Shown: piece by piece, positions 1 to 52,847 of the stretch | How positions within the stretch are numbered: the stretch's first letter is position 1 | Layout: each line of letters opens with the position of its first letter | From: Wenzhouxiangella sp. | GTDB lineage: Bacteria; Pseudomonadota; Gammaproteobacteria; Xanthomonadales; Wenzhouxiangellaceae | Assembly (NCBI GenBank): GCA_007694055.1 | Contig: RECK01000134.1 | Coordinates: forward strand, 1-52,847 | DNA length: 52,847 bases | Direction of reading: 5' to 3' | The notes under the pieces: generated by a model | The model's input: only the letters and a program-made list of their open reading frames with translations | What the model was told of the DNA's origin: nothing | The model's database searches: none | Made by a program: the position numbers and the translations under genes

Positions 1-510
1 CAACCTCTTTTCCCAAAGCCGCGACTATGCGCTACGAGCAGTGGAGTCCACCTTCGCTTCCGGTGGTCCCGGTCTGTTGCGAGATTCGGATAGAGCCGAA
101 AAAAAGAGCCTGGAAGGGTGGAGGCCAGGTGCCGAGTGGTCGCGCGCAGGTTTGGGGCCATGCCCATAGCTTTGGAGACAATTCGAACCTGGCCGCCGGG
201 GACGTGGCCCCGGCCTACGCGGGTAAGGGTAGAGGAGGTTGGAAGAAAGGAAAGCTCTCCCGGAGCCGCGCCTTTCAGCCTCCCCTCACCTTTCGCAACG
301 GGGGGTATCCGGCCGATCAGGGTCTGGCCGGTTTGCGGCCAGCCCACCCGCGAGCCGCTCCCAGCAGCCATGAAACCAACGGAAAATCAAGCCAAGGCCT
401 TGTCCACTCCCGCCCGTTCCCCGCCCCCGGAAAGCCCCCGCCCGGATCTGGATAGCGGCTGCTGGTCTGGCAATCAGGCTTTACCGGATTCCGATCCAGG
501 CTGAAATTGC

Positions 511-1113
511 TCAGTAGCCTTCCAGAACATCGACACCCGCAGGTATGACGAACTGGAACAGGGCCGGGTCAAGTTCCGGGTTCCTGATCAGGTCATGCAG
601 CTCAATTCGGGTCAGCTGCCCGAAACGGTCTGCCAGTTCCAGGGCGGCCGGGGTGTCATTAATGAAGAAAAGACTGGCTTGCTCGAATTCACCGTCATCA
701 CTCAATGGGCGAAAAGTCAGGACATGATCGTCGTCGCTGGCCTCGATGCGGTAGAAGCGATCGAGCAGCTCCGGACGGGTCAATACCAGCAGGGGTGACT
801 CCGCGGCTGGCGGTTGTTCACGCACTGTCACCTGCTCCAGGGATTCATCGTAGTGCCACAGCTTTTCGCCGTCGGCCACCATTTCCTGGGGAAAGGGCTC
901 GCCGTAGCTCCAGCGAAATCTGTCCGGGTCCTGGAAATACAAATAGCCGGTCGATTGATCGCTCGGCCTGCCATTTTCATCCAGGGTGAGCTGGCTGAAC
1001 TCCGCGCTCAGCGCGGTCAGTCCCTCGGCGAATCGATCAAGCCGTTCGCGCGCATCGGCCCAGGCCTCCGTACACAGACAGAGTGCAAACAAAAATAACG
1101 GGATTCTGTTCAA
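511..1113 (-). CDS. lolA: Outer-membrane lipoprotein carrier protein LolA
   Basis: LolA-like protein (LDRFAEGLTALSAEFSQL...YLYFQDPDRFRWSY...VADGEKLWHYD). Next to ftsK, as in many gammaproteobacteria. Start refined to a TTG at 1113, 7 nt after GGAGG (minus strand); the ORF extends to 1185. Confidence 0.9.
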   Translation of the reverse strand: MNRIPLFLFALCLCTEAWADARERLDRFAEGLTALSAEFSQLTLDENGRPSDQSTGYLYFQDPDRFRWSYGEPFPQEMVADGEKLWHYDESLEQVTVREQPPAAESPLLVLTRPELLDRFYRIEASDDDHVLTFRPLSDDGEFEQASLFFINDTPAALELADRFGQLTRIELHDLIRNPELDPALFQFVIPAGVDVLEGY

Positions 1114-1247
1114 CAAGAGACCTCCATGGTCGGTTTGGTTCGCGCCATTTCCTGAGCTCACCGGCAGTGCGGAGAGACGGGCCACGGTTCTGATCCGATT
1201 GGACTACATTCTCGGCCCGGGTTGCTGTATGGGCCATGAACGGCAGC

Positions 1248-3551
1248 TCAGTCGCGTGGCGGCGCCGGTGCCAGCACTTCACGCTGACCATTGTGCTCAG
1301 GCGGCGACACGACTCCCTGGGCCTCCATTTCCTCGATCAGACGGGCTGCCCTGTTGTAGCCGATGCGTAGCTGCCGTTGAACACTTGAAATGGACGCGCG
1401 GCGGCTCTCCAGCACATAGGCCACGGCCTTGTCGTAAAGTTCATCCTCGGAATCTCCAGCGGCAGCCTCCAGCAATCCATTTTCGCCAATGGTCTGGCCA
1501 TCGCTGGTGGTCTGGGTTTCGGCAAGCACATCCTCGAGATAATCCGGCTCGCCCTGCTCCTTGAGCCACTCGACCACGGCATGCACCTCGTGGTCATCAA
1601 CAAAGGCGCCGTGCACACGTTCCGGCAACCCAGACCCGGGTGGCAGATAAAGCATATCGCCATGGCCCAAAAGCTGTTCCGCGCCCTGCTGGTCAAGAAT
1701 GGTGCGTGAATCGATCCGCGATGAGACCTGGAAGGCCATGCGGGTGGGGATGTTGGCCTTGATCAGGCCGGTGATGACATCAACGGACGGACGCTGGGTC
1801 GCGAGTATCAGGTGGATTCCCGAGGCCCTGGCCTTCTGAGCCAGGCGGGCGATCAATTGTTCGACCTTCTTGCCCACGATCATCATCATGTCGGCGAACT
1901 CGTCGACAACCACAACGATGAACGGCAGCTTCTCCAGCACGGGCGGCTCGCTGCCTTCGAGCAGCGCTGCAGCGTCGACAAATGGATCGGGAATCGGCTC
2001 GCCCTTGTCCTCGGCATCCTTGATCTTGCGATTGTATCCGGCCAGGTTACGGACCCCTAGAGCAGCCATCAGGCGGTATCTGCGCTCCATTTCGGCGACA
2101 CACCAGCGCAAGGCATTGGCCGCCTCTTTCATATCGGTAACCACCGGTGTCAGTAAATGCTGAATACCTTCGTAGACCGACAACTCCAGCATCTTTGGGT
2201 CGACCATGATCAGACGAACCTGGTCAGGTGTAGCCTTGTACAGCAGGCTCAGGATCATGGCGTTGATCGCCACCGACTTGCCTGATCCGGTGGTCCCGGC
2301 CACCAGCAGGTGCGGCATCTTTCCGACATCCGCACAGATCGGCTTGCCCGAAATATTCTTGCCCAGCCCCAGCGTCAGCGGGGAACCGGCCTTGTGGTAG
2401 GGTTCCGAAGCAAGGATTTCACGCAAGTAGACGATTTCCCGGTTCTGGTTCGGAATTTCCAGACCGATGACGCTCTTGCCCGGAATCACGTCAACCACCC
2501 GCACCGAGATCACGCTCAGGCCGCGAGCCAGATCCTTGGCCAGGTTGGAAATCTGCGCTCCCTTCACACCGGGGGCCGGTTGCAGTTCGAAGCGCGTGAT
2601 TACCGGACCCGGATGCACCGCCACCACTTCCACTTCCACTCCGAAATCGGCTAGCTTGAGCTCTACCTGGCGGCTCATGGCCTTGAGCGTCTCCTCCGAG
2701 TAGCCGGCCTTGCGCTGAGTGGGCTCATCAAGCAGGTCCAGTGGTGGAATGCCGCTGTCTGAGAGATTCTTGAACAAGGGCTGCTGACGCAGCTTGGGCT
2801 CGACCGGCTTGGTGATGGTCGGTTCAACCCGGGGCTCGATGTGAACTTCCTGGCGGGTCTTGCGCTTGATGGTATCCCGCTTGCGCACCTCTTCGCGCTC
2901 GGCTCGGGCCCTGCGACCGGCCCACCAGTCACGCAGCCGCGCCAGGCTGGCCACAAGCCAGGCGCCTGCACCCAATGCCGCGCGACCGGTGCGGTCGACG
3001 ACACCAACCCAGGACAAACCCGTGAACAGGGTAATGCCCACCAGCAGGATGGTCAGGTTGATCAGCACCGCACCGGTAAAACCCATCGGCGCAATCATGA
3101 CGGTCGACATCACTGATCCGACAACACCACCAGCCTGGTCCAGGCCGCCGCGACCCTGCATGGCCAAAAGGGCACAACCTGCCAGGATGATCAGAACCAG
3201 GCCGCCGGTCCTGACCGTCCATTCGGCCAGGCTGGCCGGCTCACTGCGCTCGCGCAGCAGGCGCAAGGCGACCAGGCCGATCAGCACCGGTGCCCAGTAG
3301 GCCATGTATCCGAAAACGACCAGAAACAGGTCCGAAATCCAGGCGCCAAAGCTGCCGCCCAGGTTTCGGACCTGGTCAGCGCCCACATCCCGGGACCAGC
3401 CAGGATCGCCGGGATGATGGCTGAGCAGGCTCAACAGCAAGTAGAGCGCGGTGACCAGGGTCAGCAGGAACAAGGCCTCGGCCAGGCGCCGAACGATGGC
3501 ACCAGATGGCTCCGGCTCGGCGGTCTTGCGTTTGCTTCCTGCTCGACTCAT
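1248..3551 (-). CDS. ftsK: DNA translocase FtsK
   Basis: N-terminal TM segments, Walker [13 protein letters not shown], Walker [15 protein letters not shown]-terminal gamma winged helix ([22 protein letters not shown]). Confidence 0.97.
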
Positions 3552-3596
3552 TTTGCTACAACGCCTTAGGAATGTCGCACAAGCATCTGATTATAG

Positions 3597-4661
3597 TCAC
3601 ATCAGAGCCGGATGCACGATCTTGCCACCACGGACGTTCACACCTTTGGCCAGTGACGATCGCTGCTCCCAGTCGCTGCGCGCCATTTGCTGCACATAGG
3701 GCAGAATGGCAGCCGAGAGCGCCTGGCTGGAAGTTCTTGGCACCGCCCCGGGCATGTTGGTCACGGCGAAATGCGTGACCCCGTCAACCTTGTAGGTCGG
3801 ATCGGCATAGGTGGTCGGACGGGTGGTTTCGAAACAGCCGCCCTGATCCACTGAAATATCGACCACGACACTGCCGTCCTGCATGCTGGCAATCATTTCG
3901 CGAGTGACCACGTGCGGTGCGCGGGCGCCGGTGACCAGTACGGCACCGATGACCATGTCGGCACGCGAAACGAACTCACCGACGGTTTCGACATAGGGAT
4001 ACAGTGCGGTGACGTTGGGACCGATTGCCATCATCTGGGCCAGACGATCCTGGCGCTTGTCGAAAACGGTCACCCGTGCGCCGGCCGCAGCGGCCAGCTG
4101 GGCCGCGTTGCCGCCGGCAGCCCCGGCACCCAATACGACCACGTGACCGCGATCGGCTGACGGCAAGCCACCCAGCAGAATGCCGCGCCCGCCTTGCGGC
4201 TGGTGCAGCAGGTGGGTAGCGACCTGGACGCCAATGCGGCCGGCAATATTGCTCATCGGTGCCAGCAAGGGCAGCGAGCCATCGGCCTCCTCGACCGTCT
4301 CGAAGGCTACGCCAGTCAGACCGATTTCGAGCAGGCGTTCGGTGAGGGCCGGCTCGGCAGCCAGGTGCAAGTAGCAAAACAGCAGGTGGTCGGCGCGAAG
4401 ATGGTCCAGGTCACCCTGGATCGGCTCCTTGACCTTGACGATCAGCTCAGCCTTGCCGTACAGCGCCGCCGCGTCAGCCAGGATCTGGACCCCTACGGCC
4501 TCGAAATCGGCATCCGAAAATCCGCTCTTGTCACCGGCGCCGGCCTGGATGTAGACCTCGTGCCCGGACCGGACCAGGTCACCACAGGCGGCAGGTACCA
4601 GGGCGACCCTTCCCTCAAGGGTCTTTGTTTCTGTTGGAATACCGATACGCATGACTTTCAA
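3597..4661 (-). CDS. ald: Alanine dehydrogenase
   Basis: MRIGIPTETKTLEGRVALVPAA..., Rossmann motif VVLGAGAAGGNAA, C-terminal THFAVTNMPGAVPRTSSQAL. Confidence 0.95.
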   Translation of the reverse strand: MKVMRIGIPTETKTLEGRVALVPAACGDLVRSGHEVYIQAGAGDKSGFSDADFEAVGVQILADAAALYGKAELIVKVKEPIQGDLDHLRADHLLFCYLHLAAEPALTERLLEIGLTGVAFETVEEADGSLPLLAPMSNIAGRIGVQVATHLLHQPQGGRGILLGGLPSADRGHVVVLGAGAAGGNAAQLAAAAGARVTVFDKRQDRLAQMMAIGPNVTALYPYVETVGEFVSRADMVIGAVLVTGARAPHVVTREMIASMQDGSVVVDISVDQGGCFETTRPTTYADPTYKVDGVTHFAVTNMPGAVPRTSSQALSAAILPYVQQMARSDWEQRSSLAKGVNVRGGKIVHPALM

Positions 4662-4826
4662 ACTCCTTGATGCAAACTTGCGACAATAGTGAATCCAGGA
4701 ACGCTGGCCGGCGTTTCTTCGGCTATCGTGATGATCGGATTGCAGTGATGATCTGATTACCGGCCTGACTACCCCGATGGCGGCTGCTTGGATTGAGCGT
4801 TGGCCGACCTTACTTTTGAACCCTGA

Positions 4827-6947
<2,121 letters not shown>

Positions 6948-6951
<4 letters not shown>

Positions 6952-7673
6952 AGCGTTATCACATCCCCCAGCTTGGCCCGGACCCGGACAGCCCTTTTCC
7001 GCCACCCGGCCAAAGCGACCACCCGGAAGGCCTGGTTGCCTGGGGCGGCGATCTGAGCAGCACCCGCCTGCTCAATGCCTATCGAAGCGGCATTTTTCCC
7101 TGGTTTGAACATGGCTCTCCCATACTCTGGTGGTCGCCGGAACCGCGTGCGGTGCTTGTTCCGGGCCAATGGTCCCCACCACGCAGGCTCCGTCGTACCC
7201 TGCGCCAGGGTCGCTTCGAGGCCCGCTGGGACCAGGCTTTCACCCAGGTCATTGATGCCTGTGCAGGCCCCAGGCTGAACCAGACCGGCACATGGATCAC
7301 GCCGGCCATGCGCCGTGCCTACTGCGAACTGAACCGCCTTGGCCACGCCCACAGCATCGAGATCATGATCGACGGTCAACTCGCTGGCGGCCTGTATGGC
7401 GTGGCCATCGGCAAGATCTTCTTTGCCGAATCGAAATTCCATTTTCGCCGGGATGCCTCGAAAATCGCCCTGTCAGTGCTGATGCGCTGCCTGGATAGCT
7501 GGAACTTTCTGCTCGCCGATTGCCAGCTCTGGAACCCTCACCTGGAGCGCCTGGGCGTGAGACTGCTGTCTGGAGACGAATTCCATGCCGTTCTCGAGGC
7601 GGGCGTCGATCTGAGCGACGAAATCGGCAACTGGCAGCAACGGCTGGGAACAGTCAATCTGAGCGACTGGTAA
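6948..7673 (+). CDS. aat: Leucyl/phenylalanyl-tRNA--protein transferase
   Basis: FPPPGQSDHPEGLVAWGGDLSSTRLLNAYRSGIFPWF; AGGLYGVAIGKIFFAESKFH. ATGA overlap with the upstream ORF. Confidence 0.96.
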
Positions 7674-8517
7674 GACTGGCTTCCACGGCCGAATCGCTTG
7701 CCAGGCTGCCACGGCCCGACTGAGCCAGCCTCAGCGTTGCCAGGCCCAGCGCCCGGAAAAGTTCGCCCTGACCCTGTTCATCGGCCGCCGCGACCAGGCG
7801 CGCCACGGCCATGGCATCGCCACGCTCGATCGGCCCGGTCAGTACGCTCGCTGGTGACGAACCCTTGAGTGCATCCAGTCCGGCCCGCTGCAAGCCATCG
7901 AGCAAATCAGCAGCCTCGGGCGCCGGCAAGCCACTGACGGAAGCCAGGCTGCGGGCAAGCTCATTCAGCGTCACCAGGTAGTTGCTGGCAACAACGGTGG
8001 CGGCATGATAGGCGGCCTTGCCGCTGGCATCCATGGACAGCCAGCGTCCGCCGCCTTTTTCAAAAATTGTCTGCAAGCGGCGCAAAGGTTCGGCCTGCCC
8101 CTCGCCCACGCACCAGGTACCCGGCATGGCCCCAAGCGCGGCCTCGGGCTCGGCAAACGCCCTGGCCGGATGTACCGATGCAACAGGAACCCCCAGCGGC
8201 TCCAGTACGGCAGCCGGCGTCGATCCGGACAAATGAAAAACCAGCTCGGCCTGACCCGGCATACGGCAAGCCAGGCCCAACGCGGCAGCTGACAGTTCTC
8301 CGTCCGGAATACCCAGCAGCAACCAGTCGCCGGTAACATCAGCATCCAGATTGGTTACAGCCTGGCCGGCACCGATGAAGTCGACGGCCACGCGGGCACT
8401 GGCCAGGCTGCGATTACAAACCTGGCCGATATCGACCGCTGCCTGTTCATGCAACCAGCGCAGGATGACGCGGGCAGCCCGCCCGCAGCCATAGCAGTGC
8501 AGGCGCGGTCCGTTCAT
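7654..8517 (-). CDS. Rossmann-like DUF2520 domain protein
   Basis: HLSGSTPAAVLEPL..VHPARAFAEPEAAL; AAYHAATVVASNYLVTLNELA typical of the family. Confidence 0.8.
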   Translation of the reverse strand: MNGPRLHCYGCGRAARVILRWLHEQAAVDIGQVCNRSLASARVAVDFIGAGQAVTNLDADVTGDWLLLGIPDGELSAAALGLACRMPGQAELVFHLSGSTPAAVLEPLGVPVASVHPARAFAEPEAALGAMPGTWCVGEGQAEPLRRLQTIFEKGGGRWLSMDASGKAAYHAATVVASNYLVTLNELARSLASVSGLPAPEAADLLDGLQRAGLDALKGSSPASVLTGPIERGDAMAVARLVAAADEQGQGELFRALGLATLRLAQSGRGSLASDSAVEASLTSRSD

Positions 8518-9095
8518 GCGCCCGGCAGGGTCTCGTCGGTGAAAACTTCAGGGGGGTCGGGCACCCGCCCGGGCGTTCGCCCAAGGTAGTCGTCAAGACG
8601 TTCCAGCCCTTCGCTGTAGCTGCGCCCAATCAGGGCAGGCAACATCAGACCAATGTAGCGGCCGGTCAGATCGAAGGTACCAAAACTGACCGTCATGCCC
8701 CAGGTCACCTGCTGGCCAAGACCTTCAGGCTCAACCAGGAAATAACTCTCGGCCTCGCTTTCGCCCAGTTCCATGCGCATGTCGATCCGCCTGGGCGGAT
8801 CCATGGCCACGATCCACAAGCGCCCTTCCCCGCTACCGCCTTCATCACTCCAGGCCAGCGTCGCCCCAATGCCGGCCGGACGGCCCTCGATCCGGTAGCC
8901 GGCACCCGGGTTGGCAGCATGCCAGGGCGACCACGCCGAAAAATGGCGAAAATCCTGCAGCACTTCGAATATGACCTCACGCGGCTGATCAATCGTCACC
9001 TGCCGCTCGATCGTGATCTGGCGCGGCAGCATGAAGCCAATCAGGATGATGAGTATGACGATCGCCAGCAGAATGGCGAAGATACGACGCAACAT
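8514..9095 (-). CDS. SRPBCC family protein with N-terminal TM anchor
   Basis: N-terminal hydrophobic segment; IERQVTIDQPREVIFEVLQDFRHFSAWSPW typical of polyketide-cyclase/SRPBCC proteins. Confidence 0.8.
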   Translation of the reverse strand: MLRRIFAILLAIVILIILIGFMLPRQITIERQVTIDQPREVIFEVLQDFRHFSAWSPWHAANPGAGYRIEGRPAGIGATLAWSDEGGSGEGRLWIVAMDPPRRIDMRMELGESEAESYFLVEPEGLGQQVTWGMTVSFGTFDLTGRYIGLMLPALIGRSYSEGLERLDDYLGRTPGRVPDPPEVFTDETLPGA

Positions 9096-9156
9096 CGGGT
9101 CAAACCTCGTTTTCAGTCAGCGGAATCAGCAGCCCCGACACCACTGGAACAGCCAG

Positions 9157-9885
9157 TCAGTGCCAGCGATCACGGCGCCAGGGATCCTGGTCACCGTCGG
9201 CAGGCCGGTCAGGGTCCGGAAAGTCCTGGTCAGGACCGAACTCGGACTCATGCTCAAGCTCGTCTTCCCAATCATAGCGCTTGACCGGCGGATGATCCCA
9301 GCCGCGGTACAGGAAGGCCAGCACGACACCCACCACGGCTCCGCTCAAATGCAACTCCCAACTCATGCCGCGGCCGGCCGGCAGAACACCCCAGATCATC
9401 GATCCATACAAGAACCAGACCATCAGCGAAACACCGACCGAACGCAAGTCCCGACGCAGGATGCCGGAAACAAACACGTAGGCCAGCATGCCGTAGACCA
9501 GGCCGGATGCGCCGATATGCACGCTGGGCCGGGCAAAGACCCAGGCCAGGGCCGCCGAGCCCATATAGATCATAGGCAGCGCACGCAAAGACGAATGCGG
9601 GTAGAGGAACAACATCGCCACGCCGCCGACGAAAAGCGGCAGCGAGTTGGAGCCGATATGGGCCAGGCTGCCGTGCAAAAGCGGTGTGGTCAAAAGACCG
9701 AGCAGGCCGGCGCCTTCGCGCGGGCGCAGACCAAACCGACTCAGGCTGATCTGGGTAACCAGCTCGAACAGAAACACAGCCCAGATCACGGCCAGAAAGG
9801 CCAGCGTGATCTTCACAGCCAGCATGAAATTGGCCTGGGCGCGCGGCGATGCCGTGTACTCGGGATCCGGGACCTTGAGATGCAT
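9157..9885 (-). CDS. Rhomboid family intramembrane serine protease
   Basis: LAHIGSNSLPLFVGG, catalytic GASGLVYGMLAYVF, His in WELHLSGAVVGVVLAFLY. Confidence 0.88.
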   Translation of the reverse strand: MHLKVPDPEYTASPRAQANFMLAVKITLAFLAVIWAVFLFELVTQISLSRFGLRPREGAGLLGLLTTPLLHGSLAHIGSNSLPLFVGGVAMLFLYPHSSLRALPMIYMGSAALAWVFARPSVHIGASGLVYGMLAYVFVSGILRRDLRSVGVSLMVWFLYGSMIWGVLPAGRGMSWELHLSGAVVGVVLAFLYRGWDHPPVKRYDWEDELEHESEFGPDQDFPDPDRPADGDQDPWRRDRWH

Positions 9886-10652
9886 CAGGGTCTCGGGGCC
9901 TGCTCCAGACCGCTGGCAATGGTGGCCCGGGTCTGGTCGCTGATCCTGCGAAGATCCTTGAGATCCAGGTTGGCGGTCTCCACCGGCGGATGGATAAGCA
10001 CCCGCACCGTACCAGGGGTCATGCGCAGCGAGTCAGCCGGCATCACGTCACGCGACCCGATCACGGTCACTGGCAACAACGGCAATTGCTGCTCTATGGC
10101 TACCCGGAACGCGCCTTTCTTGAAGTCCAGTAATCTGCCGCTGCGGCTACGCGTGCCCTCGGGGAAAAACAGAATACCGGTGCCCGGCTTGAGACGGGCA
10201 ACGGCGGCATTCACCGCAGACCGGGCCTGCTCCGGATTGCTGCGATCCACGAATATATGACCAATGGCGCGACAGCCCTGGGCAACGAATGGCACCTTGC
10301 GCAGCTCGGCCTTCATCACCCAGCGCAAGTCCAGGCCACAGTGGCCGTAAATGACGGGTATGTCGAACTGGCTCTGGTGGTTGGCAACCACCACGTAGGA
10401 TCTGGAGCGATCCAGGGTATCGGCACCCTCGACGACTACCCGAATCGGGGCAAAAAAAGTCAGGATACGCCCCCACGGCACGGCCACGTAAAGATTGGCC
10501 AGGCGGGGCGAAACCAGCACGGCCAGCAGCACGGCCAGAACGGCACCGACCAGGGTGACCAGCACCGCCACCGGCATGAATACCAGCCACTGCCATAACG
10601 GATAGAGACGCAGCCACACGGCACGGCTTGATGGGATCAGGAATTCCGACAT
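9885..10652 (-). CDS. plsC: 1-acyl-sn-glycerol-3-phosphate acyltransferase
   Basis: NHQSQFD acyltransferase motif (NHXXXXD) and FPEGTRSRSG. Start refined to MSEFLIPSS. Confidence 0.9.
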   Translation of the reverse strand: MSEFLIPSSRAVWLRLYPLWQWLVFMPVAVLVTLVGAVLAVLLAVLVSPRLANLYVAVPWGRILTFFAPIRVVVEGADTLDRSRSYVVVANHQSQFDIPVIYGHCGLDLRWVMKAELRKVPFVAQGCRAIGHIFVDRSNPEQARSAVNAAVARLKPGTGILFFPEGTRSRSGRLLDFKKGAFRVAIEQQLPLLPVTVIGSRDVMPADSLRMTPGTVRVLIHPPVETANLDLKDLRRISDQTRATIASGLEQAPRP

Positions 10653-10737
10653 GCGTCTATCGTACACAACCGGCCACGCAGTGAGGGCGCCAGTGCATGC
10701 CGCAGGAGGCAGATATTTGTTCGGCGCCAAAACAAAA

Positions 10738-10760
10738 GGGGCGTCCGCGAAGGACGCCCC
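10738..10760 (-). terminator. Intrinsic terminator downstream of hsp20
   Basis: GGGGCGTCC-GCGAA-GGACGCCCC hairpin; on the minus strand followed by CTTTTGTTTTGG. Confidence 0.75.
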
Positions 10761-10788
10761 CTGCACGTGCGCTGAAGTGTCGGTCCGC

Positions 10789-11262
10789 TCAGGCGGCCTT
10801 GACTTCGCTTTCGCGCTGACCTTCGATCAGGCGCGACTTGCCGCTGCCGATCTCGATCTTGCGCGGCTTCATCTGCTCGGGCAGCTCACGCTTCAGGTCG
10901 ATGTGCAGCAAGCCATTCTCCAGCCGGGCACCATCAACCTCGACATGGTCGGCAAGCTGGAAGCGACGCTCGAACGAGCGGGTTGCAATACCGCGATAAA
11001 GAAATTCGCGATCGGCTTCGGTTTCGCCTTCCTGCCTGGCACCGGAAACCGTCAACGTATTGCGTTCCGTTACGATATCCAGTTCACTGTCAGCAAAGCC
11101 GGCCACCGCCATGGTGATGCGATAGCGGTCTTCGCCCAGTGACTCGATGTTGTAGGGCGGGTAGCCGTTGGAGTCGACGCGGGAAGCGGTCGACAGCATA
11201 TCGGCCAGGCGATCAAAGCCAATGGCCGTGCGGTACAGGGGTGAAAGATCAAAAGTAGTCAT
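10789..11262 (-). CDS. Small heat-shock protein, Hsp20/IbpA family
   Basis: MTTFDLSPLYRTAIGFDRLADML...YPPYNIESLGEDRYRITMAVAGF; alpha-crystallin domain. Confidence 0.93.
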   Translation of the reverse strand: MTTFDLSPLYRTAIGFDRLADMLSTASRVDSNGYPPYNIESLGEDRYRITMAVAGFADSELDIVTERNTLTVSGARQEGETEADREFLYRGIATRSFERRFQLADHVEVDGARLENGLLHIDLKRELPEQMKPRKIEIGSGKSRLIEGQRESEVKAA

Positions 11263-11391
11263 AACCGTATCCTCCTATGAAGCAATCGGTATCAGTTTTT
11301 CGATTTGCCCGCCTGAACACCAGGCCGGGCAGCGGTGAGAACCCGTATCCGGCGCTCTCAGTTCCTTAGATGGGTACCCTTTTCGAAAGTT

Positions 11392-11898
11392 TCAAGCGTC
11401 ATCTGCCTGATAGTGAATTTCGGCAATGGTAAGGTGCCGCAGGCCGGCCGGGGTCGGCACCGTGAGGTCATCGTCCAGCGCCTTGCCCAGCAGCGCCCGT
11501 GCGACCGGGGAATCCACGGAAATCCAGCCCCTTTCGACACTGGTCTCATCGGCGCCGACGATGCGATACCTGACCTCGTCGCCGTCGTCCTGGTCGAGAA
11601 CAACCGTGGCGCCGAAATATACGCGATCGGGGTTGGCAGGCTGTGCTGCCACCACCTTGACCACATCCAGGCGCTTTTGCAGGTAGCGGATGCGACGATC
11701 GATCTCGCGCAACTGCTTCTTGCGGTAAATGTACTCCGCATTCTCCGACCGATCCCCTTCGGCTGCCGCGGCAGACAATGCCGCGGTCACCTCACGCCGC
11801 AGCACCCAGCGCTCTTTCAGCTCGGCCTGCAGTCGACGAAACCCCGCCGCCGTGATGTAGGGGCTGGAACTCGGGGGTGGCGGCCGCCAGCGCGACAA
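11392..11898 (-). CDS. greB: Transcription elongation factor GreB
   Basis: YITAAGFRRLQAELKERW..RREVTAALSAAAAEGDRSENAEYIYRKKQLREIDRRIRYL; VERGWISVDSPVARALLGK. Confidence 0.93.
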   Translation of the reverse strand: MSRWRPPPPSSSPYITAAGFRRLQAELKERWVLRREVTAALSAAAAEGDRSENAEYIYRKKQLREIDRRIRYLQKRLDVVKVVAAQPANPDRVYFGATVVLDQDDGDEVRYRIVGADETSVERGWISVDSPVARALLGKALDDDLTVPTPAGLRHLTIAEIHYQADDA

Positions 11899-11901
11899 GT
11901 C

Positions 11902-13278
11902 CTACAGCCCGCCTTCAGTCAGCTTCAGCGGATCAAGCAGTTTCTCCAACTCGTCACGGCTCAGATCCGTCAGCTCCTCGGCCACATCGATGATTGGCCG
12001 ACCCTCACGGTAGGCCTGCTTGGCAGCTGCAGCCCCTTTTTCGTAGCCGATCACCCGGTTGAGCGCGGTAACCAGGATGGGATTGCGCGCCAGGGCCTTT
12101 TCCAGGTTGTCTTCGCGAACCTTGAACGTGGCGATGGCCCGATCAGCGAGCAGGCGCACGGCGTTGCCAAGGATTTCCAGGCTTTCGAGCAAGGTCGCGC
12201 CGACCAGCGGCAACATGACGTTAAGCTGGAAGTTGCCCGACTGCCCGGCCACGGTCACGGTGGCGTCGTTACCGATCACCCGGGCTGCCACCATGCAGAC
12301 CGCTTCGGGAATGACCGGATTGACCTTGCCCGGCATGATGGAACTGCCCGGCTGCAGTGCCTCCAGCTCGATCTCACCCAGGCCGGCCAGCGGCCCGGAG
12401 TTCATCCAGCGCAGGTCGTTGCCAATCTTCATCAGGGCCACGGCCAGGGTCTTGAGCTGACCGGACAGCTCGACGGCGGCATCCTGGCTGGCAATACCCT
12501 CAAACTTGTTCGTTGCCGACTCGAACTCGAACCCGGTCGCCCGGGCCAGGTGGGCGGCGACGCGCTCGCCGAACTCGGGATGGGCGTTGATGCCTGTTCC
12601 TACCGCCGTGCCACCCTGCGGCAGGCGACGCAGCCGGGCCAGGGCATCGGTCAGGCGATCGTAGGCACTTTCGATCTGGGAGGCCCAGGTTTCCAGTTCC
12701 TGGCCCAGGGTGACCGGCATCGCGTCCATGAGATGCGTGCGACCGGTCTTGGCCGTGCCAACCAATTCATCAGCGCGCCGGCTGAGGACCTGGTGCAGGT
12801 GCTTTAGCGCCGGCATCAGGTGCTCGGCCGTGGCCAGGCAGGCAGAGACCTGGATGGCGGTCGGAATCACGTCATTCGAGCTCTGGCTCATGTTGACATG
12901 ATCGTTGGGATGAACGCCGAGCTTGCCATCCGGGTCCGCCAGGCGCGCAATGACCTCGTTGGCGTTCATGTTGGAGCTGGTGCCAGAGCCGGTCTGGTAG
13001 ACATCCACCGGGAATTGCCCGTCGTGGGCATTGTCTGCCACCCCCCCTGCCGCCGTGACAATGGCCCTGGCCAGTCCGTCATCAAGCAAGTCCAGGTCCC
13101 GGTTGGCCTCCGCACAGGCCCGCTTGATCAGGCCCAGGGCCCGGATGAACGTCGCTGGCATGGGCCGCCCGCTGACCGGGAAATTGTTGACGGCGCGCTG
13201 GGTCTGGGCGCCCCAGAGGGCATCTGCGGGCACCTGCAGTTCGCCCATGCTGTCGCGCTCGATACGAAATTCGCTCAT
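11902..13278 (-). CDS. fumC: Class II fumarate hydratase
   Basis: GELQVPADALWGAQTQRAVNNFPVSGRPMP; signature GSSIMPGKVNPV. Confidence 0.97.
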   Translation of the reverse strand: MSEFRIERDSMGELQVPADALWGAQTQRAVNNFPVSGRPMPATFIRALGLIKRACAEANRDLDLLDDGLARAIVTAAGGVADNAHDGQFPVDVYQTGSGTSSNMNANEVIARLADPDGKLGVHPNDHVNMSQSSNDVIPTAIQVSACLATAEHLMPALKHLHQVLSRRADELVGTAKTGRTHLMDAMPVTLGQELETWASQIESAYDRLTDALARLRRLPQGGTAVGTGINAHPEFGERVAAHLARATGFEFESATNKFEGIASQDAAVELSGQLKTLAVALMKIGNDLRWMNSGPLAGLGEIELEALQPGSSIMPGKVNPVIPEAVCMVAARVIGNDATVTVAGQSGNFQLNVMLPLVGATLLESLEILGNAVRLLADRAIATFKVREDNLEKALARNPILVTALNRVIGYEKGAAAAKQAYREGRPIIDVAEELTDLSRDELEKLLDPLKLTEGGL

Positions 13279-13357
13279 GGCTCTGGTTCCAATGTGATCA
13301 AACCTGCAATTCTATCAACAGCAGGGCCCGATGGACCGGACTTCCCTGACCCGATGA

Positions 13358-14374
13358 TCAGAATCGGTATGGCGGCTCGAAGACACCCTGCTCGGTAACA
13401 ATGGCGTCGATCAGTTCGGCCGGTGTTACGTCGAAAACCGGGTTCCAGGCGGCAAAGCCGGTTGGCGCCTGCTCCAGGCCGGCGGCACGCCAGATCTCGC
13501 CGGCCTCACGCTGCTCGATTTCAATGGCGGCACCCGATGCCGTGTCCGCATCCACCGTCGTCGAGGGGGCGACGACCATCATGCGCACGCCGTGATGGCG
13601 GGCCAGCACGGCCAGGGCGTAGGTCCCGATCTTGTTGGCCACATCACCGTTGGCGGCGATGCGATCGGCGCCGGTAATCACCCAGTCGACCTGGCCACTG
13701 GCCATCAAGGCCGCGGCCGCGCCTTCGACGATCACCCGCGCCTCGATGTCGGCGCGGGCCAGTTCCCAGGCGGTCAATCGCGAGCCCTGCAGCCACGGGC
13801 GCGTTTCATCGGCGAATACCCGCGCAATACGCCCATCCCGCACGCCGGCGACGATGACGCCCAGCGCCGTTCCAATGCCACCGGTGGCCAGAGAGCCAGT
13901 ATTGCAGTGGGTCAGCACGCCGGATCCGGATTCGATCAATTCGCTGCCGAGCGTGGCCATGCGACGGTTGGCTGCAATGTCTTCGCGGTGGATGGACACG
14001 GCCAGCTCGGCCAGGCTCTCCGGGTCGAGTCGGCCAAGCTGCTCCACCGCCTCGCACATGCGCCGCACCGCCCAGCTCAGGTTTACGGCCGTCGGCCGGG
14101 CCTGCTCCAGCTGCCGCATGTCAGCCCGCCACCCCGCCAGATCGTCACCGCGCTGGCGGGCGGCCAGAACCGCGGCATAAGCGGCGGTGATACCGATGGC
14201 CGGGGCGCCCCGGACTACCAGGTCGGTGATGGCGCGACCGGCTTGCTCGGCCGAGCCCACATCCAGCCATACCTCCTCTGCCGGCAGGCGCCGCTGATCA
14301 ATGAGCTGCAGGCGCTGGCCGTCGAAGCGGATGGCCTGAAAGCCGTCGACTGATTCGGAAAAGTATTCATTCAT
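13358..14374 (-). CDS. mtnA: S-methyl-5-thioribose-1-phosphate isomerase
   Basis: [75 protein letters not shown]. Confidence 0.96.
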
Positions 14375-14487
14375 GGTGCAAAGTATAGGCAGTCGCCCGC
14401 TGACACTGACAATCGCTTGACAAAAAAAGTATCCGGAAAAAAAGTATCATGGAGGGCCCCAACAAACCGAGATGGATAGTGCTTGCC

Positions 14488-15084
14488 ATGCGCAAACTGA
14501 TTCCTTTCCTGATCATGCTGCTGCCGCTGATGGCATCGGCCGAAGAAACTGCCGCCCCGGCGGAAACTGAAACCACGGAGTACCCCACAGTGATCCTGCA
14601 TACCAACCACGGCGCCATCACCCTGGAACTGTTCGAAGACAAGGCCCCGGAGTCGGTCAAGAACTTCCTCCAGTACGCGCGTGACGGCCACTACGATGGC
14701 ACCCTGTTCCACCGCGTCATTCCGAATTTCATGATCCAGGGCGGTGGTTTCGATGCCGACTTCAACCAGAAGCCGACCCGTGAGCCGATCACCAACGAGG
14801 CCGACAACGGCTTGCCCAACGTGCGCGGCAGCGTCGCCATGGCCCGCACCAACGACCCGCATTCGGCCACCTCGCAGTTCTTCATCAATGTGACCGATAA
14901 CGGTTTCCTGAACCATCGCAGCAAGGCCTCCGGCCAGGCCTGGGGTTACGCCGTATTCGGCCAGGTCACTGACGGCATGGACGTAGTTGACGCCATTCGC
15001 GAAGTGGCCACTGGCCGTCATGGCATGCATGCCGATGTACCGCAGGAGCCGGTCCTGATCGAGCGGGTCGAAATCCCTGAGTGA
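14488..15084 (+). CDS. Peptidyl-prolyl cis-trans isomerase, cyclophilin type (secreted)
   Basis: Signal peptide; [52 protein letters not shown]. Start refined from the ORF start at 14449. Confidence 0.94.
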
Positions 15085-15853
15085 TTCACCTGTTTACCTG
15101 ATTTCCGACCTCCACCTGGAGCCGGGACGGCCGGGGATCACCGATCTCCTGCTGGATTTTCTTGCGGGCCCGGCATGCCGGGCCCGCGCTCTTTACATCC
15201 TCGGCGACCTGTTCGAGGTCTGGATCGGAGACGATGCCCCGGACCCGCCGGCCGGGCAAGTGGCGACCGCCCTGTCCATGCTGTCCAGGCAGGGCGTAGA
15301 GATTTATTTCCTGTGCGGCAACCGGGACTTCCTGCTCGGCGACGACTACTGCGCCCGGGCCAGCATGACCCGCATCACCGAACCCTGCATATTGGCCGGG
15401 TCCGCGCCTCCCGCCCTGCTGCTGCACGGCGACACCCTATGCACCGACGATCTGGCCTACCAGCGCTTCCGGCGCAAGGTCCGAAACCCGGACTGGCAGG
15501 CGCGTATCCTGTCCCGCCCGATCTGGTGGCGGCGCTGGCTGGCGCGGCTGGCCCGCAGCATCAGCCGCAGCCAGGGGCGGCGCAAGGCACCCCAGATCAT
15601 GGATGTCAATGCCGAGGCGGTCGCGCGTTGCTTTCGCGATCAAGGTGTCGACCTGATCATTCACGGCCATACCCATCGGCCAGCCGTGCATGAACTGACG
15701 ATCGATGGCCGGCCCCGGCAACGCATCGTTCTCGGTGACTGGGATGAGAACCGTGGCAGCGTCCTGCGCCTGGTCGGAGACGACTCCCGGCTGTTGGTCC
15801 TGGACCGCGATCAGGACGGCGACCTGCGCCTGCGCCCTCAGCTGGCGGACTGA
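15077..15853 (+). CDS. lpxH: UDP-2,3-diacylglucosamine diphosphatase LpxH, apparently with a non-ATG/GTG/TTG start
   Basis: In-frame translation upstream of the called GTG (15260) gives [11 protein letters not shown]...[16 protein letters not shown], the essential metallophosphatase motifs. Downstream [23 protein letters not shown]-like and [11 protein letters not shown]. Upstream in-frame stop at 15056-15058. Confidence 0.9.
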
Positions 15854-16818
15854 CTCAACCAGGCCGCAGCGGCTCGACCACTGCGCCAGGCACCCTCGAC
15901 TCGATTACCTGCACACCAGTCACCGGCTACGGCCAGACGCTGTTCAGGACAGGCCAGGAACTCGCAGTCCAGGGGGTTGTCCGCGTGGGCGTAACGCCAG
16001 CGATGCGCGATCTTGAGCGCGGGTCTACGGCCGCGCGCGGCCGGCACCAGTTCCAGAAAGACTTCCCAAAGGGCTTCGACCACCGCATCAGTGGACGCTT
16101 CAAGATGCTCTGCCGACCATTTGCCCGAGGCCTGCAATACCCAGCTTTCTTCATGCCGACCGGGCTTGGCACCGTTGCGAGCCAGCCAGCTCGCCGGCCC
16201 GGCGTTGACAAAGGCGGCATCGGGAACCTCGCCAAGACGACGATCGAAACCGAGCATCAGCGTCCAGCAAGGCGCCATGCGCACCTTGCCAACCCGCGCC
16301 GCCAACGGGTGGTTCTCACCCAGCAGTTCAAGCGCCTGCGGCGCCGGCGCGGTCAACACCAGGCTTCGAGCCTCGATGCACTCACCGTCACTGGACTCCA
16401 GGTGCCAGTGATCCTGGTATTGCATGCGCTCAAGGCGCCAGCCATAGCGACAGGCCAGCGATCTGGCCAGGTAGCCGGGAACCGAGTTCATGCCCGGAAC
16501 GCCGACCAGGCGTTCGGCCGGGCGCTGGCCGGCGTCACCGGGACGGGCACCGACGACCTCGATGCCCGGTTCCCAGGCCTGGACCAGGCCAAGATCCCGC
16601 CAGGCCTGAACCTGCTGAACGAAGGCATCGCTGCGCGTGGTGAAATACTGGGCACCGTGGTCCAGGGAAAAACCCGCCTGCCGTCGGGTCGCGCTGCGCC
16701 CGCCGGGGCCGCGGGCCTTTTCCAGTACAAGCACATCCCGGCCGGCCGCGGAAAGCAGGGAAGCCGCACTGAGCCCGGCCCAGCCGGCGCCAACAATGGC
16801 GTAATCAACGATCGTCAT
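15838..16818 (-). CDS. NAD(P)/FAD-dependent oxidoreductase, renalase-like
   Basis: DYAIVGAGWAGLSAASLLSAAGRDVLVLEKARGPGGRSATRR; C-terminal AVAGDWCAGNRVEGAWRSGRAAA. Confidence 0.85.
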   Translation of the reverse strand: MTIVDYAIVGAGWAGLSAASLLSAAGRDVLVLEKARGPGGRSATRRQAGFSLDHGAQYFTTRSDAFVQQVQAWRDLGLVQAWEPGIEVVGARPGDAGQRPAERLVGVPGMNSVPGYLARSLACRYGWRLERMQYQDHWHLESSDGECIEARSLVLTAPAPQALELLGENHPLAARVGKVRMAPCWTLMLGFDRRLGEVPDAAFVNAGPASWLARNGAKPGRHEESWVLQASGKWSAEHLEASTDAVVEALWEVFLELVPAARGRRPALKIAHRWRYAHADNPLDCEFLACPEQRLAVAGDWCAGNRVEGAWRSGRAAAAWLSQSAS

Positions 16819-17392
16819 GCGGTGTCCAGCTTAACTTTTCAGTCTCGAATCCCTGTGCGCGTGCCAGGTCCAGCAGCTTGGCGAGGCGGTCCTCGGCCAC
16901 GTCCGGTTGCCGGGCCAGTATCCACAGGAAACGGCGGTCTTCGGTGCCAACCATGGCAAGCTGATAATCATCATCAAGGGCAATGATGCGGTACTCGCCC
17001 CAGACCATGGGCAGCCACGCCAGCCAGCGCGGCGCGAAACGCACTTCCAGCGCGGCAGCCGGAAGATCGTCGCCGGCCCGGCGCGCCTCGCCGACAACCT
17101 CTATCCAGCTGCCGTCGGAACGCTGGCAGCGGTTGGTCACCTCAACACGTCCCTGCTCGAGCAGACGGTAGTCTGCACGGGTATTGGCCAAGCATCGGCG
17201 CTGGAATCGATTGGGCAGCAGGGCGATCTCGTACCAGGTGCCCTGGTAGCGCTCCAGGTCCACATCGTCGACCAGCTTCAGGGGCTCTTGGGCATGACTC
17301 ATACCGACCAGCATGAGGCCAGCCAGCATGAAAGCCAAGCGCAAACCCGCACGGTGTACCGCAGCCTGGCGCGACCGGGCATCGGCCATCAT
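16805..17392 (-). CDS. Lipocalin family protein (Blc-like, cleavable signal peptide)
   Basis: VDLERYQGTWYEIALLPNRFQRRC..NTRADYRLLEQGRVEVTNRC; WLAWLPMVWGEYRIIALDDDYQLAMVG. Confidence 0.9.
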   Translation of the reverse strand: MMADARSRQAAVHRAGLRLAFMLAGLMLVGMSHAQEPLKLVDDVDLERYQGTWYEIALLPNRFQRRCLANTRADYRLLEQGRVEVTNRCQRSDGSWIEVVGEARRAGDDLPAAALEVRFAPRWLAWLPMVWGEYRIIALDDDYQLAMVGTEDRRFLWILARQPDVAEDRLAKLLDLARAQGFETEKLSWTPHDDR

Positions 17393-17420
17393 GCCGTCCA
17401 GTCCCGATGGCCCGCCTGCA

Positions 17421-18962
<1,542 letters not shown>

Positions 18963-18985
18963 TGCATTTCCACTTCGCTACACGG

Positions 18986-20084
18986 TCAGGCCAATCCGGC
19001 CTTGAGCTGGGCGGCGATGAACTCGTCAATATCACCGTCAAGCACTTTCTGGGTATCCGAGCGTTCCACGCCGGTCCGCAAATCCTTGATCCGCGACTGG
19101 TCCAGCACATAGTTGCGGATCTGGCTGCCCCAGCCGATGTCGGACTTTTCATCCTCGGCGGCCTGGGCCTTTTCCTGCTGCTTTTTCAGCTCCATCTCGT
19201 AGAGCTTCGCACGCAACTGGGACATGGCCCTGTCCTTGTTCTTGTGCTGGGACCGGTCAGTCTGACACTGAACCACGATACCCGACGGCTCGTGAGTGAT
19301 GCGCACAGCCGATTCGGTCCGGTTGACGTGCTGGCCGCCGGCTCCCGAAGCCCGGTAGACATCAATACGCAGATCCGCAGGATTGATGTCGATATCGATA
19401 TTGTCATCGACTTCCGGCGAGACGAACACGCTGGCGAACGAGGTATGGCGACGATTGCCGGAATCGTAGGGCGACTTGCGCACCAGGCGGTGGACGCCGG
19501 TTTCGGTCCGGCACCAGCCAAACGCGTAGTCGCCCTCCACTCGCACGGTAGCGCTCTTGATGCCTGCCTCGTCCCCGGACGAGACTTCGATCAGCTCGGT
19601 TTTCCACCCTCTTCGCTCGGCCCAGCGCAAATACATCCGGAGCAGCATCTCGGCCCAGTCCTGGGCCTCGGTGCCGCCGGCACCGGCCTGGATATCGATA
19701 AAGCACGGGCGGTTATCCATCTCGCCGGAAAACATGCGCTGGAATTCCAGCTCGGCGACGATTCGCTCCAGGCGCTCGAGATCCTCGGCCACGCTGGCCA
19801 TGGTGTCGTCGTCGTCCTCGGCCAGGGCCATTTCCAGCAACTCCGCGGCATCGTTGACGCCGTCGATGACTGCGCGCTGGGCTCCAACCGAACGATCGAG
19901 ATCGGCCCGTTCCTTGCCCAGCTTCTGAGCATGGTCCGGATCATCCCAGACCGACGGATCCTCGAGCTCGCGCGTTACTTCCTCGAGCCGTTCCTGCTTG
20001 CCTTCGAAGTCAAAGGTACCCCCTAAGCGCAGCCACGCGGCGCTCCAGATCGTCCAGGAATTGCTTCAGCGAAGTCTGTTCCAT
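18986..20084 (-). CDS. prfB: Peptide chain release factor 2 (programmed +1 frameshift)
   Basis: [16 protein letters not shown] (GGQ) and [13 protein letters not shown]. Zero-frame [24 protein letters not shown] ends at an in-frame TGA within AGGGGGTACCTTTGAC; the +1 frame continues [22 protein letters not shown]. Confidence 0.95.
20010..20024 (-). promoter_or_regulatory. prfB +1 programmed frameshift site
   Basis: Minus strand AGG GGG TAC CTT TGA: internal SD-like AGGGGG, CTT slippery codon, TGA at 20012-20010, matching the canonical RF2 recoding signal. Confidence 0.95.
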
Positions 20085-20314
20085 GCCATCGTCCTTGGTA
20101 TCGGGAAAACCCGCTATTGTACCTTCGCCAGCAAACACATCACCAACCTGACGCCAATTGACAAGGCCAGGCGCGGAAAACTCGTTTTGCGCGCTGACTG
20201 GTGCTAGCATGAGCATCAGGGTCACGGGAGAGTTTTCGCAGCCACACTTATGGTCAGGCTTCGGAATACGGGCAGCTCACAATCCAGGCCGGGTCCGGCC
20301 TCGGGTGGCTTTGC

Positions 20315-21646
20315 ATGCGCCGGCCCATGATCAGCGCACGTCTCGCTCGCGGCCTGGTCTGGGCGCTTGCGCTGGTGCCCGTGGTTTTTTTCAGCATCGG
20401 CCTTGGCGCCAAAGATTTCTCCAGCGCATCGTCCATCCTCAACACGCTGGGTCGACTGACCGGGGTGCTGGGGCTGGCTCTGTTGTTACTGGCCGCGGCA
20501 CTCAGCGCAAGGGTACCCGGCTTCGATCAACCCTTTGGTGGGCTGACCAAGCTCTGGCATACCCATCACCTATTCGGCGCCGCCGCGCTGCTGATGCTGC
20601 TGGCCCACCCCCTGCTTCTCGCCCTCGCCAGCGCCACCCATGGTCATCAACTACCAGTCAAAGTGCTTTTCCCACCCCTGAGCGATACCGCAACCTGGAG
20701 CGGCTGGGCCGCGCTGCTGTTGATGATGGTATTCCTTGCGCCAAGCTTTTCGTTTTTCGGCAGCCCCATGTACGAACGCTGGAAACGCATTCACGCCCTG
20801 GCCGGTCCGGCGATCATCCTGGCCCTGGTCCACACTTTCTTGTTCAGCCGCACCATGCCGGTCAACCTGGACACCGCAATCTGGACCCTGTTTGCCTTGC
20901 TCGGTGTCGGTGCAGTTGCCTGGCGCCTGATCTTCTCCCGCCGGGCTGGTCGGGTCACGCACACCATAGTTGACGTGCAGGCGGTCGCCAACAACGTTGT
21001 CGAGCTGACCCTCCAACCAGCGCGTCCCGAGCGCCGACTCAACTACCAGGCCGGCAATTTCGTCTACATGACGCCCCTGGACAAGTCCCTGGCTGCCGGA
21101 CATGGCGAAGAACACCCCTACACCCTGTCTTCTTCCCCGACCGAGCCCAACCTGCGCATCGCAATCAAGGACCTGGGTGATGCCAGCCGTGCCATCCAGA
21201 GCGTGACGCCCGGCACCACGGTCAAGATCGAAGGCCCCTACGGCCGCTTCTTCCCTACCAGTGGTGAAACATCGTCGCCGGAGCTCTGGGTCGCCGGCGG
21301 CATCGGCATCACGCCGTTTCTTGCCCGGCTTCGGCACCTCAGAGCGCTGAAGCAGGCTGCCGACATTCACCTGATTTACGCGGTCCAGGACGAGGCGCGT
21401 GCCTTGTATGCAGATGAACTGCGCGAACTGGCAAACGCCATCCCCGACACTCGACTCACGTTTCATTACTTCTACAAGGAAGGCCCGATAAGCGCCGATT
21501 TCCTGACCACCACCTGCCCCGATCTCGATCAACGCGAGGTCTTCATCTGCGGCCCGCTGCCGCTGAACAAGCTGGTCCAGGAGCATCTGCGCCGGATCGG
21601 TCTGCCTTACTCAAGAATCCACACCGAGGAGTTCGAACTGTTATGA
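20315..21646 (+). CDS. Ferric-reductase-like transmembrane flavoprotein (FRE/NOX-type haem domain plus FAD/NAD domains)
   Basis: Two His pairs 13 residues apart in TM helices (HLFGAAALLMLLAH and HALAGPAIILALVH), FAD motif HPYTLSSSP, nucleotide-binding GGIGITPF, C-terminal CGPLPLNKLVQEHL and EEFELL. Confidence 0.88.
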   Translation: MRRPMISARLARGLVWALALVPVVFFSIGLGAKDFSSASSILNTLGRLTGVLGLALLLLAAALSARVPGFDQPFGGLTKLWHTHHLFGAAALLMLLAHPLLLALASATHGHQLPVKVLFPPLSDTATWSGWAALLLMMVFLAPSFSFFGSPMYERWKRIHALAGPAIILALVHTFLFSRTMPVNLDTAIWTLFALLGVGAVAWRLIFSRRAGRVTHTIVDVQAVANNVVELTLQPARPERRLNYQAGNFVYMTPLDKSLAAGHGEEHPYTLSSSPTEPNLRIAIKDLGDASRAIQSVTPGTTVKIEGPYGRFFPTSGETSSPELWVAGGIGITPFLARLRHLRALKQAADIHLIYAVQDEARALYADELRELANAIPDTRLTFHYFYKEGPISADFLTTTCPDLDQREVFICGPLPLNKLVQEHLRRIGLPYSRIHTEEFELL

Positions 21647-22002
21647 AGAAACTCATGTTTGCGTCTTTCATCGCTTTCTGGGCCGCGGTCGGCACGCTGC
21701 TGGCCATGCAGGCGCTGACCCCGACACCGGCTGCCGCCGACGACACCGAGGCCCTGCCCGAATTCACCCTGGCCGATATCGCCGAACACGACACACTCGA
21801 GAGCTGCTGGATGGCCATCGAGGGCAAGGTTTACGATTTCACGGACTATATTCCCGAACACCCCACCCCGCCGTTCGTGATGGAACAGTGGTGCGGCCGT
21901 GAGGCCACCGAAGGGATGCGGACCAAGGGTTATGGTCGCGACCATACGCCAGCCGCCTGGGCCATGATGGAGCCCTACCTGATCGGCACACTGGTGGATT
22001 GA
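21643..22002 (+). CDS. Cytochrome b5-like haem-binding domain protein, membrane-anchored or exported
   Basis: N-terminal hydrophobic segment; FTLADIAEHDTLESCWMAIEGKVYDFTDYIPEHPTPP...GREATEGMRTKGYGRDHTPAAW...IGTLVD resembles the b5 fold. ATGA overlap with the previous gene. Confidence 0.85.
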   Translation: MKKLMFASFIAFWAAVGTLLAMQALTPTPAAADDTEALPEFTLADIAEHDTLESCWMAIEGKVYDFTDYIPEHPTPPFVMEQWCGREATEGMRTKGYGRDHTPAAWAMMEPYLIGTLVD

Positions 22003-22007
22003 CCGCA

Positions 22008-22952
22008 ATGATCCGAGCCAGCCGAGCAGGCCTTCTCGTCACGGTTTTCCTGCTGACCGCCTCGATCGTATTGGCCGTTCAGGCCGATCCTGGCAAAGTG
22101 CAGTTTCCGGAACATATTGCCAACTGTGTGCGCTGTCACGACGCCGGTTCGGACTACCCGGTGCTGGAGATTTTTGCCACACCCCATGCAGTGCTGGCTG
22201 ACCCCCGCACCGGTGCGGCCGAGTTGGGTTGCGCGGCTTGTCACGGCCCCAGCCTGGATCATGCCCGGCTGCCGGCGCGGGCCGGTGGCTCGGAAGTCGA
22301 AGTCGCCTTTCACGGTGACAGAAAGGCCAGCACCCAGATACGCAACCAGGCCTGCCTGTCCTGCCACGCCGGTGCCGACATGATTCACTGGCACGGCAGC
22401 GCCCACGACTTCGACGGCCTGGCCTGCGTGGACTGTCACCGCGTCCACCCGCGCCAGGATCCCGCCCTGGATCCGTTCCAGCAGGTCCAGGCCTGCACCA
22501 GCTGTCACCAGGCCCAGCATGCCGAGTTTCATCGTCCCTTCGCCCACCCGGTGCGCGACGGGCAGCTGCTCTGCACCGATTGCCACAACCCCCACGGCGG
22601 TGTCGGTCCCTCCGATCTGCATGCCATGACGGTCAACGAGAGCTGCTACAGCTGCCATGCCGAGAAGCGAGGCCCGTTTCTGTGGGAACACCAACCGGTT
22701 CGCGAGGACTGTTCGCTGTGCCATCAGCCGCATGGTTCGGCGCACAGGGATCTTCTTACCCAGCGCACGCCATTCTTGTGCCAGCAATGTCATATGGGCC
22801 AGTTCCACCCCTCAACCGCACTGAGCGGAACCGGCCTGCCGGGTGATACGCGTCCATCAGGCAGCCAGTCCATGCTTGGCCGTGACTGCATGAACTGTCA
22901 TGTACAGGTGCACGGCTCGAACCATCCGGCCGGGGTGGGCCAGACGCGCTGA
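22008..22952 (+). CDS. DmsE/MtrA-family periplasmic decahaem c-type cytochrome
   Basis: Signal peptide plus ten CXXCH motifs: CVRCH, CAACH, CLSCH, CVDCH, CTSCH, CTDCH, CYSCH, CSLCH, CQQCH, CMNCH. Confidence 0.93.
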   Translation: MIRASRAGLLVTVFLLTASIVLAVQADPGKVQFPEHIANCVRCHDAGSDYPVLEIFATPHAVLADPRTGAAELGCAACHGPSLDHARLPARAGGSEVEVAFHGDRKASTQIRNQACLSCHAGADMIHWHGSAHDFDGLACVDCHRVHPRQDPALDPFQQVQACTSCHQAQHAEFHRPFAHPVRDGQLLCTDCHNPHGGVGPSDLHAMTVNESCYSCHAEKRGPFLWEHQPVREDCSLCHQPHGSAHRDLLTQRTPFLCQQCHMGQFHPSTALSGTGLPGDTRPSGSQSMLGRDCMNCHVQVHGSNHPAGVGQTR

Positions 22953-22980
22953 TGGGTACGATGACCAGAGGATAGAGCCG

Positions 22981-25206
22981 ATGACGACGCAAGGTTTTCA
23001 AACGTTCACCATGGCAGGCGCCCTGCTCCTGTCCACGTCTGTTGCCGCCATAGAACGCGAGGCTTTTGATCAACTGACCAGCGCCGAGAACCACGTTGAG
23101 ATCGGTCTGGGCTGGGTCAGTGAAGACTCGGCCCGGTTTGGCCGCTACAACGCGCTCTACGACGACGGTCTGTTTCTGGTGCTGGGCCTTGACTACCTGG
23201 TTCAGCCGCGTTTTGATGATCCCGCCCCGCTACGGGTTGAAGTGACGGCGCGTGACCTGGGGCTGGGTAATCGCCACCTCCTTGTCCGCAGCGGCCGGCA
23301 GGGGCGCTTCGGTCTGGAAGCCGACTACCGCGAGCGCCGCGCCCGCAGAGGGGATGGTCTGGTCACCGTCTATGACAGCCAGAACCGGGCCAGTTTGCGC
23401 CTGCCTGAGGACTGGCAGGCCGCCCCGGGCACGGCCGGCATGAATCTTCAGCTGCCCGTCCTGCATGAGTTCAGCCTGGTGCAGCGTAGACGCCAGGGAC
23501 GGGTGGCGGCATCGGTCAACCCTGCCGAACGCTGGCAGGTCAGCGCCCAGGCTCGTCAGGAAGACCGTGATGGAACCCATTTGCTTGCCGGACTTTTCGG
23601 TAACACCGGCGGCAATCCCCGGGCGGCCTTCCTGCCTGTTCCCGTGGATTACCGGACACGCCTGGTTGATCTGAATCTCGACTACAACGATCGGCGGCGC
23701 CAGTTTCGGCTCGCTTACCATGGATCCCTGTTCACCAATAACGAGCCTGGTCTTGCCTTCGAGAACCCGTTTTCAACCATTGGTGGCTGGGCCCCGGGAT
23801 CGGGCTTTCCCGACGGACGCGGCGAGTTGGCCTTGCCACCGGACAACCAGTTCCATCAACTCAGCCTGGCCAGCGGCTGGCAGTTCAGTCCCAATCTGCG
23901 CCTGGTCGGCCAGGTTGCCTCCGGCCGCATGACCCAGAACGAAGCGTTCCTGCCCTACACCGCCAACCCGCTGCTCGCCCAATCGATTGTCCAGCCGCTG
24001 CCGGCAGACAGCCTGGACGGACGGATAGACACCACCTCGGTTCATCTGCGTCTCAGCGGGAGGCAATCGTCGCAGCTCAGCTGGAACGCCAGTTACCGCC
24101 TTGATGATCGCAACAACCGAACCGAGCTCAGGGAGTGGGTCTATATCGGCGGCGATTCGCAACTTCAGGATGCCGGCCCAGCCAGCAGCCGCCGCCGCTA
24201 CAATCTGCCCCAGGACTATCGCCACCAGCGTCTGCGCCTTGATGGACAGTGGCGGATCGACGAACGCACGCGACTGGCCAGCGCCATCCAGCGCAGCCGA
24301 ACCGAAAGAAGCCTGAGCGCCCGGGACCAGGTCGATGAAAGCTTGCTGGAGCTCAGTGTCCGCCACAGGGCCAGCCAGCGCCTGCAACTCGGCGCCCAGG
24401 CCCTGTGGGCCGATCGCGACGGTTCCGAATACGATGGCGCAGCGGGTTTCCTGGCCAGCCATGATTCCGGCTATACCGATACGCTGGCCGGCCAATGGGC
24501 CAACATCCCTTCCCTGCGCATGTATCACCTGGCCGACCGACGTCGCCAACGGCTTGCGCTTTCGGCCGGTCTGACCCCTCACGAACACTGGTCCCTGGGC
24601 CTGGAGGCAGCCCACGCCAGCGATGACTATCGCAACACCGTCATCGGACTGACCGAGAGCCAGCAGCAATCGCTGTCGGGAACCCTGACCTGGGCCCCGG
24701 CGCGCAACCTCTCGGCCCACCTGTTCTACACCTGGGAGCGACTGTCCAGCGACCAGTCCGGCTTCAGCTTTCGGGGTGGTCCCAACCGTCCGGTCGATCT
24801 GGCCAACCCGGAGCGGGCCTGGGAAGTGGATCATCGCGATCGCATCGATACCCTGGGTGCGGGTCTGGAACGCCGCCTGCTGGATGGCCGACTGCAAGTG
24901 CAACTGGACTGGGTCAAGGCCCGGGCGCGGGCCAGGCAGGACGTGAGTTCGGGTTCAGCCCTTTCGACGGCTCCACTGCCGACCGTGCGCAATGATCTCG
25001 ATTCGATCATGCTACGGGCCAGCTACCGCCTGTCTGAACCCTTGAGCCTGCACCTGCGCTACTGGTTCGAGCGTTTCAGCTCGGACGACTGGGCGCTGGA
25101 CCAGGTCGGCCCCGACCAGCTGGCCAATATCATCCTGCCCGGCGAAAGTTCACCGGACTACCGTGTCCACGTCGCGTCCGTGAGCCTGCGCTATCGCTTC
25201 GACTAG
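22981..25206 (+). CDS. MtrB/PioB-family decahaem-associated outer-membrane beta-barrel protein
   Basis: Signal peptide, NHVEIGLGWVSEDSARFGRYNALYDDGLFLVLGLDY, alternating beta-strand pattern, terminal aromatic (SLRYRFD). Directly downstream of the decahaem cytochrome. Confidence 0.9.
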   Translation: MTTQGFQTFTMAGALLLSTSVAAIEREAFDQLTSAENHVEIGLGWVSEDSARFGRYNALYDDGLFLVLGLDYLVQPRFDDPAPLRVEVTARDLGLGNRHLLVRSGRQGRFGLEADYRERRARRGDGLVTVYDSQNRASLRLPEDWQAAPGTAGMNLQLPVLHEFSLVQRRRQGRVAASVNPAERWQVSAQARQEDRDGTHLLAGLFGNTGGNPRAAFLPVPVDYRTRLVDLNLDYNDRRRQFRLAYHGSLFTNNEPGLAFENPFSTIGGWAPGSGFPDGRGELALPPDNQFHQLSLASGWQFSPNLRLVGQVASGRMTQNEAFLPYTANPLLAQSIVQPLPADSLDGRIDTTSVHLRLSGRQSSQLSWNASYRLDDRNNRTELREWVYIGGDSQLQDAGPASSRRRYNLPQDYRHQRLRLDGQWRIDERTRLASAIQRSRTERSLSARDQVDESLLELSVRHRASQRLQLGAQALWADRDGSEYDGAAGFLASHDSGYTDTLAGQWANIPSLRMYHLADRRRQRLALSAGLTPHEHWSLGLEAAHASDDYRNTVIGLTESQQQSLSGTLTWAPARNLSAHLFYTWERLSSDQSGFSFRGGPNRPVDLANPERAWEVDHRDRIDTLGAGLERRLLDGRLQVQLDWVKARARARQDVSSGSALSTAPLPTVRNDLDSIMLRASYRLSEPLSLHLRYWFERFSSDDWALDQVGPDQLANIILPGESSPDYRVHVASVSLRYRFD

Positions 25207-26459
25207 AGATCCTGAACCGAAGCACGCGCCAGCGGCATGGTCATGCACCGGCAACCACCGCCGCCGCGGGAAAGTTCGGCCCCGTCCATGGTCACCACGA
25301 CCTTGCTATCGGGCACGATCGGGCTGCGGCCGGCAATCACATCGTCAGCGGCAAGAATATCGAATCCGGCCTGGCTGAGTGCATCGACGGTGTACTGGTT
25401 GTGGCCATAGCCAATGATCTGGCCCGGTCCAAAGGCGAAGAAGTTTGCACCACTGGCCCACTGCTCGCGCTCCTGATGAAAATCGTCTTCCCCGCCGCAG
25501 TTGATCGGCTTCAGATCCAGGCCCAGGGCCGACAAGGCCTCCAGCACACCAGGGTACTCGCGGATTTCGGCGCCATCACCCTCATTACCGAAGCGACAAT
25601 GGAACGCGCGGCAGCGGCGGGCACCGGTAATCAAAGGCGGAAAGACCACGCACTTGTCCCGGTCCACCATGGTGAAGATCATGTCCAGATGGATGGTCGC
25701 GCGGGTTTTCGGGATCTCCACCACGATGAAGTTGCGCACCGGGCCCTTGCTGGTAATGGCTCGCATGATCTGATCCACACCGGAAACAGACGTTCTTTCG
25801 CTGTAGCCTATGACGACCAGATCCTTGCGAATGACCAGAAGATCACCACCCTCGATGGTCAATTCGGAATCGCGGTTGTCGGTCCCGTCGAAATAGAAGC
25901 CGGCGCTTTCAATGTCGGCGTGGTACTTGAACACAGCCTTTAGCAGCAAGGCCTCGGCAACGCGCGCCTTGTAGGCCATGGAGCCAATGATGACGCGCTG
26001 ATTCAGACACATCGTGGCATCACGGGTAAAAAAGGTGTTGGGCAACGGCGGAATGGCGTAGCGTGAAGGCGCCAGAAATTTTTCCAGGCTGATGGTCTTT
26101 TTCGGAGTGCCCTCGATCAGCCGGCGAGCCAGATCTCCTGGCGCCATCTCAACGAGCCCGGCGATCAACTCAGGGCATTCGTAGAGACTGCACAGGGCGT
26201 CAACCAGGCCTGTTTTGACTTTATCCTGGGCCAGCACATCGGCCAACAGGTCCTGCAACTCCAGGGTTCGCGCTACCCTGGACAACACACCCTTGAGCTG
26301 ACGATGCTCCTGACCGGCCAGGGCGAGGTTGAGAATATCGTCATACAACACCTCGGCGGCCGTCTGCGGGGTCATGTTTTCCATTTCCTGACCCGGGGTG
26401 TGAACGACCACTGTCTGCAGCGGGCCAATTTCCGAATTCAGGTCGATACGAATCGTCAT
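25203..26459 (-). CDS. Arginine deiminase family protein
   Basis: LPNTFFTRDATMCLNQRVIIGSMA, EGGDLLVI, C-terminal catalytic SRGGGGCRCMTMPLAR. Confidence 0.9.
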   Translation of the reverse strand: MTIRIDLNSEIGPLQTVVVHTPGQEMENMTPQTAAEVLYDDILNLALAGQEHRQLKGVLSRVARTLELQDLLADVLAQDKVKTGLVDALCSLYECPELIAGLVEMAPGDLARRLIEGTPKKTISLEKFLAPSRYAIPPLPNTFFTRDATMCLNQRVIIGSMAYKARVAEALLLKAVFKYHADIESAGFYFDGTDNRDSELTIEGGDLLVIRKDLVVIGYSERTSVSGVDQIMRAITSKGPVRNFIVVEIPKTRATIHLDMIFTMVDRDKCVVFPPLITGARRCRAFHCRFGNEGDGAEIREYPGVLEALSALGLDLKPINCGGEDDFHQEREQWASGANFFAFGPGQIIGYGHNQYTVDALSQAGFDILAADDVIAGRSPIVPDSKVVVTMDGAELSRGGGGCRCMTMPLARASVQDL

Positions 26460-26593
26460 GACTGCAAATTCCTGTTTTTAAGCGCCCACGGCAGGGCCTT
26501 CAGACGGTAACATCAAGATTGCCGGGCGCAGTGTAGTAGCTTTCGCCCTCCGCGTCAGCCCCGATGCCTTTGACCGGAGATAAAGCGATTTAA

Positions 26594-26609
26594 TGTGATG
26601 CAGGTCACA
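26594..26609. promoter_or_regulatory. CRP/Clp-type binding site upstream of the kinase gene
   Basis: AATGTGATGCAGGTCACATTT contains perfect TGTGA-N6-TCACA arms; centre about 51 bp upstream of the kinase ATG. Confidence 0.75.
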
Positions 26610-26652
26610 TTTCTGATAGTATTCAACCCCGGCTACCAATTCAGGTGTTGGC

Positions 26653-27552
26653 ATGCCAAACAACAGAGAATTTGACTATCGCGCTGCCATTGGTCGCGAA
26701 TTCGGCAATTTTGTGGTCGTTCGCGAGATCGGCCGCGGCGCGATGGGTGCGGTCTTTCTTGGCTACCAGAAAACCCTGAAGCGCCAGGTTGCGATCAAAC
26801 TGTTGCCCAAGGAACTTGCCCGTACCCGATTGGCTCAACAGCAGTTTCGTGACGAAGCTGAAACCATCGCCATACTTGACCACCCGAACATCATCACGAT
26901 TTTCGAAACCGGCGAAGACGATGAGTTCTTTTTCCAGGTCATGCGCCTGGTTGACGGTCAGGACCTGGCCCACCTGCTCGATAAACTGCAAAGACACCCG
27001 GTCCCGGCCCGACGCCTGCTACCGCTGCAGCACGCCCTGCGGCTGATCACGGAAATCCTGTCCGGCCTGTCCCACGCCCACGCTGCCGGGGTCATCCACC
27101 AGGATCTCAAACCCGCCAATATCCTGATCGGCAACCAGGACGGTCGAGCCCTGATCGCAGATTTTGGCATAGCCAAGACCATGCAGCTGGAGTATGCCGC
27201 ACGCGGCATGGTCGTAGGCACACCGATTTACCTGTCTCCCGAGCAGGCAGCCGCCCGCGACACCGATCACCGTACCGACCTTTATGCCGTCGGCGTCATG
27301 CTGTTCGAACTGCTCGCCGGCCGCCTCCCGGTCAGATCCGAGGACGCCCGACAGACCGTCTTGCGCAAGGTACGGGAACCTGATTCCTTTTTTCTCAAGA
27401 AGCCAACACAGTGTCAGCGCAGGATTACGGACGACATGGAATCGGTTATTCTCAAAGCCGTCGAAAGTCGGCCGGAAAACCGTTTCCAGAACTGCGCGGA
27501 CTTCTCTGCTGCCGTTTCAGCACTCACCAATCCAGCAACCACGGGCGCATGA
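26653..27552 (+). CDS. Serine/threonine protein kinase (single catalytic domain)
   Basis: IGRGAMGAVFLGYQKTLKRQVAIKLLPKEL, HQDLKPANILI, ADFGIAKT, GTPIYLSPEQA, DLYAVGVMLFELLAGRLP. Confidence 0.95.
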   Translation: MPNNREFDYRAAIGREFGNFVVVREIGRGAMGAVFLGYQKTLKRQVAIKLLPKELARTRLAQQQFRDEAETIAILDHPNIITIFETGEDDEFFFQVMRLVDGQDLAHLLDKLQRHPVPARRLLPLQHALRLITEILSGLSHAHAAGVIHQDLKPANILIGNQDGRALIADFGIAKTMQLEYAARGMVVGTPIYLSPEQAAARDTDHRTDLYAVGVMLFELLAGRLPVRSEDARQTVLRKVREPDSFFLKKPTQCQRRITDDMESVILKAVESRPENRFQNCADFSAAVSALTNPATTGA

Positions 27553-29681
27553 ACATGACAGAGGGGGAAAACACCGGTCTGGATGGTCGCGACGCCGAGC
27601 TGCTTGCGCGCCAGATCAATACGGCCTTCACCATGGCCAGCGGCTACGGTACCAGCCACCCCATGTTCGACAAGGCCTGTGGATCGCTGCACGATTCACT
27701 GAGCTCGGTGCTGGAAGAGCAAACCAGCGTTTCCTTGCTGATGGATCGTGGCGCCTTGTTCATCGACAAGCACCCGGTCGGACAGCGCTTCAACCCGAGA
27801 CGGCTGATGAACCTGTTCACCCAGCTCGGAATCGAGTCGATCAGCTTCAACGGCGGAGTCAGCCCAGAGCATCTCCACCACTTGATGGTCCTGACCGCTG
27901 ACCAGTCCGAGTACCCCGATGTCGAGGCCGTCACCGCCGGTTTGAAGAGACTGGGCATCTCCACTATCCGTCTGAACTACATCGTTTTTCGCCAGGTGAC
28001 GGCCGACCAGAAAGTCGTTGGCGACGACGACTCGGACAGCCAGACACAGGTACAGCCATCAACCCCTGAGCCGACGGCAACGTCGACCAGCACAGCCATC
28101 GACAGCTTCGGTTCGATTACCTCCCTGCTTTCGCTGGACGAATTGGTCAAGGACCCTGCGCACTATGCCGAGCGACTGGAACAGCAAGGCGGTGACGACG
28201 GCAGACGCCGGCAGGTTGTGCGCCAGCTGCGCAACCTGGTAAGCCAGGTCGAAAGAGGAGAAATAAAAGCCGAGGGCATCGTGTCCTCGGAGGCGGTGCT
28301 CGGCGCAGTCAACGACCTGCGCACCAAGGTAAGACGCAACCTGGACACGCGCCGCGACGTCGACCTGATCCTGGCTGAAGAAGATCAGGTCATGGGAGAG
28401 GTCGACCAGCTGACCTACAGCACCCTGGTTTCACTGGTGCGGGAAGAGTTCCGGGGCGGCCGTTTCTCGGCCTCCCGCCTGGCCCAGATCATCAACCGCA
28501 TGCTACCCGATGCCCGCGATCTGAAGCGCCTGCTGCCGCAGCTCAAGCAAGGGCTGCTGGCCGAAGGCATGACCATGGCCGAATGGGGCAAGCTGGTCCA
28601 CGAGTTGTCCTCCGAACTGCGCGGCGAACACCTGATCCAGGCACTTGAACAGGGTGCCGACAGCGTCGGGCTGGACGTGGACGAAATCGTCGAGCAAATC
28701 AGGGAAGATCCGGCCGAGGCGGCGCGACTGATCGTGATGGCCACCGAGCTGCGCCGAAGCGGAGCGGTCGAAGAGGAGCAACTCTCAGCCGCCTTCTCCG
28801 ATTACATCGAGCGCATCAGCGACAAGCTGTCGCTGGAAATGGGGTCCGGCAAGACTCAGGTTGGCGCGCTCGACAGCCAGCTTTTGCGCGTCCGCCAGCT
28901 GCTGGTCGAACAACTCAACCGCCAGGGCCTGCCGCCAGAGCTGATCGAAAGCCTGCGCGACAGGCTGCAGGCGAAGTCGCTTCCGAATGCGCAGGAAGCA
29001 GTGCCCGAAGAGGAACCACAAGAGTCCTCGGCAGCGGCAGAGGAACAGGCAGAGGAACAGGCAGAAGAACAGTCAGAAAACCGGCAAGAGCACCCGCAGA
29101 CAGCCCGGGAAGAATTCGAAAAAGCCGGCGAAAAACAGCCACCGGCCAGGCCTTCAACGCCGCCCGCAGCCCTGCCCTCCCGGGTCCTGAATCCCACCAA
29201 CACGGCTTTCTTCCTCAATCGTGAAATAAAGAGCTCACAGCGTTACAAGACGCCGTTTTCCGTGATCAAGGTATCCATCGAGCTACTGCGCGATCGACCC
29301 GGCGAACCCCGCGCTCCTGCAGGCGAGGACTTGCAGGAACTGATGCCGCAGGTATACCGCGAATTGATCAACCAGCTGCGAGATCTGGACCTGATTGGTT
29401 CACTCGATCGCAAGCACCAGGCCGTACCACTGATGATCCTGCCCATGACGCCTGCCGATGGTGTCGGCATCGTGCTCAAGCGGCTGATCAAGCGACTGCG
29501 GCGCACACCTTTCCGGCTCGCCGGCATGCCCACGCAACTATTGTGCGCGGTCTCCAGCACATCATTTCAGCTTGAGGAAGGCGAAAGCGGAGAGGCATTC
29601 ATTCAGCGCATCGACGAAGAGCACGAAATGAGTCTGCATCAGCTTCACGGCGAGGTGATGGCTGGCCAGCACCAGGACTGA
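27549..29681 (+). CDS. Uncharacterised large protein; C-terminus resembles a degenerate GGDEF-like domain
   Basis: Internal ATG of the 27411 ORF; ATGA overlap with kinase stop. Novel N-terminal region (GYGTSHPMFDKA), low-complexity Glu/Gln linker, C-terminal NREIKSSQRYKTPFSVIKVSIELL...LINQLRDLDLIGSLDRKHQAVPLMILPMTPADGVGIVLKRL. Confidence 0.8.
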   Translation: MNMTEGENTGLDGRDAELLARQINTAFTMASGYGTSHPMFDKACGSLHDSLSSVLEEQTSVSLLMDRGALFIDKHPVGQRFNPRRLMNLFTQLGIESISFNGGVSPEHLHHLMVLTADQSEYPDVEAVTAGLKRLGISTIRLNYIVFRQVTADQKVVGDDDSDSQTQVQPSTPEPTATSTSTAIDSFGSITSLLSLDELVKDPAHYAERLEQQGGDDGRRRQVVRQLRNLVSQVERGEIKAEGIVSSEAVLGAVNDLRTKVRRNLDTRRDVDLILAEEDQVMGEVDQLTYSTLVSLVREEFRGGRFSASRLAQIINRMLPDARDLKRLLPQLKQGLLAEGMTMAEWGKLVHELSSELRGEHLIQALEQGADSVGLDVDEIVEQIREDPAEAARLIVMATELRRSGAVEEEQLSAAFSDYIERISDKLSLEMGSGKTQVGALDSQLLRVRQLLVEQLNRQGLPPELIESLRDRLQAKSLPNAQEAVPEEEPQESSAAAEEQAEEQAEEQSENRQEHPQTAREEFEKAGEKQPPARPSTPPAALPSRVLNPTNTAFFLNREIKSSQRYKTPFSVIKVSIELLRDRPGEPRAPAGEDLQELMPQVYRELINQLRDLDLIGSLDRKHQAVPLMILPMTPADGVGIVLKRLIKRLRRTPFRLAGMPTQLLCAVSSTSFQLEEGESGEAFIQRIDEEHEMSLHQLHGEVMAGQHQD
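29036..29071. repeat. 3 x 12-bp in-frame tandem repeat encoding AEEQ units
   Basis: GGCAGAGGAACA x2 + GGCAGAAGAACA, encoding A-E-E-Q-A-E-E-Q-A-E-E-Q. Confidence 0.85.
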
Positions 29682-29730
29682 GGCTCGGCCCAGGCGTTCT
29701 GCTGCCGGCAAGGTCCGCCAGGCAAACGGA

Positions 29731-29746
29731 TTGACAGCGCTATCAT
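29731..29746. promoter_or_regulatory. Candidate LacI-family operator (site 1)
   Basis: TTGACAGCGCTATCAT upstream of the first GPH transporter. Confidence 0.7.
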
Positions 29747-29791
29747 TTTGCCTCAAGCTTGGTCGGAATCCGGAACCCGGCCTTACCTGTC

Positions 29792-31177
29792 ATGGCGAAA
29801 ACGGCTCACCCACTCAAGTTGCGGGAACGGGTTGGCTATGGCCTGGGCGACACGGCCTCCAACTTCTTTTTCCAGACCTTCAACATCTTTCTGCTCTACT
29901 ACTACACCGACGTCTACGGCATCTCTGCCGCGGCCGTGGGCACCATGTTTTTCGTGAGCAGACTCTGGGATGCGGTAAACGATCCTCTGATGGGCGCGAT
30001 CGCTGACCGCACCCGTACCCGCTTCGGCCGCTTCCGTCCCTACCTGTTGACGATTGCAATTCCCTACGGCCTCATGGGTTTCCTGCTGTTCGCCAACCCT
30101 GACTTCGACGAGACGGGCAAGCTGATCTATGCCTGGATTACCTACACGCTGATGATGATGCTCTACACCGCCATCAACGTTCCCTACTCGGCGCTGATGG
30201 GGGTAATGTCGCCGAGCTCCAGGGAAAGAACGGTGCTGGCATCCTTTCGCTTCGTCGGTGCTTTCGGCGGGGCCCTGCTGATCTCGATGCTGGTTCGCCC
30301 CATGGTCCAGTTTTTCGGAGCCGAGGACGAGGCCACCGGATTCAGAGTCACCATGGCAATCTTTGCGGTCATTTCAATCCTGATGTTCTGGACCACCTTT
30401 GCCACGACCCGCGAACGGGTGACCTCACCGCCGGACGAAAAGATCAACCTGAAAAATGACTTGCGGATCCTGTTTTCCATGGGCCCCTGGCTGGTCCTGT
30501 TCTTTGCCGGCATCCTGACCCTGGCCAGCGTTGCGCTGCGCACTTCGGTGACCATTCACTACTTCAAGTACTACGTGCTTGATGACGGCAGTGCATTGTT
30601 CTGGATATTCGACCAGACCACGCTGTTTCTCAGCATCAATGCGCTGTTCCTGATCATCGGTGTCTGTTGCACCCGGTACCTGACAGAGCGCTTCGAGAAG
30701 AGGTCACTGCTGATCTGGCTCTCCCTGGGCAGCGCCATTTTCTTCTGCCTGATGTTTTTCGTCCCACCAGACCAGTTTCTGATGATGTTGCTGGTCAGCT
30801 CCATCGGCTCGCTGTTCGCGGGCCCGACGGCACCCCTGGTCTGGTCCATGTACGGGGATGTGGCCGACTACAGCGAGTGGCGTTTCAATCGTCGCATGAA
30901 CGGATTGATTTTCTCGGCTTGCATGTTTGCCCAGAAATTCGGATTGACCATCGGCGCCGGGCTTTCCGGCTGGCTGCTGGCCTGGTTTGGTTACGTCGCC
31001 AACGTTCCACAAACCGAGAGCGCCATGACCGGTATTCGCCTGCTCTTCACCTTCATCCCGGCCGCGTTCGCGATATTGAATGTCATCGTGCTGACCCAGT
31101 ATCGATTGTCCGATGCCCAGGTTGATCGCATCGAGGCGGATTTGATCAACCGCAAGCTGGCCCAGGCTGGCCAGTGA
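29792..31177 (+). CDS. GPH-type MFS sugar:cation symporter 1
   Basis: LRERVGYGLGDTASNFFFQTFNIFLLYYYTDVYGIS..GTMFFVSRLWDAVNDPLMGAIADRTRTRFGRFRPYLL. Confidence 0.9.
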   Translation: MAKTAHPLKLRERVGYGLGDTASNFFFQTFNIFLLYYYTDVYGISAAAVGTMFFVSRLWDAVNDPLMGAIADRTRTRFGRFRPYLLTIAIPYGLMGFLLFANPDFDETGKLIYAWITYTLMMMLYTAINVPYSALMGVMSPSSRERTVLASFRFVGAFGGALLISMLVRPMVQFFGAEDEATGFRVTMAIFAVISILMFWTTFATTRERVTSPPDEKINLKNDLRILFSMGPWLVLFFAGILTLASVALRTSVTIHYFKYYVLDDGSALFWIFDQTTLFLSINALFLIIGVCCTRYLTERFEKRSLLIWLSLGSAIFFCLMFFVPPDQFLMMLLVSSIGSLFAGPTAPLVWSMYGDVADYSEWRFNRRMNGLIFSACMFAQKFGLTIGAGLSGWLLAWFGYVANVPQTESAMTGIRLLFTFIPAAFAILNVIVLTQYRLSDAQVDRIEADLINRKLAQAGQ

Positions 31178-31219
31178 CGGTCCGGGCTTCATCTGGCCCG
31201 CCCCTGTGGCAGACCTCGA

Positions 31220-31248
31220 TTGCAATAGCCTGACAACGCTGTCATAAT
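31220..31248 (+). promoter_or_regulatory. Predicted promoter with embedded LacI-type operator (site 2)
   Basis: TTGCAA - 17 bp - CATAAT; palindrome TGACAACGCTGTCA (31231-31244) lies between and partly over the hexamers. Confidence 0.6.
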
Positions 31249-31254
31249 TTTCCG

Positions 31255-32727
31255 ATGAATGCGCATACAACCGCCCCTGCCGACCGCATACCGTTTCGTC
31301 AGAAGCTGATTTATGGCGCCGGCGCCTTCGTCAACAACCTGCTGGCGGCAGCCATCGGCGGGATGATGATCGTTCTCAACCTGGGCTTTGGCATGAATCC
31401 GGCCGTGGTCGGACTGCTCGGTGCCCTGCCGCGCCTTACCGATGCCATCACCGATCCCCTGATGGGATATATCTCGGACAATACCCGGTCGCGCTGGGGA
31501 CGACGCCGACCCTACATCTTCATTGGCGCCATCATCGCAGGTGTCATCTTCATGCTGCTTTGGCAGCTACCGCCCGGCAAGACCGAAAGCTGGTATTTCT
31601 GGTACTTCCTGGGCGGATCCTTCCTCTTTTATCTCGGCTATACGATTTTCGCCACCCCCTGGGTTGCCCTGGGTTACGAACTGACGCCGGATTATCACGA
31701 ACGAACCCGCCTGATGGGGGTGCAGAACTTCATCGGGCAGTCGATCTACCTGGTTTCCCCGTGGTTCCTGCTGATCATGCAGTACGACCGCTGGTTCGAC
31801 GACATGACCGAGGGCGCAGCCGCCCTGGCGATTGCAATCGGACTGATCACCATCTGTGTTGGCATTATTCCGGCCATCTTTCTGCGCGAACGCTACCAGG
31901 GCATTGCCCAGGAGCCGGACAGTCAACCCGCGCCGGAAGTCACCGAGGTGGCAAATGTCGTGTGGCGAAACCTGCTGGAGTTTTTCAAAGGCTTCGCCAC
32001 CACGCTGAAATTCAAACCATTCCTGAAGCTATGTGCAGCGACATTCCTGGTCTTCAACGGCTTCATCATGGTGGCTGCCTTTCAGTTCTACGTCATCATT
32101 TACCATGTTTTCGACGGCGATATGGTCCAGGGCGCGAAGTTCGCCGGCTATGCCGGCACCCTTCAGTCGCTGTCAACCTTCCTGGTCATCGTGATAGTGA
32201 CCTGGCTGGGTACCCGGATTGGCAAGCGCAAAGCCTTTTTCATCGCCATTGGCCTGTCAACGCTGGGCTTCATGCTCAAGTGGTTCTGCTATAACCCCGA
32301 CTACCCGTGGCTGATCCTGGTCCCAGCACCGTTGATTGCATTCGGCCTGGGCGGACTATTCACCCTGATGCCTTCGATGATTGCCGATGTCGTCGATGCC
32401 GATGAACTCAAAACCCACCAGCGTCGGGAAGGCATGTATGGGTCGATTTTCTGGTGGGTGGTCAAGCTCGGCATGGCCGTCGCCATTGCCGCCGGGGGCT
32501 TCCTGCTCAACGCCACCGGCTTCGACGTGGAACTGGGAGGCAACCAGGCAGCCAGCACCATCACTTTGATGCGCGCCTTTGACGCTTTTGTACCGGCCCT
32601 CGCCTCACTCATTGCGATCTGGGCGATCGCGAGTTTCTCGATCACCGAAGACACCGCCTACGAGGTACGCGCGATTCTCGAGCGTCGGCGCGGCACACCG
32701 GACAGTGCCTTGCCCGATCCTGCTTGA
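31255..32727 (+). CDS. GPH-type MFS sugar:cation symporter 2
   Basis: FRQKLIYGAGAFVNNLLAAAIGGMMIVLNLGFGMNP..RLTDAITDPLMGYISDNTRSRWGRRRPYI. Confidence 0.9.
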   Translation: MNAHTTAPADRIPFRQKLIYGAGAFVNNLLAAAIGGMMIVLNLGFGMNPAVVGLLGALPRLTDAITDPLMGYISDNTRSRWGRRRPYIFIGAIIAGVIFMLLWQLPPGKTESWYFWYFLGGSFLFYLGYTIFATPWVALGYELTPDYHERTRLMGVQNFIGQSIYLVSPWFLLIMQYDRWFDDMTEGAAALAIAIGLITICVGIIPAIFLRERYQGIAQEPDSQPAPEVTEVANVVWRNLLEFFKGFATTLKFKPFLKLCAATFLVFNGFIMVAAFQFYVIIYHVFDGDMVQGAKFAGYAGTLQSLSTFLVIVIVTWLGTRIGKRKAFFIAIGLSTLGFMLKWFCYNPDYPWLILVPAPLIAFGLGGLFTLMPSMIADVVDADELKTHQRREGMYGSIFWWVVKLGMAVAIAAGGFLLNATGFDVELGGNQAASTITLMRAFDAFVPALASLIAIWAIASFSITEDTAYEVRAILERRRGTPDSALPDPA

Positions 32728-32760
32728 AGCTGGCCAAGGCTGCATTGGCACGGCAGCATT

Positions 32761-32774
32761 TGACAGCGCTGTCA
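32761..32774. promoter_or_regulatory. Candidate LacI-family operator (site 3), perfect palindrome
   Basis: TGACAGCGCTGTCA is identical to its reverse complement. TTGACA (32760-32765) - 17 bp - CAGAAT forms a possible promoter. Confidence 0.75.
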
Positions 32775-32906
32775 CCTGCTGCCAGAATACGACCTGGATA
32801 CGGGCTAATGGTATCGCCGGGGCTAAAAACAAGTCTCAGCGAAGATTGTTCCCGCTGAATTTGCTTTGTAGAGCCCATTGAAAAAATCAGTTGAAAAGCA
32901 ACCATC

Positions 32907-35159
32907 ATGTCCAGCACCTCACCCAGAACACGTCCACCCGCTTCAGATGACCTGGAACAGCGCATCACCGCGCTGATTCAACGCATGTCACTGTCCGAAA
33001 AGATTGGCCAGATGGTTCTGGGGCAGCCCGGCGAAGGCCCACCGGCAGAAACCCTTGGGGATCGGCTCAGGGAAGGTCGGATCGGTTCGATCATCAACGT
33101 GGTCGACCGGGAAACCGTCAATGAACTGCAACGCATTGCCGTCGAGGAATCACGCCTTGGCATCCCCCTGCTGGTCGGCCGCGATGTCATTCATGGTTTT
33201 CAGACCGTCATGCCGATCCCACTCGGACAGGCCGCAAGCTGGAACCCTGACCTGGTTCGAAAAGCTGCCCGGGCTGCTGCCGAAGAAGCGTCCCTTGCCG
33301 GCGTGAACTGGACCTATGCCCCGATGGTGGATATTTCGCGTGATCCGCGCTGGGGCCGCGTAGCCGAAAGCCTGGGCGAGGACCCCTTGCTGACCGGCGA
33401 GTTGGCCAAGGCCATGGTCGAGGGTTTTCAGGGCGAGGATCTCTCAGCCCCGGACGCCATCGCCGCTTGCGTCAAACATTTTGCCGGCTATGGCGCCTCG
33501 GAAAGCGGGCGCGACTATGCCACGACCAACATTCCGGAAAACGAGTTGCGCAACGTCTACCTGCCCCCCTTCAAATCCTGTATCGATGCCGGCGTGGCCA
33601 CCGTGATGACCTCGTTCAGCGACCTGGATGGGATACCAGCAACCGCCAATGACTTCCTGCTGCGCAGGATCTTAAGAGAGGAATGGTCGTTTGAAGGCTT
33701 TGTCGTCAGCGACTGGGCCTCCATCCCCGAGCTGACCACCCATGGTCTGACCGCCAATGACAAGGAAGCGGCTCTGGCCGCGGCCAGTGCCGGGGTTGAT
33801 CTGGAGATGGCAACCGACACTTACTCTCGTCACCTGGCCGAACTGCTTGAATCCGGACAGCTGGCCATTGAAACCATAGATGCTGCCGTAGCCCGAATCC
33901 TGCGTATCAAGTTCCAGCTGGGCCTGTTCGACAACCCTTACACCGACCAGCCCGGTGGCGATGCAGTGGCAATCCGCGAGCGAGCACTGGAAACAGCCAG
34001 AGATGCAGCCACCCAGAGCACGGTGCTGCTGCAGAACCGGGAAGCTGTCTTGCCACTTGACAGGGCCCGGCTCGCATCGATCGCCGTGATCGGCCCCCTG
34101 GCCGATGCACCTTATGAGCAGCTGGGCACGTGGATCTTCGACGGCGATCCCGAACTCAGCCTGACCCCATTGCAAGGCATCAGGGAACTGGCCGGAGATC
34201 AAATCGCGGTTCGCCATGTACCCGCGCTGGATACCAGCAGAAGCCGTGACACATCGGCCTTTGACCAAGCACTTGCCGCGGCGCGCGAGTCCGATGTCAC
34301 CGTGCTGTTCCTGGGCGAGGAATCCATCCTGTCCGGGGAAGCGCATTCACGCGCCAATATCGACCTGCCCGGCGCCCAGGCTGAGCTGGTTCGGACCGTG
34401 CGTCAGGCCGGCAAGCCCGTGGTGGCCGTCATCCTGGCCGGTCGGCCACTGACCCTGTCCGATATCGTTGAGGAAGTCGATGCCATCCTGTTTGCCTGGC
34501 ACCCGGGCAGTATGGGCGGGCCGGCCATTGCCGACCTGTTGTTCGGCACCGTATCACCTTCAGGCAAATTGCCGGTGACCTTCCCGCGTGTGGTCGGCCA
34601 GATTCCGATCTATTACAACCAGAAAAACGGCGGCAAGCCGCCCAGCCCCGAAAGCGTTGTGCACATTGACGACATCCCGGTCGAAGCACCGCAGACCTCG
34701 CTGGGGATGACGGCCTTTCATCTGGACACGGACTTCAGGCCCCTGTTTGCCTTTGGCCACGGCCTTTCCTACACGCGCTTCCACTACAGCAATTTGCGCA
34801 CGGGCGCGCCCACCATTGCCATCGGCGAAACGCTCAGGATCAGCGTCGAGGTGAAAAATATCGGCCCGGTCGCCGGGGATGAAATCGTCCAGCTCTACCT
34901 GCGCGACCCGGTCGCCCAGGTCACCCGACCGATTCGCGAACTCAAGGCCTTTCGTCGGATCAACCTGGAGCCCGGCCAGTCTCTGACGGTGGAGTTCGAG
35001 CTCTGTGATCGGGACCTGGGCTTCTACGGTCGTCACCAGGAATGGGTTGTCGAGCCGGGGGAGTTCCAGGTCTGGGTCGGCGGCAGTTCCGAGACCGACC
35101 TCCAGGTCACTTTTCAACTCCTCAACGAGGAAGAAGTCGTCGCCTTGCGCCCGGGCTGA
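32907..35159 (+). CDS. Glycoside hydrolase family 3 beta-glucosidase
   Basis: VAESLGEDPLLTGELAKAMVEGFQGEDL, KHFAGYGASESGRDY, nucleophile region GFVVSDWASIPEL, fibronectin-like C-terminal domain. Confidence 0.94.
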   Translation: MSSTSPRTRPPASDDLEQRITALIQRMSLSEKIGQMVLGQPGEGPPAETLGDRLREGRIGSIINVVDRETVNELQRIAVEESRLGIPLLVGRDVIHGFQTVMPIPLGQAASWNPDLVRKAARAAAEEASLAGVNWTYAPMVDISRDPRWGRVAESLGEDPLLTGELAKAMVEGFQGEDLSAPDAIAACVKHFAGYGASESGRDYATTNIPENELRNVYLPPFKSCIDAGVATVMTSFSDLDGIPATANDFLLRRILREEWSFEGFVVSDWASIPELTTHGLTANDKEAALAAASAGVDLEMATDTYSRHLAELLESGQLAIETIDAAVARILRIKFQLGLFDNPYTDQPGGDAVAIRERALETARDAATQSTVLLQNREAVLPLDRARLASIAVIGPLADAPYEQLGTWIFDGDPELSLTPLQGIRELAGDQIAVRHVPALDTSRSRDTSAFDQALAAARESDVTVLFLGEESILSGEAHSRANIDLPGAQAELVRTVRQAGKPVVAVILAGRPLTLSDIVEEVDAILFAWHPGSMGGPAIADLLFGTVSPSGKLPVTFPRVVGQIPIYYNQKNGGKPPSPESVVHIDDIPVEAPQTSLGMTAFHLDTDFRPLFAFGHGLSYTRFHYSNLRTGAPTIAIGETLRISVEVKNIGPVAGDEIVQLYLRDPVAQVTRPIRELKAFRRINLEPGQSLTVEFELCDRDLGFYGRHQEWVVEPGEFQVWVGGSSETDLQVTFQLLNEEEVVALRPG

Positions 35160-35222
35160 CCCGCCAGCTCCGTGTTCAAGCCCGTGCTTCCGCTCGAATC
35201 TGTCAATGCCCATGAAGCGCCC

Positions 35223-37466
35223 ATGTACAAGTATTTCCGCAAAATTTTCATTGGTCTCGCCGTAGTCATTGCGGTGACCGCCTGCACATCACCGGCAACC
35301 CACACGGATCCAGCGGCGACGGTCGAGATCATCAGGACCGAAACCGGCTTCCAGCTGCTACGCAACGGTGAACGGTATGAAATCCGCGGCGCCGGCATGG
35401 TCCATGATGACTTTGCCGCATTTACCCGGCGCGGCGGCAACTCGATCCGCACCTGGACCACGCGCGACGACGAAGGCGACATGATGGCGCTGATGGACCA
35501 GGCCCACGCCCATGGTGTCACCGTGGCCCTGACCTTGCCCATGCCGGCCGAGCGCCACGGCTTCGACTACGATGACGAGGATGCGGTCGCTGCCACCCTG
35601 GGCGAGCTGCGCGAGGACATTCTGCGCTTCCGCGACCACCCTGCCCTCTTGTTCTGGATCATCGGCAACGAACTCAACCACAGCTATACCAACCCCAGGG
35701 TCTGGGACGCCGTCAACGACGTTGCCCGCATGATCCATGAGCTCGACCCCCATCACCCGGCTACCACTGCCCTGGCCGGATCATCGGAGGACGTGGTTCT
35801 GGCAGTCCTGTCCCGGGCGCCCGACCTGGATTTCTTGAGTTTCCAGGTCTACGGCAGACTGTTCGAGCTGCCACAGCAGCTGGAACGACTCGGCTTCGAC
35901 CAGCCATTCATGATTACCGAATGGGGCACGATAGGCTGGTGGGAGATGGAAACCACCACCTGGGGCGCGCCGGTCGAGCTGACCAGCAGCGAAAAGGCCG
36001 AAGTCTACCGACGCGGCCATCGCGACATCCTGACCCCGCTAGCCGATCAGCTGATTGGCTCGTATGCCTTTGTCTGGGGCCAGAAGCAGGAGCGCACGCC
36101 GACCTGGTTCGGGATGCTGACCAGTGCCGGGGAGCAGACCGAGGCCATTGATGCCATGGAGTGGATCTGGACCGGACAGCGGACCAGACACCCCGCACCC
36201 CGGGTCGAAAACCTGCTGCTTGACGGTCGCAGCGCGCGCGACAACGTCATCGTTCTGACCGGTGAAGAGTACGAGGCCTGGTTCGAGGTGGCCGGCGCTG
36301 ACGCCATCAGCTATCGCTGGGAAGTGAAACCGGAAAGCGACGCCACCCAGGTGGGCGGCGATTACGAGGAACCCATAGCCCCCCTCGAAGGCCTGCTGTC
36401 TGCCCCTGACTCAGCCAGGACGTCGCTGGCAATGCCCGAGCGCGGCGCCTACCGGCTGTTTGCCTATGCCAGTGACGATAACAGTCGTGCCGCCCACGCC
36501 AACATCCCCTTCCTGGTTGAAGACGGTTTTCGGCAGTCTCCGGACAGCCTGATCGAAGGCCAGGTCATGGCGGTGGCCTACTCGGGCTTTCGTGAAGGCC
36601 AGCATCCTGACCGCGGCGAAGGCGCCGTCAATCCAAGCCGGGAAGAAATCCTCGAGGATCTGGAACTGCTGGTTGCGCATGGCTTTCACCTGATCCGGCT
36701 CTACGATGCCGGCGCCAATTCACGCACCACCCTGGAGCTGATCCGTGAACATGAACTGCCAATCAAGGTGCTTCTGGGTACCTGGCTGCGAGCCGAGCTG
36801 AGCAACCACGAAGGTTGCCCCTGGCTGGACGAGCCCATTCCCGACCACGAGCTGACCACCAATACGGCTGAAAACGCTGCCGAAATCGAGCGCGGCATCG
36901 AACTGGCCCGGGCTTTTGACGACATCGTGGTCGCGGTCAACGTCGGCAATGAAGCGCTGGTGGACTGGACCGATCACCTGGTCGAGCTCGACCAGGTGAT
37001 CGCCTATGTCAGACGGATGCGGGAAGCGATCGACCAACCCGTCACTGTTGCCGAAAACTACGAATGGTGGATTCGGGACGGCGCCCCGCTGGCTGCCGAG
37101 GTCGACTTTCTGGGTGTCCACACCTACCCGGTATGGGAAGAACGATCCATCGACCAGGGTCTTTCCTACACCGTCGAAAATCTAATCGCCGTCCACCAGG
37201 CCCTGCCGGACAAGCCCATGGCCGTGCTCGAGGCCGGGTGGGCAACCACCGCCAGCGAATTCGGCGAACGCGCCAGCGAAGCCGCCCAGGCACGTTACTA
37301 CCGCGAAATTCAGGCCTGGGCCAGCCAGACCAACATCACCGTGTTTTTCTTCGCTGCCTTCGACGAGCCCTGGAAAGGTGACCCCGATGACCCGCTCGGC
37401 GCCGAAAAGCACTGGGGACTTTTCTTCGAAGATCGCAGCCCCAAGAAAATCCTCAGGGACGACTGA
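35223..37466 (+). CDS. Bimodular clan GH-A lipoprotein: N-terminal TIM-barrel glycosidase plus C-terminal GH17-like beta-1,3-glucanase
   Basis: Lipobox-like VIAVTAC. N-module RGAGMVHDDFAAFTRRGGNSIRTW, IIGNELNHSY, MITEWGTIGWW. C-module AYSGFREGQHPDRG..., VNVGNEALVDW, VDFLGVHTYPVW, VLEAGWATT. Confidence 0.82.
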   Translation: MYKYFRKIFIGLAVVIAVTACTSPATHTDPAATVEIIRTETGFQLLRNGERYEIRGAGMVHDDFAAFTRRGGNSIRTWTTRDDEGDMMALMDQAHAHGVTVALTLPMPAERHGFDYDDEDAVAATLGELREDILRFRDHPALLFWIIGNELNHSYTNPRVWDAVNDVARMIHELDPHHPATTALAGSSEDVVLAVLSRAPDLDFLSFQVYGRLFELPQQLERLGFDQPFMITEWGTIGWWEMETTTWGAPVELTSSEKAEVYRRGHRDILTPLADQLIGSYAFVWGQKQERTPTWFGMLTSAGEQTEAIDAMEWIWTGQRTRHPAPRVENLLLDGRSARDNVIVLTGEEYEAWFEVAGADAISYRWEVKPESDATQVGGDYEEPIAPLEGLLSAPDSARTSLAMPERGAYRLFAYASDDNSRAAHANIPFLVEDGFRQSPDSLIEGQVMAVAYSGFREGQHPDRGEGAVNPSREEILEDLELLVAHGFHLIRLYDAGANSRTTLELIREHELPIKVLLGTWLRAELSNHEGCPWLDEPIPDHELTTNTAENAAEIERGIELARAFDDIVVAVNVGNEALVDWTDHLVELDQVIAYVRRMREAIDQPVTVAENYEWWIRDGAPLAAEVDFLGVHTYPVWEERSIDQGLSYTVENLIAVHQALPDKPMAVLEAGWATTASEFGERASEAAQARYYREIQAWASQTNITVFFFAAFDEPWKGDPDDPLGAEKHWGLFFEDRSPKKILRDD

Positions 37467-37472
37467 CTTGCC

Positions 37473-38507
37473 TTAGCCTGGAGCCGGTCCGGTCGATTCG
37501 CGAATCTTGAGCGCGCCCGGCACGATGACCGTGCCCTTGGGCGCCTCGCTCTCCTCGGTACCCTTGACCAGCATCAGCGTAGCCTTCTCGGCCATGGCCG
37601 CAAACGGCTGGCGAATGGTCGTCAGCGCGGGATGGATCTGCTCGGCCAGCGTGATATCGTCGCAACCAGCTATCGATAATTCATCCGGAACGCGAATACC
37701 GAGGCGATCTGCGACCCGCAGGACGCCCACGGCCATATCGTCGTTGGCGGCGAAAATGGCCGTTGGCCGGCTCTTGCGATCCAGCAGTTTCAGCGCGGCA
37801 GCTTCCCCGGAACCGAAGGAATTGTCACCGGCGGCGACCAGCTCTTCGGAGAACGTCAAGCCGCTTGCCTTCAATCCCGCCTTGTAGCCCTCGAAGCGAT
37901 GCCCGACCGCCTTGTGCCGCGGGTGCCCGGTGATGAATCCGATCCGGCGATGCCCGAGGGAGGCCAGGTAACAAGTCATTTCGGCCGCGAATTCGCGGTC
38001 ATTGGTCGCTACCACCATTTCCTTCGACAGCTTCTGCCCCGGAGACAAACGCACTAACGGTGTGCCCGTGGCCGAGATTGCCCGAACAATCTTCGGGATA
38101 TTCGACAGCGGCGCGGCCAGTACGATACCGGTCGGCCTGGCACGCTGAATCAGGAACTTCAGTTCGCTTTCGACATCATCGTTGCGGTAGTTGCAAGGGT
38201 GGATGAGCAGTTCGTAGCCGAGACTGCGGCAAACCCTGAGAACGCCTTCCTGCAAACGAATGATGTAGCCGGATGACGGCAGCTTGTAGGCACTGGGATC
38301 ATCGTAGACCAGGCAGATCAGGTGGGCACGTGAAGCAGCCAGATCACGCGCGGACTGGTTGGGCCAGTAATTGAGTTCGGCAATGGCCTTTTCTACCTTT
38401 TCACGAGTCGCATCCCGCACGCCGGACTCACGATTCACGACCCGTGAGACAGTCTTGATGGAAACGCCCGCCAGTCTGGCAACATCGTTGATCGTCGACT
38501 TGGACAT
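37473..38507 (-). CDS. LacI family transcriptional regulator
   Basis: N-terminal HTH STINDVARLAGVSIKTVSRVVNRESGVRDATREKVEKAIAELNYWPN; periplasmic-binding-like sensor domain. Confidence 0.95.
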   Translation of the reverse strand: MSKSTINDVARLAGVSIKTVSRVVNRESGVRDATREKVEKAIAELNYWPNQSARDLAASRAHLICLVYDDPSAYKLPSSGYIIRLQEGVLRVCRSLGYELLIHPCNYRNDDVESELKFLIQRARPTGIVLAAPLSNIPKIVRAISATGTPLVRLSPGQKLSKEMVVATNDREFAAEMTCYLASLGHRRIGFITGHPRHKAVGHRFEGYKAGLKASGLTFSEELVAAGDNSFGSGEAAALKLLDRKSRPTAIFAANDDMAVGVLRVADRLGIRVPDELSIAGCDDITLAEQIHPALTTIRQPFAAMAEKATLMLVKGTEESEAPKGTVIVPGALKIRESTGPAPG

Positions 38508-38620
38508 TATTATTCCGACCTGGATGGTTACGGGGCCAGCAGTGCCCCGCCTGCTGCTGCGGTCGGCGCACCCCTGAGCAGATTCTACCGAACCTTTGCT
38601 ACACGAATGTTAGATCAAGG

Positions 38621-38649
38621 TTGACAACGCTGTCAAAAAGACTTATAAA
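38621..38649 (+). promoter_or_regulatory. Predicted sigma70 promoter of the TonB-dependent receptor, overlapped by operator site 4
   Basis: TTGACA - 17 bp - TATAAA; operator TGACAACGCTGTCA (38622-38635) overlaps the -35 and spacer. Confidence 0.75.
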
Positions 38650-38657
38650 TTCTGAAA

Positions 38658-38671
38658 AGATAGCGCTGTCA
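38658..38671. promoter_or_regulatory. Candidate LacI-family operator (site 5)
   Basis: AGATAGCGCTGTCA just after the predicted +1; centre-to-centre distance to site 4 is 36 bp. Confidence 0.6.
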
Positions 38672-38781
38672 ATCACTCTCCATGCTCGGGGTATGGTGAG
38701 TCGAAGCGAGTCAAAATCATAAATGGATCGCAAGCAGACATTGCGAATACAACCGCTGCAAGGCAAATGAGGGCCCCATCC

Positions 38782-41700
38782 ATGGATCAACGCAATTTTC
38801 ACAAAACACCCCTGGCCGTTGCTGTCGCACTGGCACTGGGCACCTATATGCTCACGCCGGCCTACGCGCAAGAAACGGATTCTGATACCAATGATCAGCG
38901 CACTGAGGCCGTGGAGGAGTCCGACGATCTGGACAGGATGCTGATTACCGGGGTTCGCGGCAGCATGCTGCAGTCCATGGACCGCAAACGTGACGCCGTG
39001 GGCCTGGTCGATGCCATCATTGCCGAGGATATCGGAAAATTCCCCGACCAGAACCTGGCCGAGGCCTTGCAACGCATTCCCGGAATCTCGATCAACCGCA
39101 CCAACAACGAAGGCTCCCAGATCACGGTGCGCGGATTCGGGCCTGAATTCAACCTGGTTACCCTCAACGGGCGCTCGATGCCCACCCAGGGTGGACGATC
39201 TTTCGACTTCCTCGATATTGCATCCACCGGTGTCAGCGCCGTGGAAGTCATCAAGACCGGCCGAGCCTCCCTGCCAACCGGCGGCATCGGCGCGACCGTC
39301 AACCTGATCACCAACCGACCGCTTGATGACCCCGGCTTTCGGGCGGCCCTGATCGGCAAGGCCGTCCACGAGACCTCTTCCTCCGACGGTGACCTGGGCA
39401 ACCTGAACGAAATCACCCCCGAGTTTGCCGGCATCTACAGCAATACCTTCGCCAATGACACCTTCGGGATTTCCGTTACCGGTTCCTATGAGCGGCGTGA
39501 CAATCGAGAGGAATTCGCCGCAGTCGACTCATGGATTCCGAACTACGGCCTGGATGGCGGCACGGTGGACAACAACAACCAGCGTGCCGATGGCACCTGG
39601 TGGCATCCGCAGGATGCCGGTTACGGTTTTGCCGATATTTCGCGCACGCGCATCAACGGCCAACTGGCCTTGCAGTGGGCGCCCAGCGACGATTTGCGCT
39701 TCACCCTGGACTACACCTACTCCGAGCTGGATTTCCAGAGGGACCAGAACTCCTTCGGGGTCTGGTTTGCCAACCCGAATGTAAGCGCCACGGTCAACGA
39801 GCGCGGAACCGTCACCAACGTCACCCAGGTCGGCGGCGACTATGCCATCAACGTTGCCCGCGACCACACCATCAAGACCAACGATTCGCTGGGTTTCAAC
39901 GTCGACTGGCGCGCCACTGACAACCTGCGTTTCAACCTCGACGCGCACGACTCCCGCTCCCGGCTCAAGGGCGGCGGGCTGGGCGACGGCAGGCCCGGCA
40001 GCTCGGCCAACCTGATCGTGGGCAACACCTTCTGCGACTGGTGTGGTTCCGTAGACGGTGCCGGTCCATTCACGGCCACCATTGACGAGAAATTTGCGTC
40101 GTATTCTCGCGGCGGCATCCCGATCTGGGGGGCAACCTTCCGTGACACCGAAACCGGCGAGCCCCTGGACTTCATCCGTCGTAGCGACATGGGTTCGCTG
40201 TTTGGCCAGGCCTTCGACGTCCGCAACAAGAACGAGATATTCCAGGTCCAACTCGGCGGCGTCTGGGACAACTTCGATGCCAGCGCCATTTCCAGCATCG
40301 ACTTCGGCCTGAGCTGGACCGATCAGGAGTTCGTCAACCGCAACGCCTTCTCCGGCCTGTTGCCGGCAGGCTTCTGGCTGACCTCGGCCCAGTACTGGCC
40401 CGACGAGATCTGGGAGGACGCCAACTTCCGGGGTCTGCTATCCGATTTCGGCAACAGCGGCAATTTCCCGCTTGATCAATACTTCGTGCTCGACTTCAAC
40501 TCCCTGATTGACATCTGGGAAACGATTGACTGCGTCTCTACCGGCGATCCAGTCTGTAACGATGTGTACTGGCCATCCTGGGGTCCCGATTTCCAGGATC
40601 CATCCGGTAATCGTGGTTTGTTCTGGCCCGGACCGCTCGGCAACGCTACCGGCGCCGGCATCACCGAGGAAATTGCGGCCGCCTACTTCCAGGTCAACGT
40701 GCAGGAAGAAATCAATGGCATGCCCTTCAACGGCAGGGTCGGGCTGCGCATCGAGGATACAACCGTCATCTCTACCGGCAATGAAGTGCCGGCAGTCGCG
40801 GTGGTCTGGGTCGGCGGGGATGAGTTCGTCACCGAGTTTGGACCGTCGACCTTTGTCACGGAAAAGAACTCCAATACCGAATTTCTGCCCAGCGTTGATC
40901 TGGATCTCGGCTTCAAGGAAGACCTGATCGGACGTTTCTCTTACAGCCGCACGCTGACCAGGCCACCGATCGGCGCGCTCAGCCCGGTGCGGACCTTCGT
41001 CGGCAATCCGAACCCGCAGAATCGCGAGGCCAGCTCTGGTAACCCGGGACTGCTACCCTTTGTTTCGGACAATATCGATCTCTCCCTGGAGTGGTATTAC
41101 GCGCCCGGCAGCTATGCATCCATCGGCTATTACCGCAAGCATGTCAACAATTTCCTGGTTGGCACAACGGTCCGCGATTCATTTGAAGGCCTGCTTGATC
41201 CGTTCAACGGTGCCCAGGCCGAACTGGCACGCCAGCAGCTGGCCGAAGAGGGTATTCCGCTCAGCAACCAGAACATTTTCCAGCGCATCAACGAAAACCT
41301 GGGTCGTCCGGCCACCACGCCGGTCCGGGCCGAACCCGGTGATCCGCTGATCGTCTGGAATGTCGGCACCACGGCCAATGAAGAGCGCGGACGCGTATGG
41401 GGTTGGGAACTGCAGCTCCAGCACATGTTCGGTGACTCGGGCTTCGGTGTTCAAGCCAACGCCACCCTGGTCAACGGCGATGTCAAGGTCGACCGCAACG
41501 CCGTTGATCGCCAGTTCGCATTGCCCGGCCTGAGCGATTCCTACAACCTGATCGCCTTCTTCGAGAACGAGCATATCTCGACCCGAATCGCCTGGAACTG
41601 GCGCGATGAATTCCTGGCCGGCTTTGATCAGTTCGATTCTCCGGTTTTCGTCGAGGATTATGGCCAGCTGGATATCAATGTCACCTGGTATGCGACAGAG

Positions 41701-41835
41701 AACCTGTCTGTTTTCGTTGAAGGTCTCAACGTGACCCAGGAAACCCAGCGAGTCTACGTGCGCTATCCCGAACAGCTGCTGGCCGGCAACCAGTATGGGG
41801 CACGCTACAATCTCGGGGCCCGCTGGCGGTTCTGA
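38782..41835 (+). CDS. TonB-dependent receptor (carbohydrate-type)
   Basis: Signal peptide, plug domain DAIIAEDIGKFPDQNLAEALQRIPGISINRTNNEGSQITVRGFGPEFNLVTLNGR, C-terminal YNLGARWRF. Confidence 0.96.
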   Translation: MDQRNFHKTPLAVAVALALGTYMLTPAYAQETDSDTNDQRTEAVEESDDLDRMLITGVRGSMLQSMDRKRDAVGLVDAIIAEDIGKFPDQNLAEALQRIPGISINRTNNEGSQITVRGFGPEFNLVTLNGRSMPTQGGRSFDFLDIASTGVSAVEVIKTGRASLPTGGIGATVNLITNRPLDDPGFRAALIGKAVHETSSSDGDLGNLNEITPEFAGIYSNTFANDTFGISVTGSYERRDNREEFAAVDSWIPNYGLDGGTVDNNNQRADGTWWHPQDAGYGFADISRTRINGQLALQWAPSDDLRFTLDYTYSELDFQRDQNSFGVWFANPNVSATVNERGTVTNVTQVGGDYAINVARDHTIKTNDSLGFNVDWRATDNLRFNLDAHDSRSRLKGGGLGDGRPGSSANLIVGNTFCDWCGSVDGAGPFTATIDEKFASYSRGGIPIWGATFRDTETGEPLDFIRRSDMGSLFGQAFDVRNKNEIFQVQLGGVWDNFDASAISSIDFGLSWTDQEFVNRNAFSGLLPAGFWLTSAQYWPDEIWEDANFRGLLSDFGNSGNFPLDQYFVLDFNSLIDIWETIDCVSTGDPVCNDVYWPSWGPDFQDPSGNRGLFWPGPLGNATGAGITEEIAAAYFQVNVQEEINGMPFNGRVGLRIEDTTVISTGNEVPAVAVVWVGGDEFVTEFGPSTFVTEKNSNTEFLPSVDLDLGFKEDLIGRFSYSRTLTRPPIGALSPVRTFVGNPNPQNREASSGNPGLLPFVSDNIDLSLEWYYAPGSYASIGYYRKHVNNFLVGTTVRDSFEGLLDPFNGAQAELARQQLAEEGIPLSNQNIFQRINENLGRPATTPVRAEPGDPLIVWNVGTTANEERGRVWGWELQLQHMFGDSGFGVQANATLVNGDVKVDRNAVDRQFALPGLSDSYNLIAFFENEHISTRIAWNWRDEFLAGFDQFDSPVFVEDYGQLDINVTWYATENLSVFVEGLNVTQETQRVYVRYPEQLLAGNQYGARYNLGARWRF

Positions 41836-41858
41836 TCTCTCCATTGATCGAGCGTTTC

Positions 41859-41888
41859 AAGCCGCTGGCAACAGCGGCTTGCTTTTTT
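41859..41888 (+). terminator. Intrinsic terminator after the TonB-dependent receptor
   Basis: AAGCCGCTG-GCAA-CAGCGGCTT stem-loop followed by GCTTTTTT. Confidence 0.8.
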
Positions 41889-41904
41889 GGCACACAAGGT
41901 TGAT

Positions 41905-43455
41905 ATGCAGCCTACAAGGAAAATCGTCATCGTCGGAGGCGGCAGCGCAGGCTGGATAACGGCCGGCTTGCTGGCCAGCGAGCATGGTTCGGCAGGTGAT
42001 ACGGGTATCACGGTCACCCTGATCGAGTCACCCGATGTGCAAACCATCGGTGTCGGCGAAGGCACCTGGCCAACGATGCGCTCGACCTTGCGCAGGATAG
42101 GTATTTCGGAAAGCGAGTTTGTCGTCAAGTGCGCGGCATCGTTCAAACAGGGCACGCGTTTTTCCGGCTGGGTCGACGGTGGTGACGACGATATCTATTA
42201 CCACCCGTTCTCGGCCCCGGCCGGCTATCCGGGCATCAACCTGGCACCCCATTGGCAACCCCATGCCGAGCGTATCGGCTTCGCCAACGCCGTCGGTACC
42301 CAGGCCCGGGTTTGCGATCGCCGCCTGGCGCCCAAGCAGGCCTCGACACCCGAGTATGCCCATGTGCTCAACTATGGTTACCACCTCGATGCCGGCAAGT
42401 TCGCCGAGCTGTTGCAGCACCACTGCACCCGGGTACTTGGGGTCAAGCACCTGCTCGACCATGTCACCGGTATCAATGGCCAACCCGACTCCGATATCCG
42501 CTCGCTGGCCACGGCCCAAAACGGTGACCTCGAGGCAGACCTGTTCATTGACTGCACCGGTTTTGCCGCCCTGTTGCTGGGACGTCACTACGGTGTAGGT
42601 CATATCCCCCAGGATCATGTCCTGTTCAACAACTGCGCGCTGGCCGCCCAGGTCCCCTACTCCGACCCAAATGGTGAAGTCGAGTCGCAAACCAATTCGA
42701 CCGCCCGGGAGAGCGGCTGGATCTGGGATATCGGCCTGTCGTCCCGGCGCGGCATCGGCTATGTCTATTCCAGCCAGCATGCCAGTGATGATCGGGCCCA
42801 TGACATTCTGCGTGATTATCTGAATCGAAGCCCCGGTATTGATCCGAGCGGGATCGAGGCGCGCAAGATCTCCTTCAGCCCGGGCTACCGCGAGCGCTTC
42901 TGGCACCGCAATTGCGTCGCCGTGGGCATGTCGGCAGGCTTTCTCGAACCGCTGGAAGCCAGCGCCCTGGTCATGATCGAGCTGGCGGCCACCATGATCA
43001 GCGAACAGTTGCCGGCCAATCGCGAGTCCATGGACATCGTGGCCCGGCGCTTCAATGAGAAGTTCAAGTATCGCTGGGAGCGCATCATTGACTTTCTCAA
43101 GCTCCACTACGTGCTCAGTCAACGGGCCGACTCCGCCTACTGGGCCGATAATCGTGCCAGCGAGAGCATTCCGGACAGCCTGGCAGAACTGCTGACCCTC
43201 TGGCGCCACCAGTTACCCGGCCCTTCCGACCTGGCCCAGGTCGACGAGGTCTTCTCGGCGGCCAGCTACCAATACGTGCTTTGCGGCATGGGCTTCCAGA
43301 CACGGCCGAGGATGAGCGCAAGCATTCGCAACCAGCGCGACCAGGCAGGTGCACTATTCACCGACAATGAGCGCATGACCCGGCGCATGCTGCAGCAATT
43401 GCCGGGCAACCGGGCGTTGCTCGCCCATGTGGCCGCAAACGGCCTGCCTGCATGA
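41905..43455 (+). CDS. Flavin-dependent tryptophan halogenase family protein 1
   Basis: VIVGGGSAGWITAGLLA, VGEGTWPTMRSTL, conserved Lys in SFKQGTRFSGW, ESGWIWDIGLSSR, GFLEPLEASALVMIE. Confidence 0.9.
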   Translation: MQPTRKIVIVGGGSAGWITAGLLASEHGSAGDTGITVTLIESPDVQTIGVGEGTWPTMRSTLRRIGISESEFVVKCAASFKQGTRFSGWVDGGDDDIYYHPFSAPAGYPGINLAPHWQPHAERIGFANAVGTQARVCDRRLAPKQASTPEYAHVLNYGYHLDAGKFAELLQHHCTRVLGVKHLLDHVTGINGQPDSDIRSLATAQNGDLEADLFIDCTGFAALLLGRHYGVGHIPQDHVLFNNCALAAQVPYSDPNGEVESQTNSTARESGWIWDIGLSSRRGIGYVYSSQHASDDRAHDILRDYLNRSPGIDPSGIEARKISFSPGYRERFWHRNCVAVGMSAGFLEPLEASALVMIELAATMISEQLPANRESMDIVARRFNEKFKYRWERIIDFLKLHYVLSQRADSAYWADNRASESIPDSLAELLTLWRHQLPGPSDLAQVDEVFSAASYQYVLCGMGFQTRPRMSASIRNQRDQAGALFTDNERMTRRMLQQLPGNRALLAHVAANGLPA

Positions 43456-43468
43456 ACAGGAATACCCC

Positions 43469-44203
43469 ATGACCAACCACGTATTGCTCGACAACGTCAC
43501 CCACAAGCACCTGAAGATCAACCGCGCCTGGCGCCCGAACCAGGGTTACGACGTCAATCTGGCCCGCGTCTTTCCGGTCGAGCTGGGAGCCCTGCAGGCC
43601 GAGTACCCGCTGTTTTTCATCCGCAATGTGGACTCCGGTCATTTCGAGACCGTCGCCCTGCTCGGCTTCGAAGATAGCGAGAACCTTTACCTGGGCGATG
43701 ATCAATGGCTGGCCCGTGCCGTTCCCATGACCATCGAGCGCCAGCCCTTCCTGATCGGATTCCAGGACCAGGCCGGCGGGCCGGACCAGACCCCGGTCAT
43801 CCATGTCGATATGGACCACCCCAGCATCAGCGAGTCCGAGGGCACGCCGGTATTTCTTCCCCACGGCGGCGAAGGCCCGCTGCTGGAGCACATCAATACG
43901 CTGCTGGCTTCCATCCATGCAGGCCACCAGGCCAGCCAGGACTTTTCCCGCTTGCTGGTCGGCCTGGACCTGATTGAATCACTGGACCTGGAAGTCGAGT
44001 TCAACGATGGATCCCGGCACGCGCTCAAGGGCCTGTACACCATCAATGAAGAGCGGCTGCGCGCACTCAATGCCGATAGCCTGGCCACGCTGCATGAAAA
44101 AGGCTACCTGCAACATATCTACATGCTGCTGGCCTCCCTGCCCAAGCTGGCCGTACTGATCGAACGCAAGAACCGCCTGATCGAGGCTGCCGGGAGCGCC
44201 TGA
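43469..44203 (+). CDS. SapC family protein
   Basis: HKHLKINRAWRPNQGYDVNLARVFPVELGALQAEYPLFFIRN; FLIGFQD. Confidence 0.88.
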   Translation: MTNHVLLDNVTHKHLKINRAWRPNQGYDVNLARVFPVELGALQAEYPLFFIRNVDSGHFETVALLGFEDSENLYLGDDQWLARAVPMTIERQPFLIGFQDQAGGPDQTPVIHVDMDHPSISESEGTPVFLPHGGEGPLLEHINTLLASIHAGHQASQDFSRLLVGLDLIESLDLEVEFNDGSRHALKGLYTINEERLRALNADSLATLHEKGYLQHIYMLLASLPKLAVLIERKNRLIEAAGSA

Positions 44204-44206
44204 TCC

Positions 44207-45220
44207 ATGAGCGCCGCCACCCATGCCATCGTGGAAGCTCATGATGTCCGGCTCGAACAGCTGCATGAGCGTGTTGCCGAGCTCAGCCACCCGGTGGTCT
44301 TTCGCGGCCTGGTCGAGCACTGGCCGCTGGTCAGGCAGGCGCAACAGTCTGCCGATGCGGCCGCCGACTACCTGCGCCAGTTCGACACCGGCGAGCCGGT
44401 CACGGCCTATATCGGCAACGCAGATGACGACGGCAGAATCTTCTACAACGACAATCTGACCGCGACCAATTTCCAGCAAACCGGCATGCCCCTGGACCAG
44501 GTGCTGGCCATGCTTGGCGAACATGCCGACAATCCCCGGCCACCGACCATTTACGTGGGCTCGTCGGCCATCGACCTGTGCCTGCCCGGGCTGGGTACCG
44601 ACAACAGCCTGCCGCGCGGTCGTTTCCGGCCCTCGGTACGCATCTGGCTGGGCAATCGCACCACCGTGGCCGCACATTACGATGCGCTGGAAAACATCGC
44701 CTGCGTGTGCGCCGGTCGCCGCCGCTTCACCCTGTTCCCGCCCGATCAGTTGCCCAACCTGTATGTCGGACCGATGGAGTTGACCCCGGCCGGCCAGCAG
44801 ATCAGCCTGGTCGATCTGAACCATCCCGACCTGGATCGATACCCGCGCTTTTCCGAGGCACTGGCCCACGCACAATCGGCCGAACTCGAGCCGGGTGATG
44901 CCATCTACATTCCGGCCATGTGGTGGCACCATGTCCAGGGCCTGTCCAGTTTCAACATCCTGATCAATCACTGGTGGCGGGAAGTCCCTGATCACATGGG
45001 CGCGCCGGTCGATGCGCTCCTCCATGCCATTCTCAATATTCGAGATCTGCCACTACCTCAGCGCCAGGCCTGGCGTGACCTGTTCGATCATTACGTGTTC
45101 AACTATTCCAGCGACTGCGTTGAACACATTCCGGAGCACAGTCGCGGCGCGCTGGGGACATTGGATGAAACCACCGCTCGCCGACTGCGCACGTGGCTGC
45201 GCAACAAGTTGAACCGATGA
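44207..45220 (+). CDS. Cupin-like (JmjC/cupin_8) domain protein
   Basis: HPVVFRGLVEHWPLV, VRIWLGNRTTVAAHYDALENIACVCAGRRRFTLFPPDQ, GDAIYIPAMWWHHVQGLSSFNILINHWWR (HxD...H metal-site pattern). Confidence 0.88.
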   Translation: MSAATHAIVEAHDVRLEQLHERVAELSHPVVFRGLVEHWPLVRQAQQSADAAADYLRQFDTGEPVTAYIGNADDDGRIFYNDNLTATNFQQTGMPLDQVLAMLGEHADNPRPPTIYVGSSAIDLCLPGLGTDNSLPRGRFRPSVRIWLGNRTTVAAHYDALENIACVCAGRRRFTLFPPDQLPNLYVGPMELTPAGQQISLVDLNHPDLDRYPRFSEALAHAQSAELEPGDAIYIPAMWWHHVQGLSSFNILINHWWREVPDHMGAPVDALLHAILNIRDLPLPQRQAWRDLFDHYVFNYSSDCVEHIPEHSRGALGTLDETTARRLRTWLRNKLNR

Positions 45221-45230
45221 GTAGCCGACA

Positions 45231-46712
45231 ATGAACGGATTCAATCGCATCATCATCGTCGGTGGCGGAACCGCCGGCTGGATGGCAGCCGCGGCCCTGG
45301 CCAAGACCTTTGGCCAGCGCAAGCAGATCGAGCTTATCGAGTCCGACCAGATCGGCACGGTCGGGGTCGGTGAGGCGACTATCCCGGCGATCAAGCATTT
45401 CCACCTGCTGCTGGAACTCAATGAAGCCGAGTTCCTCAGTACCGTCAACGGCACCTTCAAGCTGGGGATCGAGTTCGAGAACTGGGGGCGCCTGGGCGAG
45501 CGCTACTTTCATCCTTTCGGCCCGCCGGGTGCCGATGCCTGGGCGGCCCAGTTCCATCACTACTGGCTCAAGGCCAAAACCCTGGGTGATACCCGCGGAC
45601 TGGCCGAGTTCAGCGTCGAGGCCAGCCTTGCCCGGGCCGGCAAGTTCGGCATGAATGGCGAACGCAAGCCCAACTATGCCTATCACTTCGATGCCGGTCT
45701 TTACGCCGGCATGTTGCGCCAGTACAGCGAAAAGCTCGGCGTGAACCGCATCGAGGGCAAGGTTGTCGATGTCAAACTCAATTCCGAAAGCGGTTTCATC
45801 GAGTCGGTCGTGCTGGAATCGGGCCAGGTCATGGCCGGTGATTTTTTCATTGACTGCAGCGGCTTTCGCGGGCTGCTGATCGAGCAGGCCCTGGCAACCG
45901 GCTGGGAAGACTGGTCGCACTGGCTGCGCTCGGATTCGGCCGTGGCCGTGCAGAGCGAGTCGGTCGCCCCGCCCATCCCCTATACCCGTTCAACGGCGCG
46001 CAGCGCCGGCTGGCAGTGGAAAATCCCGCTGCAGCACCGGGTCGGCAACGGCATCGTGTTCTGCAGCCATTACCTGGAAGAAGACCAGGCCCGCAAGCTG
46101 CTGCTGGACAACATCGATGGCCGCCCGATCAACGAGCCACGTACCATCCGCTTCCGCACCGGCCGACGCCTCAAGCAGTGGAATCGCAATTGCCTGGCCT
46201 TGGGCCTTGCCAGCGGCTTCCTGGAGCCGCTGGAATCGACCAGCATACACATGATCCAGAACAGCCTGATCCGTTTCATCAAGCTGTTCCCGGCGCGCTC
46301 GATCGAGCCAGCCGAAGTCGATCAGTTCAACAACGATGTCCGGCTCGAGGCCGAATACATCCGCGATTTCATCATCGCCCACTACCACGTCAATCAGCGC
46401 ACCGACTCTCCTTTCTGGATCGATTGCCGCGAAATGGACATACCGGACACCCTGCAGCACAAGATCGAACTGTTCAAGTCCAACGCCCGCGTCTTTCGCG
46501 ATCAGTATGAGCTGTTCGCCGAACAGTCCTGGGTTGCCGTACTGTCCGGCCAGGGCATCGAACCGGCTGGCTATCACCCGTTTGTCGACAACCTCAGCGA
46601 TCATCAATTGACCGAATTCCTTGTCGACGTCAGATCATCCGTCGCCCACATTGTTGCCAGTCAGCCCAATCATCAACAGTTTCTCGCGGCCTTAGTGAAA
46701 CCCGACTCATGA
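45231..46712 (+). CDS. Flavin-dependent tryptophan halogenase family protein 2
   Basis: IIIVGGGTAGWMAAAALAKTF, VGEATIPAIKHFH, TFKLGIEFENW, canonical GWQWKIPLQHR (WxWxIP), GFLEPLESTSIHMIQ. Confidence 0.93.
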   Translation: MNGFNRIIIVGGGTAGWMAAAALAKTFGQRKQIELIESDQIGTVGVGEATIPAIKHFHLLLELNEAEFLSTVNGTFKLGIEFENWGRLGERYFHPFGPPGADAWAAQFHHYWLKAKTLGDTRGLAEFSVEASLARAGKFGMNGERKPNYAYHFDAGLYAGMLRQYSEKLGVNRIEGKVVDVKLNSESGFIESVVLESGQVMAGDFFIDCSGFRGLLIEQALATGWEDWSHWLRSDSAVAVQSESVAPPIPYTRSTARSAGWQWKIPLQHRVGNGIVFCSHYLEEDQARKLLLDNIDGRPINEPRTIRFRTGRRLKQWNRNCLALGLASGFLEPLESTSIHMIQNSLIRFIKLFPARSIEPAEVDQFNNDVRLEAEYIRDFIIAHYHVNQRTDSPFWIDCREMDIPDTLQHKIELFKSNARVFRDQYELFAEQSWVAVLSGQGIEPAGYHPFVDNLSDHQLTEFLVDVRSSVAHIVASQPNHQQFLAALVKPDS

Positions 46713-48163
46713 CAACCAAAACCGCCCAGCTGCTGGTAATCTTCGGTGCTACCGGAGATCTCGCCCAGCGCATGCTGCTGCCTTCCCTGCTCGGCCTGGA
46801 GGCCGATGACTTGCTGCCCGGCAATCTGCGCATCCTGTGCTGCGCGCGCAGCAATTTCGACACCGAGGACTTCCGAAGCCAGTCCAGGAAAGCATTGCAG
46901 GCCGCCGAATATCATGATGATGCGGCCGCCGAGCGCTTGCTTGAGCGTGTCGAATACCTGGCCATGGACCTGGGCGATGCGTCGTCATTTTCGGCGCTCG
47001 CCGAGGCGGTAAAGCGGCTGCGTGACGGCAACGTGCTGTTCCACCTGTCGACCGCGCCAAGCTGGTATGTCGCCATTTGCCAGGGGCTGCAGCAGGCCGG
47101 GCTGATCGACGCAGACTGCCGGGTCATGCTGGAAAAGCCGATCGGCCATGACCTGCCCAGTTCGACCGTCATCAACGACGGTACCGGCCGGGTATTCGGC
47201 GAGGATCAGATCTACCGGGTCGATCATTATCTCGGCAAGGACGGGGTCCAGAACCTGCTTGCCCTGCGCTTCGGCAACGCCCTGTTCGAGCCGCTTTGGA
47301 ATGCTCGCCATATCGAGCAAGTGCAGATCACGGTGGCCGAAACTGTCGGACTGGAAGGCCGGGCCGGCTACTACGACGACTACGGTGCCATGCGCGACAT
47401 GGTCCAGAATCACCTGTTGCAGTTATTGTGCCTGACTGCCATGGAGCCGCCTTCGCATTTCGATCCATCGGCCGTCCGCAACGAAAAGATCAAGATCCTG
47501 CGATCACTCAGACCGATTCACGGCGCCGACCTGGCCAGCCACAGCGTGGCCGGCCAGTACAGCGCAGGGGCAATCGACGGCAAGGCCGTGGGCAGCTATG
47601 CCGCAGAGGTCGGCAGCGATACCCGGACCGAGACCTTTGTCGGGCTCAGGGCCCATATCGACAACTGGCGCTGGTCAGGGGTGCCGTTCTACCTGCGCAC
47701 GGGCAAGCGCATGCCACGCCGGGTAACCGAGATCTACCTGCAGTTCAAGGCCGTGCCCCACTCGATCTTTTCAGCCGCGCAAGCACAGATGCAGCCCAAC
47801 GCCCTGATCATCCGGCTGCAGCCAGAAGAGTGCATTTCCTTGAGCCTGATGAACAAGACCCCGGGACTGGACCGCAATGGCGTCAAACTCAGCCAGGTGG
47901 CACTGGACCTGGACCTGCACAACGCGTTCGAGGACAAGCGCCGTCGCAGCGCCTACGAGCGCCTGTACCTGGATGCACTGGAAGGCAACGGCACGCTGTT
48001 CGTGCGACGCGACGAGGTCGAGACGGCCTGGGCCTGGGTCGACGACATCATCGACGGCTGGCGCGAAGCCGACATCCGGCCGAAGCTCTACCCTGCCGGC
48101 ACCTGGGGACCGAGTTCGGCGGTTGCCCTGACCGAGCGCCACGGTCATAGCTGGCGCGAATAG
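46709..48163 (+). CDS. zwf: Glucose-6-phosphate dehydrogenase
   Basis: LLVIFGATGDLAQRMLLPSL, VMLEKPIGHDL, YRVDHYLGKDGVQNLLALRFGNALFEPLWN, FYLRTGKRMPRRVTEI. Confidence 0.95.
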   Translation: MTTKTAQLLVIFGATGDLAQRMLLPSLLGLEADDLLPGNLRILCCARSNFDTEDFRSQSRKALQAAEYHDDAAAERLLERVEYLAMDLGDASSFSALAEAVKRLRDGNVLFHLSTAPSWYVAICQGLQQAGLIDADCRVMLEKPIGHDLPSSTVINDGTGRVFGEDQIYRVDHYLGKDGVQNLLALRFGNALFEPLWNARHIEQVQITVAETVGLEGRAGYYDDYGAMRDMVQNHLLQLLCLTAMEPPSHFDPSAVRNEKIKILRSLRPIHGADLASHSVAGQYSAGAIDGKAVGSYAAEVGSDTRTETFVGLRAHIDNWRWSGVPFYLRTGKRMPRRVTEIYLQFKAVPHSIFSAAQAQMQPNALIIRLQPEECISLSLMNKTPGLDRNGVKLSQVALDLDLHNAFEDKRRRSAYERLYLDALEGNGTLFVRRDEVETAWAWVDDIIDGWREADIRPKLYPAGTWGPSSAVALTERHGHSWRE

Positions 48164-48176
48164 ACCGGAGACTTTC

Positions 48177-48881
48177 ATGACGATCAACCTGACTGCGTTC
48201 AGCGACAGAACCGCCATGGTCGAAGCTGTCAGCGACCGCATCCACCACGCGCTGAAAAGCGCGCTGAATGAGCGCACCTCGGCGTTGATGGCGCTTTCCG
48301 GGGGCAGCACGCCGATGCCCATCTATTCCCGCCTGGCCGGCATGGATCTGGACTGGTCCAGAGTGATCGGCCTGCCCAGCGATGAGCGCTGGGTGCCCAC
48401 CGACCATCAGGCCAGCAACTACCGCGAAATCCTTGAGCGCTTTTCCGGCAGCGACATCCGGCTTGAAAGCCTGGTGCCGGCCAAGGCCGACGGCCAGGCC
48501 GATCCGCAGCATGCCATCCAGGTCCTGGCCGGACTGCCGGCGACCTTCGATATGGTGCTGCTGGGCATGGGTGGCGACGGCCATTTTGCCTCGCTGTTTC
48601 CGGGGTCCGCCGCACTGGCCGCCGGCCTGGACACGGCCAGTCACGCGCAGGCCCTGGCGGTCGTACCGGACCCCCTGCCCCCGGAAGCACCCTACGAGCG
48701 CGTCACTCTCAGCCTACCCAGGCTTCTTGCCACGCGCCAATTGATGCTGGTCATCACCGGCCAGGCCAAGCACGAGGTCCTGAGTCAGGCAGCTCGTCCG
48801 GATGCCGACCCCGAACAACTGCCCGTGGCCGCCCTGCTGCGCGCCGCCGGTGGACGCCTGATCACTTACTGGAGCCCCTGA
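48177..48881 (+). CDS. pgl: 6-phosphogluconolactonase
   Basis: [61 protein letters not shown]. Confidence 0.94.
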
Positions 48882-50710
48882 TGAGCCTCGATCCCGTCAT
48901 TGCCAGAGTCACCGAACGCATCGCGACCAAAAGCCGGACCCTGCGCCAGGCCTACCTGGATCGCATCGACCAGGCCCGGGATGCCGGCACCGCGCGCAGC
49001 CGCATCAGCTGCGGCAACCTGGCCCATGCCTTTGCCGCCGCCGGTGACGACAAGCCCGCACTCAAGGCCCTCAAACGACCCAATATCGGCATCGTCTCGG
49101 CCTACAACGACATGCTTTCGGCCCACCAGCCGCTGGAAAAATATCCCGGCCTGATCAAGCTGGGCGCGCAGTCCAGGGGCTGCACGGCCCAGTTCGCCGG
49201 CGGCGTGCCGGCGATGTGCGACGGTGTCACCCAGGGCCAGCCGGGCATGGAGCTGTCGCTGTTTTCTCGCGATGTCATTGCCCAGGCCACGGCCGTGGCC
49301 CTGTCGCACAACACCTTCGACGGCGCGGTCATGCTGGGCGTATGCGACAAGATCGTGCCGGGCCTGCTGATCGGCGCACTCGCTTTCGGCCACCTGCCGG
49401 TGATCCTGATCCCGGCCGGACCCATGCCTTCGGGCCTGCCCAACAGTGAAAAGGCGCGCATCCGCAAGCTGCATGCCGAAGGCAAGGCCAGCCGCGAGGA
49501 ACTGCTGGAGGCCGAGGCGCAGTCCTACCACTCGCCGGGCACCTGCACCTTCTACGGCACCGCCAACTCCAACCAGATGCTGATGGAAGTCATGGGCCTG
49601 CACCTGCCGGGATCGGCCTTCATCAACCCCAACACGCCCCTGCGCGATGCCCTGACCCTGGCCGCTGCCGAGCGCGTCTGCGACATCACAGCCCATGACG
49701 ATGACTACCGCCCCATCGGCCGTACCGTCGATGAGAAAGCGATGGTCAATGCCATGGTCGGCCTGGCTGCCACCGGTGGCTCGACCAACCATGCCATCCA
49801 CCTGGTCGCCATCGCCCGGGCCGCCGGCCTGATCATCGACTGGAATGACCTGGACGAGATTTCGCGCGCCACACCGCTGTTGACGCGCATGTATCCCAAC
49901 GGCCAGGCCGACGTCAACCACTTCCATGCCGCCGGCGGCCTGGCACTGGTCATCCGCGAACTGCTGGATGCCGGCCTGCTGCACCCGGACATCCGCTGCG
50001 TGCACGGCGGCGATCTCTACCAGCAGGCCCAGGAGCCGTTTCTGGAAAATGACCGCCTCAAGTGGCGCTCTGGTGCCAGCGAGTCGCTGGACACCGAGAT
50101 CGTGCGCCCGGTCGCCGATCCATTTTCCCGAGAGGGAGGCCTTCGCCTGCTGTCCGGAAACCTGGGCCGGGCCATCGTCAAGGTTTCGGCCGTGGCGCCC
50201 GAGCATCGGCGCATCGAGGCGCCGGCCAGAATCTTCGACTCCCAGGATGAATTGCTTCAAGCATTCGGCAACAAGTCGCTGACCGGTGATTTCGTCGCCG
50301 TGATCCGCGGCCAGGGACCCGCGGCCAACGGCATGCCTGAGCTGCACAAGCTCACGCCCACCCTGCAGGTGCTGCAGGATCGGGGGCAGCGCGTGGCCCT
50401 GCTGACCGACGGGCGCATGTCGGGTGCTTCGGGCAGCGTACTGGCTGCCATTCATGTCGTGCCCGAAGCGCATGGCGGCGGCCTGATCGGCAAGCTCTGC
50501 GTTGGCGATCTGCTTGTCATCGATGCCGACCGGGGAGAGTTGTCCTGCCGTACCGATATCGAAGAGATCTCTGCCCGCAAGCCTTTTCAGGTCAACAGCG
50601 AGCAATATCATTTCGGCATCGGTCGCGAGCTTTTCGCCTCGGCCCGTGCCGTGGTCAGTGACGCCGAGAGCGGTGCCAGCATGCTTTTCAAGCCAGCCTA
50701 TGACCACTGA
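48881..50710 (+). CDS. edd: Phosphogluconate dehydratase
   Basis: [87 protein letters not shown]. Confidence 0.97.
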
Positions 50711-51689
50711 ATCCCCCGTCCTGGTTGGCGATGTCGGCGGCACCAACGCCCGCTTCGCCCTGGCCGTGCCGGGTCGCGATCGCCCGCAACTGCAACGTGT
50801 CGAAAAACTGCGTGCCGCCGAGTTTGCCAGTCTGCAGCAGGCCATCCGCCATTACCTGCAGTCAGTGGATGAAAGGCCGCAGCGGGCTGCAATCGCCGTG
50901 GCCTGCCCGGTCAACGGCGACGACATCCGCCTGGTCAACCGGGCCTGGTCGTTCAATCGCCGCGAGCTGGCCACCATCCTCGGCATGGACCAGGTGCTCA
51001 TCCTCAATGACTTTGGGGCTGCGGCCCGCGCTGTCACCGCACTGGAACCCGGCGAGTTCGAGCTTCTGCACGGCCCCGGTGACGATTGCCTGCATCCCCC
51101 CATCAGCGTGATCGGCCCCGGCACCGGCATGGGCATGGCCTTGCTGGTCGACTGTCCTGTGCACCAGTGGCGAGTCGTCGAGACCGAGGGCGGACACGCC
51201 AGCTTTGCCCCGCTGGGCAGCGAGGAAAGGCGCATTCATGACTGGCTGGCCGCACGTCACGGCCGGGTTTCGATCGAGCGCGCCCTGTCCGGCTCCGGAC
51301 TGGCCAAGATTCACGCCGCCCTGGCCGGAATGCCCGTGGGCCGGCAGGAGACGGCCGAATCAGACCTGCGTGAGCCGGCCGATATCGTCGCCGCAGCCCT
51401 GGGCGGAGAGGATCGCGCCGCCCGCGCCGCCCTGGCCCGCTTTTGCGCCATCCTGGGCAGCGTGGCCGGCGATACCGCGCTGTTCCACGGCGCCCGCACC
51501 GTCGCCATCGCCGGCGGCATCGTGCCGCGCTTTATCCCGTTCCTCAAATCCAGTGCGTTTCGCGAACGCTTTCTCGACAAGGGTCGCTTCGCCGCTTATC
51601 TCGAGAAAGTCAGCATCGTGGTCGTCACCCATCCCGAACCCGGCCTGCTGGGCGCGGCCTTGAGTCACCAGGACCCATCAACATCATGA
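50700..51689 (+). CDS. glk: Glucokinase
   Basis: [65 protein letters not shown]. Start refined to an ATG within the end of edd. Confidence 0.95.
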
Positions 51690-52312
51690 ACGCACTATTC
51701 TCCGAAATTGTCGTTATTCCCGTTATTCGCATCGAATCGTCCGAGCGGGCCGTAGAACTGGCCCGAACCCTGGTCGATGCCGGCCTGTCGATGCTGGAAA
51801 TCACCCTGCGCACCCCGGCTGCCCTGGAGGCCATCGAGCGCATCGCCAGCGAAGTGCCGGAAGCAGTGGTCGGCGCCGGCACGGTGCTGTCGGCCAGCGA
51901 CCTGAACCGGGTCGCCCGGGCCGGCGCGCGCTTTGCCATCGCACCCGGCTGTACCCAGACGCTATACCGGGAAAGCAGCGACATGCCCCTGCCCCTGATC
52001 CCGGGGGTGGCCACCATCTCGGAAGTCATGCTCGGCATGGAGCACGGATACGAGCACTTCAAGTTCTTTCCGGCCGAAGCCGCCGGCGGAACAGCCATGC
52101 TCAAGGCCTGGGCCGGCCCCCTGCCCCAGGCCCGTTTCGTACCCACCGGGGGAATCACGATTGACAACGCCCCCAGCTACCTGGCCCTGAGCAACGTATT
52201 GGCGGTAGGCGGCTCCTGGATGGTGCCGGAAGACGCCATTGAAGCTGGCGACTGGACCCGCATCGCCGGCCTGGCACGTGCCTGCGCCGGGCTTCGAGTT
52301 GGTGAGAGGTGA
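51686..52312 (+). CDS. eda: KDPG aldolase (2-dehydro-3-deoxyphosphogluconate aldolase)
   Basis: VVIPVIRIESSERAVELARTLVDAGLSMLEITLRTPAALEAI, VGAGTVLSASDLNRV, FKFFPAEAAGGTAMLKAWAGPLPQARFVPTGGI. Start refined to the ATGA overlap with glk. Confidence 0.95.
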   Translation: MNALFSEIVVIPVIRIESSERAVELARTLVDAGLSMLEITLRTPAALEAIERIASEVPEAVVGAGTVLSASDLNRVARAGARFAIAPGCTQTLYRESSDMPLPLIPGVATISEVMLGMEHGYEHFKFFPAEAAGGTAMLKAWAGPLPQARFVPTGGITIDNAPSYLALSNVLAVGGSWMVPEDAIEAGDWTRIAGLARACAGLRVGER

Positions 52313-52631
52313 GATAAAAGGCAGTCGGCCCTCCCCAATCGCTCAGCATGGGCCCTGGCCGGGCTGGGCCGGGCTACGGGGGGATATTGAAGTTTGCTCA
52401 TAAGGTGCGAGCGGAGCTGGAAACCCTGACGCGGTCTATTGCCATATTTGAAGTTGAGGATGATGTACTGACTGCACCTGCATTGCAGTCTCTGCGCCAG
52501 AAAGTCTGTGAGCGCTGTATCAAGAGCTCAGCTACTGGCGATCCGCTGAGGAGGCGCTGAGTGCCAAATAGACCCGGGCCCCTTGGTCTGATAGCATCGA
52601 ACCCTGTGGGGCCATTGGCCGGATAATTTTC

Positions 52632-52847
52632 ATGCCTGCAATGGGGTTCGGTATCATGGGAAGGAAGTCAGTTTTCGCATCTCTCCAACGTTTTTCCTGG
52701 CACCACCCTGTGCTTGTCTTGATGGTTTTGCTGGCCTATGGGGCCTCAGTTCACGCTCAGCAAAGCTTCACGGTTGCGGAGGGCGCGATCTACAGTGGCG
52801 CAGCAGCCAATGGCGAAGCACCGTTCTCTCTGTCCGAGCCTCCATCG
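52632..52847 (+). CDS. Partial ORF: N-terminus of an exported protein running off the window
   Basis: ATG at 52632 opens a frame without stop to the window end; contains a signal-peptide-like segment (HPVLVLMVLLAYGASVHAQQ). Absent from the supplied ORF track, probably for lack of a stop. Confidence 0.55.
   Translation, partial: MPAMGFGIMGRKSVFASLQRFSWHHPVLVLMVLLAYGASVHAQQSFTVAEGAIYSGAAANGEAPFSLSEPPS

Follow-up and report, generated by a model that had tools for sequence, protein, structure and literature searches.

The locus studied here raises the question of how electrons reach an MtrAB-type conduit whose neighbouring genes encode a flavoprotein and a cytochrome b5. In extracellular electron transfer of the Shewanella type, the chain starts from the quinone pool and passes to CymA. 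We analyzed a window (the whole stretch of DNA examined, 52,847 nucleotides) on contig RECK01000134.1 of Wenzhouxiangella sp., which contains a run of four co-directional genes: a FRE/NOX-type flavocytochrome (FRE), a cytochrome b5 (b5), a decahaem cytochrome and an MtrB/PioB-family barrel (20327–25206, Table 1).

Table 1. Coordinates and profile matches of the four genes
Feature	Position	Strand	Profile matches and motifs
FRE/NOX-type flavocytochrome b	20327..21646	+	Pfam Ferric_reduct, FAD_binding_8, NAD_binding_1
Periplasmic cytochrome b5	21643..22002	+	Pfam Cyt-b5, E 6e-19
Decahaem c-type cytochrome, MtrA/DmsE family	22008..22952	+	TIGR03508; ten CXXCH
MtrB/PioB-family outer-membrane beta-barrel	22981..25206	+	PF11854; TIGR03509

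The tight packing claimed in the preliminary description agrees with these coordinates: FRE and b5 share an ATGA overlap at 21643, the b5 stop is separated from the decahaem ATG by 5 nt, and 28 nt lie between the decahaem stop and the barrel start. Pfam and NCBIfam profiles matched all four products and thereby bear out the identities first proposed. Judged by the alignment of homologues, ATG 20327 is the more likely start of FRE compared to 20315. For the decahaem gene, ATG 22008 is the most likely start; its longest open reading frame begins at TTG 21999. Upstream of the Wenzhouxiangella operons no Fur-, FNR- or ArcA-like sites clearly exceeded chance. FNR-like boxes were seen mainly 5′ of operons with the order A-B-FRE-b5 in other gammaproteobacteria, several of which are close relatives.

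The conduit and the search for CymA and MtrC

The two downstream genes show the traits of an MtrAB conduit, namely an MtrA/DmsE-family cytochrome next to an MtrB/PioB-family barrel. The decahaem protein carries a signal peptide and, as had been claimed, exactly ten CXXCH motifs; it scores 281 bits against TIGR03508 (DmsE family, cut-off 192), and its profile matches 6R2Q chain A with an E-value of 1.5e-103. The MtrB-like appearance of the last gene was confirmed as well: the product reaches 455 bits against PF11854 and 404 bits against TIGR03509 (MtrB/PioB, cut-off 240), with an E-value of 5.6e-57 for 6R2Q chain B.

With the Shewanella MtrCAB/CymA system (Baker et al. 2022, PMC8805035) this arrangement would share a decahaem cytochrome that is placed in an MtrB-family barrel and receives its electrons from the inner membrane via the periplasm. 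However, the Wenzhouxiangella sp. chain has no MtrC/OmcA, no CymA and no CXXC motif in MtrB, and its input would be an NAD(P)H flavocytochrome together with cytochrome b5. The same study, whose scope is complete mtrCAB clusters, placed Wenzhouxiangella MtrCAB in Group 3; ferric reductases, flavoproteins, NADH and cytochrome b proteins are not mentioned in its text.

The absence of CymA and MtrC, initially described for the stretch, holds for the whole genome (estimated completeness 96.9%): we found zero matches to the NapC/NirT (CymA) family PF03264 and zero to the OmcA/MtrC family TIGR03507. Neither protein was detected in eleven family genomes that carry both FRE-b5 and MtrB. The Wenzhouxiangella sp. 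genome encodes exactly one MtrB and two other multihaem cytochromes with seven and eight haems, which could be alternative partners of FRE-b5.

This MtrB contains no cysteine at all, hence no N-terminal CXXC as in the MtrB of the MtrCAB pathway. A tree of MtrB proteins splits (100/100) into CymA/MtrC-type sequences and FRE-b5-type sequences, the latter being MtrBs from genomes with FRE-b5 that lack MtrC. The N-terminal CXXC is present in all MtrBs on the CymA/MtrC side and in none on the FRE-b5 side. As cited in PMC12175506, C42 of S. oneidensis MtrB is needed for Fe(III) reduction.

The flavocytochrome and the cytochrome b5

The FRE product (∼439 aa) consists of an N-terminal six-helix ferric-reductase domain followed by cytoplasmic FAD and NAD(P)H domains, with an N-in/C-in topology predicted from positively charged loops. 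The two His pairs pointed out earlier (H84/H85-H98 and H160-H173) are invariant in 17 aligned homologues, and their spacing (H84-X13-H98, H160-X12-H173) is of the NOX type. FRE thus combines two traits of the NOX/FRE family: two His pairs in the FRD (TM3, TM5) and the fusion of this domain with FAD and NAD(P)H domains. The FAD/NAD motifs already suspected correspond to the FAD_binding_8 and NAD_binding_1 matches and include conserved HPYT, GGIGITPF and CGP. Both by profile and by fold, the top PDB match is SpNOX, and the alignment spans the length of FRE. SpNOX, the Streptococcus NADPH oxidase (PDB 8QT6; PMC5676040), likewise bears an FRD with NOX-type His pairs and an FAD/NADPH domain; as an oxidase it stands alone and its role is unclear, whereas FRE is encoded together with a cytochrome b5 and a conduit of the outer membrane. 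Direct reduction of cytochrome c by SpNOX has been described, and the authors of that work suggested that bacterial NOX proteins have partners in the periplasm besides O2 (PMC5676040). We propose FRE as the inner-membrane input module of the chain. Other flavoprotein matches in the genome were rejected as FRE paralogues, as they match the dehydrogenase part only; the best of them is a ferredoxin-reductase-like protein without a membrane domain. The assignment of large open reading frames adjoining FRE as TonB receptors was not borne out among those scanned.

The b5 carries an N-terminal hydrophobic segment, either an anchor or a cleavable signal. Loss of haem from this protein, which would have spoken against the proposed chain, is not indicated: the ligand residues H73 and H101 are invariant in 23 homologues, as are H49, C55 and C84, and the nearest solved relative by sequence and by fold is a haem-binding bacterial b5, cytochrome b558 of Ectothiorhodospira vacuolata (1CXY). 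Identity is ∼54% across the b5 domain, and both Cys and both ligand His align; the traits of this type (bis-His ligation in a b5 fold, an export segment, two extra Cys) are all found here. The solved 1CXY chain lacks the signal/anchor segment, in contrast to the b5 of Wenzhouxiangella. We take the Cys pair of 1CXY to be a disulfide. An open-access literature search, which covered few subscription papers, yielded no description of an electron partner or role for 1CXY. In the Wenzhouxiangella chain b5 may act as a relay from FRE to the decahaem cytochrome.

Association with MtrAB and alternative readings

FRE lies directly 5′ of b5 in 34 of 34 scanned loci in which the contig reaches that far. 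Among 43 genomes of the family, 25 contain both b5 and MtrB, 2 only b5, 5 only MtrB and 11 neither (Fisher p 4e-5), and for genomes at least 90% complete the respective numbers are 14, 0, 3 and 8 (p 2e-4), p values that are only indicative because the genomes are related. MtrB is present in 22 of the 24 genomes found via b5 alone and co-occurs with FRE-b5 even where the two are unlinked. Where they are linked, several gene orders occur: FRE-b5-A-B, A-B-FRE-b5, A-B convergent with FRE-b5, and CymA-MtrC-A-B beside FRE-b5. Linkage is commoner where MtrC is absent (13 linked and 1 unlinked, compared to 3 and 8 with MtrC; p 0.002, again indicative only). The genes are therefore conserved together, family-wide in co-occurrence and repeatedly as neighbours. 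Most sampled MtrB-bearing gammaproteobacteria are without this b5. In the FRE tree, genomes of both Mtr types are intermixed; FRE-b5 may therefore have been present earlier, with Mtr modules being exchanged next to it. FRE-b5 is not confined to MtrAB: three further genomes of gammaproteobacteria (G428, G434, G186) have the pair but no detected MtrB, and genomes with a complete CymA-MtrCAB retain it; it may thus also serve other acceptors. Around FRE-b5 in the three genomes without detected MtrB we found no shared partner, the neighbours being H+-pyrophosphatase, phosphofructokinase, patatin and MFS genes.

It is conceivable, in our view unlikely, that FRE-b5 is an independent module that reduces something else in the periplasm, whether O2 (to superoxide) or a partner in repair or iron reduction, and that MtrAB is a mere neighbour with another donor. 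In line with this, FRE-b5 occurs in the three genomes without detected MtrB and in those with a complete CymA-MtrCAB. Furthermore, SpNOX makes superoxide and MsrQ feeds the periplasmic MsrP (PMC5676040), and the seven- and eight-haem cytochromes would be at hand as targets. However, a mere neighbour would not readily account for co-occurrence with MtrB in unlinked genomes, for linkage that recurs in differing orders, or for the eleven family genomes in which a CymA-type donor is absent.

Quite improbable is an inward chain, in which an extracellular donor would pass electrons via the decahaem cytochrome to b5 and FRE or to the quinone pool. To reach NAD(P)+ through a NOX-type protein, electrons would have to move inward against both the redox gradient and the membrane potential. 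The PioAB and MtoAB systems of Fe(II) oxidation (PMC6831781, PMC5566968) are likewise two-component decahaem/barrel conduits without MtrC, and the MtrAB studied here, which lacks MtrC and CXXC, resembles them. However, they run inward with PioC or MtoC/MtoD/CymA as partners, whereas nothing resembling PioC or MtoD was seen among the genes of the operon. PioA begins with an N-terminal extension of ∼200 residues, for which the decahaem protein has no counterpart, its first CXXCH standing at residue 43 of the longest reading frame.

In the PCC3 and PCC4 clusters of neutrophilic Fe(II) oxidisers (PMC5566968) an FRD-like bis-haem b protein adjoins the porin-cytochrome cluster, as here; flavin/NAD domains or a cytochrome b5 are not reported there. 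Although these proteins, which have five helices in the inner membrane and two HX13H motifs, were suggested to react with quinones, it is very improbable that FRE oxidises quinol in place of NAD(P)H as a cytochrome-b quinol dehydrogenase, given its complete FAD and NAD domains and its alignment to SpNOX along its length. Of the two inputs originally considered, NAD(P)H is thus supported by a complete NOX-type flavocytochrome, and quinol gains no support.

A proposed outward chain from NAD(P)H

We propose, with a probability of about 0.66, that the four genes encode an outward trans-envelope electron chain without quinol or an MtrC-type surface cytochrome. Electrons would pass from cytoplasmic NAD(P)H to the FAD of FRE, cross the inner membrane via its two haems b, and be transferred from the periplasmic-side haem to b5, whose role would be like that of CctA/FccA/PdsA in CymA pathways; b5 would in turn reduce the ten-haem cytochrome inside the barrel, from which an acceptor at the cell surface would be reached. 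We infer each transfer step, the outward sense of the flow, the use of a pyridine nucleotide as donor in vivo and the terminal acceptor from gene content, domains, cofactor ligands, co-occurrence, linkage, the absence of CymA and MtrC and the split of the MtrB tree. The notion of an alternative input to MtrAB is in this way strengthened. As MtrC is missing, soluble or chelated Fe(III), flavin/quinone shuttles or O2 are more likely acceptors than minerals; in Shewanella, soluble Fe(III) citrate was still reduced by an MtrAB suppressor that has no outer-membrane cytochromes (PMC12175506).

In the same literature search we found no earlier description of FRE/b5 together with MtrAB. At even odds, we see here an additional class of input to Mtr conduits, in which an NADPH-oxidase homologue and a b558-type b5 feed MtrAB from NAD(P)H and bypass the quinones. 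If so, cells could dump or use cytosolic reducing power extracellularly, and one branch of bacterial NOX proteins would gain a physiological acceptor and the 1CXY-type b5 a partner; two proteins known in vitro, both without a clear role, would be placed in a physiological context. If NAD(P)H starts the chain via a NOX-type protein, reduction outside the cell would be uncoupled from respiration and could serve, for instance, redox balancing or the acquisition of iron. Close relatives within the family have either CymA-MtrCAB or FRE-b5-MtrAB, which makes for a natural comparison.

The operon and its genome

Four genes had been described as co-directional and tightly packed, and the packing is borne out: FRE, a flavocytochrome, and b5 overlap by ATGA, and gaps of 5 and 28 nt follow b5 and the decahaem gene, assuming ATG 22008 as decahaem start. 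The genome (4.15 Mb, 97% complete), with Wenzhouxiangella species among its sampled relatives, carries one MtrB, one DmsE-type decahaem protein above the family cut-off and one full-length FRE of this type. Neither CymA nor MtrC had been visible in the preliminary description; this holds for the whole 97% complete genome, in which no NapC/NirT (CymA-type) and no OmcA/MtrC protein was found. Two further multihaem cytochromes bear seven and eight CXXCH motifs; the latter has a hydrophobic N-terminal segment.

Features of the window and of compared loci
Feature	Location	Strand	Remark
FRE/NOX-type flavocytochrome (FRE)	window, within 20327-25206		gene 1 of 4
Small exported cytochrome b5 (b5)	window, within 20327-25206		gene 2 of 4
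MtrA/DmsE-family cytochrome, ten haems (A)	window, within 20327-25206		gene 3 of 4
MtrB/PioB-family barrel (B)	window, within 20327-25206		gene 4 of 4
Release-factor-2-like ORF	window, 18986-20085	-	upstream of operon; in-frame start TTG; may continue upstream in another frame, cf. prfB programmed frameshift
Arginine-deiminase-family protein	window, 25203-26459	-	convergent to operon; below NCBI's arcA cut-off; gene stays by FRE-b5 in many relatives, even with MtrAB elsewhere
Carbohydrate-type region	window, 29759-48163	+	two MFS sugar transporters, GH3 hydrolase, LacI regulator, TonB-dependent receptor, then at least two tryptophan-halogenase-family genes
Seven-motif (contig-truncated) and eight-motif cytochromes	same genome, L081 2-1627 and L082 319-1872		
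NapC/NirT-MtrC-MtrA-MtrB-dihaem cluster	relative, L061 1129-8266		directly convergent with b5-FRE

FRE and cytochrome b5

The flavoprotein had been described as combining His pairs with FAD and NAD motifs, and 17 homologues agree: H84, H85, H98, H160 and H173 are invariant, as are HPYT (FAD motif) and CGP. The NAD motif reads GGIGITPF in the window protein, with GGIG and TPF invariant. The His spacing, H84-X13-H98 and H160-X12-H173, matches that of NOX enzymes. Streptococcus pneumoniae NOX resembles FRE in both profile and predicted fold, being the best solved relative by family profile and also the best match of the predicted structure (TM-score 0.69/0.76; mean pLDDT 78). From loop charges, both termini are predicted to be cytoplasmic.

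Across 23 b5 homologues the haem ligands H73 and H101 are invariant, likewise H49, C55 and C84. Among solved structures Ectothiorhodospira vacuolata cytochrome b558 (1CXY) comes closest, with ~54% identity over the domain and both cysteines aligned. 1CXY is a soluble protein with a disulfide; should this apply here too, b5 would shuttle electrons in the periplasm, either in soluble form or only loosely anchored.

Linkage to MtrAB and its limits

FRE directly adjoins b5 in every one of the 24 loci of a b5-only scan whose contig reaches that far, and in 34/35 loci of a profile re-scan; in the exception the contig starts at b5. The order is FRE-b5-A-B in Wenzhouxiangella relatives; other gammaproteobacteria, whose labels read Pseudomonadales, Gammaproteobacteria or Proteobacteria, have A-B-FRE-b5. 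Elsewhere A-B is convergent with FRE-b5, or CymA-MtrC-A-B lies beside it. Some genomes have FRE-b5 alone, flanked by an arginine-deiminase-family gene, with MtrCAB at another place. Upstream of the decahaem gene in A-B-FRE-b5 operons (L008, L009, L012, L014, L019, L022; several from close relatives) we observed FNR/Anr-like palindromes, e.g. TTGATTCGAGTCAA and TTGACCCTGATCAA, hinting at oxygen-responsive control.

MtrB is present in 22/24 genomes found via b5. Co-occurrence of b5 with MtrB is seen across 43 family genomes: 25 have b5 and MtrB, two b5 only (65% and 89% complete), five MtrB only and 11 neither (Fisher p 4e-5; 2e-4 for genomes >=90% complete; the genomes are kin, so p is indicative only). 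In a wider sample of 369 gammaproteobacterial genomes this b5 type is rare (five at >130 bits) and MtrB exceeds the cut-off in only two of these five, so in some lineages FRE-b5 serves other purposes or has partners that went unseen. Most MtrB-bearing genomes of the sample are without this b5. In three gammaproteobacterial genomes with the pair (loci L056, L057, L058) MtrB was not detected and no obvious partner gene is shared.

OmcA/MtrC and NapC/NirT searches of the same 43 genomes found MtrC in 11 of the 25 with b5 and MtrB (one scored from a contig-edge fragment) and not in 14. NapC/NirT occurs in 10 of the 11 and was likewise undetected in 11 of the 14, among them G039, a single-contig, 99% complete genome with an FRE-b5-A-B operon. 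FRE-b5 and MtrAB are linked versus unlinked 13:1 without MtrC, but 3:8 with it (two linked cases scored via the decahaem gene, where the contig ends). In a midpoint-rooted MtrB tree with some long branches, a 100/100 split separates MtrBs of CymA/MtrC clusters from those of MtrC-lacking FRE-b5 genomes. All of the former and none of the latter have an N-terminal CXXC; mutating C42 of this motif in the MtrB of S. oneidensis is cited in PMC12175506 as abolishing Fe(III) reduction. The FRE tree does not match this split. Because FREs of both genome kinds are intermixed in it, the trees suggest that FRE-b5 was retained and the Mtr modules beside it were swapped.

Proposed electron path

The component families are already known; no description of the FRE/b5/MtrAB combination was found in the open-access literature searched. 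A survey of Mtr systems that includes Wenzhouxiangella (PMC8805035) dealt with complete mtrCAB clusters; nowhere in its text are ferric reductases, flavoproteins, NADH or cytochrome b proteins named. On the most economical reading, electrons would pass in FRE from NAD(P)H via FAD to two haems b, then to b5, and from there via the decahaem cytochrome to the outside. Redox potentials and the membrane potential both speak for outward flow through a NOX-type protein. Where MtrC is lacking, soluble acceptors would be more likely than minerals: Fe(III) citrate is reduced by a Shewanella MtrAB suppressor that has no outer-membrane cytochromes (PMC12175506). In CymA-MtrCAB genomes, FRE-b5 may be a second input.
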